A stretch of DNA of 38,383 bases, from IMG/VR virus record IMGVR_UViG_3300030294_000094, positions 1 to 38,383 of that record, one strand, 5' to 3'. The translations under genes and the position numbers were made by a program. Of the stretch, positions 1-38,383 are shown piece by piece (positions within the stretch are counted from its first letter, which is position 1; each line of letters starts with the position of its first letter). The notes under the pieces were generated by a model. It was given only the letters and a program-made list of their open reading frames with translations, was not told where the DNA came from and searched no databases. Source of the DNA: a virus.

Positions 1-201
1 AACACGCATATCAGGCGTTGAGTTATTATTTATGGTAGCCATAATCAATAATTCTTCTTCCGGATTTGCCAAAGTAGGGTCAAACTGAGGGTCAGCAGAT
101 GGCATTGAAAGATTAGATGCTAATATTTGATAATCAACTCCACCAATAGGGTTTGCATAATTACGTGGGGTTACTTTCCAAAGAATTTTAATTGCTTGCA
201 T
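1..201 (-). CDS. Hypothetical tail-region protein, N-terminal 67 residues (runs off the left edge)
   Basis: An open frame starts with ATG at 199-201, 10 nt after the tail fibre stop, and stays open to base 1. It begins MQAIKILWKVTPRNY and continues with a polar, Pro/Asn-rich stretch. There is no signal peptide and I do not recognise the family. Base 1 completes a codon, and the frame continues without a stop into the fragment at 38189-38383 if the window is circular, giving a 131-residue protein. Its position directly behind the fibre suggests a tail accessory protein or fibre chaperone, but this rests on context only. Confidence 0.65.
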   Translation of the reverse strand, partial: MQAIKILWKVTPRNYANPIGGVDYQILASNLSMPSADPQFDPTLANPEEELLIMATINNNSTPDMRV

Positions 202-211
202 AATACTTTAT

Positions 212-1468
212 TTAAATTGTTTTATTCATCAAAATTGACAACACTAAGTTTTTACCAGTTTCCGATCCACCTACTTGATCAACAGTAACAGTTCTGATGT
301 CACCTACACTGAAAACAGTTGGGCTTGTCACCAAAACTGGATTAATTGTTTTATGTAAGTTTCCGACGGAAATTTTTGGTTTTGTAGAAAAAATAGACGT
401 TCCATTTTTTTTCACGTCAACTATAATATCATAATCGGTAGGAGCTGATGTCATTTCGGTATAAATTTTATCAGCAGTAAAATTATGAGCTTCTAAAATG
501 GTATGACTTGCTTTCACGCCCAATTCTATTTTTGCATCTAATCCGGAAAGAACATACTGAGCCGTTTCGGTATAACTTCCATTAGCCCCATTCACAACGG
601 TAAACGTAGTAGTTGAAGCATCAGTAAAAGTAATCGTATAAGTGTCTGTTGTACCGGCAGTACCGTTTCCTGTAGTACGAGCGATAGACGAAATTCCGCG
701 ACCATTAGAACCCGGTGATCCATTGGCTCCGTTTACAACTAAATATGTTGAAGAGGTAGTATCTGAGAAACTAATTGTGTAAGTATCGGTAGTTCCGGCT
801 ACTCCTGTTCCAGATGTGCGACTAATTGACGTAATACTTCTACCACTTGCTCCTTGCGCAATAATTCCAGTATCTATTAGTCCGATCCACCAATGATTAT
901 TAGTTCCAATATGTGGTGTAACTCCATCAAAATAGTCAATCCCTTTAATTGGGGTAATTCCATCAATGCCGTTCTTACCATTTGTGACATAAAAATCAGT
1001 TTTAGAAGAATCTGTAAACGTGATAGTATAAGTGTCAATTAAGCCATTTGTAGATGTTTTGATAATTGTAGAGACTTCGTTCCCATTTTTCCCATCCTTC
1101 CCATTTACAATGGAATATTCTATACTCGTATTATCCGAGTATGTGATTCTATAAGTATCAATAAGCCCATTAGTAGCAGTTTTTACAATAGAATTAATTC
1201 CTTTTCCACTTAGACCATCAGTAGCTCTAGCTTTTACACCTGTATCTGCCGTTCCTAACCACCAATTTCCATTTATACCAATGTTAGGCGTTAACCCAGG
1301 ATTTCCTTTTGTTCCTTGAATTGAAAGAATCCATTCCGCTTCTGTACCAGTATAACCTGATTCTACGGCAGATGCGTATGTATACTTTGCAGTTACTATC
1401 CTTGTACCACTATATTTTACAGTGTACTTCTTTATAGTTTGATTTAATGTAACTTTGAAGTTTTGCAT
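212..1468 (-). CDS. Tail fibre / receptor-binding adhesin with collagen-like and beta repeats
   Basis: A 418-residue modular fibre. Residues 31-58 carry a tail-fibre-type ASAVESGYTGTEAEW segment and a short Gly-x-y run. Two WW motifs (NGNWWLGTADTG near 67-77 and NNHWWIGLIDTG near 190-201) recur in gut-phage adhesins. Four related units lie at about 88-126, 130-167, 209-250 and 256-297, built around DTYTITFTD and VVNGANG and separated by collagen-like Gly triplets. The C-terminal ~110 residues (DYDIIVDVKKNGTSIFST, then VTVDQVGGSETGKNL) match a beta-sandwich tip module common in phage fibres. The start overlaps the upstream stop by one base (TAATG). The likely role is surface glycan or capsule binding; no depolymerase motif is visible. 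Confidence 0.85.
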   Translation of the reverse strand: MQNFKVTLNQTIKKYTVKYSGTRIVTAKYTYASAVESGYTGTEAEWILSIQGTKGNPGLTPNIGINGNWWLGTADTGVKARATDGLSGKGINSIVKTATNGLIDTYRITYSDNTSIEYSIVNGKDGKNGNEVSTIIKTSTNGLIDTYTITFTDSSKTDFYVTNGKNGIDGITPIKGIDYFDGVTPHIGTNNHWWIGLIDTGIIAQGASGRSITSISRTSGTGVAGTTDTYTISFSDTTSSTYLVVNGANGSPGSNGRGISSIARTTGNGTAGTTDTYTITFTDASTTTFTVVNGANGSYTETAQYVLSGLDAKIELGVKASHTILEAHNFTADKIYTEMTSAPTDYDIIVDVKKNGTSIFSTKPKISVGNLHKTINPVLVTSPTVFSVGDIRTVTVDQVGGSETGKNLVLSILMNKTI

Positions 1469-1818
1469 TATAGTTGTTCAGTTGGTCTTACAGTCTTTGG
1501 ATTTAGTATCTCCCACGTTCCCGGTGCTATTCCGTTAAATACATCTCCATTTGGCATTATTAGCGAGAAGTCAAATTCATATTCTCCAAAATCCAAATTA
1601 GGGGTATGTCCGGGAATGATAATTTTATTGTCATCTATCATTAAAGTGCTATTCGATGTATTATAGGTTGCATGTACAATTTCATTTCTTGTCATTTGCA
1701 TAATAATATCTGCACCTGATAAATCAGAAGGTTGATCTATACCATCAATTGTTTCGAATATCTCTATTGTAGCCCCTGAATACTTAGAGCCTTTAAATAT
1801 GGATTCTAAAGCTATCAT
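1468..1818 (-). CDS. Small tail/baseplate-type beta protein (BppU N-terminal-like, tentative)
   Basis: A 116-residue protein, mostly predicted beta strand. The order 'DLSGADIIMQMTRN', then 'LMIDDNKIIIPG', then 'GEYEFDFSLIMPNGDVFNGIAPGTWEI' resembles the small Ig-like N-terminal domain of phage upper-baseplate (BppU-like) proteins, which anchor receptor-binding proteins. It sits between the adaptor and the fibre, overlapping the adaptor stop by 4 nt (ATGA) and the fibre start by 1 nt, so the three are translationally coupled. A fibre-anchoring role fits, but the similarity is a pattern-level judgement. Confidence 0.55.
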   Translation of the reverse strand: MIALESIFKGSKYSGATIEIFETIDGIDQPSDLSGADIIMQMTRNEIVHATYNTSNSTLMIDDNKIIIPGHTPNLDFGEYEFDFSLIMPNGDVFNGIAPGTWEILNPKTVRPTEQL

Positions 1819-2438
1819 TGTTCTGTTTTTAAAGAGTTTTCAACTTCTTGCATCATTACTTTTTGTTGTGAGCTACCAAAAACACCTAGTACATTTGCAG
1901 CAATAAGAGAACAAAGGGGTTCTACAAGTTTTTCGTTTATTTCGATATTCCCAGATGTATCAATTCTCTTAACAAAAAGGTGTATTTCAGGTTTTGAGTC
2001 AACATCAAAAGTGTAAATAGAAAGAGTATCAGAATTTCTTACAATTATTGGTTTCGCATTTCCCCCTCTTCCCCAAGTATTAAATTGTTCTTTGTACTGT
2101 GGATTTTCTGTGTTGATTGGAAAATGGACAGGACGTTCCCAACCTTTCATTTTAAAGGTATGTAATCGAATAAAATCATCGGGTAGGGTCAATGTACCTA
2201 CTTGTCTTTTGTTATCAAGAACCGACTTGAAAAGAACATCAGATAAAGGAATAGTTGTAGGTGTAGTAAGATGCAAAGGACAAATCATAAGAATTTGGTC
2301 ACACGAAGATTGTATGTATTCTTCAATATAACTAACCATAGGTTTTACTTCTGATAAGAGTATAGCTAACCCATCATCGAAAGGTGTAACCTCTTCCATT
2401 TTCACCTTAACTCTATCTATGATTTGCTGTCTTGTCAT
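1815..2438 (-). CDS. Putative head-tail adaptor / ring protein
   Basis: A 207-residue protein with the layout of podoviral adaptors (T7 gp11-like, P22 gp4-like): an alpha-helical N-terminus (residues ~1-50), a central beta region with the adaptor-like phrase LPDDFIRLHTFKMKGW (~80-95), and a helical C-terminus. Such proteins form a ring below the portal and receive the tail nozzle. It overlaps the 142-aa gene upstream and the 116-aa gene downstream by 4 nt each. The length fits the family (~160-210). Assignment rests on architecture and the LPDDFxRL signature, so another connector component is possible. Confidence 0.6.
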   Translation of the reverse strand: MTRQQIIDRVKVKMEEVTPFDDGLAILLSEVKPMVSYIEEYIQSSCDQILMICPLHLTTPTTIPLSDVLFKSVLDNKRQVGTLTLPDDFIRLHTFKMKGWERPVHFPINTENPQYKEQFNTWGRGGNAKPIIVRNSDTLSIYTFDVDSKPEIHLFVKRIDTSGNIEINEKLVEPLCSLIAANVLGVFGSSQQKVMMQEVENSLKTEQ

Positions 2439-2863
2439 TGCAATGTGTAATTAAGGTTTAGGTCTTTGATTTTCTTCTGAACTTGTTTGAAGTTCTTCAC
2501 ATCATCCGGTGATACAGAATAGTCATTAATGAGAATAGCTTTTATTTCTTTAAAGCCTAGTACGGCTGCTTTCTCTATTTCCTGAACTGGAACATCAGAT
2601 TTAATTTCCTCTTTTACTTCTTCCCCCCATATTGCGGAACCATCAGAGCCAATAGTATCAGATAAGTAAATCTTATGAGTATTGATCTGTCCAAAATCCG
2701 GGTGGTCTTCAATAGCTTTTTGTTGGTTTTCGTCTTCGGTACAGAACTGACCATGAAATTTATTTCCTATCGTTCCACCTTTAAACTCGATCCTTTCAGG
2801 GATTCCATTAGGATAAATGAACATGCTTTTGCTCATTTGTTTTATTCGATATATTTTCAACAT
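2435..2863 (-). CDS. Hypothetical protein between capsid and adaptor genes
   Basis: A 142-residue protein. The first ~45 residues look beta-rich (MFIYPNGIPERIEFKGG, FHGQFCTEDE); the middle is acidic and low complexity; the last ~40 residues are helical (EIKAILINDYSVSPDDVKNF), perhaps a small helix-extended-loop-helix fold. ATG at 2863 gives 142 residues; the in-frame ATG at 2836 (MSKSMFIYPNG) is an alternative. The gene starts only ~14 nt after the terminator hairpin behind the capsid gene, so its transcription probably relies on read-through. A minor capsid or head-completion protein is plausible; no family recognised. Confidence 0.6.
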   Translation of the reverse strand: MLKIYRIKQMSKSMFIYPNGIPERIEFKGGTIGNKFHGQFCTEDENQQKAIEDHPDFGQINTHKIYLSDTIGSDGSAIWGEEVKEEIKSDVPVQEIEKAAVLGFKEIKAILINDYSVSPDDVKNFKQVQKKIKDLNLNYTLQ

Positions 2864-2876
2864 AAATTTTTAGATT

Positions 2877-2909
2877 AAAAAAAGGTGCAGTGTTTTTACT
2901 GCACCTTTT
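2877..2909 (-). terminator. Intrinsic terminator behind the major capsid gene
   Basis: A perfect 12-bp stem, AAAAGGTGCAGT (2880-2891) with ACTGCACCTTTT (2898-2909), has a 6-nt loop. Read leftward it is followed by a run of U (2877-2883), giving a standard rho-independent terminator 26 nt after the capsid stop. The next leftward gene begins only ~14 nt beyond it, so partial read-through would lower adaptor and tail expression relative to capsid. Confidence 0.85.
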
Positions 2910-2934
2910 CAATTATTTATCTATCTATAGAAGA

Positions 2935-4566
2935 CTAGGCTACCGTTACAGTACAAAGAGCAGAGAAAGTGCCATCTGTAGTAATCGAAGAAATTACTAC
3001 TACGCCTGCAGCTATACCCGTAACAAGTCCATTAGCATTTACAGAAGCCTTAGTAGGTTGAGAACTTACATAGGTTACTGTTTTGTTTGATGCCAATTCA
3101 GGAGCAATTGTATTTGTTGCAGCAAAGTCATAAGTCGCACTAATTGCAAGAGCGTGAGTCGCAGCAGAAGTCGTGATTCCAGTAACTTTAATTGCTTTGA
3201 CAATTTTACCTTTACAGTGTGCATTCTTGTAACGAAGGCAAATAGAACTGATTTCAGTAGTAACGTTTACGTCACCATCGAAGATACCGGGAGTTTTCAA
3301 ATCTACGTCTTTAGAACCAAAAGGAACTAATACCCATTTATCAAGATATTCAGGATCAATAACAATACATTCGTTAGAACGTCCTAGTGCATCAAGCATA
3401 TCGTAAGGAGATGCAGCAGTTGTACCAAAGTTAGTTGTAATCATAGACCACTGTAAACCCCAATGTAATTCAGTGTTTTTAGCTTCCATTTGTTTCATTA
3501 CTCCCGGAATACATGAAATAGCTTCGTTAAAATCGCTACCCATTAACTGAACTTTCTGATTAGAGCCACTTTGACCTGTGAAAAGGTATTTGTGGAAACG
3601 AATTAAATCCTTATCGGTAGGATTTTCCGGGAATTCAAATTCTTTTTCAATATCCCAATAGATACCACCAGTTGTATAAACAGGATATTTCTTACCCGGA
3701 ACAATTGTTTTTCCTTTCACTCCAATTAAAGAACTACGTTCAATACCGGCACGAAGTTTGGCAACTCCAATTTCAATTTGATCGTTCAATTCCCATTTTA
3801 CTTCTTTCAAAGACATTTGAGCAATAGTAGTTTCTCCAACTTCCATTTTATAAATCTGCAAGAAGCCGATTTCTGGGGTTGGCAAGGCTGCATTGTTGTA
3901 AGAACGAATATCACCTTCACATGCTGCTGTAGACAATAAGAAAATTTCTGTTCCTGATGGAATAGTTGGAACTGTAATCTTAGAACCAACCATTTTACCA
4001 TTAATAGGGGTAACATATAGCTTAGCAGGGTTATCAGATGTTTTTCCATTCACATAGAACATAAAATCTGCATCTGTTTGAGTTAATCCGGTTACATCAT
4101 ATCCTTTTACTCCACCAACAGTTACTGTATCTGTTTCATTGAACAAGTCAGGATTAGAAACTGATAGATTAGCTGTAACAGATGTTCCACTTTCGGTATA
4201 TAATGCAGAGGTTACATCTCCAATTGGAGCAATGTCAATAGAATAATGTTTGTACTCCATACCGTGAGCGGTCATCTTACGTCCTACTTTACGTGCAATC
4301 TGGTCAATCTGATTTTTGTACGGACTGATCTTGGTAATTCGGTCATCTACATCCAATAAAATTAAATCGGGACTACCTTCTTTAATTACTTCGGTTGCTA
4401 GAACCTCTCCTGTAATATGCACACCTACGCCATCAGTACCTTCAACAGCACCCGGTACGGCAGCAGTCATGCTTGATACATCAGTAACTCCAAATAGAGC
4501 CATTGCTACGGTAAGCAATAATAGCACTACGCTTGTTTTTGTAAAAATTCCAAAGATTTTTTTCAT
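2935..4566 (-). CDS. Major capsid protein with C-terminal BIG2-like domain and hydrophobic N-terminus
   Basis: A 543-residue protein. The core (residues ~75-460) resembles SU10-type/DUF5309-like major capsid proteins, with ITKISPYKNQIDQIARKVG near the start and a central helix-rich GVMKQMEAKNTELHWGLQW region. The C-terminal ~80 residues form a BIG2-like Ig domain (SSQPTKASVNANGLVTGIAAG), likely surface-exposed decoration. Unusually, residues 1-36 look like a signal peptide: MKKIFGIFTKTS, then a Leu/Val-rich stretch 13-27, then a small-residue SSMTAAVPGA segment. Scaffold and a 112-aa protein lie upstream and a strong terminator downstream, as expected for the most abundant structural protein. 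It ends in TAG. The shell assignment is strong; the leader's role is unknown. Confidence 0.85.
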   Translation of the reverse strand: MKKIFGIFTKTSVVLLLLTVAMALFGVTDVSSMTAAVPGAVEGTDGVGVHITGEVLATEVIKEGSPDLILLDVDDRITKISPYKNQIDQIARKVGRKMTAHGMEYKHYSIDIAPIGDVTSALYTESGTSVTANLSVSNPDLFNETDTVTVGGVKGYDVTGLTQTDADFMFYVNGKTSDNPAKLYVTPINGKMVGSKITVPTIPSGTEIFLLSTAACEGDIRSYNNAALPTPEIGFLQIYKMEVGETTIAQMSLKEVKWELNDQIEIGVAKLRAGIERSSLIGVKGKTIVPGKKYPVYTTGGIYWDIEKEFEFPENPTDKDLIRFHKYLFTGQSGSNQKVQLMGSDFNEAISCIPGVMKQMEAKNTELHWGLQWSMITTNFGTTAASPYDMLDALGRSNECIVIDPEYLDKWVLVPFGSKDVDLKTPGIFDGDVNVTTEISSICLRYKNAHCKGKIVKAIKVTGITTSAATHALAISATYDFAATNTIAPELASNKTVTYVSSQPTKASVNANGLVTGIAAGVVVISSITTDGTFSALCTVTVA

Positions 4567-4592
4567 TTTGTTGTTTTTGTTTATTTGTTGTA

Positions 4593-4931
4593 TTATTTAT
4601 TCCAAACAGTGTCTCTAACTTTAAAATTCTTATCCATTAGATTCGGATTTTCCACTGCTTTAACTGGCTCTACAGATTTTACAGGTTCTACGGGTTTAGA
4701 CTCTACCACTTTTATAGTCTCAGGTACTGTTTCAGGCGCTGAAACAATCATATATAAACCTTCTCCTTTATTTCCTAAAGGTCGGTGTTGCTGACCTTGT
4801 AGTGGTGTTTCGGTTGTAGATATTCTATTGTTCTCCGCTAATTTCAGATATTGATCTTGATAGGTCTTTTTGTCTAACAGTGTTTCTTTTCCGTCAGCAT
4901 CTCTTACTCCATAAATTCTTTCTTCTGGCAT
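4593..4931 (-). CDS. Hypothetical protein between scaffold and capsid
   Basis: A 112-residue hydrophilic protein beginning MPEERIYGVRDADGKETLL. The second half holds a low-complexity Val/Glu/Pro/Lys segment with near-repeats (VESKPVEPVKSVEPVKAVE, ~77-95), then a short basic tail. No transmembrane segment is seen. It starts 8 nt after the scaffold stop and ends 26 nt before the capsid start, so it belongs to the head-assembly operon. It may be a scaffold accessory, decoration or head-fibre protein; I cannot name a family. Confidence 0.65.
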   Translation of the reverse strand: MPEERIYGVRDADGKETLLDKKTYQDQYLKLAENNRISTTETPLQGQQHRPLGNKGEGLYMIVSAPETVPETIKVVESKPVEPVKSVEPVKAVENPNLMDKNFKVRDTVWNK

Positions 4932-4939
4932 GATATTAA

Positions 4940-5671
4940 TTATTTTACTCCCCAGACATTTCTATCTTGATATTGTGGAGTTATTTTAGTAGAAACTGAT
5001 TTGATTGGAGGTAGACCATCTCCTTTAAATGATTTCTTTTCAGCAACTATCTTAGTGTTACGTTCCATAACTCGACCCTGCTCTTTGGAAGATTCAATAT
5101 CACTTTCGTAATTTCTGATCTTCCAAACATTGTTTAAAAGGTTTTCATTAAGGTTACCGGAAAGTAAATCGTTGATAAATTCTAAAGCAGATTCAATGAA
5201 GTCGTTAAATTCATCTTCCGACATTCCTTTGTCCTTGCTGAATTTTTCAATGACATCCTGACTATTTAATAAGTTTTGTTCGTACTCGGCTTGCATTTTT
5301 GCTGATTGCTCACCATCGGCAATGCGTTGTTTTTCAGCTTCAATAAATGCAGGATAGTTTTCATCATCCTCACCAATTTCCAAATCCCCTTTATCGTAAT
5401 ACCGATTTTGAGCAACTGCCGGGTGTGTTCCATTCATAATATCACCCAACATCAATGCTGCTTTTGGATATTTATTTAGCTTCTCATTTAATTCTTTATG
5501 CGCAGTAGAAGCCCTACCCATTTCATCCATGTGATTCAGATGCTCACCATATTGTGCTTCTTCGTCCATATCTGGATGATCCAATGCCATACGTTCCTGA
5601 AACTTTTCTTTATTGGTTTTAGGGGTAATGTTTTCATCCACTTGTTCGGGATCAATTTTAGTTTCAGCCAT
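4940..5671 (-). CDS. Putative capsid scaffolding protein
   Basis: A 243-residue, strongly acidic, almost wholly helical protein with no hydrophobic segment. It has an acidic N-terminus (MDEEAQYGEHLNHMDEMG), a long charged central helix region (IEAEKQRIADGEQSAKMQAE) and a basic C-terminus (EKKSFKGDGLPPIKS, ending NVWGVK). A positively charged C-terminus that contacts capsid subunits is typical of internal scaffolds. It is the first gene leftward of the divergent promoter region and lies two genes before the capsid gene, the classic place for a scaffold. There is no protease motif. Confidence 0.7.
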   Translation of the reverse strand: MAETKIDPEQVDENITPKTNKEKFQERMALDHPDMDEEAQYGEHLNHMDEMGRASTAHKELNEKLNKYPKAALMLGDIMNGTHPAVAQNRYYDKGDLEIGEDDENYPAFIEAEKQRIADGEQSAKMQAEYEQNLLNSQDVIEKFSKDKGMSEDEFNDFIESALEFINDLLSGNLNENLLNNVWKIRNYESDIESSKEQGRVMERNTKIVAEKKSFKGDGLPPIKSVSTKITPQYQDRNVWGVK

Positions 5672-5821
5672 TTCGATTAGTTTGATTTACTATATATATT
5701 CAGTAGGTGCAAAAAAAGCGCAAAAACACTAATAAAATTTGCTGAAAATGAGTTTAAAACCGTTGAAATTGAATTTAAAAAACATATCTTTGCTGAATAA
5801 TAGTGTAAATACGCCAATTAA
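5672..5821. promoter_or_regulatory. Divergent intergenic region between the head operon and the terminase operon
   Basis: A 150-bp, very AT-rich spacer between divergent genes. The rightward promoter is listed separately. An imperfect dyad with TACT/AGTA arms around an AT run (5688-5705) sits just before the scaffold start, and TTTGCTGAA is repeated at 5738-5746 and 5789-5797. I found no exact TAnnTTTG box facing left, so the leftward head promoter is either non-consensus or depends on an activator. Confidence 0.5.
5763..5792 (+). promoter_or_regulatory. Bacteroidota-type promoter for the terminase operon
   Basis: TTG at 5763-5765, a 19-nt spacer, then TATCTTTG at 5785-5792. This matches the Bacteroidota primary-sigma consensus (-33 TTG, -7 TAnnTTTG, 19-21 nt apart). 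The transcript would start near 5798-5800, giving a leader of about 22 nt before the ATG at 5822. Confidence 0.7.
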
Positions 5822-6220
5822 ATGAGATTAGATGCCTGTAGAATGAATGAATTTATAGCTGATTTGAGGTCAGCTTACGATCAGACCATAAAGGATGCGG
5901 GGGAATATGCTAAGTACACAAAAAAGAAAACTCTTTTACATAGAGCAGTTAACAAACCCGCAAAGAGTTTTTACATCTCATTTGAGGAAGGAATAAGGAT
6001 TATACACCAAATTGATAGAGTAGGGGGGTCTGGCAAGGCGAACGAACTCAATGTACTGAAATACAATGATTTATATAGAGTTTATCAAAAATTAAAAGAA
6101 GAGAATCCGACAATGCCCGGTCTAGCTATTATTGAAATGGCTGTAAACTATGAAGCACCTAGGTTTTATATTCAGCCGTTGACTGCAGGTAAGATTTTAA
6201 ACCGATACATAAACCTATGA
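5822..6220 (+). CDS. Hypothetical protein, first gene of the terminase operon
   Basis: A 132-residue soluble, mostly helical, basic protein. The first half is charged (DAGEYAKYTKKKTLLHRAVN); the second includes YRVYQKLKEENPTMPGLAIIEMAVNYEAPRFYI. The C-terminal EMAVNYEAPRFYI segment recurs in small Bacteroidota phage proteins of unknown function, and I know no activity for it. It begins ~25 nt after the promoter and overlaps the rhomboid gene by 4 nt (ATGA). MNEFIADL at 5843 is an alternative start. Whether the pairing with the rhomboid is functional is unknown. Confidence 0.65.
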   Translation: MRLDACRMNEFIADLRSAYDQTIKDAGEYAKYTKKKTLLHRAVNKPAKSFYISFEEGIRIIHQIDRVGGSGKANELNVLKYNDLYRVYQKLKEENPTMPGLAIIEMAVNYEAPRFYIQPLTAGKILNRYINL

Positions 6221-6744
6221 GAACGATTAAACTTTCATTCATAACGCTTTGTCTTTGTGTATTCGTTTACACGTATTTTGGGATATTTCCTATAATGGGA
6301 TATTCTACTACTTCCCCTTTCTACACTCACATTACATTCATGTTCATTCATGCTACGATATTTCACCTTGCTATTAATCTGTTTGCATTTTACAAATTAT
6401 ACGATGCCATTGAAAAGAAGTTAGGTAGTTACGCACTATGGCTTCCGCTCGTAATTTCTTTCTTGGCATCGTTTATTTGTGAATACAAATTACCTACAGT
6501 CGGATCGAGTGGAATTGTATTCGCTATGGCGGGTATATTCTTCGCCCTTTACATACTTAAAAGAGAATCGTACATAATTAATGCAATAATATTTCCAATA
6601 GGATTTATCCTAGGATATTGTACTAATGTGAATATCGAATTGCATTTTACTTGTATGGTAATAGGATTTCTGGTCGGATTATTAATAAACAATATACAAT
6701 CGGTAAATAGAACGGTCGAAGGAGATTTGGTGCAAAAGCCATAG
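6217..6744 (+). CDS. Rhomboid-family intramembrane serine protease
   Basis: A 175-residue protein with about six hydrophobic helices, the minimal bacterial rhomboid core. The family's catalytic features are present: H45-x4-H50-x3-N54 in the second helix (oxyanion-hole His/Asn), the G96-S97-S98-G99 box with nucleophile S98, and H143 in the last helix with a helix-packing Gly at +7 (G150). Rhomboids cut single transmembrane segments of substrate proteins inside the inner membrane. The gene overlaps the 132-aa gene by 4 nt and precedes the tRNAs and terminase. Phage-encoded rhomboids are uncommon. Intact residues argue for an active enzyme; its substrate cannot be read from sequence. Confidence 0.85.
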   Translation: MRTIKLSFITLCLCVFVYTYFGIFPIMGYSTTSPFYTHITFMFIHATIFHLAINLFAFYKLYDAIEKKLGSYALWLPLVISFLASFICEYKLPTVGSSGIVFAMAGIFFALYILKRESYIINAIIFPIGFILGYCTNVNIELHFTCMVIGFLVGLLINNIQSVNRTVEGDLVQKP

Positions 6745-6805
6745 AATCGAAAGATATGTCCCGTAGATGCAATACAAATTCTTGCATGTAAAAAAGTTCT
6801 CAAAT

Positions 6806-6891
6806 GGAAGGTTACTCAAGTGATTTAAGAGGTCAGTACGCTAAACTGATAGATCGTAACAGATGCAGGGGTTTGAATCCCTTACCTTCCG
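6806..6891 (+). tRNA. tRNA-Ser (anticodon GCT)
   Basis: The acceptor stem GGAAGGT (6806-6812) pairs with ACCTTCC (6884-6890), with discriminator G at 6891. The D-stem is CTC/GAG (6815-6817, 6829-6831). The anticodon stem TCAGT/ACTGA (6833-6837, 6845-6849) encloses loop ACGCTAA, giving GCT for AGC/AGT serine codons. A long variable arm (6850-6866) fits a type II tRNA-Ser. The T-arm is AGGGG-TTTGAAT-CCCTT (6867-6883). No CCA is encoded. Position 33 is C instead of the near-universal T. Confidence 0.8.
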
Positions 6892-7017
6892 CAAAACCAA
6901 AAAGAGAAAGAGTCTTTGAAAGTAAGCATTAATTGCAATTGGTGATTATTTCCGAGAAGTATAACCGGATAGGAGACTCGCAGTAAAACAGTTTTGTATT
7001 ACTGAAAAATACAAAAT

Positions 7018-7090
7018 GCCTTAGTAGCTCAGTTGGTAGAGCTATTGCCTTGTAAGCAATAGGTCATCGGTTCGATCCCGGTCTAAGGCT
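7018..7090 (+). tRNA. tRNA-Thr (anticodon TGT)
   Basis: A canonical 73-nt cloverleaf. The acceptor GCCTTAG (7018-7024) pairs with CTAAGGC (7083-7089), with discriminator T. The D-stem is GCTC/GAGC. The anticodon stem ATTGC/GCAAT encloses loop CTTGTAA, giving TGT for ACA threonine codons. The T-loop is the standard TTCGATC type. No CCA is encoded, so host CCA addition is needed. ACA is expected to be frequent in this AT-rich phage. Confidence 0.95.
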
Positions 7091-7121
7091 CAAAGTTGAA
7101 ATTCCATTTAAAAACAAATAT

Positions 7122-7760
7122 ATGAGCTTACAAAAAAAGATTAAAAAGTATTATCCTGAAATGATAGTACAAGGTGAACGCCCAGAGGTTACGGCTGAAA
7201 AGATACTTGATAAATTACAACAGTATCGTATGGTGACAGATGCAGAACTATTCAGTTATGCTGTGAAGTTTGCAAAAAACGCAATGACGTACTGTTATCC
7301 TAACTCAACAGGAGTTCCAACTGAAATAAGAATGTTGTTTAATGAGCATTGCCAGAAGATTTTAAATCCGGGTGAAAAAGAAAGTGTAATAACAAAAGTT
7401 GCAAATCTTATTACGGGAAATGGTTCGAAAGAGAAGGTAACTTTACGTTATTCTACTTTTTCTAAAATCAGCATAAATGAGTTTGATTCTTTTGATGAAA
7501 TGTATTTCAGCATTCCAACATTAAACGATGAAAAAGTCTATTTGCTTTCTTTGAAGTATAGAGGTAAAGATAATTCCGATGATGAAATTATCGTAACAAG
7601 TTCAAAACTCTCAGTCATGAATCAGTTAGAATACTTGCAGCGAATTAATTGCAATGAATCGGTTGAAATAGTATTCATATTTGAGTACAATAGTTACGAA
7701 GATGCATACAAGGGGGCTTTAGATATGAAAGAACATTCCGAATTATGCTACGGAAAATAA
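7122..7760 (+). CDS. Hypothetical protein directly upstream of the large terminase
   Basis: A 212-residue soluble protein. The N-terminal ~100 residues are helical (KKIKKYYPEMIVQGERPEV, AEKILDKLQQYRMVTDAEL); the C-terminal half looks beta-rich (VTLRYSTFSKISINEF, KVYLLSLKYRGK, VEIVFIFEYNSYEDAY). It ends one base before the terminase start, so the two are co-translated. Position and size suit a small terminase subunit, but I see no clear helix-turn-helix and know no matching family. The 91-aa DUF5681-like protein (30374-30649) is a competing candidate. Confidence 0.6.
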   Translation: MSLQKKIKKYYPEMIVQGERPEVTAEKILDKLQQYRMVTDAELFSYAVKFAKNAMTYCYPNSTGVPTEIRMLFNEHCQKILNPGEKESVITKVANLITGNGSKEKVTLRYSTFSKISINEFDSFDEMYFSIPTLNDEKVYLLSLKYRGKDNSDDEIIVTSSKLSVMNQLEYLQRINCNESVEIVFIFEYNSYEDAYKGALDMKEHSELCYGK

Positions 7761-7761
7761 A

Positions 7762-9726
7762 ATGACCAGAGCACAACTACTTAAAGAAAATGAACTCCGT
7801 AAAATCGAGCCTTTGTATGATCCTAAAACAGGATTAGGGGCTTATGGGGAAAGGAAGAAGGTAACTGTTTCAGAATTTGGAACTATGTACCTTCCTCTTT
7901 CATTTCTTCAAGTAGGTTGGATTAAAAAGGTTGTTGCAGCAAAGAGTATTGATGCTTATTGCCACAAGGTTGGAATGGATGATGAATATGAGAAGCTTGT
8001 AACACTGTTCATTAAAGAAAGGTTTAAACATGATCCTGAATTCTGGTTTGCTACTCAGGCAAAAATCAAAATCAAAAATCAGCGGAAAGATGGTTATCTG
8101 ATTGCTTCACCCACTCAACGAAAGGTTCTATATGAGTTGCTTGATGATTGGTATGCAGGTCGACCTGTCAGAGCGATTATTGTAAAGTGTAGACAGGCAT
8201 TTATTACTACTCTGATGGCTGCATTCAATATGTGGGTTCAGATAAACCTATTTGAAAGTTGGGATTCTCTAATCTGTGGTGATGTTGAGAACCAGGCTAC
8301 CAATGCAAGGGGTATGCAAGACAAGATTGCAACCGGCATTGATATTCTTTTTACTAATGATAAAAGACTTGAATTCACACCTTATGAAGGCTCTTCAAAA
8401 ACACGTATTTTATCAGGAAGAAGCTGTAAGGTTTCTACCGGATCAATGCAAAAGCCGGAGAATGTCCGATGTGGTGATACTTCGTCTGCCCATCTAACAG
8501 AAGTTGGACTTTGGAGAACTACTAAGGGAAAAACACCGGAAGATTTAATACAAGCTATTCGTGGTGGGATGGATGATGTTGAATATACTGTATTCACTTT
8601 AGAATCTTCCCCAAAAGGAACTGGTAACTATTTCTACAGGCAATATCAAGCTGCTAAGAAAGGTGAGTCAGATTTAAAGCCTATTTTCCTTCCGTGGTTT
8701 TTAGTTCCTCGATATTCTAAAAAGATAGATGATTACGATAAGTTTTTTGATTTATTTTTTAAAGGTGACAAGAAAGACTATTTGCAATACTTGTGGTCGT
8801 TGGGTATTACTCTTGAAAAAATAAACTGGTACATAGGAAAGCTCCTTATTATGGAACACTGGAGAGTTCAATCGGAATGGCCCAGTGATGATGTAGAAGC
8901 ATTCCAAAGCACCGGACGAAGAGTATTCAGCATGAAAGACGTTCAAAAAAGGCGCTTAGAGTGCATTAAGCCTATTTTCTTAGGTGACATTTGTGGACAG
9001 GAACAAAAAGGAGAAGATGCACTTAAAAATATCAGGTTAGAACTTATTAATTCATTCCTTAAGATTTGGGCTTACCCGGATTATGAAGAGGTTGTAACAG
9101 ACAGATATTTAGTAATTGTTGATATTGGAAAAGGGAAGAGTGCTAAAGCAGATTATTCAGATATACTTGTTTTAGATCGGTACGGATTAATGTACGGAGA
9201 TAGATTGGAAGTGGTAGCAGAATGGCACGGAAGAATAGACATTGACTTATTGGCATGGAAGGCTGCACAAATAGGAACCTATTACAGAAGCAAGGAAGTA
9301 GCATTATTGGCAATTGAAAAGAATACCATTGATACGATCACTGAATATGCAAATGTTTTGTTTTCTGAACTTGGTGATTGGTATGAGAATCTATATGCTA
9401 AGGTTGAAGTAGATAAAATCACAAACATAACTACTAAGACATTAGGTTTTCACACAAACACAAATACAAAACCTTTAGTTGTTGAAGCGCAACAAGCTGC
9501 TGTAAGGGATGATTTGTACTATGAGCGTAACGATGATGCTTGTGTGGAAATGGACACCTACGAACTAAAAGAAGATGGCAAATTCGGGGCTGCCGATGGC
9601 TGTCATGATGATATGGTTATGGTTCGGGCTATAGGGATGCATATTAGTAAAAAAATGGATATTCCAAAGGTAATAGTTAAGCATGAAACAATCAAAAAAA
9701 AGGTAGTAGGACTATCAAGCATGTAA
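7762..9726 (+). CDS. terL: Terminase large subunit (ATPase and nuclease)
   Basis: A 654-residue DNA-packaging motor. The ATPase half has an atypical Walker A region KCRQAFITT (142-150; families usually show KxRQxGxST), Walker B HLTEVGLW (244-251) and the coupling motif ESSPKGTGN (281-289). The RNase-H-like nuclease half has the first acidic residue in VIVDIGKG (D454) with ADYSDILVLDR following, a second in AIEKN (E519), and the terminal HDD (615-617). It binds the portal during packaging and cuts concatemers. It shares an operon with tRNAs and a DUF559 nuclease and runs opposite to portal and capsid. Its stop overlaps the next start by one base. Confidence 0.93.
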   Translation: MTRAQLLKENELRKIEPLYDPKTGLGAYGERKKVTVSEFGTMYLPLSFLQVGWIKKVVAAKSIDAYCHKVGMDDEYEKLVTLFIKERFKHDPEFWFATQAKIKIKNQRKDGYLIASPTQRKVLYELLDDWYAGRPVRAIIVKCRQAFITTLMAAFNMWVQINLFESWDSLICGDVENQATNARGMQDKIATGIDILFTNDKRLEFTPYEGSSKTRILSGRSCKVSTGSMQKPENVRCGDTSSAHLTEVGLWRTTKGKTPEDLIQAIRGGMDDVEYTVFTLESSPKGTGNYFYRQYQAAKKGESDLKPIFLPWFLVPRYSKKIDDYDKFFDLFFKGDKKDYLQYLWSLGITLEKINWYIGKLLIMEHWRVQSEWPSDDVEAFQSTGRRVFSMKDVQKRRLECIKPIFLGDICGQEQKGEDALKNIRLELINSFLKIWAYPDYEEVVTDRYLVIVDIGKGKSAKADYSDILVLDRYGLMYGDRLEVVAEWHGRIDIDLLAWKAAQIGTYYRSKEVALLAIEKNTIDTITEYANVLFSELGDWYENLYAKVEVDKITNITTKTLGFHTNTNTKPLVVEAQQAAVRDDLYYERNDDACVEMDTYELKEDGKFGAADGCHDDMVMVRAIGMHISKKMDIPKVIVKHETIKKKVVGLSSM

Positions 9727-9980
9727 TGAAAACAAAACTATTAAAGAAACTTAGAAATATTGGTAGGAGTCAAATTACTATCTATTCAATACATACCCTA
9801 TACGGAACAAATACAGGAATGACAGTTGGTTTTAATGGTGATGATTATAAAAACCTATTTTGCATTGGTGATACAGAAGAAGATGTACTTAAAAAAGCAG
9901 AACTAATTTACTTGAATAAAAACATTGAATTAATTAGAACCCGATATAGAAAATACTCTATTTTAAAACATAAATCATGA
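9726..9980 (+). CDS. Hypothetical small basic protein
   Basis: An 84-residue basic protein with a Lys/Arg-rich N-terminus (MKTKLLKKLRNIGRSQ), a central beta-like segment (ITIYSIHTLYGTNTGMTVGF) and a helical C-terminus with TEEDVLKKAELIYLNKN. The layout resembles small phage proteins with an HicB-like or double-strand-beta fold, but too little is visible to assign one. It is coupled to terL (TAATG) and to the next small gene (ATGA). Confidence 0.6.
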   Translation: MKTKLLKKLRNIGRSQITIYSIHTLYGTNTGMTVGFNGDDYKNLFCIGDTEEDVLKKAELIYLNKNIELIRTRYRKYSILKHKS

Positions 9981-10153
9981 AAACAACAGATGACCAAAAT
10001 ACTATCGAACAAGATGGTATAGTAGCAATTTTTAAAGAAAGTAGTGGTGATTGTAGCCGTTGCTGTTTCAGAAGTAAGTGTGTTCCTTTCATTCCTTGTA
10101 GACCAGAGGAAAGGGGAGATGGAAAAACAGGTCATTTTGAATTAAACAAATAA
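9977..10153 (+). CDS. Small cysteine-rich protein (zinc-binding type), 58 residues
   Basis: ATG at 9977-9979 overlaps the previous stop (ATGA) and the frame runs to TAA at 10151-10153. It begins MKTTDDQNTIEQDG and carries five cysteines: C26-x2-C29-C30-x4-C35-x5-C41, within GDCSRCCFRSKCVPF and IPCRPEERGDGK. The CxxC, KC, PC and R-DG order recurs in small Bacteroidota phage proteins and suggests one bound metal. No activity is known to me. Translational coupling on its 5' side supports it as a real gene. Confidence 0.75.
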   Translation: MKTTDDQNTIEQDGIVAIFKESSGDCSRCCFRSKCVPFIPCRPEERGDGKTGHFELNK

Positions 10154-10162
10154 TTTAAAGTT

Positions 10163-10399
10163 ATGGAAAATGAAGTATTTTATCTGAATGCCGAAATGGC
10201 AAGAAAAATTACAGAGGCTAATTTAATGAGTCCTATTGAAGTATTGAAAACTATCGAAGGGGGTGCAAAGTATAGATCAGAAGTTATTTTAGACAGGGGA
10301 ATAAGCATGGAAACGCTGAATGAAATAATTGGATATGGGTTTTCTATTACTAAGGTAAAAGATTTGATGGGACTTGAATGTGTAAAAGTTTCTTGGTAA
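10163..10399 (+). CDS. Hypothetical small protein
   Basis: A 78-residue helical, near-neutral protein beginning MENEVFYLNAEMARKITEA, with a central EVLKTIEGGAKYRSEVIL segment and the C-terminus DLMGLECVKVSW. The start is 9 nt after the previous stop; the stop overlaps the nuclease ATG by one base. No family recognised. Confidence 0.55.
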   Translation: MENEVFYLNAEMARKITEANLMSPIEVLKTIEGGAKYRSEVILDRGISMETLNEIIGYGFSITKVKDLMGLECVKVSW

Positions 10400-10839
10400 T
10401 GTCAAATCTTACGAAAGAAATAATATCCTGTGTCCGGGAGCATAAAGAGAATGCTACTCCTGCCGAACTTCTGATGATGCAGAAGTTACGATTCAGGAAT
10501 ATTCGTTTTGATTTCAATTATCCGGTACTGACTGAAAAGTCTTTCTTTACTGCTGATTTCTATTTACCCAAATATGGTTTAATCATTGAATTGGATGGTG
10601 GTATTCATTCAACGGAAGAGAACCAAAAGAAGGACGTAATAAAAGATGTAGTGTATGAAAGTTTAGGGTATAACGTCCTTCGTATGTGGAACAGCGAAGT
10701 AGACACTTTCGACACGCTAAAGGTAAAAGAGTACAGGCGTGGAAGAATAAGGCTTTACGAAGCCCCTATTAAAACCCCCAATTACAAAAAGCTAAGAGGT
10801 AAACAACGAAGTAAAATAATTAAATCAAAAAGATCATGA
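10399..10839 (+). CDS. DUF559 / Vsr-like (PD-(D/E)XK) endonuclease
   Basis: A 146-residue protein from ATG 10399, which overlaps the upstream stop (TAATG); an in-frame ATG at 10378 would overlap that gene by 22 nt. Family features are an N-terminal LRFRNIRFDFNYPV segment, the acidic residue in FTADFYLPKYGLIIELDGGIH, and VLRMWNSEV, the usual DUF559 order of aDfy, iELDG-x-H and vlR-w-n. The fold is the very-short-patch-repair nuclease type. The C-terminus is very basic (RGKQRSKIIKSKRS), fitting DNA binding. Many phages place an HNH nuclease beside terL to help packaging; this enzyme may fill that role or process DNA elsewhere. Confidence 0.8.
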   Translation: MSNLTKEIISCVREHKENATPAELLMMQKLRFRNIRFDFNYPVLTEKSFFTADFYLPKYGLIIELDGGIHSTEENQKKDVIKDVVYESLGYNVLRMWNSEVDTFDTLKVKEYRRGRIRLYEAPIKTPNYKKLRGKQRSKIIKSKRS

Positions 10840-11273
10840 ATAAACTAACGATCAAAGAGTATTTAAAAGTACTCTATAGAAAATTTCTTTTAAAGATGTA
10901 TTGTCATGCAGCCGATATGAAACAAGCTGCCTATAACAAACAATACTATGTCCTTCCTGTTGGAAAAGGGTTAGCCGTATTTTCCCCGGATGATATAGGG
11001 ATGCTTAAAAAGCCAATCAGAAGGAAGCATTTTGAGAAAGGGCATTATATTGACGTTGTCAAGAAAGATGGAAGTAAGAAGAAAAAGTATGTCAAAGGTG
11101 GAATTAAGGTAGATAAAATCTATCAAATGAATCCGAATGCTTCACATCAGGATATTATGAAAGAGTGTTTTTACTATACCAGTGCTAAGTTGAATGAGTT
11201 GAATCTACTTACTCCTGCAGAACGCAAACAGAAACAAGCTGAATGGCTTAAATACGCTGCTAATCACAAATAA
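10836..11273 (+). CDS. Hypothetical basic protein
   Basis: A 145-residue highly basic protein. The N-terminus is amphipathic (MNKLTIKEYLKVLYRKFLL) and a Lys-rich patch follows (VVKKDGSKKKKYVKGG, ~75-90). The C-terminus is helical (LNELNLLTPAERKQKQAEW). It overlaps the nuclease gene by 4 nt (ATGA). Nucleic-acid or head-interior binding is plausible from charge; no family recognised. Confidence 0.6.
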   Translation: MNKLTIKEYLKVLYRKFLLKMYCHAADMKQAAYNKQYYVLPVGKGLAVFSPDDIGMLKKPIRRKHFEKGHYIDVVKKDGSKKKKYVKGGIKVDKIYQMNPNASHQDIMKECFYYTSAKLNELNLLTPAERKQKQAEWLKYAANHK

Positions 11274-11296
11274 TAAAATAAAATGAAAAAATATTT

Positions 11297-11719
11297 ATGA
11301 GTAAAACTAATTTCAGCTGTACCAATGACACAGGGGCAGAGAGTCACGATGGAATTTCATGTTGCGAACCGGGTAAAGATCGAGAAGGCTACAAAGTAGT
11401 CTACGAAGACAATTATATTTCATGGAGTCCGAAAGATGTATTTGAAAAAGCGTACAAAGAAATCAGGACTATTGATGATTTAAAAGATAAAAGTATTCTT
11501 TTAGAAGGTTATGACTCTCTTGTTCCACATCAAAAAAGGGTTATTGATGAACTGTCAGAATTGAATGGTAAAATCGAAAAACTTGATAAGTTTATAATGG
11601 AAAATCCAATCTACAAAATTCTGATTGAAGAAGAACAAAATATTCTTGTGCTACAAGTTCGAAGTATGCAAAACTACTTTGGTATTCTTATTGATAGAGT
11701 GAATAATTGGAACCTTTAA
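11297..11719 (+). CDS. crAss001_48-related phage protein (C-terminal helical domain)
   Basis: A 140-residue protein. The first ~70 residues are polar and specific to this gene. The rest has the pattern HQKRVIDELSELNGKIEKL, then ENPIYKILIEEEQNILVLQ, then RSMQNYFGILIDRV. This is the helical family seen in crAss001 gp48-related and many other small phage proteins (HQqRVvdEkaELdeKi, then EEq, then Q-x-M-x-Y-x-x-L-x-x-R). The family has no established activity. It is the last gene of the rightward operon, 12 nt before a strong terminator. The ATG at 11283 gives only a 5-codon frame, so 11297 is the start. Confidence 0.7.
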   Translation: MSKTNFSCTNDTGAESHDGISCCEPGKDREGYKVVYEDNYISWSPKDVFEKAYKEIRTIDDLKDKSILLEGYDSLVPHQKRVIDELSELNGKIEKLDKFIMENPIYKILIEEEQNILVLQVRSMQNYFGILIDRVNNWNL

Positions 11720-11730
11720 TTATATTCAAT

Positions 11731-11766
11731 AAAAAAGCCGTTAGATTAAGTTCTAACGGCTTTTTT
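11731..11766. terminator. Bidirectional intrinsic terminator between convergent operons
   Basis: A perfect 15-bp stem: AAAAAAGCCGTTAGA (11731-11745) pairs with TCTAACGGCTTTTTT (11752-11766) around a 6-nt loop. A T-run follows the stem on the plus strand (to 11767) and an A-run precedes it, so it ends the terminase operon and also the leftward portal/lipoprotein operon, whose last stop codon lies in the T-run. Confidence 0.93.
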
Positions 11767-12086
11767 TAGTATCTTCTATAAATGCTCACATCTACCTGTG
11801 TAGGTGGAACATTTTCTTCTTTTACCATCCAGTAATATACTTTCTTTTGATCGTTTAGATAAAGCATCCTGTAATAATAGTAAACCTGTCCATTTAATCG
11901 ACTACACTGTGTTGAATAAATATAAATTTCTCCAGTACCTCCATCGGGGGCAATCCTGTTAGGCGGTCCCCAACTTAAAATTACGTCCTTACTTGAATGC
12001 CCAATCCATGAGTTCATGGCGTTTTTCGTAGTTGAACAAGACGTTAGAAGAAGAATAAATAATCCAAAAAACAGTTTTTGTCTCAT
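11766..12086 (-). CDS. Phage-encoded lipoprotein (SmpA/BamE-like, tentative)
   Basis: A 106-residue protein with a type II signal peptide: MRQKLFFGLFILLL then the lipobox LLTSC, Cys17 being the acylation site, followed by STTKN. The mature part has WIGHSSKDVILSWGPPN, resembling the SmpA/BamE-like opening in which a helix and a W-G-x-P turn precede beta strands, then Tyr-rich strands (QVYYYYRMLYL, KVYYWMV). It is probably anchored in the inner or outer membrane. It is the last gene of the portal operon, separated from portal by a long inverted repeat, and its stop lies in the terminator. Superinfection exclusion or a lysis role is possible; sequence does not decide. Confidence 0.75.
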   Translation of the reverse strand: MRQKLFFGLFILLLTSCSTTKNAMNSWIGHSSKDVILSWGPPNRIAPDGGTGEIYIYSTQCSRLNGQVYYYYRMLYLNDQKKVYYWMVKEENVPPTQVDVSIYRRY

Positions 12087-12095
12087 AATAAATAA

Positions 12096-12143
12096 ATTAA
12101 GGTGTAAATGTAGTGAAATATTTCACCATATTTACACTTTAAT
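12096..12143. repeat. 48-bp near-perfect inverted repeat between portal and lipoprotein genes
   Basis: Positions 12096-12119 mirror 12120-12143. Of 24 pairs, 21 are Watson-Crick; exceptions are 12101/12138, 12110/12129 and 12112/12127. The centre is the exact palindrome GTGAAATATTTCAC (12113-12126), flanked by GTGTAAAT/ATTTACAC arms. It lies 10 nt upstream of the lipoprotein start and 17 nt after the portal stop. The centre is AT-rich with no strong U-tract, so an operator or RNA-processing stem is as likely as a terminator. Confidence 0.8.
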
Positions 12144-12159
12144 CATAAAATAGCATTTT

Positions 12160-14139
12160 TTATGCTGCCATTTGTGGCTGAGTAGCCTGATTTATCATTG
12201 CAGATGCGCTCGGGTCTTGTCCATCTGCAATTTGTTGTTGAATTTCAGGAGGAACTTCTGTTGTTACCTGTCCAGTCTGTTGTAACTCTTTTTCCTGTGC
12301 ATCCAATATTTCAAGAAGTTTGTCTCCGAATGGGAATTCCCCAACCTTAAGCACTTCTTTTATTCCAATAGCCTGTGCTTTGAAAAAGTCTAAAAGTAAC
12401 CCATTATTTACAGTTCTGAATGCCGGTGTACTTGCACTCTCACTAATAGCCAAATCAAATTGAACGTCTCTGATTTTTTCAGGATTCCACCATTTGCTTT
12501 CTTCATTGTAAGAAGTCCCGGTAACATTCATATAACGTTCCGTTGTCCAATACTGCTGTATTGTCTGCATTAGAATAATATCCCTGTCTTCTCTGAAACT
12601 TTTAAACGTTTCCATCAAGTCCAAAAGGTTCACGCTTGATTGTTGGCTCTGTTGAGCGTATAGGGCAGCCGGAGCGTTAGCATTAGCTTCTTTCCCTTGT
12701 AATGCTCCATATACACCCGAAACGTCCTTCATGGAACTCATATAAAGGTTTAGTAGTTCATAAGCTCCTACATTGGTTGCGTTTTGACTGACGGTATATG
12801 GAAGTTGCTCTTTTGTAAGTCCTTTTGTTTTAATTACGACAACTCCACCGGGCGTTTGATACTGTTCTATTATTTCTTCTTTATTCATTTCCCCCAGACA
12901 CTCCTGTGGAATAATAAATGTTCCTTTTGGTGATGCGCTAATGATAAAGTCAATAAGAGTAGATAAACGATTAATACCTCTGTTCAGCTCTATAAGATCA
13001 TCTACGAATGAATGGTTTTCACCATCAAACATATCTATCTTTATAATGTAAGGCGGTTTTTTATGGTTGAAAGGAGTTTCGGCTTCATATAAAATTTCCC
13101 CTAGTGGAGTCATATATCTGACGTACCAAAACTTATCTAAAAACCATTCGTATTCAATTAGCGCAACATCTTCTGGAAGTACACCTTGTGCTACAGCTTC
13201 TTTAATACGAGTTTTGTTTATCTCGTCAATTGCGGGTGCATCTTCTAATTCAGAAATGTAAGGTTTGCCAGTTAAGTAATCATGAACTTTTAATCGTTCT
13301 TTACTTTCAAATTCCCACGCACATATAACTCTACATTTGGAGCGATCAGTAGGAAGGAAGAAAGAAAGGTTTTCAATTTTTCTTTTAGATAGTGGCTGAT
13401 ATGCTGAATATATGTCGTTTTGATTATTTGAATTATTGTACATTTTTGATACTCGCAATGCCTTTTCTCTATCTCCAGAACAAAGATTAGAAATGATGTC
13501 AGATAAACTCCAATCAAGAATTTCTCCCATTACGGTAAAATCTCCACCTCGTGGGTCTTCTATATCTCCATTGAAGAAAAATCGTGGTAAGGTTACAAAA
13601 TCAACCTTTTCAGACATTATTTGACGGCTGAAATCCCATGAGTACCCAACCTTTTGAATAGCTACACCAGAATGAAGGTATTCTTGTAATGTACGTGCGT
13701 CTAGTTCCCAAAGTTTATTTGATTGATACGAACACTGAACTGCAATAGACATCATTTCGCCTAGTTTTGCTTCGTCTCGATCCCTAGCAACACATCCTGG
13801 TTCGGTCTGGTTACTTCTGAATTGGCCAATAACAGTTTTTACCTGTCCACGGATAAGGTTATTTGCAATTGGAACCTTGCCTTGATTCATGATATGTTGA
13901 CCTTCCGTTACTCTATGTCCAGTTTCATCAATTATGACATCAGAATATTGATCCCCAAAACCATAGGCAACGGCTCTTTGTCTTTTCTTTCGTGCCGGCG
14001 CAAGATCGTTCCATAATCTTGAATACCGGAAGATGCGAGCAACATTATCTGATTGTTCTAATGTATCAAACTTTAAAGGCTCTACCTTTCTTTTCTCTGT
14101 AAGGGTATTCAGATTAAATTTTCTATAGTCTGTTTTCAT
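12160..14139 (-). CDS. Portal protein (P22-like)
   Basis: A 659-residue protein, within the usual range for podoviral P22-type portals. The N-terminal region has RLWNDLAPARKKRQRAVAYG and QGKVPIANNLIRGQVKTVIG, the typical opening in which the packaging tunnel scaffold is described. The central VRYMTPLGEILYEAETPF and NRGINRLSTLIDFIIS segments match the wing/stem region. The C-terminus is Gln/Ala-rich (QQQIADGQDPSASAM), like the portal barrel tail. It forms the 12-subunit head vertex that docks terminase and adaptor. Its start overlaps the giant gene's stop by 4 nt (ATGA). It lies on the opposite strand from terL and away from the capsid gene. Confidence 0.9.
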   Translation of the reverse strand: MKTDYRKFNLNTLTEKRKVEPLKFDTLEQSDNVARIFRYSRLWNDLAPARKKRQRAVAYGFGDQYSDVIIDETGHRVTEGQHIMNQGKVPIANNLIRGQVKTVIGQFRSNQTEPGCVARDRDEAKLGEMMSIAVQCSYQSNKLWELDARTLQEYLHSGVAIQKVGYSWDFSRQIMSEKVDFVTLPRFFFNGDIEDPRGGDFTVMGEILDWSLSDIISNLCSGDREKALRVSKMYNNSNNQNDIYSAYQPLSKRKIENLSFFLPTDRSKCRVICAWEFESKERLKVHDYLTGKPYISELEDAPAIDEINKTRIKEAVAQGVLPEDVALIEYEWFLDKFWYVRYMTPLGEILYEAETPFNHKKPPYIIKIDMFDGENHSFVDDLIELNRGINRLSTLIDFIISASPKGTFIIPQECLGEMNKEEIIEQYQTPGGVVVIKTKGLTKEQLPYTVSQNATNVGAYELLNLYMSSMKDVSGVYGALQGKEANANAPAALYAQQSQQSSVNLLDLMETFKSFREDRDIILMQTIQQYWTTERYMNVTGTSYNEESKWWNPEKIRDVQFDLAISESASTPAFRTVNNGLLLDFFKAQAIGIKEVLKVGEFPFGDKLLEILDAQEKELQQTGQVTTEVPPEIQQQIADGQDPSASAMINQATQPQMAA

Positions 14140-17100
14140 AGGTCTCTTATTAATTCAATTATCTGTTTTTCGTTTTCTTCTTTGTTAGCAGGGTTCTTCT
14201 CTGTATCTTTCTTTAAAAAGTCAATTGTAGAATTCAGGGATTTAAGTTTGCCATAGCTTACAAATATCTTTGAGCTTAATTCTTCTAATTGTGCATTCTC
14301 TTTCACTTCTCCTAAAACTCGTTTAGCTTTGTATTCTTGTACTTTCTTTAATAGACCGTTATATTTAGCTTCAAGTTCAGAATAAGTAGTAGATGTAATA
14401 GTCTTTCCATCTGCTAAGTCTACAATATTTTGTTTTAATCCAGAAATGATTTTTTCGCTTTCTACTTGTTGACTTTGTTTTTGTTCAGGGAGTGCCTTTT
14501 CAAGTTCTTTGATTGTTTTTTGCAATCCACCAACTTCATAGTTTTCATCTGTTTGAAGAGATGCTATTTGATCTTGATAATACTTCTTCTTTTGATCGTA
14601 GTCAGGTTGATTCTTATCTAGCTCCTTGATCGCTTTTTCATTTCTACCAATTAGTTTATCAACCTTTTCTGATTTGTCTTTTGCCTCATAATACTTTTCA
14701 TTCAGCCCGGTGTTACGTGATTGAATGTCTGCAGTATTTTTTATTAATGCTCTAGGGGTAATTTCTTTGATAAATGAACCTTCTTTTTCGCTTAATGCTC
14801 CTTCTACTAAAGAAAGAGGTTGTTCGTAAATCCCGGCAAGATAACCACCCAATAAATGATCTACTATGTCAGGGTTTGGACTTAACCAACCTGCTTTTGC
14901 TCCATCTCCACCTGTAACATTATCTAAAGCCTTTGCAAATCTTACAAGTATTTCAGGTGCGTATGGTTCCCCTTTCTTATTTGTTTTGATCTTAGTGAAC
15001 CCCGGTGCATCTTCGTCTTGATTTTCTTTGTAAATTGAATATCCTAACCATGATTTATTTGCAAGTAATTCTGCTGACGTAGAAACGATATCCGGCATTG
15101 CACTAGCCCAACTCCCCTGCATTGATGATTCTATAGGATTGTAAGGTAATTGAGAGGTCAATCCTTTGAGCATATTTACTGCTGTTTCGGTTACTGAGAC
15201 TTTCCCATGATACATCATCATCATATCCATTCCTAATCCGTGATACATTCTGAACTCTTGTCCTAAAGGAATATCAATTAATTTATCCGGTGTCCAGATA
15301 GTAAAGTTTGCGTTCCGGGCAAAAGAAGATCGTTTCGCAAAATCTTCTAACCATTTATCTTGATCCCAACCAAATAATGAAGCTAATGCAGAATTCAACA
15401 TACTTACTAATAAAGCCCCACTTATTACGTTAGCTGCAATAGCAAGCAAAGCACGTCTTTTTGTTTGGTTATTTTTTGTTGATTTTGAATAAATGTTATC
15501 AATTGCCTGAAAACCTACATTAATAAAGGCGTAAGTACTTTTCAATTCTCTTAGTCCGTTTCTTCCGTTTCCTTTTCTATCAAAGTTTACGGTTGCTTCT
15601 TTTGCCATTGAAGTAGCTTTAAGGGAAGAGTAACCTTTATCAATTGCCGAGATATAAACTGCTAATCTCATTTGATTTTCAGTAACATCACTTATAGCAT
15701 GGTAAATATCAAATATTTTTTTGACCGGGTGAATTCCGTCTTTTAGTTGCTTTTCTATTTCCGTTTGGATTTGTTTGATTTCCATTATTTTGGAAATACC
15801 TGTTTTACCACCCAAAACCATGAAGTCATTAAGCATTTTATCATATCTATTACTAAGATCATGTTTCCCTAGCATTCTTCTTAATAAAGAAGCTTGTGCA
15901 TGTCTGAAATTAGCTATAACACTTGCTGTAAAAGCTGCCCCTTCGTCAATGAATGCAAGGTTTAAACCCGCATGTATGTCTCGAAGTGGATTAGTAACAA
16001 GAATAAAAGCAGGTCTCCAAAGAGTTTTAAATCCTGCCATATGTCTGGTGATACTTCCTATCCCATCTAAGGTAGCTCCAAACGCACCGTCATAATGTCT
16101 CATATTAGTTCCGTTTATAGCTTGTGGAACTCGTGGAGAGGTATGGAAGCGTATTGTGTACGATTCTCCATTACTTTTTAAAACTACTTCGTGTTCTCTC
16201 TCATTTGTAGGCTTGATCCATAATCCTAAATGTAGTCTTTCCCCTCCACTTTGGTATGCTTCTCCTTTTTCTTGAAGAGCTTTCATTTTAGCTTGAAACA
16301 GAACTAAATTGGCGTTGTATGTTTCGTTGGTGTCAGTATCTTCAAAGGGAACTTCATCGGCTATTTTAAAAATAGGTTTACCTTCTTCATCTTCTCCTAC
16401 TTTTACGAACCATGTTTTACTAACTGTCATTGATCCGGTAGTATCTTTCAAGGCTAATCTTCGAACGGATTGTAAGAGTATATTTTCTTCTGCTGCTCCG
16501 ATTGCGCTACGCACGGTTGATTCCATTACTGAGAATGGGTCATCTGATTCCGATGTACGTCCTTTACCTTTTTTTACAGCGCTGAAAAAGAAATCCCCAT
16601 GTTCCATTGAATAGTCCCATGTAGTTTCAGCGGTTGGGTCACGGTGTCCTTTAAATGGAATATAGTAATCAAACATCCCTTTTATAGCTTCGGCTGATTC
16701 TTTCGTGCGCATTCCACCTCTGACCTCTTCATTTAGGGCATAGTGAGAAACTTCGGCTGCTTCTTTCCAAAAGTCATTTACTAATGATCCGTTTGCTTTT
16801 TCAAAATCAGAAATAAATGCGTATGCGGTTTCATCTATACGTTTTTCAATAGCCTTTCTTCCTGAATAGTCAATATCATTTTTTTCCATGAAGTCATAAA
16901 CATTAGATTTAAAATTGGAAATTTTTTGATCTAATATAGAGTTCTTGGTAATAAAGTCAGTTGATCCGGTTACATCATCAATCTTAGCTCTTTCAGCTTC
17001 TAACTTTGCAGAATAATTTCTAACAAGAATATGCGCTGTGTATTCTGGACCATGTTTTAGTTTTGCGTAGGTAGTTATATCATCGTAAGTGAACCCATTC

Positions 17101-20100
17101 TTTTGTATTGCTTTTAAAGTATCTATGAAAGGCTTCATTACCTCAGATTTAAACAAGTCAAAACGATGTTCAATTCTACTTGGAACAGTAGTGAGTCTCA
17201 TTACATAATTATCATTATCAGAAATAACCACTCCTTTACTTTCAAGGAATTCTTGAAATTTCTTTACCGGTAATGCTGAATTAGCCCAACCTTCCCAAAG
17301 CTTAGAAGATATAGTATTCACAGAACGGTTTAGTTCATCTAATGAAATGCCGGATAACTCTTCTCCATTTTCTTCGGCAACATTTTGTAACTGACTTTTT
17401 TGCCATTCCTGTGTTGCTTCGTAATGCTCTCTATTTTTTTTCAACTTATCAAGTACAGAGTCAGTATCAAGTATTTTGACAGGTTCAGGTTTAGAAACTC
17501 TCTTATAACTTGGGGTTTCATCTCCTTCGTCAAGGTCTTGTTGTATTGCTTGACTAATATCTAATACTTCAACATCTTCACTAGCTTCTTTTGCTTCAAT
17601 TTCAGCTAGTTCATCAGTCATTTTTATTTCTAATTCAGCGTATTTCTTTTCTGATTTTTCAAGTTCAGCTTGTTTTGGAAATTCTTTTCCGATTTGGGGT
17701 GTATAAAGTTCGTTTTCACGAATAGCTTTTTCTACACCAACCTTACGAAGACTTATATTTCTATCAAAACGGCTTAAGGAAAGAACTTCTTCCAGATCAG
17801 CAAGCATATTTTGAACTCTTGCGCCTACATCCTCTTTATTGATAATAGGTAGTTCAGGGAATTCATAAGATACCATTCTTTCAATACGAGTCTTAGATAG
17901 GTCTTTTGTTTTATCCAAAGAACTTTTAGACATCCACCCTTTTTCAATTTCAATATTTACATTGAAAGATTTTCCGTTTACCTGCATTGATGTTTTCAAT
18001 TTAGTAATGTCAGAATTAGGGTTGTTTCTTAATGCTTCTGCTGCTTTCTCGACTTGTTTGGATATTGTCTTATTTATCAGTTTATCAATTTCATCCGGTG
18101 TAGTGGCTGTAGCGTTCCCTATTGTTACAGATACGATTTTACCATCAGGGAATAGTTGTTTTATTTTAGCTTTTGAATCTTCTAACTCATTGATAGTGTT
18201 AGTAGTAGCTTTAATTACGTTTTTATTTCTTTTGATTTCAGAAGCCATGTAAATTTGGTTTCCCTCATGATATTGTTTAGCATTTAGAAGTTTCTTTAGT
18301 TTTGTTTCTTCCAAACGCATTGCCATTGCCGACTCGCTGCCAGATAATGAAGCCATCATTTGAGCAAAATTATTTGAGTCGCTACCTTCAATATCTTCTT
18401 CCTCTAATGGTTCACGACTTGTAATATCACCTTCCATTATCTGCTTGATGAATTTACCTTTAATGTTCAATCGTTGATACCCGGTAACATCAAGTGTCCC
18501 CTTAACTCCGATACGAAGTAATTTAATAGTTTTACCCCAATCAAGGTGCAAATTACCTTGTCTCATAATACGTCCGTTCCGTTGTTGATAGTCACTTGGT
18601 CGTGTTGGTGCATCCATGTGTACAAGAAGATGTAAACGTTCCTGTATATTTACTCCAACTCCTAGCTTCTCAGTTGTTCCCAGAACTACACGTACAATTC
18701 CCTTATTTACTTTTTCCCAAAGTGCTGCCTTTTTATCATCTGTACTATAATCGTTTACTATTGCAACTTGGTTTTCAGGAACTCCCGCTTTAATAAGTTT
18801 CTCCTTAATATCTTCAAATACATTGAACCTCTTTTCACCGTCTTTCTTGTCGGTGCTTTGATAAGCATCACAGAATATAGCTACAGTTCCATTGTATTCT
18901 TTAGTATTATCTAAATCTTTCAGAACTTCCTTTACTGTAATATTTGTTTTACTATTTGGATCATCAGGGAACTTAGGATCAACCAACCTTACATCTACTG
19001 CAGCACGTTTAGCAACTCCAAACATAACAAGGGGAATGTGTTTGTTATCCCTTTTTTCTGCACCTGACATACTCTCAAATCTAGTAAGAGTAGCTTTGAT
19101 AGATTTCATTACCGATTTAAGAGGTTGTGTTTGATCTATCATCATGTCGATAGGTGCGCCAGACTCAATACGTGGTGTTCCTACGCCTTCTTTTAGGTTA
19201 GACACTTGTTCGGTAAGGACAGTGTGTGTAACCTGTTTCCATGCAGACAGTAATTCAGGAACATTGACAAAACTTGAAAAACGTTTTGTTATCTTGAATT
19301 TTCCACTGGCTGAGAACTCTGCTGCTTCTTCGATGTTTCCAAAGTTATTCACAAATGCATCGAAGTTATTCATATTCAAACGTTGCAACTCTGTTTTAGG
19401 AAGTAGGTAACGTAAGAATGTCCACATTTCAGCCATTGTATTTGAAATGGGAGTTCCGGTAGCAAACACCACGTTTTTTCCGTTGTGTTGTTCGAGGATA
19501 TAAGAGGTTTTGAGCTTTAAAGATTGAGCTTTTTGAGAAGCACCAACATCAATACCCTTTATACTTTGAAGCGAGGTGACGAAACCTAACTTTTTATAGC
19601 TATGAGCTTCATCAATTAATAGTGCATCAATACCCAATTGTTCAAAGGTTCTTGTGTTGTCAGTCCTACGATCCATCAGTTTTTCTGCCTTAGAAGTAGC
19701 CTTCTTTCTATTGGATTCAATTTGCTTAATGCTTAGTCCTTTCTTTTTACTAGGGATATCTGATTCCTCTTTGTCGTACTTAGAATCTTCCAGAGTTTTG
19801 ATTTGTTTCTCTGCCGTACTGATAAGCCTTTTTGAACTTTCTTCTCCGTTAGCCTTCAACTCTTCAATTAAATCTAGCTTTTCTTGAATTTTCTCGTCAA
19901 TGTATTGCAATACTCGTCCTCTATCATCAGGAATGCCATCGAGGTAACTATGATACAAAACCACAATATCCAAATCATTATAGGCTATTTTAGCAAATAA
20001 TTGTTGTCTTTGGGCTGCTGACAGATCATTAGAGGAAGGTACAAGTACCTTAGCTCTTGGATAAAGGTCTTTTATCTCTTTTATGAACTGTTTGTAAGTT

Positions 20101-23100
20101 GCACGTTGAACTACGATACAAGGCTTCTTAGCTAGCCCTAGTCTACGCATTTCCATTGCAGTAGAAATAAGGGTAATTGTTTTACCGGTTCCTACTTCAT
20201 GGGCTAATAGAGTAGCAGTTTCCAATGATCTCAAAGTCCCCTCTTTTTGATGGTTCATTGGTATTTTTGCACCGTCATTGGCTTCTCTTGAAAATGCTTT
20301 CGCTTCTCCTTCTTCTTTGAATGTATAAATCGAACCTGTTTTGTCTGCCTGACCATTATATTTATCAAGTTGGCCATTCAATTTGCCAATTTCTTTTGGG
20401 GACAAATCAGCTATATTGCGAACTCTATAACCGTCATCTACTTTTTCGGGATTAGAGAACTTTCCTCTAGCTCCAACAAAAATATCAAACCCGGTTGCAT
20501 TAGTTTTCTTTTCAACTACTGAGCGGAAGATGTTGTTGTAAATGTTTTCCATTTCTTCAACATCCGTATTATTTCCACTTCTAACCCATGACAAAAAGTT
20601 CTCTTCCAGATCGGATTGTTTGTTTTGGGCCATAGAAGTACCGACAACATCTTTTACTTTATGTCTGTCTCTTCCATAACCTACCAATTCAGTAACTACA
20701 GTTGGAGTATTATTCATTGCGTTTAAGGCAATTTTACTACCTGATATTACCCCTACAATACCTGCCTGTTGATCTTTGGCATTATCTTTCCCCTTCATTT
20801 CACCGAAATACTTATCGGTAGAAGTTTTCTTTAATCCTGCCTGAACATCAAATGTTTCTGCGAAGAACTTATTGTAAACTTTATCAGGAACCCATGTGCT
20901 ACCTAGTGATACTTCAATATGAAGTATTGGTAAGTCCAAAGGAACTACTTTGCTCAATTCTTCAATGTTCTTATCGTAAATACCACCTATATTATCTTGC
21001 TTTGCAACTTCTAATTTATTGCGGACGTTGCCCGACAAGTAATTATCGGAAGATTCCACAAGTCCGGTAGAAGGATTTACAAATCCAATAAGATTATCTA
21101 GGATTTCTTTTTTGATTGAATCTTCACTACGATCTAGCAATTCAGAAATGTAACCCAGATTTACGATACCATATTTGTATGAACTTAGTCTTACACCATC
21201 GGCTACATTATCGGCTTTCATTTCAATCTGCTTGTCGATGACTCTCTTACTAAACATATCAGATTTTGTTATCTCAAATGTTTTAGTTTTTGAATCAGGG
21301 TTACTCACATCGGTTATGTTTTCAATAGCAGAAGTTCCCGGAAAGTCTACATCATCACGAAGGAATGATATTTTTTGATTATTAGATAAGTGTCCATAGC
21401 TATTTACAAAGCCGTCATAGACCTTATTTAAATTGGTGCGTAGTTCTTCAATGTTGCTTGCATCGTTGCTCTCAGCTTCTAGCAAATCAGATACAGCGGT
21501 CTTTATTCCTGAATAGTCAGTTACTACTTGTGCTTTTGATTTGCCGGCAACCTTATTATCATTCCAACTTACCGGAATGGCTTCACCGTATTGAATAAAG
21601 TGTGGTACCCCGTCGATAACAGTCAAACCACCTTCTTTTGTTCCGTTATTTTCTACGGCTGTACGTTCTTTTGCACTCGTTTTGGCTGCATAAATATCAC
21701 TAGGAAGATTATCTATGAAGTCAGAAATTACATCAGCTTGTTTTAGCCCGACAATCGGTGCGTTACGTTGTTCTGTTTGTCTGATAGCGTTACCACCTTC
21801 AAAGCCGAACTTCATTTCCCCTGCCATATTTTGTGGGAAGTCAGTAAAATACTTGTTGATACGCATTGTAGCTATTTTATCAGCTAATTCATCGACATAG
21901 TTGTAATTTTCATCACGAACCCGATTTCCTGTTTTTTCTTGGTAAGGGGTTTCACGTTGAATTACTACGTCCTGAACATTTTTAGCGTAATCAGACATCC
22001 CGCTTTCATCTCTTTTACGAATGATAATAACATCAGCTGTAGCTTCTGTACCTGCACTTCCTTTGAAAGTATCAGTATTAAGGCGTAGAACATCAATAAA
22101 ATCAGCATTACCTTCATTTATTACCCAATTACGCAACGCTGTACTACGATCCATTGTAGAAGATGTAGTAATGAATACGCCTATACCACCCGGTTTAAGT
22201 TTGCGTACGCTTTTTGAAATAAAATAATTGTGTATATCAAATTTGCTTGAAAGGTCTTTATCGTTTTTGTCGTGTACTTTGAATGATCCAAAGGGAACAT
22301 TTGAAACAACCAGGTCAAGACTATTATTTGCGATCCGTTGTTCCTCAAATCCTGCAATGTTTACATTTGCATCAGGATAAAGAGCCTTTAGGATTAAACC
22401 GGATATGTTATCCAGTTCAACAGCTTTCAATGTGGTTGAATTACGAAGAGCTTCCGGCATAAGTCCAAAGAAGTGACCTATCCCTGCGGATGGTTCTAAT
22501 ACCTCACCACCTTTAAAGCCTAGTTTGGTAATCATATCCCAAACTGCTGAAACTTCTGCGGTAGGAGTATAGAAGGATGTATTTGTAGAGGCTCTGGCTG
22601 AATCGTATTCCTCTGTTGTAAGGGCTGACTTTAAAGTATTGAAGCGTGGGTTACTTTCTTTGAATATATCTGCTAATCCACCCCAACCTGTGTACTTAAC
22701 AAGTACTTCCATTTGTTCGGGCGTAGCAATTTCGCCACTTTCATTTAGCTTTTTGGCTAGTTTGATAGCTGCGATATTGGCGGTAATCTTTGACACGTCA
22801 CCTCTTGGTGCTACATCTATACCTTTTTTAATAATAAAGTTCCGGGAATTCCTTACTTCGCTATGTCCCGAAGTTTGTTCAGGATTGCTTGCATTTCCTT
22901 TTCTCTTATCGGTTTCTGGTTTGATTCCATTGCCGGGCTGAACGGTGCTAACATTTGGTTCATCAGTTCCCTTGCTCCCGATTCGTTCGCTCCCTTGCTG
23001 ATCGCTAGTTTTTCCCAATTCAGGGCTTCCGATATTTTCTCCTCTACCAGTGCTATCAGGTCGTTCGGTTTTTCCTCTGCCCACTTCCGAAGTAGGTTTG

Positions 23101-26100
23101 GTGAGTTCTCGGCTGCCATCCATAGGGATGTTTCTGCCCAATCCGTTTGTATCGCTCTCATTTTTACTAGGTGTTTTATCGTTTTCAGAATCAAATAAAG
23201 ATGTTTGTGTTGGTACGTCTTTACTTTTACCCTTTTTAGATTCGGTCTTACGTGAAATATATTCTTTGTGATCGAACTTATCAATATCGAATTTTGCTAC
23301 TTCATTGGGGGTTGACATCTTCTCAACGCCTTCCATTCCGGGAGCATATCGTGTAAGTTCGTAAAATTGTTTTAGGTATGGCTTTACTTCTTCTCCAATA
23401 CCTTCAATCATTTGTGCAGCATAATCAGAGAACTTTAAATCCCCTTCATCGAATATCATTTCGGAGAGGTCTAAGGCTATCTGATTTAGTTCTGGATCAA
23501 TCGACTCACGTTTGTAATTAGGCTTTAAATACTCACCACCAGTAAGCGTATTAAGCGAAGAATTTCTTTTGAAATCAACCTTATTTTTGTTGATACGGGC
23601 TTTTGCTGCTGCAAATAAGGCTTCTTTCTTTTCCTTTTTTACTTGATCTTCTCTTTTTGATCCAACTTGATTTTGTTCAACAGGGCTAATTTCTGCTGTA
23701 CGTCCATCTTCGACACGTCCATCTTTTGATATTCCGCTAGTACTTCCGGTGCTACTGACAGATTGAAACTCATTCCCGGCTGCGATAGGTTTAATATTGC
23801 CATTAGTTATTTTGTTTAATGATTCTAATACTGGTTTTTGTAATAATTCAGGAACTAAAGACATATCAATGTCTCCATTAAGTAAATCTTGAATAGTTTT
23901 TCCTTTCAACAAATTGTCAGTCTGCCATGCAATAGCTTCTGTTATCTGACTAAATTCGCTTTCATTTGCATAGTCAATAGGAACAAACTCTTCATATCCT
24001 TTGATACTTAGTATTTGTTTCTTAGTATTTGTTTCTTCAATTGCAATGTGTATCTGTTCATGTAACCATGAGTTTACCAGATCGTCCGTTGTTTCTTGCG
24101 CTTGTGAGTCGATAAGAATTGTATCTCCAATTCTAACGGAATGTAATGTTTCTCCATCGTTGGCGTATTGTAACGCTTCTTGGTAGTATTTATCGGAAAC
24201 AAGTTCTTTCAAAGAAGATAGTAACGATTCTTGTCCGTTTACTACAGTTGCTTTATGGGTAATGCCATTATCAACTTCAAGTTTATTGATTAAATCTACT
24301 GCCGATTTATGTTTCTCAATAGAAATTTCAGATACAGGTGAAGGAGTCTCTTTATAATCAGCAAAAGGTTTGGCTTGTTTTGCGCCATCGTAAAGCCATG
24401 TTTTAAAATCTTCAACAGATACTTCGGTCATGTCAGACAAACCGTTCCAATCCTTATCGTAGCTATCCATGTAGGCATTCTCTGCTTCTTTAGCAGTATC
24501 GTAACCTAACATTACTTTAGATTCGTCAAATAAACCTGCCTTATCACCAGTAGTATGTACTTGGTCAATTACAAATACTTTTGTACTGTTCTCGTCTGGC
24601 CCAATAAAACAATCAACATGATCTCCGTCTCTTCCGATTGTACCTTTGAAGTAGCCGTAATGGGATTTCATTACATTTTCCCATGTTTTCCCATTTGAAT
24701 CAACGCCAGACCGGATAGAACCTTTCGGATTTTCTACAGAAATGTCCATACCTTGAATATTGATATGAGCTTTCTTATAGTTCCCGGCTTCTTTTTGTCC
24801 TTCGGTAGGGTTTAGATTAGGTTCTTGATCTGCTATTTGTATATCAATGGATTGTTGAAGATCAGAAACTGGAACATCTTCAATCGTTTCTCCGTTTCCT
24901 TCTAAATCAACTGTTTTACCATCTTTGGTTATTCCGTTTACAGTGTATTCTTTACCTTGATAGGAAACAGTAGAGCCGTTTTTTACTTCTGGGCTAGTTT
25001 GTCCTTCATTTCCTTGAACAATTCCGCTTTCCTCATTGATTGAAGGGCTATCTTCCGTGCCTGAATCCTTTGATCCGGTGTTAGTGTTATCGGTTGTGGT
25101 TTCATAATCATTTGTTATTTGCTCTCCCCAACTTGTAATAAATTGGTTCAAAGTATCTATTTGTTCGTTTGTAAAGGTACTAATTCCTAAGAAACTAGCA
25201 AGTATATCATCATTTATTTGATCTAATATCGTTGTTTCTATTTCTGTCTCAGGAAAATTGATATATGCTTTGAAATCTTCCGGTGTCATTCCGAATGTTT
25301 CCTCACCGATATTACGCCTTCCTTCCGCTTTATTTAAAGCATCAGCATTTGATTTAGTTGAACGTAGAACCTCATTTGTAATATCAAGTATTTCACCGTC
25401 AGACATATTTGATACTCCCGGTATTTCTCCATTGTTTCCATTGCTACCATAGTCATTATAGATAGAATGAGCAAACTCAGTAGGAGTAAGTCCGTTTTTT
25501 TCGTCAATATAGTTTCTTCTTTGAAGTCTTTCCTTGTTGGAGTTTCTAAATTCAGTTGATAGCCCATCTTTCCACTTAAATTTTTGTCCACCGGCAATAG
25601 CCTGATGAATATAATCTTCCATGTCCAAATATCCACCTAAGTCTACAATTCTTTTCTTGAAACCTGTAAGTTCGGCAGTAGTTTGTTTTACTTCTGGATT
25701 GTCCAACTCTTCTTGTACTTGCAGTGCCTGTTCTTTTTTCAGTTGAGCTATTTCAGGACGAAGATTTACTTCTTTTGGTGTTTCAATGGTTTCCGGAACT
25801 TCTACTTTAGGTAAAAGAGATTGAAGGTCATTCAATTTTGTATTTAAAGAATTAAGTTCTTCATTCAATGAAATGCCTTTGGCTTCTTGCTTAGACTCAA
25901 TAGCTGCTTCCTCTTGCATTGTTTTAGCTTTGCTGAGCAGTTTATTAGTTTCTTCTGTAAGTTTGCCTATAGTTCTTGTATTGACTTGAATTTGGCTTTG
26001 TAAACGCTTTACTTGTCTACCGATTAAACTGTTTGCAGCTTCCTCGCCTTTAATTTCTTTAGTATGATCGTATATTTGTTGATCGGTCATATTGTTATAG

Positions 26101-28658
26101 TCAACAGTACCGTCTCTTTTAGTCGGATATGTTGGCTGTTCTGTGCCGGCAGTAGCCGACAAATCGTCGGCAACTGGTTCTTGAACGGAAGCGGGTAGGG
26201 GCTTATTACTAATTTTTGAGTACTCTTCATCAGTAATAGGCATTGGTTCTCCTACTAAGTATTTATTCTGTCCATTAATCTCAATTTCCTGCAAGGTAAG
26301 TCCGCTAGTAGCCGGGTCAACATCTACCTGATAAGTTTTACCATCTCCTAATTCGTACTCTTCAATATCTTTTGGATAGAAGTTTTCTATTTCATTGCTT
26401 ATTACGGTTTGATCTATTTGTGATGAAGCTTCTGTCTGTGCTTGTGCTATAGGAGTTTCAGTAACTAATGAATGAATCATGTTCGGATCAAGCATCTCAA
26501 CCTTTGGCGTTCCGTCTTCATTCAATATAGGGTTTCCGTCTTCGTCTTTTGGAATATGGGTAATAACTCCACTATTCTCAACATCTATAGTGCCGTCTTC
26601 TTTAAAGACTGGATCACCGCCATTTATTTGAACTTCTTTACCATTATGTAACTGAACAGTTTGGATATTACCTGTAGTTTTATTGGAAAGATCAACTAAC
26701 TGTTGATTGGCTTGATCCTTTTCCGTTTGTACCGGGTCAATAGCGGGTTGTTCGCTTGATTTTTGTTGTTGTCCATTGACTTCATCATACTTTGCCATGA
26801 TTGAATTATGAACGTCTCCAACATTAGCAGACTCAAAAGTGGAATTAGGATCATCAAAGGAAGTTCTTTGCAATTTACTTAGTGGGATTTCTTGTCTTTT
26901 GCTTGGTACGAGTCCCTCTGTTCCTTCAATAGGCTTAGTTTCAAAGATAACATTTCCATCTTTTACTTCAATGATTGTTCCAAATGGGGTTTCGCTTCCA
27001 ATAGTAAGATCAGGTGTCACAACTTTACCTACTGTTTTAGTTTCCCCATTGCCATCTACGCCAATTATGTTACCATCTTTGTCGGTTCCTGAAATATAAT
27101 GTTTGTTTCCTTGTGAATCGGTAATAGTTTGAACATTACCGGTAGAGGATTTAAAGTTACTCAATGTTCCTTTTACTCTTTCCGAAAATGCGTTACGTTC
27201 CAAATCTGGATCAACAGTCTTATTCTTTTTGAATTTATCAAGCAAGTCATAGAAATTTTTCGTTTCCATTGTAAACGAATTCTGAATAGCTGCTTGATCT
27301 ACGTCAATAAGTTTGTTGTCTGGGGTAAGTCCTTTCGTTCCTTTTTCAGTCTGGATTAGTTCTACTGGCTTATCTCCATTCATTCCAATAGTAACTTCTT
27401 TCTGTCCTGATCTACGTGCTAAGTTAGCTTCACTCTGTGCATTTACAGAGAATGGAGCAATAGCACTAAACATAAATGCTGTAGTGGTAGCGCTTATGGC
27501 TGTGTTTAAGTAGTCTTGTGCTGTTTGAGATTGCCCGGCAATGGCATTAACTCCCATTTTAGACATCTCCATAGCATTCATTAATCCTACGCTATGAGCT
27601 GTATTTTTTAATATTTGTTTAAACGCTGAGGGTTGAGCCTTAGCATAATTTTCAAATAGTTCTTTTGCTCCACCTTCAAATGCTTTTGGATTAGATTTGA
27701 ATAAGTCTTCTATAGTATTTTGAATGAATGGCAATTTGCCTAATTTAGTTGCTCCAATACCTAATTTACCCAATATACTCATTGTTCCACCCATAATTGT
27801 GGAATAGCCAAATCCTGTTGCTGCTCGAGCTAAATCATTCTCTGGTTCTTTGTTCTCCTTTTTGATCTCACTGTATTGTCTTATACCATCACCATAGGCG
27901 CTTGCTGTGAACGTTCCGGTAATAATAGGAGTCAATGCTCCACCTGAATACATATCTGCTACAGAGGCAACAACAAGAGGAAGAATACCACCAATTTTTT
28001 CAGGGACTCCGTTTTGCTGTTTTGATACATGTGCTGCAAGAGCATCAGACTGAGAAGTGAAAACATCTCCAACATCTTTCATCCATTTGGCATTTCCCCA
28101 TAGTGAACTCATATTATGGTAGTAATCACCTACTAATCCTTCAATTCCACCACCTAATGCATTTACACCAGTTACAGCACCTTGCAAAACTCTTTCATCC
28201 GTAGACTTTTGTTTTGTGATAATAGGTTTTGATGCAGCAATCTTTGGGTTATTTTCTGGGTTAATAGTATCTTGTACCTTAGCAAGTTTCACTGGTTGGT
28301 ATGAATCAACTGGTTGAATAGCATCTTGTGCAATAGGTTTAATTGAAAAGTCTAACGGTTCAGGTTTGAACTTAGCAACCGGGGGTACAGAATCAATATT
28401 TGTTTTCGTTGTGTCAATCTCTGGAATAATGCCATAGTTTTGAACTGGCGCACGTAAAACTCCACTTGGAGTTATACCTAACTTTGAAGAGAAAGAATTG
28501 AAATCACCAACATTGTAACCAGCTTTTGTAATAGCATCGTGTAGAATCAACGCCTTAGCAGGATCAGCCATCTTTGCAGCAAAGGTTTGTTCATCTCCTA
28601 AATTATAACCGTCCTTAGTAAGTTGAGTATATAAAGCTACTGTTTTATCGTTTGCCAT
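14136..28658 (-). CDS. Giant polyvalent protein: pyrophosphatase-like, metallopeptidase, N6-methyltransferase, SNF2 helicase, LPD38
   Basis: 4,840 residues in one uninterrupted frame. Approximate order: two GYN(L/V)GD repeats (9-61); Gly/Ala-rich hydrophobic segments (~220-410); small SH3-like beta modules (~500-600 and ~1230-1280); coiled coil (~890-990); inorganic-pyrophosphatase-like domain (~1291-1421, GRDGDHVDCFIG); zinc-metallopeptidase-like HEQIH (1533-1537) with possible third ligand E1574; Ser/Gly/Lys-rich linker (~1830-1935); N6-adenine methyltransferase (~1940-2200; EPSAGIG at 2055, NVPF at 2120); SF2/SNF2 helicase (~2800-3400; GTGKT with K2826, DEAH 3016-3019, QRNGRIMRQG around 3360); LPD38-like region (~4000-4550, TNPLRDIHAG); terminal coiled coil (~4690-4840). 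Such proteins are thought to enter the cell with phage DNA and act early, including against restriction. It is coupled to portal by ATGA and lies 3 nt after an ejection-type gene. Confidence 0.93.
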   Translation of the reverse strand: MANDKTVALYTQLTKDGYNLGDEQTFAAKMADPAKALILHDAITKAGYNVGDFNSFSSKLGITPSGVLRAPVQNYGIIPEIDTTKTNIDSVPPVAKFKPEPLDFSIKPIAQDAIQPVDSYQPVKLAKVQDTINPENNPKIAASKPIITKQKSTDERVLQGAVTGVNALGGGIEGLVGDYYHNMSSLWGNAKWMKDVGDVFTSQSDALAAHVSKQQNGVPEKIGGILPLVVASVADMYSGGALTPIITGTFTASAYGDGIRQYSEIKKENKEPENDLARAATGFGYSTIMGGTMSILGKLGIGATKLGKLPFIQNTIEDLFKSNPKAFEGGAKELFENYAKAQPSAFKQILKNTAHSVGLMNAMEMSKMGVNAIAGQSQTAQDYLNTAISATTTAFMFSAIAPFSVNAQSEANLARRSGQKEVTIGMNGDKPVELIQTEKGTKGLTPDNKLIDVDQAAIQNSFTMETKNFYDLLDKFKKNKTVDPDLERNAFSERVKGTLSNFKSSTGNVQTITDSQGNKHYISGTDKDGNIIGVDGNGETKTVGKVVTPDLTIGSETPFGTIIEVKDGNVIFETKPIEGTEGLVPSKRQEIPLSKLQRTSFDDPNSTFESANVGDVHNSIMAKYDEVNGQQQKSSEQPAIDPVQTEKDQANQQLVDLSNKTTGNIQTVQLHNGKEVQINGGDPVFKEDGTIDVENSGVITHIPKDEDGNPILNEDGTPKVEMLDPNMIHSLVTETPIAQAQTEASSQIDQTVISNEIENFYPKDIEEYELGDGKTYQVDVDPATSGLTLQEIEINGQNKYLVGEPMPITDEEYSKISNKPLPASVQEPVADDLSATAGTEQPTYPTKRDGTVDYNNMTDQQIYDHTKEIKGEEAANSLIGRQVKRLQSQIQVNTRTIGKLTEETNKLLSKAKTMQEEAAIESKQEAKGISLNEELNSLNTKLNDLQSLLPKVEVPETIETPKEVNLRPEIAQLKKEQALQVQEELDNPEVKQTTAELTGFKKRIVDLGGYLDMEDYIHQAIAGGQKFKWKDGLSTEFRNSNKERLQRRNYIDEKNGLTPTEFAHSIYNDYGSNGNNGEIPGVSNMSDGEILDITNEVLRSTKSNADALNKAEGRRNIGEETFGMTPEDFKAYINFPETEIETTILDQINDDILASFLGISTFTNEQIDTLNQFITSWGEQITNDYETTTDNTNTGSKDSGTEDSPSINEESGIVQGNEGQTSPEVKNGSTVSYQGKEYTVNGITKDGKTVDLEGNGETIEDVPVSDLQQSIDIQIADQEPNLNPTEGQKEAGNYKKAHINIQGMDISVENPKGSIRSGVDSNGKTWENVMKSHYGYFKGTIGRDGDHVDCFIGPDENSTKVFVIDQVHTTGDKAGLFDESKVMLGYDTAKEAENAYMDSYDKDWNGLSDMTEVSVEDFKTWLYDGAKQAKPFADYKETPSPVSEISIEKHKSAVDLINKLEVDNGITHKATVVNGQESLLSSLKELVSDKYYQEALQYANDGETLHSVRIGDTILIDSQAQETTDDLVNSWLHEQIHIAIEETNTKKQILSIKGYEEFVPIDYANESEFSQITEAIAWQTDNLLKGKTIQDLLNGDIDMSLVPELLQKPVLESLNKITNGNIKPIAAGNEFQSVSSTGSTSGISKDGRVEDGRTAEISPVEQNQVGSKREDQVKKEKKEALFAAAKARINKNKVDFKRNSSLNTLTGGEYLKPNYKRESIDPELNQIALDLSEMIFDEGDLKFSDYAAQMIEGIGEEVKPYLKQFYELTRYAPGMEGVEKMSTPNEVAKFDIDKFDHKEYISRKTESKKGKSKDVPTQTSLFDSENDKTPSKNESDTNGLGRNIPMDGSRELTKPTSEVGRGKTERPDSTGRGENIGSPELGKTSDQQGSERIGSKGTDEPNVSTVQPGNGIKPETDKRKGNASNPEQTSGHSEVRNSRNFIIKKGIDVAPRGDVSKITANIAAIKLAKKLNESGEIATPEQMEVLVKYTGWGGLADIFKESNPRFNTLKSALTTEEYDSARASTNTSFYTPTAEVSAVWDMITKLGFKGGEVLEPSAGIGHFFGLMPEALRNSTTLKAVELDNISGLILKALYPDANVNIAGFEEQRIANNSLDLVVSNVPFGSFKVHDKNDKDLSSKFDIHNYFISKSVRKLKPGGIGVFITTSSTMDRSTALRNWVINEGNADFIDVLRLNTDTFKGSAGTEATADVIIIRKRDESGMSDYAKNVQDVVIQRETPYQEKTGNRVRDENYNYVDELADKIATMRINKYFTDFPQNMAGEMKFGFEGGNAIRQTEQRNAPIVGLKQADVISDFIDNLPSDIYAAKTSAKERTAVENNGTKEGGLTVIDGVPHFIQYGEAIPVSWNDNKVAGKSKAQVVTDYSGIKTAVSDLLEAESNDASNIEELRTNLNKVYDGFVNSYGHLSNNQKISFLRDDVDFPGTSAIENITDVSNPDSKTKTFEITKSDMFSKRVIDKQIEMKADNVADGVRLSSYKYGIVNLGYISELLDRSEDSIKKEILDNLIGFVNPSTGLVESSDNYLSGNVRNKLEVAKQDNIGGIYDKNIEELSKVVPLDLPILHIEVSLGSTWVPDKVYNKFFAETFDVQAGLKKTSTDKYFGEMKGKDNAKDQQAGIVGVISGSKIALNAMNNTPTVVTELVGYGRDRHKVKDVVGTSMAQNKQSDLEENFLSWVRSGNNTDVEEMENIYNNIFRSVVEKKTNATGFDIFVGARGKFSNPEKVDDGYRVRNIADLSPKEIGKLNGQLDKYNGQADKTGSIYTFKEEGEAKAFSREANDGAKIPMNHQKEGTLRSLETATLLAHEVGTGKTITLISTAMEMRRLGLAKKPCIVVQRATYKQFIKEIKDLYPRAKVLVPSSNDLSAAQRQQLFAKIAYNDLDIVVLYHSYLDGIPDDRGRVLQYIDEKIQEKLDLIEELKANGEESSKRLISTAEKQIKTLEDSKYDKEESDIPSKKKGLSIKQIESNRKKATSKAEKLMDRRTDNTRTFEQLGIDALLIDEAHSYKKLGFVTSLQSIKGIDVGASQKAQSLKLKTSYILEQHNGKNVVFATGTPISNTMAEMWTFLRYLLPKTELQRLNMNNFDAFVNNFGNIEEAAEFSASGKFKITKRFSSFVNVPELLSAWKQVTHTVLTEQVSNLKEGVGTPRIESGAPIDMMIDQTQPLKSVMKSIKATLTRFESMSGAEKRDNKHIPLVMFGVAKRAAVDVRLVDPKFPDDPNSKTNITVKEVLKDLDNTKEYNGTVAIFCDAYQSTDKKDGEKRFNVFEDIKEKLIKAGVPENQVAIVNDYSTDDKKAALWEKVNKGIVRVVLGTTEKLGVGVNIQERLHLLVHMDAPTRPSDYQQRNGRIMRQGNLHLDWGKTIKLLRIGVKGTLDVTGYQRLNIKGKFIKQIMEGDITSREPLEEEDIEGSDSNNFAQMMASLSGSESAMAMRLEETKLKKLLNAKQYHEGNQIYMASEIKRNKNVIKATTNTINELEDSKAKIKQLFPDGKIVSVTIGNATATTPDEIDKLINKTISKQVEKAAEALRNNPNSDITKLKTSMQVNGKSFNVNIEIEKGWMSKSSLDKTKDLSKTRIERMVSYEFPELPIINKEDVGARVQNMLADLEEVLSLSRFDRNISLRKVGVEKAIRENELYTPQIGKEFPKQAELEKSEKKYAELEIKMTDELAEIEAKEASEDVEVLDISQAIQQDLDEGDETPSYKRVSKPEPVKILDTDSVLDKLKKNREHYEATQEWQKSQLQNVAEENGEELSGISLDELNRSVNTISSKLWEGWANSALPVKKFQEFLESKGVVISDNDNYVMRLTTVPSRIEHRFDLFKSEVMKPFIDTLKAIQKNGFTYDDITTYAKLKHGPEYTAHILVRNYSAKLEAERAKIDDVTGSTDFITKNSILDQKISNFKSNVYDFMEKNDIDYSGRKAIEKRIDETAYAFISDFEKANGSLVNDFWKEAAEVSHYALNEEVRGGMRTKESAEAIKGMFDYYIPFKGHRDPTAETTWDYSMEHGDFFFSAVKKGKGRTSESDDPFSVMESTVRSAIGAAEENILLQSVRRLALKDTTGSMTVSKTWFVKVGEDEEGKPIFKIADEVPFEDTDTNETYNANLVLFQAKMKALQEKGEAYQSGGERLHLGLWIKPTNEREHEVVLKSNGESYTIRFHTSPRVPQAINGTNMRHYDGAFGATLDGIGSITRHMAGFKTLWRPAFILVTNPLRDIHAGLNLAFIDEGAAFTASVIANFRHAQASLLRRMLGKHDLSNRYDKMLNDFMVLGGKTGISKIMEIKQIQTEIEKQLKDGIHPVKKIFDIYHAISDVTENQMRLAVYISAIDKGYSSLKATSMAKEATVNFDRKGNGRNGLRELKSTYAFINVGFQAIDNIYSKSTKNNQTKRRALLAIAANVISGALLVSMLNSALASLFGWDQDKWLEDFAKRSSFARNANFTIWTPDKLIDIPLGQEFRMYHGLGMDMMMMYHGKVSVTETAVNMLKGLTSQLPYNPIESSMQGSWASAMPDIVSTSAELLANKSWLGYSIYKENQDEDAPGFTKIKTNKKGEPYAPEILVRFAKALDNVTGGDGAKAGWLSPNPDIVDHLLGGYLAGIYEQPLSLVEGALSEKEGSFIKEITPRALIKNTADIQSRNTGLNEKYYEAKDKSEKVDKLIGRNEKAIKELDKNQPDYDQKKKYYQDQIASLQTDENYEVGGLQKTIKELEKALPEQKQSQQVESEKIISGLKQNIVDLADGKTITSTTYSELEAKYNGLLKKVQEYKAKRVLGEVKENAQLEELSSKIFVSYGKLKSLNSTIDFLKKDTEKNPANKEENEKQIIELIRDL

Positions 28659-28661
28659 TAT

Positions 28662-29732
28662 TTAGAAGTTAGGTATTGTTTTTTGTTTAGGTAGTCCGGG
28701 AAGATAAGTTGATTTAATTGGTGCAGGTCTTTGTGCTGTTGGTGTAGTAGCTTGTTTAGGTACTAAGTGACCGTCTTGAATGGTTAGGTATTTATCCCAA
28801 TGCAATTTGAATGCATTATCAGGATAAGCCCTGAATGCTGCTTTATCCTGAATGCTTATAGTCGGATCAGCCATTGCCTTTTTAGCTACTTCTGCTGACC
28901 ATGCCGATACTTCTTTCTTTGATATAGTGGTAAGTCTATTATCAGCACCTACAACATCCTGCGTTTTTTCAATAGAAGATGCCGTTGGTTTATTCTCCAT
29001 AACTTTATCATGCCTTACAGTATTTGCAAGTGTTTTATCAGCTCTCGTAGAATTAGTTTTCGAAAGATCATAAGTACGATCAGAATTAGTTTTCGATTGA
29101 TTGAATGTACGATCAGAATTTGATTGAGCTTGCGCTGCTACTGCTGCTTTACGAGCGTTCTCAACGGCTAAGGCTTCTCTTGCACGCTTGTCTTTCTCGT
29201 CAGCAAGCATATATTGCAATCCGTTAGCTTTATAGGATTGTGAGTCTCTTTTGTAAACATCATTTAGCTGTTGTAGATGCGCATTGAGTTGTGGTGCTTG
29301 TGATTCTCTTTTGATAGGTGTACCGCCTTTAGATGTTGTAATTCCTTCGCCAATCAACTTGGCAATATCAGATACTACAGAAAGATTGGCATTCGTTTTT
29401 AGCGCATTTGCTCTTGGTTGATCGTAAACAGGTGGAGCAATACTATCATGGTACATTTGAACAAAGCTTTTCCCTGTATCAGCCGATTTTTTAGCTACAT
29501 CTGCAACAGTTGGCGTAGTAACTGCGGGAGCTGCTGCCGGAGTTGTGGGAACAGTCGGAGTAGCTGCGGGTGCTGTATATACTTTCGAGTTATCATATCC
29601 ATTATTATTAGCCCACTGAATGGCTGCATTATCCTTTTCAGGACCCTGTGACACATAATCAACTGCATCGGGATTGACTGTCTTTCTCCATGCATTGAAA
29701 TTTCCCTGATCTATTGTTTGTTTTTTAGCCAT
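28662..29732 (-). CDS. Putative internal virion / DNA-ejection protein
   Basis: A 356-residue protein with mosaic low complexity: an N-terminal WRKTVNPDAVDYV segment, an Ala/Pro/Thr linker (~54-75), a helical Gln/Ala-rich middle, three tandem ~11-residue units (NSDRTFNQSKT, NSDRTYDLSKT, NSTRADKTLA, ~205-235), and a Pro/Thr-rich C-terminus. There is no enzyme motif or membrane segment. Its place between the small hydrophobic-helix protein and the giant polyvalent protein, in an operon with nozzle and portal, is that of podoviral ejection proteins (T7 gp14-16, P22 gp7/16/20). It starts at the upstream stop (TAATG). Confidence 0.6.
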   Translation of the reverse strand: MAKKQTIDQGNFNAWRKTVNPDAVDYVSQGPEKDNAAIQWANNNGYDNSKVYTAPAATPTVPTTPAAAPAVTTPTVADVAKKSADTGKSFVQMYHDSIAPPVYDQPRANALKTNANLSVVSDIAKLIGEGITTSKGGTPIKRESQAPQLNAHLQQLNDVYKRDSQSYKANGLQYMLADEKDKRAREALAVENARKAAVAAQAQSNSDRTFNQSKTNSDRTYDLSKTNSTRADKTLANTVRHDKVMENKPTASSIEKTQDVVGADNRLTTISKKEVSAWSAEVAKKAMADPTISIQDKAAFRAYPDNAFKLHWDKYLTIQDGHLVPKQATTPTAQRPAPIKSTYLPGLPKQKTIPNF

Positions 29733-30316
29733 TATCCAAAGTTTTGAGTATCATCTACTAATTTGCCTACAGGAGTAGGAGTAGGCACTAATGGCGTAGC
29801 TGTTGGAGTTAGTGGTTTAGCTGTCATACTCAATGCTGCTGAACCTACGCCCGAAGCATTACCCATGAAAGTTCCCCATGCTGACTTCTTAGATTCATCA
29901 ATATTGTTTTGAGCACCAAATAGAGCGGAACGTCTAGCACCATAAGAAGCCAATGCCTGGTCTTTCCTTTGTGCTGTTATGCTAGCCATTTTATTCACTG
30001 CATCGGCATAAACAGAACCATTATTCTTTTCCTGAACGGCTGTAGCTTCCGGGGTTGCTCCTGTAATAGCTGCTGTACGTTGAGACTTTATAGAAGTTTC
30101 CTTTTGATTCTTTTCTAACTGGCGAAGATATGCTGCGTTGTCACTTCTATTTATAGTGTCCTCGTAGTATGACTTATTGAATAAGTTCTCACTATAAGCT
30201 TTTTCGTTATTTAAGTCTGCTTGTTGCTTCTTAGCTATCTTAGCCGTTTGAATACCGCCAACAATATTGCCAACAACCGAAGAACCAAGTCCTAACAATG
30301 GAATTAAGTCTGCCAT
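29732..30316 (-). CDS. Putative internal virion protein with N-terminal membrane-active helix
   Basis: A 194-residue protein. It opens with a Gly/Ala-rich hydrophobic helix (LIPLLGLGSSVVGNIVGG, residues 4-21), followed by a long helical region (QTAKIAKKQQADLNNEKAY, RQLEKNQKETSIKSQR), a second Gly/Ala-rich stretch (TFMGNASGVGSAALSM) and a Pro/Thr tail. This layout of a glycine-zipper-like helix plus coiled coil matches T7 gp14-type ejection proteins that help open the cell envelope. It is coupled to the next gene by TAATG. Homology is inferred from layout and position. Confidence 0.65.
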   Translation of the reverse strand: MADLIPLLGLGSSVVGNIVGGIQTAKIAKKQQADLNNEKAYSENLFNKSYYEDTINRSDNAAYLRQLEKNQKETSIKSQRTAAITGATPEATAVQEKNNGSVYADAVNKMASITAQRKDQALASYGARRSALFGAQNNIDESKKSAWGTFMGNASGVGSAALSMTAKPLTPTATPLVPTPTPVGKLVDDTQNFG

Positions 30317-30373
30317 AATTTAAAATTTTACGAAGTAACTTTTATTTGCTTGATTCTAATTGTTGAAAATGAA

Positions 30374-30649
30374 TTATTTTTGCTTAGCAAGGAATTGCTT
30401 CAATACATCCTCTCCGTCTGAATCTTCCACCTTTACAGAAGATAGTACAGGCATTACATATTTTACAAGTGAAATGTAAGTCTTTACCTTTTCAAGTGGC
30501 TCTAAGCCACTCCATGCTGTTTCTACTTCTTTAAAATTTTCGTCCATGAACGAAGCAATGAGTTTCTTTGTCTTCAAGGTAGTTTTATTCTGAACTCCTT
30601 TACGGTTCTGTCTACCTTCATTTGTCTTATGTCCTTTTGCGAATGGCAT
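30374..30649 (-). CDS. DUF5681-like small protein, candidate small terminase
   Basis: A 91-residue basic protein. The N-terminus FAKGHKTNEGRQNRKG then NKTT follows the DUF5681-type pattern F-x-K-G-x-x-x-N-x-x-G-R-x-x-x-K-G-x-x-N-K-T-T; the rest is helical (LEPLEKVKTYISLVKYVMP). This family is common in Bacteroidota phages and often lies near terminase or structural genes, but here it sits in the tail operon between nozzle and ejection genes, coupled to nozzle by one base. A small-terminase or DNA-binding role is possible but unproven. Confidence 0.6.
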   Translation of the reverse strand: MPFAKGHKTNEGRQNRKGVQNKTTLKTKKLIASFMDENFKEVETAWSGLEPLEKVKTYISLVKYVMPVLSSVKVEDSDGEDVLKQFLAKQK

Positions 30650-33600
30650 TATCGTAGTTTTTTATTTAATATTGATTCTTTCCCCTCTATTTCGATGTAG
30701 TCAATTGTAGAATCAAGGGTTATATTTCCTACAAATCCAATACGGAAGAACTTACAATCTGTCCTTTCTACCTTTGCGCCTAAGTCTCTAAGTTCCCCGG
30801 TCTTCTCTGATCCACCTAAGAACTGCCAACGTTGACAGTCATAAGAACCAAATATGTAAATGCCGGCATACCGTTTATAGTCAAGCACGGTTACGTTATT
30901 CACTACTTTAAAAGCATTTTCAGTTTTGATGAATCCGCGAACTACAGCCGTAACCATTTGTTTGAAGTTCTGATCTCCTAGCTTCAAAGGGCGTGTCAGG
31001 AACATAGTTTCATTTGCCGTACCATGTTCAGAACCAATGTCAATAAGGGAGCCTGAACTAAGAAGGTATTGATTGGGGTAATCATTTACAAAGAGCTGCC
31101 CGGTCTGTTTTACTTTGTGCCAAATGCCCTTTGAGAAAACATAAGAATACGTTTTGCTTGGATTAGTGAACCAAACTTCCTTGTCAACGTATTTATAGCC
31201 AACAATAGCAGTCTTTATGTAGTCAAGTATTCCTTCTGTGGTTATCTCTGTCGATAGTCGAACTAAAGACTTATGATTGATAGCCTTTTGAAACAAAGCG
31301 GTTTTGGATAGATCAAAGTAGTCTCCTCTTAATACCTCACTAAGATCAGCTACTTGTGATCCAGATATAATCATTACGCCTTTTTCGGTAGTGAATATAA
31401 CCCCATTGTCGATAGGTTTTACCGATAAAGGGTTGTTGCACACTTCCCTTGATATTGGACGAGAAGAAGAATAGTTCACCTCAGCGCCACCAATATAAAG
31501 AGCGTCTATTCCTTCTGAATGGAAGATGTATAATGGGTGTTCACCACTTTGTCCGGTAGAGAGTGCAATCGTATTTGTTGCGAATTTTTCTAACTCACCA
31601 TTACCAATTGGATAAGTATTCTCTATTGGGAATATGAATGGGTTATTTACTTCTGAAACTTTACAGATATTAGAAAACGATTGTTCTCTATTCCCTTCTG
31701 CGGGTATTGTCAATGGTATGGTTGAACTATCAGGATAAGCGTTAGCTATTGGCTTTAAATCATCCGATAGGTAGTAAGCATAATTTTGAGTGTCGTGAGC
31801 TGTCAATTTATATTCCTTAGTGTATGAGTACCAACCCATATCCGTATTAATTGCTTTGGTAATAGTCATCTTAGTAGCTCTTGAATCAGGATAACTAAGC
31901 ATTGCAGCAAGCATGTTTGGCGTTTGATCTGATCCCAATACGGCCTGTTTGAATCTTACGACTGTTGATATGCCATTAGTAGTTTTTATTTCGGTCTTTA
32001 TGATCCACCCGGACCCGTTCGGATTAATCATCTCGGTAGGGAATTGGCCAGTGCCTTGTTGGGCGTAGAAGTCATCAAGAAATCGACCTCTTGAATAAGA
32101 AGTCTTATAGTTTCCGATATGAAGTTTTGAGTTATACACAAACTGAATCTTCGGAAGCGTTGAGTGGTGCGAGAAGTTATCATAAGGAAGTACTTCTTGT
32201 GCTGTGATATTTTGAAGTATTCCTTTGGTAAGGTCAACGTCTATCCAATCGGCTGCAATAATATCGGAATAGTCAATAGTCTTAACCTTATAGAAGGTTC
32301 TAAGATCACCTATCTCTGTCTTAAGCTCTTCACTTGTCTTTAGAATAGGTAGGAAGTTCTCTATGCAGTAATTATAGCTACTAGAATTCTCATAACGACT
32401 TTGCTCGATCCAATGTGATTTACCAGATACTTTATAGAGTTGAACAGCCGTTGTTATAAAGATTGATACGGATTTTATCAGTGGTTCAAGTGATGGATCA
32501 ATGCTTTGGTGTATTCTAAATTGAAGTTTGTTGTAAGAAGAGAACATCCAAACAGGCATAGCAGCTACTCCATTACTTGAATTATACCTTTTGTCATAAT
32601 ACCCCATAAGGTTAGGCATGTTCTGGCTCTCAACAGATACAAGATTTGTAGAACCCGGAACAAAGGCACTTGTCAAATCAAGTTCTGCGGTAAAGCTATC
32701 ATCATCATTGGGCTTAACTCCGCTAAGTATCTTTCCATCTTGTACATGTAAGCGTTCTTGACCTATATTCACACCATCACCAACACATTTGGGATAAAAT
32801 ATAGCTTGTTTATTTGTATAGTCAAATGTGTTCCCATCTATAGCAAGTGCTGAATATCTGGAAGCGACATCCCATTCCTCACCACAAAGAACCGGATTTG
32901 ATTGAAGTATGTATGAACCATCATACAATTCAATCGCTGAACATGCCAGAAAGAAGCCTGTTAGCTTACCATCCTTTTCAAGTGAACTAATAGCCTTAGC
33001 CATTAATCCGTTGGCTGAATCGGCTCTTAGCTGTCTTGCATCGGTAGCATCTGCATCACCAGTATTACCATATCCAAATGTCACATCGCTTTTGAAAAGT
33101 CTAAAGTCTCTTTTTCCTGTCTTACCTAGACCACCAGTTACACGAATATCAACTCTTCCTACTGGATTTGCATTTACCGTTTGTGTTCCGTCGAAATTAG
33201 AATCAATGTATTTATAGGCTGAATCATACCAGATAGCATATTTCAACCCCTGAGAATCGTTTATATTAATTACGTTGCCTATCTGTGTGAATGTAGACGA
33301 GTCAGTGATCGTACAAACATATGTTTCGGCTATTTTGGTAGCTATTCCGTCAATATCCTTAGCAAAGTAGTATAGTTTTAAAACTGCTTCATCTTCTCGT
33401 ATGCCTAGGAAGTGTTTATAGCCACTATTTGAATGGACATATACGTTTGAGTAAGCAAGGTCGGTAAGTATAGCAGAACGATTAGGAACTGCTCTGAACG
33501 CTCCGTCTTTATGACGAAGGTTAAGCAGTTCTTCTAATTCACCATCTGGACAGATAGCTCCCGGAGTGTTTCTATTGATCCCTTTAAGTTCGACTTTCAT
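30649..33600 (-). CDS. Tail nozzle / tubular protein (T7 gp12- or P22 gp10-like)
   Basis: A 983-residue, strand-rich protein. The opening VELKGINRNTPGAICPDGELEELLNLRHKDGAFRAVPNR fits tail nozzle/stabilisation proteins, whose N-terminus typically runs 'GlnrDxxP...pdGe...alNlr..dG'. The body has many Tyr/Ser-rich strands and no transmembrane or enzyme motif. In podoviruses such proteins close the tail tube and contact the fibres. Its size exceeds T7 gp12 (~800) and P22 gp10 (~470) but is near crAss-like nozzle lengths. It is coupled on both sides by one-base overlaps. Alternatively it could be another tail hub component. Confidence 0.7.
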   Translation of the reverse strand: MKVELKGINRNTPGAICPDGELEELLNLRHKDGAFRAVPNRSAILTDLAYSNVYVHSNSGYKHFLGIREDEAVLKLYYFAKDIDGIATKIAETYVCTITDSSTFTQIGNVININDSQGLKYAIWYDSAYKYIDSNFDGTQTVNANPVGRVDIRVTGGLGKTGKRDFRLFKSDVTFGYGNTGDADATDARQLRADSANGLMAKAISSLEKDGKLTGFFLACSAIELYDGSYILQSNPVLCGEEWDVASRYSALAIDGNTFDYTNKQAIFYPKCVGDGVNIGQERLHVQDGKILSGVKPNDDDSFTAELDLTSAFVPGSTNLVSVESQNMPNLMGYYDKRYNSSNGVAAMPVWMFSSYNKLQFRIHQSIDPSLEPLIKSVSIFITTAVQLYKVSGKSHWIEQSRYENSSSYNYCIENFLPILKTSEELKTEIGDLRTFYKVKTIDYSDIIAADWIDVDLTKGILQNITAQEVLPYDNFSHHSTLPKIQFVYNSKLHIGNYKTSYSRGRFLDDFYAQQGTGQFPTEMINPNGSGWIIKTEIKTTNGISTVVRFKQAVLGSDQTPNMLAAMLSYPDSRATKMTITKAINTDMGWYSYTKEYKLTAHDTQNYAYYLSDDLKPIANAYPDSSTIPLTIPAEGNREQSFSNICKVSEVNNPFIFPIENTYPIGNGELEKFATNTIALSTGQSGEHPLYIFHSEGIDALYIGGAEVNYSSSRPISREVCNNPLSVKPIDNGVIFTTEKGVMIISGSQVADLSEVLRGDYFDLSKTALFQKAINHKSLVRLSTEITTEGILDYIKTAIVGYKYVDKEVWFTNPSKTYSYVFSKGIWHKVKQTGQLFVNDYPNQYLLSSGSLIDIGSEHGTANETMFLTRPLKLGDQNFKQMVTAVVRGFIKTENAFKVVNNVTVLDYKRYAGIYIFGSYDCQRWQFLGGSEKTGELRDLGAKVERTDCKFFRIGFVGNITLDSTIDYIEIEGKESILNKKLR

Positions 33601-34376
33601 TAATATACGTATTTACGTTTCCATGTACTGGATGAATTCAATGCACCGACAACCTGTGTTAGATTAGATTGATACATTGGAATGTAGTTCTTAGCTTCAT
33701 CGGGCAACACCATCATGAACCAATTAGCCATGATCCCGACAACAATAGATTCAAAAATCATTGCATCAGCCGTGGGCACTGAATTCATATTCATCCAGTC
33801 GTAGTTTTCAACGAAAAGAATAAGCTTGTCATCAGTATAGGTTTCCTTTGGTTGCTCAGTCCAATTGGTAGAATTAAATGCACCTGCAGGTATGATAACC
33901 GCTGCTTGCCCGGCATTAAGTTTGAATACACGGATAGCAGAACCATCTACAGCAAGAAAACCAAGATCACCTGCATTGAATGTAGCACCTTCTTTTATTT
34001 GAAGAATGCCAGAAGCTGCACGATCAAGATAAGCAGGATTCATATTCCTTGTAAAGGGAGTGAGTAACTCTAATATTTCAAGAGTAACACGTTTATAGAA
34101 TGGATCAAACATTTCTTTATCATCACCAGTAAGAGCAATCAAATCCATTAGGTGTTGTTTGTCGGGTCCTTCTGCTCTGAACTTAGCGATATAGTAAGTT
34201 CTTTTACGTACTTCGTTATACAAATCATCCTCCAAATAGGAGAAACGAAGGTAACTAAGCTCTTTATTTGCTTTGTTTGCATATAAAGGGTTTAGTAGGT
34301 CAGAAGAATTCATCAGACCTAGTTTTATTGCTAAGCCGTAGAAATAAGACATTTGAGATACGATAGGAGTCACCAT
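33600..34376 (-). CDS. Hypothetical structural protein, first gene of the tail/portal operon
   Basis: A 258-residue protein with a helical N-terminal half (VSQMSYFYGLAIKLG, ELSYLRFSYLEDDLYNEVRKR) and a beta-rich middle (GDLGFLAVDGSAIRVF, VIIPAGAFNST), ending in a helical KNYIPMYQSNLTQVVG segment. There is no signal peptide. Its stop overlaps the nozzle start by one base and it opens the leftward operon after a 240-bp gap, so a connector or tail-ring role next to the nozzle is likely. I do not recognise its family. Confidence 0.6.
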   Translation of the reverse strand: MVTPIVSQMSYFYGLAIKLGLMNSSDLLNPLYANKANKELSYLRFSYLEDDLYNEVRKRTYYIAKFRAEGPDKQHLMDLIALTGDDKEMFDPFYKRVTLEILELLTPFTRNMNPAYLDRAASGILQIKEGATFNAGDLGFLAVDGSAIRVFKLNAGQAAVIIPAGAFNSTNWTEQPKETYTDDKLILFVENYDWMNMNSVPTADAMIFESIVVGIMANWFMMVLPDEAKNYIPMYQSNLTQVVGALNSSSTWKRKYVY

Positions 34377-34616
34377 AATTTTAGATATTATATTTTTGCA
34401 AATGAAATCATATTACTTTTATATGGATTGTTGAAAGTGCATCGGTTTTTGTTGAATGTGATTTGTTTTAAATTAACACACATAAGTTAGAGAATGAATG
34501 TTTTTATAACTATCTATTAGTTAATATATTAGTCTCATTCTTTCACAGGGTAGAGACACAAAAAAAGCCAATCAAACTAATGACTGGCTTTAAATCTATT
34601 TACTCTTTATATTTAG
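34377..34616. promoter_or_regulatory. Intergenic region: leader of the tail/portal operon
   Basis: 240 bp without a gene. It holds a terminator for the genes to its right (34561-34591) and then ~180 bp of very AT-rich DNA before the ATG at 34376. Candidates inside are a TAACTA/TAGTTA inverted repeat (34507-34523) and a leftward TTCATTTG (about 34398-34405), one mismatch from the TAnnTTTG -7 box but without a clear -33 TTG. Promoter location is uncertain. AT-richness and isolation also make it a candidate replication origin, without further evidence. Confidence 0.4.
34561..34591 (-). terminator. Intrinsic terminator of the small-gene operon
   Basis: Leftward, AAAGCCA (from 34591-34585) pairs with TGGCTTT (34570-34564), with an inner TCA/TGA extension and a short loop. 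A seven-base U-run follows (34567-34561). It lies ~26 nt after the stop of the last small gene. Confidence 0.8.
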
Positions 34617-35021
34617 CTATCCAATAACTTTTTCAATTAGTTCGATAGGAGTACAGTTATATTTTCGTGATAGATTGAAAATTACCATAGCTTGGTTGTA
34701 TTCAGTTGTAAGAGATGTTTTATCTTCAATTTCAACAAAGACACCTTTTCTTTTCATTCCCGCAATGGTTATCTTTGAAGCATCCATTGTCCCACCTACA
34801 CATTCTCTACACCAAAAATCAATGTTTTGAATATTGCTTTTCTCATTAAACGGCTCAATTACATCAACTGAATAATTAGAAACCCTATCAATATCAATTA
34901 CTGCAATGTAATAATAATCATCCTTATCAAATGTATATCCGCTTTTAAAGGGCTTTGAATGCTCGAATTTAGGAAAGTGTTCAATTACCGAACTGGAACA
35001 AAGAAAATAACGTTTATCCAT
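34617..35021 (-). CDS. Hypothetical protein
   Basis: A 134-residue soluble protein with a strand-rich front (KRYFLCSSSVIEHFPKF, YYYIAVIDIDRV), one Cys pair in FWCRECVGG and a helical C-terminus (YNQAMVIFNLSRKYNC, then ELIEKVIG). It is the last gene of the small-gene operon, 2 nt behind its neighbour, and is followed by a terminator. No family recognised. Confidence 0.55.
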   Translation of the reverse strand: MDKRYFLCSSSVIEHFPKFEHSKPFKSGYTFDKDDYYYIAVIDIDRVSNYSVDVIEPFNEKSNIQNIDFWCRECVGGTMDASKITIAGMKRKGVFVEIEDKTSLTTEYNQAMVIFNLSRKYNCTPIELIEKVIG

Positions 35022-35023
35022 GG

Positions 35024-35419
35024 TTAGTCCTCTACTTCCTGTGTGAAATCTGTTATGTTAGCATCCTCTAACCAGTTTGTGATCATTCCGGTTTCGTCTA
35101 TCTCTAGTTCTAAGTAATCTCCATACTCACCCGGAAGTAAAGCGTTAGGCACATAGCCATCTTCAATTGAAAGGATTGTCTTTCCCTTTTCGTCCTCTAG
35201 GAAGTATGATCCTCCATCGACTACCTTAATACAGAATGATCCTGTTTTCCCTTGAGTCCATCCCATTATCTGTCCATGATCTATATCAATGGTTGCTATC
35301 CATAAATTACCGATACGCATTGGGAAGTCCTTGGGGATGTCTTCTTCATCATCAATTGGGATTTCTACTCGGACTGTCTTAATCTCCACTTCTGTGGGTA
35401 CATAAATTGTTGCTTTCAT
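35024..35419 (-). CDS. Hypothetical acidic protein
   Basis: A 131-residue, strongly acidic, beta-rich protein (IGNLWIATIDIDHGQIMGW, YFLEDEKGKTILSIEDGY, then YLELEIDETGMITNW). Its DIDHGQIMGWTQGK and VPNALLPGEYGDYLELEIDETGMI segments look like small conserved proteins found in Bacteroidota phages and mobile elements, of unknown function. Because of its acidity, DNA mimicry can be considered, though nothing specific supports it. Confidence 0.55.
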   Translation of the reverse strand: MKATIYVPTEVEIKTVRVEIPIDDEEDIPKDFPMRIGNLWIATIDIDHGQIMGWTQGKTGSFCIKVVDGGSYFLEDEKGKTILSIEDGYVPNALLPGEYGDYLELEIDETGMITNWLEDANITDFTQEVED

Positions 35420-35435
35420 TTTGTTACTTTGTTTG

Positions 35436-35696
35436 CTAATGAGATTCTACTTGTTCCTTTACTTCTTTCCAAAAATTAATTGTATGTTCCGAATTATATC
35501 CACCTAATCCAATTATATTTTTATGTGTATGAGTTTCTATTATTTCATCAATACACATAATTGCACATTGAATTGCATTTTCAATATTGGGATTATGTTT
35601 AAATTCCTTTAATTTATGAGATTTTGGATAAACACATTCTTCTGTAAATCCAACGAACTTCAAAATAAGTTCTTGCGCTTTTTCTTTTGATGTCAT
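35436..35696 (-). CDS. Hypothetical small phage protein
   Basis: An 86-residue helical protein with TSKEKAQELILKFVGF, a central IENAIQCAIMCIDEIIETH and the C-terminus NFWKEVKEQVES. The order (K-E-K-A-x-E-L, A-x-x-x-x-x-I-x-x-D-E-I, W-x-E-V-K) recurs in small Bacteroidota phage proteins of unknown role. It overlaps the upstream zinc-ribbon gene by 4 nt. Confidence 0.65.
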   Translation of the reverse strand: MTSKEKAQELILKFVGFTEECVYPKSHKLKEFKHNPNIENAIQCAIMCIDEIIETHTHKNIIGLGGYNSEHTINFWKEVKEQVESH

Positions 35697-36091
35697 GATT
35701 TTATTTCTATAAATTCGTTTGATAACACTTTTACAGGCTCACCGACACCCATAACCCAAACGCCATTATGGTCATTCTCATACGGTTTTGGTGGGTTGAT
35801 GACTTCATGCTCCGAATTTGGTGTAAGGTTGGCAAATATCTTTCCGTTAGCCATACACAGTGTAATTCGGATTCTTTTTGATATGATTATTCCGGGAGCT
35901 TTAGGACAGGTAAAAGCTCTTTTTTTTGAATAAGTTTCACTAACTGAAACATTTGCAAGATTATACCTACGCCCTTTAATGCCACAGTTTTTGCAAACGA
36001 CTTCATCATAACCACCTTTTCGACCCATTATAGTCATTAGGTTTTTCTTATCCCAATCATGTTGAGATTCTGTTATTGGTACATAATACAT
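35693..36091 (-). CDS. Hypothetical zinc-ribbon protein
   Basis: A 132-residue protein with a likely metal site: VCKNCG (C33, C36) and CPKAP (C62), with a further Cys at ~79. The C-terminal stretch FANLTPNSEHEVINPP then GVWVMGVGEPVKVLSNEF is characteristic of a small phage family from Bacteroidota. No reaction is known for it. It sits 1 nt from the XRE gene and overlaps the 86-aa gene by 4 nt. Confidence 0.65.
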   Translation of the reverse strand: MYYVPITESQHDWDKKNLMTIMGRKGGYDEVVCKNCGIKGRRYNLANVSVSETYSKKRAFTCPKAPGIIISKRIRITLCMANGKIFANLTPNSEHEVINPPKPYENDHNGVWVMGVGEPVKVLSNEFIEIKS

Positions 36092-36092
36092 T

Positions 36093-36410
36093 TTACTTTC
36101 TCCTTTCTACTTTTATACTTACTGTTTGATCTTTTCCTATAGCGGGATCAAAACATACAACATACCTTTCAATTGATTCATTCCCATTTATCAAGATATT
36201 TTGCTTTGGTTTAAATCCTAGTTCGCTATCCAATGCAATTGCGATCTTATTCAGGATGTCAAGTCCTACCTTAAACTTTCCGTTCTCAATACGATTTATT
36301 GTTACCCGGTCAAGTCCGGCTTTCTCTGCAAGTTTATCTTGTGTAAGCCCTGACTTTGTTCTTGCTGCAAGTAACCGCTTTCCAAATTCCTTTCTGTGGT
36401 TATCATCCAT
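36093..36410 (-). CDS. XRE-family helix-turn-helix regulator
   Basis: A 105-residue protein. Residues ~5-65 are a classic HTH_XRE domain: FGKRLLAARTKSGLTQDKLA, then AGLDRVTINRIENGKFKVG with the recognition helix at VTINRIENG, then LDILNKIAIALDSELG. The C-terminal ~35 residues look strand-rich and may dimerise. Short XRE proteins of this kind act as phage repressors, late switches or antitoxins. It sits inside a tightly packed operon, without a divergent partner, so a simple lysogeny switch is not evident. Its targets may be the palindromes noted elsewhere in the window. Confidence 0.9.
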   Translation of the reverse strand: MDDNHRKEFGKRLLAARTKSGLTQDKLAEKAGLDRVTINRIENGKFKVGLDILNKIAIALDSELGFKPKQNILINGNESIERYVVCFDPAIGKDQTVSIKVERRK

Positions 36411-36413
36411 GGC

Positions 36414-37115
36414 TTAGTTATTTGTTTCTTGCAATTGATTAATACTACCACTTTCCAATAAAGCAATAACTTCGTCAGTATCTTTGCTTACAAATTCATG
36501 TAGTTTAATTGAAATACGCTGTAAGGCTTCCTTTGTAGATTCTAATGTTGCAACGGCATTTTCTGAAAATGGAATAATAACAAAATCCTTTAAACCACCA
36601 TCATAGAAATGACCGTCAGAATACCAAACAGTTTCATCTTCTTTTTCTCTATTCTTGTAATCCTGACCTGGAATATAAATTTCTCTGTTTGCATTTCCTT
36701 TTCTTGCAACGTCGTAGGTTGCAATGCCATCAGTAATGGTTTTAATAAATACCTTATATCCAAATCTTAGAGCAGAGGAGCTATTAGCATCAAAGGAAAT
36801 TGACAAACTGAATTTGCTTCTATTATCAAACATCCTACATCCACTTAAATCATTAGAGAAACTACCACAAGCACTATACTGAATACCGATAAGCATTTCA
36901 GTAGTAGTTTTAGCCGTCTTATATCTATGTAGAAAATCATAAAACGAACTTTCTACTTCTGACATTTTTGCTAATTCAATGTTTTGTCTAGCATTGAAAG
37001 CTGTTGATATTTCTTTTGGTAGCAGGATTGAGAATAACCCTTTTGAATCACATTTTAAATCTGCTGTCCTTTCTTCACCATTGATAGTGAATCGTAATGT
37101 TTTTATTTTTGCCAT
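36414..37115 (-). CDS. Hypothetical protein
   Basis: A 233-residue protein. The N-terminus is strand-rich (KTLRFTINGEERTADLKC, GLFSILLPKEI), the middle has SACGSFSNDLSGCRMFDN and ALRFGYKVFIKTI, and the C-terminus is helical (TLESTKEALQRISIKLHEFV). It is soluble with no recognised motif. Spacing of 2-3 nt on both sides places it firmly in the accessory operon upstream of the XRE gene. Confidence 0.6.
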   Translation of the reverse strand: MAKIKTLRFTINGEERTADLKCDSKGLFSILLPKEISTAFNARQNIELAKMSEVESSFYDFLHRYKTAKTTTEMLIGIQYSACGSFSNDLSGCRMFDNRSKFSLSISFDANSSSALRFGYKVFIKTITDGIATYDVARKGNANREIYIPGQDYKNREKEDETVWYSDGHFYDGGLKDFVIIPFSENAVATLESTKEALQRISIKLHEFVSKDTDEVIALLESGSINQLQETNN

Positions 37116-37117
37116 GA

Positions 37118-37408
37118 TTATACTGCTTTGGTTTTTCGGAAGGTTGATACAGGTTCAGACTTAAGTCGAGATTTAAACTTTTCAATAATCTCAGCGTCTG
37201 TTAGTTCAGGAAGAACAAAGATTGTAAGCTTTTGAGTAAAACCAAATTTGGTTGAAGTAACACCTCTCGTCTTTGGATTTGGCTTTTCCTTGAATACTCT
37301 CAGCTTGTTAGCAGTAGCTTCAATTACACGTTTTGGAACTAAGGAATTCAATACATCCTCTTTTGTTTGAGGTTTCCTTCTACTGGTAGATTTACTTTCG
37401 TTTTTCAT
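37118..37408 (-). CDS. Hypothetical basic protein
   Basis: A 96-residue very basic protein (KSTSRRKPQTKEDVLNSL at the start, FKEKPNPKTRGVTSTKFG in the middle, FKSRLKSEPVSTFRKTKAV at the end), with a short strand FTQKLTIFVLPEL. Charge suggests nucleic-acid binding. It overlaps the paralogous gene at 37405 by 4 nt. No family recognised. Confidence 0.55.
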   Translation of the reverse strand: MKNESKSTSRRKPQTKEDVLNSLVPKRVIEATANKLRVFKEKPNPKTRGVTSTKFGFTQKLTIFVLPELTDAEIIEKFKSRLKSEPVSTFRKTKAV

Positions 37409-37662
37409 ACTGTTGCTTTTTTTATTGCATCAATCCAATTTTGTGGAACGTTGTTGGTTTCCAACTGCATTGATTCTATAGCTTCATTTAGGTATTTAAG
37501 TAATTCCGGTGCAGATGCGATAAGTTTTGCATTTGCTTCTTCCGTCCCTAGCCCTGAATCTTCGGGAGCGTAAACGTCTGCCAACAATTCCCCTTTTTCG
37601 TTTGAAACCAAATAATTTGCTCCTGACTTAAAATAAGTCCAATCTCCTTTTGTGTAGCTCAT
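37405..37662 (-). CDS. Small phage protein of the KGxW...NAKLIASAPELL family (copy 2)
   Basis: An 85-residue protein. It has YTKGDWTYFKSG at the start and EEANAKLIASAPELLKYL in the middle, the signature of a very widespread small phage family with no established activity. It is a diverged tandem duplicate of the neighbouring 96-aa protein, sharing TKGxW and NAKLI-x-S-x-PELLK. The two overlap by 4 nt. Confidence 0.75.
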   Translation of the reverse strand: MSYTKGDWTYFKSGANYLVSNEKGELLADVYAPEDSGLGTEEANAKLIASAPELLKYLNEAIESMQLETNNVPQNWIDAIKKATV

Positions 37663-37949
37663 AATGTTGCGTTTTTAATTGCTTCGTTAAGTCTACTAAT
37701 AGTTACATTAGCATCCATGTCAGGATATTGCTCTCTGATAATCTTTAAAATTTCAAGTGAATAGATACAGCATTTCAATAGCTCAGGTGAAGCAGAGATA
37801 AGCTTTGCATTATCACTATCATTTTCATTTGTTATAATCTTACAAATGGACTCTTTCGACCCATCTACCCCAATCGCCTTAATAATGCAAGTTTCAGGAG
37901 TATTCTTTGTATTCCAAACCTGTTCCCAATTTCCTTTTGTGTGTGCCAT
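37659..37949 (-). CDS. Small phage protein of the KGxW...NAKLISASPELL family (copy 1)
   Basis: A 96-residue protein with HTKGNWEQVWNTK at the start, a strand-rich IIKAIGVDG region and DNAKLISASPELLKCCIY in the middle, ending with a helix (ISRLNEAIKNATL). It is paralogous to the adjacent 85-aa protein. Members of this family are common in Caudoviricetes accessory regions; function unknown. Confidence 0.75.
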   Translation of the reverse strand: MAHTKGNWEQVWNTKNTPETCIIKAIGVDGSKESICKIITNENDSDNAKLISASPELLKCCIYSLEILKIIREQYPDMDANVTISRLNEAIKNATL

Positions 37950-37950
37950 C

Positions 37951-38121
37951 TTACTCGTGTATTTGGAGAATTAAATTACTTGAACACATCCAACTACAAT
38001 CAGCTAATCTGTGCCCTTTTTCTGCAATCAAAACTTCTAAATCTTCCACATCATCAGTGTAAGGGTAAATGTGGACTTCTCCTTTTGAGAGGTCTAAAAC
38101 AGTAACATAATGCTTTGCCAT
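37951..38121 (-). CDS. Small hypothetical protein, 56 residues
   Basis: ATG at 38119-38121, stop TAA (37951-37953 on this strand), one base before the next start. The protein begins MAKHYVTVLDLSKGEVHIYP, continues with an acidic DDVEDLEVLIAEKG helix and ends with ADCSWM then a hydrophobic strand. The V-x-D-x-x-K-G-x-V and D-C-x-W-M layout is like short Bacteroidota phage proteins of unknown role. Tight spacing in the operon supports it as real. Confidence 0.7.
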   Translation of the reverse strand: MAKHYVTVLDLSKGEVHIYPYTDDVEDLEVLIAEKGHRLADCSWMCSSNLILQIHE

Positions 38122-38152
38122 CTTATTTGTTTTTATGTGAATTAATTGCTCC

Positions 38153-38176
38153 CTGAGAGCCGTTCAAAGCTCTCAG
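38153..38176. repeat. Hairpin upstream of the accessory genes
   Basis: CTGAGAGC (38153-38160) and GCTCTCAG (38169-38176) form a perfect 8-bp stem with an 8-nt loop, in the 67-bp gap between the gene ending at 38189 and the start at 38121. There is no U-run in either direction, so it is not a standard terminator; it may stabilise or process the transcript. Confidence 0.55.
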
Positions 38177-38188
38177 ACAGGTAAGCTA

Positions 38189-38383
38189 TTAAAAGTTATA
38201 ATCGTAAAAGTGAATCGGTTCATCACTCATTCTGAATTGACCTTGACCCCAACCTTTTTTTGTCAGTGTAATTTCTCTGATAGAATTTTCAGGGGTTGAA
38301 ATGCACTCCCATTTCTGAGTATCATTTTCAGTATGAGCAGAGAAACCGCCTATGTGCTGAATAGGTGCAGTAATCAATTTTGC
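38189..38383 (-). CDS. Hypothetical protein, C-terminal 64 residues (enters from the right edge)
   Basis: The frame is open from the window edge to the stop at 38189. There is no ATG in the visible part; the only in-window alternative start is a TTG at 38377, so the gene almost certainly begins outside. It reads AKLITAPIQHIGGFSAH, then NDTQKWECISTPENSI, ending EPIHFYDYNF. If the genome is circular, it joins in frame to the 67 residues at 1-201 (TPDMRV followed by AKLITAPIQ) as one 131-residue protein. No family recognised. Confidence 0.7.
   Translation of the reverse strand, partial: AKLITAPIQHIGGFSAHTENDTQKWECISTPENSIREITLTKKGWGQGQFRMSDEPIHFYDYNF

Follow-up and report, generated by a model that had tools for sequence, protein, structure and literature searches.

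A rhomboid protease gene in the head-gene cluster of Bacteroidales phages and the anchored major capsid protein as its candidate substrate

What use would a tailed phage have for an intramembrane protease? The question is raised by a 38.4-kb virus record, IMGVR_UViG_3300030294_000094, whose whole length of 38,383 nt (hereafter the window) carries a rhomboid gene among genes for the phage head (Table 1). The presence of a portal (P22_portal), a major capsid protein (MCP; SU10_MCP) and a terminase identifies the window as tailed-phage DNA; a podovirus is hinted at by a T7 gp14-like match slightly below the Pfam cut-off. Judged by terminase, it is closest to a locus from a Paludibacter assembly (66% identity), so that a Bacteroidales host is likely. 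Rhomboid genes have been noted in phages before: Stenotrophomonas phage DLP3 encodes a rhomboid-family membrane protein, gp93, of 175 aa, near PIG-L, WcaG and WecE and listed among membrane-modification and metabolic genes, and the rhomboid of phage DLP5 was counted as a moron gene (PMC5834331, PMC7326821); no link to the capsid was described for either. The papers that we searched contain no description of a substrate or role for a phage rhomboid, or of a membrane protease that matures an anchored capsid protein, and phages and viruses are both absent from a review of the rhomboid superfamily published in 2025.

Table 1. Positions of the rhomboid gene, its neighbours and the proposed substrate in the window
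Feature	Position	Strand	Remarks
Major capsid protein (MCP), SU10_MCP fold	2935..4566	-	PF17236, E=3.6e-22; proposed substrate
MCP residues 30-37 (VSSMTAAV)	4456..4479	-	aligned with V-x-M-A of relatives; non-canonical
MCP residues 12-28, N-terminal hydrophobic anchor (SVVLLLLTVAMALFGVT)	4483..4533	-	
Soluble protein upstream of MCP	4940..5671	-	phrog_22323, E=1.7e-17; scaffold-like by position
Small soluble protein S, 132 aa	5822..6220	+	phrog_27246; shares 4 bases with R at its 3' end
Rhomboid intramembrane serine protease (R), 175 aa, ATG start	6217..6744	+	PF01694; GlpG fold; invariant core
Codons H50 to N54, oxyanion residues	6364..6378	+	GlpG H150/N154 by alignment
Codon S98, catalytic serine in GSSG	6508..6510	+	GlpG S201 by alignment
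Codon H143, catalytic histidine	6643..6645	+	GlpG H254 by alignment
Terminase large subunit, TerL	7762..9726	+	PHROG terminase matches

By sequence and by fold, the phage protein is an unremarkable member of an established family. The window rhomboid matches Pfam PF01694 (Rhomboid) at E=1e-11 and 45.7 bits (curated cut-off 22.6), 41 of 44 relatives match it at E<=0.01, and a profile built from the phage relatives, searched against the PDB, retrieves GlpG (E=1.2e-14), with H50, N54, S98 and H143 aligned to the catalytic and oxyanion residues. An AlphaFold model built from the phage relatives (pLDDT 89.2, pTM 0.85) contains six long helices and the L1 helix, and it superimposes on GlpG both in Foldseek (2o7l; E=2e-5, probability 1.00) and in VIA-align (2nr9; Z 18.1, rmsd 2.8 over 169 residues). 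The likeness to the GlpG-type rhomboids (S54; GlpG of E. coli and H. influenzae) extends to the six-helix core, the GxSG serine, the histidine of the last helix and the HxxxN oxyanion pair; unlike GlpG, the phage rhomboid has no cytoplasmic domain, lies in a head-gene cluster and is proposed to have a single viral substrate. The window protein scores 36.6 bits against the GlpG equivalog TIGR04239 (cut-off 250) and 19.4 bits against the rhombosortase model TIGR03902 (cut-off 84), and falls outside both. PHROG offers no name for it and gives weak matches in 4 of 45 relatives. A scan of viral contigs with the single sequence confirmed no close relatives, and the relatives used here were obtained instead through alignment and TerL routes.

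Conservation among these relatives is concentrated in the catalytic core. In 51 non-redundant relatives with a mean identity of 27%, exactly six columns reach at least 97%, namely H45, H50, N54, G96, S98 and H143, and each is in fact invariant (51/51); the addition of 39 further non-redundant relatives left all six residues in place in 90/90. Close pairs of rhomboid genes mostly have dN/dS values of 0.07–0.19, indicating purifying selection, so the gene is maintained and its product is, judged from its residues, predicted to be catalytically competent. The preliminary description of this locus had placed a six-helix rhomboid here with the same four catalytic and oxyanion residues and had named loss of the serine or histidine in relatives as the point to survey; the Pfam match, the GlpG alignment, the predicted structure and the lack of any loss among the 90 relatives all bear it out.

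How widespread such genes are depends on where one looks. The expectation that rhomboids are rare in phages agrees with the seven matching records that tblastn with the window rhomboid found in the phage collection, but it does not hold in the phage's own lineage. There, 160 TerL relatives were drawn from viral contigs and bacterial genomes, blind to the presence of a rhomboid; together with further loci they made up 170, which reduced to 120 non-redundant ones (51 rhomboid-positive, 61 rhomboid-negative and 8 uninformative). A rhomboid thus occupies the slot in 51 of 112 informative non-redundant terminase loci. One rhomboid-negative call (L058) is due to an assembly gap within a rhomboid, and that locus was excluded from the association tests. 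The order S – rhomboid – TerL is fixed across Bacteroidales phages and prophages, while about half of the lineage has no rhomboid; in many of these rhomboid-negative loci, and usually where S is recognisable, S directly precedes or overlaps TerL. This order and the 4-base overlap confirm that the rhomboid is coupled to a small soluble protein in front of the terminase gene, as had been read from the window. Rhomboid-positive and rhomboid-negative loci are mixed on the TerL tree, with 14 changes against 37 in shuffles, and the largest rhomboid-negative records contain no rhomboid elsewhere.

The same cassette, with the gene for a DUF5309-type MCP diverging from it, is found in three sequenced Bacteroides phages, BKO1-TP3 (PQ571269), BS-TP4 (PQ571277) and BF1-TP2 (PQ571263), whose rhomboids are about 26–30% identical to that of the window and whose TerL proteins are 34–39% identical to its TerL (tblastn); no function has been proposed for these rhomboids, whose annotations vary between rhomboid and glycoside hydrolase. 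In PQ571269 the rhomboid (15001-15519) is labelled "glycoside hydrolase" and TerL (15512-17626) "tail spike protein", a label that TerL also bears in PQ571277 and PQ571263. In the window, the rhomboid is separated from TerL by a tRNA-Thr and an ORF of 212 aa; right after the rhomboid, at 6804-6892 (+), a possible class II tRNA-like sequence (GGAAGGT...ACCTTCCGCA) was spotted by eye, for which neither ARAGORN nor Rfam returned a call. Downstream of TerL are genes for a DUF559 nuclease-like protein (10378-10839, +) and a crAss001_48-related protein (11297-11719, +), and 14136-28658 (-) encodes a polyvalent protein of 4840 aa, in which inorganic pyrophosphatase, SNF2-type helicase, Eco57I methylase and LPD38 domains are combined.

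The partner gene S is itself a well-defined family, phrog_27246 being matched by 55 of 55 aligned relatives. Its model is confident (pLDDT 93.7) and has no significant fold match in the PDB or BFVD, so that an assignment as terminase small subunit would rest on its position; against Pfam, the relatives give weak single-member matches only, to Terminase_7 and Terminase_4. One motif seemingly occurs twice in S and its relatives (as KPAKSFYIS and YEAPRFYIQ), in both cases with a helix after it, and in one locus (L148, 5536-8061) S and TerL share a single 841-aa ORF, possibly a fusion.

That the rhomboid may cleave a phage product is one of the two roles proposed in the preliminary description, and a substrate was looked for among the proteins that accompany it. 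A gene-by-gene comparison of 15 rhomboid-positive with 8 rhomboid-negative genomes revealed, besides the rhomboid, only one family with a membrane-type segment conserved in all of the rhomboid-positive genomes compared, and this is the MCP. Other proteins that track the rhomboid were considered as substrates and set aside, the best candidates among them having no membrane segment; the family of the soluble protein upstream of the MCP is present in all 23 genomes. The segment is a hydrophobic anchor at the N-terminus, which in the window MCP has a mean Kyte-Doolittle hydropathy of 2.22 over residues 13-31. At its C-terminus the same protein carries a bacterial Ig-like Big_2 domain (PF02368, E=1.8e-10).

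Across the 79 non-redundant loci with an MCP in reach, an N-terminal anchor is found in 43/43 rhomboid-positive and 6/36 rhomboid-negative loci (Fisher p=3.5e-16). On the TerL tree, all eight independent pairs in which both characters differ agree in direction (p=0.0078), and in two further pairs the rhomboid differs while the anchor is unchanged. Because the threshold for an anchor (hydropathy 1.5 over 19 residues) had been chosen after the first genomes were inspected, it was held fixed for a second sample of 65 new non-redundant loci, drawn by patterns in the MCP core and not by the N-terminus. Here 36/37 rhomboid-positive and 0/28 rhomboid-negative loci have the anchor, in sequence that is new but phylogenetically not independent of the first sample. 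The one exception, L366, combines an intact rhomboid and an unanchored MCP with a rearranged terminase region.

The six rhomboid-negative loci with an anchored MCP fall into two kinds. Four (L010, L053, L127 and L143) form one clade, in which the hydrophobic MCP N-terminus is longer and V-x-M-A (see below) is lacking; the other two, L024 and L147, retain a similar motif despite having no rhomboid in the slot. A second rhomboid elsewhere was considered as an explanation, and none was found in the phage records; two of the four such loci that lie in bacterial assemblies (L147 and L127) have a clear rhomboid elsewhere in the assembly, which is probably the host's own. Compared with the MCP core, the anchor changes at a higher rate and is nevertheless constrained, as expected for a presequence that is removed.

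What would a protease recognise at this anchor? In the 43 anchored MCPs of rhomboid-positive loci, a Gibbs sampler placed the motif [S/G/T]-G-V-x-M-A-[A/E/D]-A-[T/S] at the anchor's end, with V in 34/43 (elsewhere mostly another hydrophobic residue) and A in 41/43. The pattern V-x-[MLFV]-A follows the anchor in 33/43 proteins from the first sample and 35/36 from the second (68/79 overall), against a background of 1.7% of 30-residue windows in MCP cores. Rhomboid specificity has been described as a large hydrophobic residue at P4, a small one at P1 and a hydrophobic one at P2' (PMC2941825), the cleavage site of Gurken is RKVRMA (PMC12615303), and a VRMA aldehyde has been co-crystallised with GlpG (PMC5746060). 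All three positions agree with a cut placed after V-x-M-A; the rhomboid rule in its loose form is no evidence, because nearly any sequence meets it. In BKO1-TP3 such a cut would fall at SSGVMMA/DASNLPDAG, and one by signal peptidase I two residues further on. The window MCP has a clear anchor and, at the aligned site, V-S-S-M-T-A-A-V in place of the canonical V-x-M-A; its two nearest relatives likewise have an irregular site, and the general case, as applied to the window phage, rests on its relatives. The methionine of V-x-M-A was also considered as an internal start codon that would leave the anchor untranslated, which is disfavoured because some phages have L, F, V, Y or another residue in its place and because the segment is open and constrained.

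From these patterns we infer that the anchor would enter the membrane and be cut there by the rhomboid, as well as where and to what end it would be cut, and we consider it probable, though well short of certain, that the rhomboid cleaves the MCP precursor of its own phage and so frees the MCP for head assembly. The MCP would be synthesised with its N-terminal hydrophobic anchor and inserted in the inner membrane; the rhomboid would be inserted like GlpG, with its positive loops inside and its active-site loops outside, and would cut where the anchor ends (after V-x-M-A in most relatives); and the released MCP would enter head assembly, the rhomboid taking the role that a soluble prohead protease has in other phages. 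The leading candidate among the phage's products is the MCP, whose anchor the rhomboid tracks. We lean, if only slightly, towards the broader reading that release of a membrane-anchored MCP by a dedicated rhomboid makes head assembly depend on the inner membrane, where it may even start.

Topology poses a difficulty for this model. Loop charges favour the model in that they predict for the rhomboid the same orientation as GlpG, its active site facing out, and put the MCP motif on that side. The charges flanking the anchor (mean +2.9 on the N side, positive in 43/43, and -2.5 on the C side) predict that the body of the MCP is translocated to the periplasm. A periplasmic MCP body does not fit with cytoplasmic head assembly: either translocation of the folded MCP does not take place and the segment is otherwise placed in the membrane, or the model is incomplete. 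Known rhomboid substrates are, in addition, mostly oriented opposite to the charge-predicted anchor of the MCP.

The same topology invites the alternative that host signal peptidase I removes the MCP N-terminus as an ordinary signal peptide and that the rhomboid acts later, for instance by clearing the signal peptide or dealing with MCP stuck in the translocon. The anchor does look like a Sec signal peptide, with a basic N-terminus, a hydrophobic core and an A-x-A sequence (MADAS, MANAS, MAAAS); the motif also resembles a signal peptidase I site, and the charges predict an N-in topology. Yet alanine is kept more strictly at the putative rhomboid P1 (41/43) than at the signal-peptidase -1 position (31/43, elsewhere G, S, P, T, D or V), the hydrophobic P4 (V in 34/43) is conserved although signal peptidase I does not need it, and a cut by that enzyme would not require a rhomboid, whose presence closely tracks the anchor; we regard this account as unlikely. 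Still less probable, by a clear step, is that the rhomboid processes another phage protein that co-varies with MCP type, such as an unrecognised virion or lysis membrane protein: a 117-aa family adjoining TerL does occur in 11/15 rhomboid-positive and 1/8 rhomboid-negative genomes, but it lacks a membrane segment, and no further conserved membrane protein tracks the rhomboid. That the protein is a pseudoprotease serving the MCP as a rhomboid-like chaperone, in the manner of the inactive relatives iRhom and Derlin that share its fold, is scarcely credible when the serine, the histidine and both oxyanion residues are invariant among relatives otherwise about 27% identical.

A different kind of objection is that the rhomboid cuts a host membrane protein, whether for receptor removal, superinfection exclusion, lysis or defence evasion, and that its association with the anchor reflects shared descent or block exchange. 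The rhomboid and MCP genes lie within about 3 kb of each other, and on the MCP-core tree rhomboid status follows a few deep lineages; the anchor was lost only about three times on that tree (in a 28-locus clade, in L019 and in L052, the last on a long, uncertain branch), which leaves the pair test powerless there, and the MCP-core and S trees offered too few supported changes for independent pairs. Nor do rhomboid distances within rhomboid-positive phages follow the MCP more closely than TerL (correlations of 0.56 and 0.60, respectively), so the argument from distances was dropped. The DLP5 and DLP3 rhomboid membrane proteins, moreover, have been called moron-type genes (PMC5834331, PMC7326821). 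Hitchhiking of neighbouring genes could partly account for the association. Two loci, however, break the head-module block and argue against simple linkage. In L135, both slot neighbours, S (74%) and TerL (76%), are closest to a rhomboid-positive phage, while the MCP is unanchored and of the rhomboid-negative type (72% versus 48%) and the rhomboid is missing; since S sits between the MCP and the rhomboid, a single block transfer cannot explain this arrangement. L019 has lost both anchor and rhomboid although its MCP core shares 85% identity with that of a rhomboid-positive phage, and there is no displaced hydrophobic segment in the other reading frames. A fixed slot in a head-gene cluster would also be unusual for a host-directed accessory gene. 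We judge a host target improbable, and the clipping of a host receptor or superinfection exclusion, as suggested in the preliminary description, finds no support here.

Cleavage of the MCP by the rhomboid would have a precedent in kind. The substrate of rhombosortase (GlyGly-CTERM) was inferred from a near-perfect co-occurrence of the enzyme with the membrane-anchored sequence, the two often being adjacent in the genome (PMC3237569), and 29 of 44 phage rhomboids give sub-threshold matches to the rhombosortase model TIGR03902; the target of rhombosortase is a C-terminal anchor on secreted proteins, in contrast to the N-terminal anchor on a capsid protein proposed here. With prohead proteases the phage rhomboid shares its genome position, being a head-cluster gene between S and TerL and beside a diverging MCP gene, and the proposed removal of an N-terminal segment from the MCP, for which the case here comes from co-occurrence and the motif. 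The prohead proteases of tailed phages are soluble and active inside the prohead, whereas the phage rhomboid, as an integral membrane protease, would do its work at the membrane.

If true, the proposal would be the first to assign a phage rhomboid a substrate and a role, and the two proteins would form a natural pair of one protease and one substrate. Head maturation would then have an unexpected route, by way of a membrane protease that acts on a membrane-anchored capsid protein, and one would have to ask how an MCP whose N-terminus is signal-like is retained in the cytoplasm. Why some phages carry a rhomboid would become a question open to a short experiment.

What the first reader, a model, noticed from the sequence alone, without database searches (positions are those of the whole stretch)
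14136..28658. A 4,840-residue polyvalent protein takes up about 38% of the window
One uninterrupted gene combines a methyltransferase, a complete SNF2 helicase, a pyrophosphatase-like domain, an HExxH domain, membrane-active-looking segments and an LPD38-like region. Phage polyvalent proteins are known, but this one dwarfs every other gene here and sits between ejection-type proteins and the portal, with ATGA coupling to the latter. That implies virion packaging and delivery of an early-infection multi-enzyme, perhaps processed after entry.
Basis: partly seen in the sequence, partly recalled or inferred. Interest (0 to 1): 0.85.

Follow-up and report, generated by a model that had tools for sequence, protein, structure and literature searches.

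The report
Giant modular phage cargo protein
This gene encodes a 4,840-residue multi-enzyme protein that a gut-type bacterial virus probably loads into its particle and injects with its DNA; proteins of this size turn out to be common in its relatives, but they share fixed ends, a swappable middle, and a front tag that matches the tail of the protein encoded just before it.

Summary
In detail: one intact 4,840-codon frame (14136-28658, minus strand) with InPase, zincin (HEQIH), adenine-methylase, SNF2 and LPD38 regions, overlapping the portal gene by ATGA. It is a new phage-type "polyvalent protein" (Iyer 2017) with a DarB-like methylase-helicase. Its size is not exceptional. Relatives reach 7,237 aa, and the cultured Bacteroides phages BS-TP4 and BKO1-TP3 carry 5,391 and 5,553 aa. 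In 77 of 121 checkable relatives the portal is the next gene.

(1) The last ~1,100 residues form a constant chassis, an AlphaFold-confident helical fold shared by many phage polyvalent proteins but absent from the PDB. (2) The middle is a swappable payload: two relatives are 97% and 95% identical at their ends yet non-homologous over ~1,700 central residues. (3) The N-terminus carries a short tag whose type, and in one class copy number, matches a motif at the C-terminal tip of the adjacent ~360-aa protein. That coupling is confined to tag and tip, and both were exchanged together between 94%-identical proteins.

I infer a cargo docking system (about 50%). Virion packaging and injection (about 80%) rest on context and homology. 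No proteomics were found, and proteolytic processing is untested.

The parts
14136..28658 (-). giant polyvalent protein gene, 4,840 aa
   Evidence: ORF list and translation; coding statistics; PHROG DarB-like
28476..28652 (-). N-terminal tandem tag of the 'GY' type (residues 3-61)
   Evidence: tag HMM E 6e-21, same tag class at the start of 20 of 51 complete relatives
27369..28208 (-). N-terminal hydrophobic/helical region (residues 151-430)
   Evidence: HMM shared with L170; only marginal hydrophobic peaks
24843..26828 (-). conserved pre-payload region (residues 611-1272)
   Evidence: about 52% identical to L007 although the following payload is unrelated
24393..24800 (-). InPase domain (residues 1287-1422)
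   Evidence: Pfam PF18823 E 2.5e-53; present in 35 of 51 complete relatives
23766..24317 (-). zincin-like region with HEQIH (residues 1448-1631)
   Evidence: motif; HMM found in 8 of 51 relatives
21924..22790 (-). DarB-type adenine methylase (residues 1957-2245), variant motif IV NVPF
   Evidence: Pfam Eco57I; M.TaqI in PDB; HMM
18414..20255 (-). SNF2 ATPase (residues 2802-3415)
   Evidence: Pfam; helicase motifs; PDB ISWI/INO80
14139..17522 (-). constant C-terminal chassis (residues 3713-4840)
   Evidence: alignments A1-A3; AlphaFold pLDDT 83.8; Foldseek BFVD 68 matches E<=0.001, PDB none
14778..15344 (-). LPD38 domain inside the chassis (residues 4439-4627)
   Evidence: Pfam PF18857 E 5.5e-19
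15396..15452 (-). single strong hydrophobic segment (residues 4403-4421)
   Evidence: Kyte-Doolittle mean 2.2 over 19 residues
28662..29732 (-). adjacent ~360-aa protein; long helices and a disordered C-terminal tip
   Evidence: AlphaFold model, pLDDT 65, residues 330-356 below 50; same position in relatives
28665..28769 (-). C-terminal tip of that protein, proposed docking motif (VPKQATTP..LPKQKTIPNF)
   Evidence: internal repeat score 28, reached by 0 of 60 shuffles
29732..30316 (-). T7 gp14-like protein (weak)
   Evidence: Pfam PF24072 E 2.4e-5, 24.8 bits, below its cut-off of 27
12160..14139 (-). P22-like portal protein, start overlaps the giant's stop (ATGA)
   Evidence: Pfam PF16510 E 1.3e-29

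Best explanation
The gene encodes a phage-type polyvalent cargo protein of a portal-terminase phage, probably of Bacteroidales. It is probably loaded into the head near the portal, ejected with or ahead of the DNA, and protects and prepares the incoming genome. The DarB-type methylase and SNF2 motor act against restriction (inferred from P1 DarB). The InPase clears pyrophosphate or nucleotides, and the zincin may cut the chain (both inferred from Iyer 2017). The protein is built as tag + N-terminal body + swappable payload + ~1,100-residue constant C-terminal chassis. Shown by sequence: the chassis, the payload exchange and the tag-tail coupling. Inferred: the N-terminal tag docks on the C-terminal tip of the adjacent ~360-aa internal protein, which recruits the giant to the portal-proximal cargo zone, and the chassis is the delivery part.
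For: Domain hits. Giant followed at once by the portal on the same strand in 77 of 121 checkable relatives, and portal further downstream on that strand in 18 more. The C-terminal module sits at the C-terminus of giant frames throughout. AlphaFold model of it pLDDT 83.8, matched by the C-terminal parts of many phage 'large polyvalent' proteins. Payload swap: L178 vs L187, 96.9% (aa 1-2536) and 94.5% (last 1,240 aa) identical, ~1,770 vs ~1,630 aa between them non-homologous; DNA flanks 97.5% and 92.8%; further cases BS-TP4 vs BKO1-TP3 and window vs L007. Tag-tail coupling: partial Mantel r 0.257 against 2,000 permutations with maximum 0.10; the 25 residues before the tip (0.081) and the residues after the tag (0.027) show nothing beyond permutations. 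Tip charge -5.1 with MPI tags and +2.1 with GY tags. Double MPI tags have doubled tips, single tags do not (Mann-Whitney p 0.0016). Tag and tip swapped together between 94%-identical L187 and BS-TP4. Literature: DarB is in the P1 virion and its first 30 residues suffice to target a reporter to the capsid (PMC9024508). In phage DEV the giant injected polymerase gp71 is encoded beside ring protein gp72, whose unresolved C-terminus is suggested to be stabilised by it (PMC10925440).
Against: No proteomic evidence for this phage or its relatives was found. The ~360-aa protein has no detectable structural match, so calling it gp15/gp72-like is positional only. The methylase motif IV is NVPF, so catalysis is uncertain. 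Tag and tip are neighbours in DNA, so part of the covariation may be joint transfer. The permutation and Mann-Whitney tests do not remove shared ancestry fully. In many GY pairs the internal repeat of the tip is not significant, and 17 of 79 giants have no tag of either class.
Confidence: 0.72

Rival explanations
1. The giant is not virion cargo but is made in the infected cell as a multi-enzyme that modifies phage or host DNA, and it lies among late genes only by chance of synteny.
For: No proteomic data were found; the enzymatic domains would also work inside the cell.
Against: The giant-then-portal order is kept in most relatives of very different payload. [quoted passage not shown] DarB is a known P1 virion protein (PMC9024508).
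Confidence: 0.12
2. The match between tag and tail reflects only physical linkage: one recombination block carries the end of one gene and the start of the next, with no interaction between the two peptides.
For: Tag and tip are separated by a few to a few tens of bases, and the L187/BS-TP4 exchange spans about 930-980 bp across the junction.
Against: The correlation is confined to tip and tag and vanishes 25 residues before and 80 residues after. It persists among distant genome pairs (0.206). Tips with the same motif sit on unrelated bodies (body similarity 0.03-0.08, e.g. L129 with L216/L220/L222, L197 with L167, L194 with L118). Repeat number and charge match.
Confidence: 0.4
3. The central zincin cuts the giant into separate enzymes in the head or after entry.
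For: HEQIH with downstream acidic residues. 35 of 51 relatives carry an HExxxH zincin, mostly near the chassis boundary. P1 DdrB is processed (cited in PMC5512222).
Against: The zincin type and position vary and it is absent from some relatives. The N4 virion polymerase also has such a domain yet is packaged uncut (PMC5512222). No cut site is known.
Confidence: 0.4
4. The giant frame is a sequencing or assembly fusion of several normal genes.
For: Unusual length.
Against: Independent contigs and cultured phage genomes carry single frames of 3,600-7,200 aa with the same C-terminal end; uniform coding signal.
Confidence: 0.01

Closest known systems
Phage-type polyvalent proteins (Iyer et al. 2017, PMC5512222; Pfam LPD38, InPase)
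   Same: Multi-domain chain of unrelated enzymes beside late genes, with methylase-SNF2 dyad, InPase, zincin and LPD38.
   Different: Iyer described variable domain sets without a fixed layout. Here a constant ~1,100-aa C-terminal chassis, exchangeable payload block and N-terminal tags matched to a neighbour are seen.
Giant DarB-like proteins of Bacteroides phages BS-TP4 and BKO1-TP3 (PQ571277, PQ571269)
   Same: Same position before the portal, same C-terminal chassis (25-26% identical), InPase, methylase-helicase payload; even longer (5,391 and 5,553 aa).
   Different: Also carry a ddrB-ParB domain and an HExxxH zincin next to the chassis; BS-TP4 has a strawberry-notch helicase instead of SNF2.
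Phage P1 DarB
   Same: Adenine methylase plus SNF2 ATPase, believed injected; N-terminal packaging signal shown experimentally (PMC9024508).
   Different: About 250 kDa against 4,840 residues here; P1 packaging depends on DarA/Hdf (PMC12810830).
N4/DEV virion RNA polymerase (gp71) with ring protein gp72 (PMC10925440)
   Same: Giant injected multi-domain protein encoded next to small ejection proteins; helical N- and C-terminal parts without known fold.
   Different: Payload is an RNA polymerase; no homology to it was found here.

Membership tests
Phage-type polyvalent protein | two or more domains of unrelated activity in one chain | tested here: met
   InPase, methylase, SNF2, LPD38; HEQIH
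Phage-type polyvalent protein | encoded next to virion/packaging genes | tested here: met
   portal next; MCP and terminase in the window; portal next in 77 of 121 relatives
Phage-type polyvalent protein | packaged in the virion and injected | not testable with these tools
   needs proteomics and an injection assay
DarB-like antirestriction | adenine methylase joined to an SNF2 ATPase with the DarB profile | tested here: met
   phrog_10089 E 0, best stretch over the SNF2 region; Pfam methylase and SNF2
DarB-like antirestriction | canonical methylase catalytic motif IV (N/D)PP(Y/F) | tested here: inconclusive
   NVPF at 2120; catalysis cannot be judged from sequence
DarB-like antirestriction | protects phage DNA from restriction | not testable with these tools
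   plating assay needed
T7/N4-type ejectosome | neighbour homologous to gp15/gp72 ring protein | tested here: inconclusive
   no PDB match by profile or by low-confidence model
T7/N4-type ejectosome | neighbour homologous to gp14 pore protein | tested here: inconclusive
   PF24072 E 2.4e-5 but below curated cut-off

The most novel reading that the evidence does not exclude
Giant phage cargo proteins are loaded through an exchangeable docking code. One or two copies of a small N-terminal tag domain on the giant bind the same number of short motifs at the C-terminal tip of the neighbouring internal virion protein, while the enzyme payload in the middle is swapped as a cassette between constant ends. 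This would be analogous to docking domains of polyketide synthases (from general knowledge, not tested), but inside a virion.
Probability: 0.5. Interest if true: 0.85.

Novelty: new variant of a known kind. Interest (0 to 1): 0.62.

Why it matters
The protein itself extends a known class. The comparison suggests how the class is organised: a delivery chassis, a payload slot that accepts different anti-restriction or host-modifying modules, and a loading tag with a matched partner. If tag and tip bind, they would give a testable rule for how gut phages choose what proteins to carry, and perhaps a handle for loading reporter proteins into Bacteroides phage particles in laboratory strains. The ~1,100-residue chassis is also an unsolved fold shared across many phages.

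Tried and rejected
Record size: rejected, relatives reach 7,237 aa. Near DNA relatives in GenBank phages: none. Viral-contig scan with the N-terminal 700 aa: no relative, consistent with fast change of that end. PDB sequence and fold searches of the chassis: nothing. PDB profile and fold searches of the neighbour: nothing, model weak. PDB sequence search of the 194-aa gp14-like protein: nothing. Read-through alignment of neighbour tail plus tag (TAA read as Q, used only as a modelling device) aligned badly and was not folded. NCBIfam gave only weak partial helicase hits. A PADLOC scan was not completed (coordinate error). Search for a non-adjacent neighbour gene carrying a matching tip found none in the loci checked, so linkage could not be excluded that way. 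Shiga-toxin phages matched the chassis but were not fetched. Literature searches found no paper on BS-TP4 and only three papers with the phrase 'large polyvalent protein' and 'phage'.

Full report
What is there. The window is a 38,383-base virus record. The minus-strand frame 14136-28658 encodes 4,840 residues and its stop overlaps the portal start as ATGA. The open frame is not chance (about 10^-163) and codon-position GC is even along it. Pfam finds InPase, Eco57I-type methylase, SNF2 and Helicase_C, and LPD38. PHROGs gives DarB-like antirestriction with E 0 on a profile of 4,647 positions. The PDB sequence search finds M.TaqI and ISWI/INO80 relatives. HEQIH lies at 1533-1537 and a DGDHVD pyrophosphatase motif at 1344-1349. 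The methylase motif IV is NVPF rather than NPPF/Y, so activity is open. Only one strong hydrophobic segment exists (4403-4421), inside the C-terminal region.

Neighbours. Transcription runs from a 983-aa protein through a 91-aa protein, a 194-aa protein with a sub-threshold T7 gp14 match and a 356-aa protein to the giant and then the P22-like portal. An SU10-type major capsid protein and a terminase are also in the window.

Relatives. The C-terminal ~1,120 residues led to IMG/VR contigs (L007 about 71-74%, L008/L009 about 60% and L010 44-49% identical, more at about 30%), to Bacteroidales genomes (closest L088, a Paludibacter sp. metagenome assembly, 60%) and to cultured Bacteroides phages BS-TP4, BKO1-TP3 and BF1-TP2 and Vibrio phages. 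Open frames carrying it are mostly 4,500-7,200 residues; the longest seen is 7,237. The size of the window's protein is therefore ordinary for its lineage. The portal follows directly on the same strand in 77 of 121 loci with enough flank, and further on in 18 more.

Chassis. An alignment of 77 sequences gave an AlphaFold model of residues 3713-4840 with mean pLDDT 83.8 and pTM 0.75, almost all helical. Against predicted viral structures 68 matches have E<=0.001, the best over about 1,000 aligned columns. Those with names are mostly large polyvalent proteins, and some are annotated with RelA/SpoT, lytic transglycosylase or methylase activity. The PDB has no match. So LPD38 is one part of a much larger conserved C-terminal unit without a solved structure.

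Payload exchange. Domain profiles built here show 51 complete proteins ending in the same chassis with different middles: methylase plus SNF2, methylase plus strawberry-notch helicase, kinase, ART, LPD5/LPD1, PBECR5, in various sets. The window and L007 share residues 611-1181 (52%) and 3722-4838 (71%) but nothing recognisable between about 1272 and 3722. The sharpest case is L178 against L187 (Phocaeicola massiliensis): 96.9% over the first 2,536 and 94.5% over the last 1,240 residues, with 1,770 against 1,632 unrelated residues between, and 97.5% and 92.8% identical DNA outside. BS-TP4 and BKO1-TP3 differ in the same way. Conversely the window's methylase-SNF2 block is 36% identical to that of BKO1-TP3 while their chassis are 26% identical, so payload and chassis have different histories. 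A scan of all complete proteins listed 44 such pairs, many of them related to each other.

Tags and tips. Giants begin with a short tag. The 'GY' class is usually a tandem pair of ~28-residue units (LY..L...GY.LG...F...L). The 'MPI' class is one or two units of MPIY..NGK.YNIP....F. The window has a tandem GY tag. The ~360-aa protein encoded just upstream ends in a motif often repeated twice, e.g. KKSPT..KKSPTS, PPSMR..PPSMR, DDPYAKY..DDPYAKY. In 26 of 79 pairs the last 35 residues hold an internal repeat at p<0.05, and in 22 of these 0 of 60 shuffles reached it. Tip charge follows tag class (mean -5.1 for MPI, +2.1 for GY), and in the MPI class double tags have repeated tips while single tags do not (p 0.0016, not corrected for ancestry). 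After removing similarity of the neighbour's body, the chassis and the giant's next 500 residues, tag and tip similarity still correlate (0.257; permutation maximum 0.10 of 2,000). The flanking residues on either side do not. Neighbours with unrelated bodies carry the same tip when the giants share a tag. L187 and BS-TP4 giants are 94% identical from residue 64 on, yet tag and the 3' half of the neighbour gene were replaced together.

Interpretation. P1 DarB shows that an N-terminal peptide of 30 residues can target a protein into a head (PMC9024508). In phage DEV the injected giant gp71 is encoded beside ring protein gp72, whose unresolved C-terminus was suggested to be stabilised by it (PMC10925440). 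By analogy I propose that the tag docks on the neighbour's tip. Shown: the coupling. Inferred: binding, packaging, order of ejection. The main rival for the coupling is joint transfer of neighbouring DNA. The sharp limits of the signal, the matching copy number and the unrelated bodies argue against linkage alone but do not exclude it. The neighbour's identity as a ring protein is positional only.

Verdict. The protein is a new member of phage-type polyvalent proteins. The modular layout and tag-tip coupling, for which I found no earlier description in the papers searched, make it a new variant worth testing.

Noticed in passing
7018-7091 (+): tRNA-Thr (TGT anticodon) just before the terminase region; the closest genome relative (L188, 13796-13869) has the same tRNA-Thr plus tRNA-Ser and tRNA-Arg in the corresponding place.
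   Followed up: partly
L188:237-1547: Tyrosine integrase on the same contig as the closest genome relative (Paludibacter sp. assembly), suggesting that relative is an integrated temperate phage and that the host group is Bacteroidales.
   Followed up: partly
2935-4566 (-): SU10-type major capsid protein carrying a C-terminal Big_2 Ig-like domain, i.e. a decorated capsid protein.
   Followed up: no
30649-33600 (-): 983-aa protein matching only an unknown PHROG family (phrog_32516), upstream in the same operon.
   Followed up: no
L034:1055-1516: The small protein upstream of the giant itself carries an MPI-type tag, the only non-giant in the set that does.
   Followed up: no
L003, L004, L005, L006: HExxxH zincin directly before the chassis in most relatives but not in the window, which has a different zincin after InPase.
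   Followed up: partly
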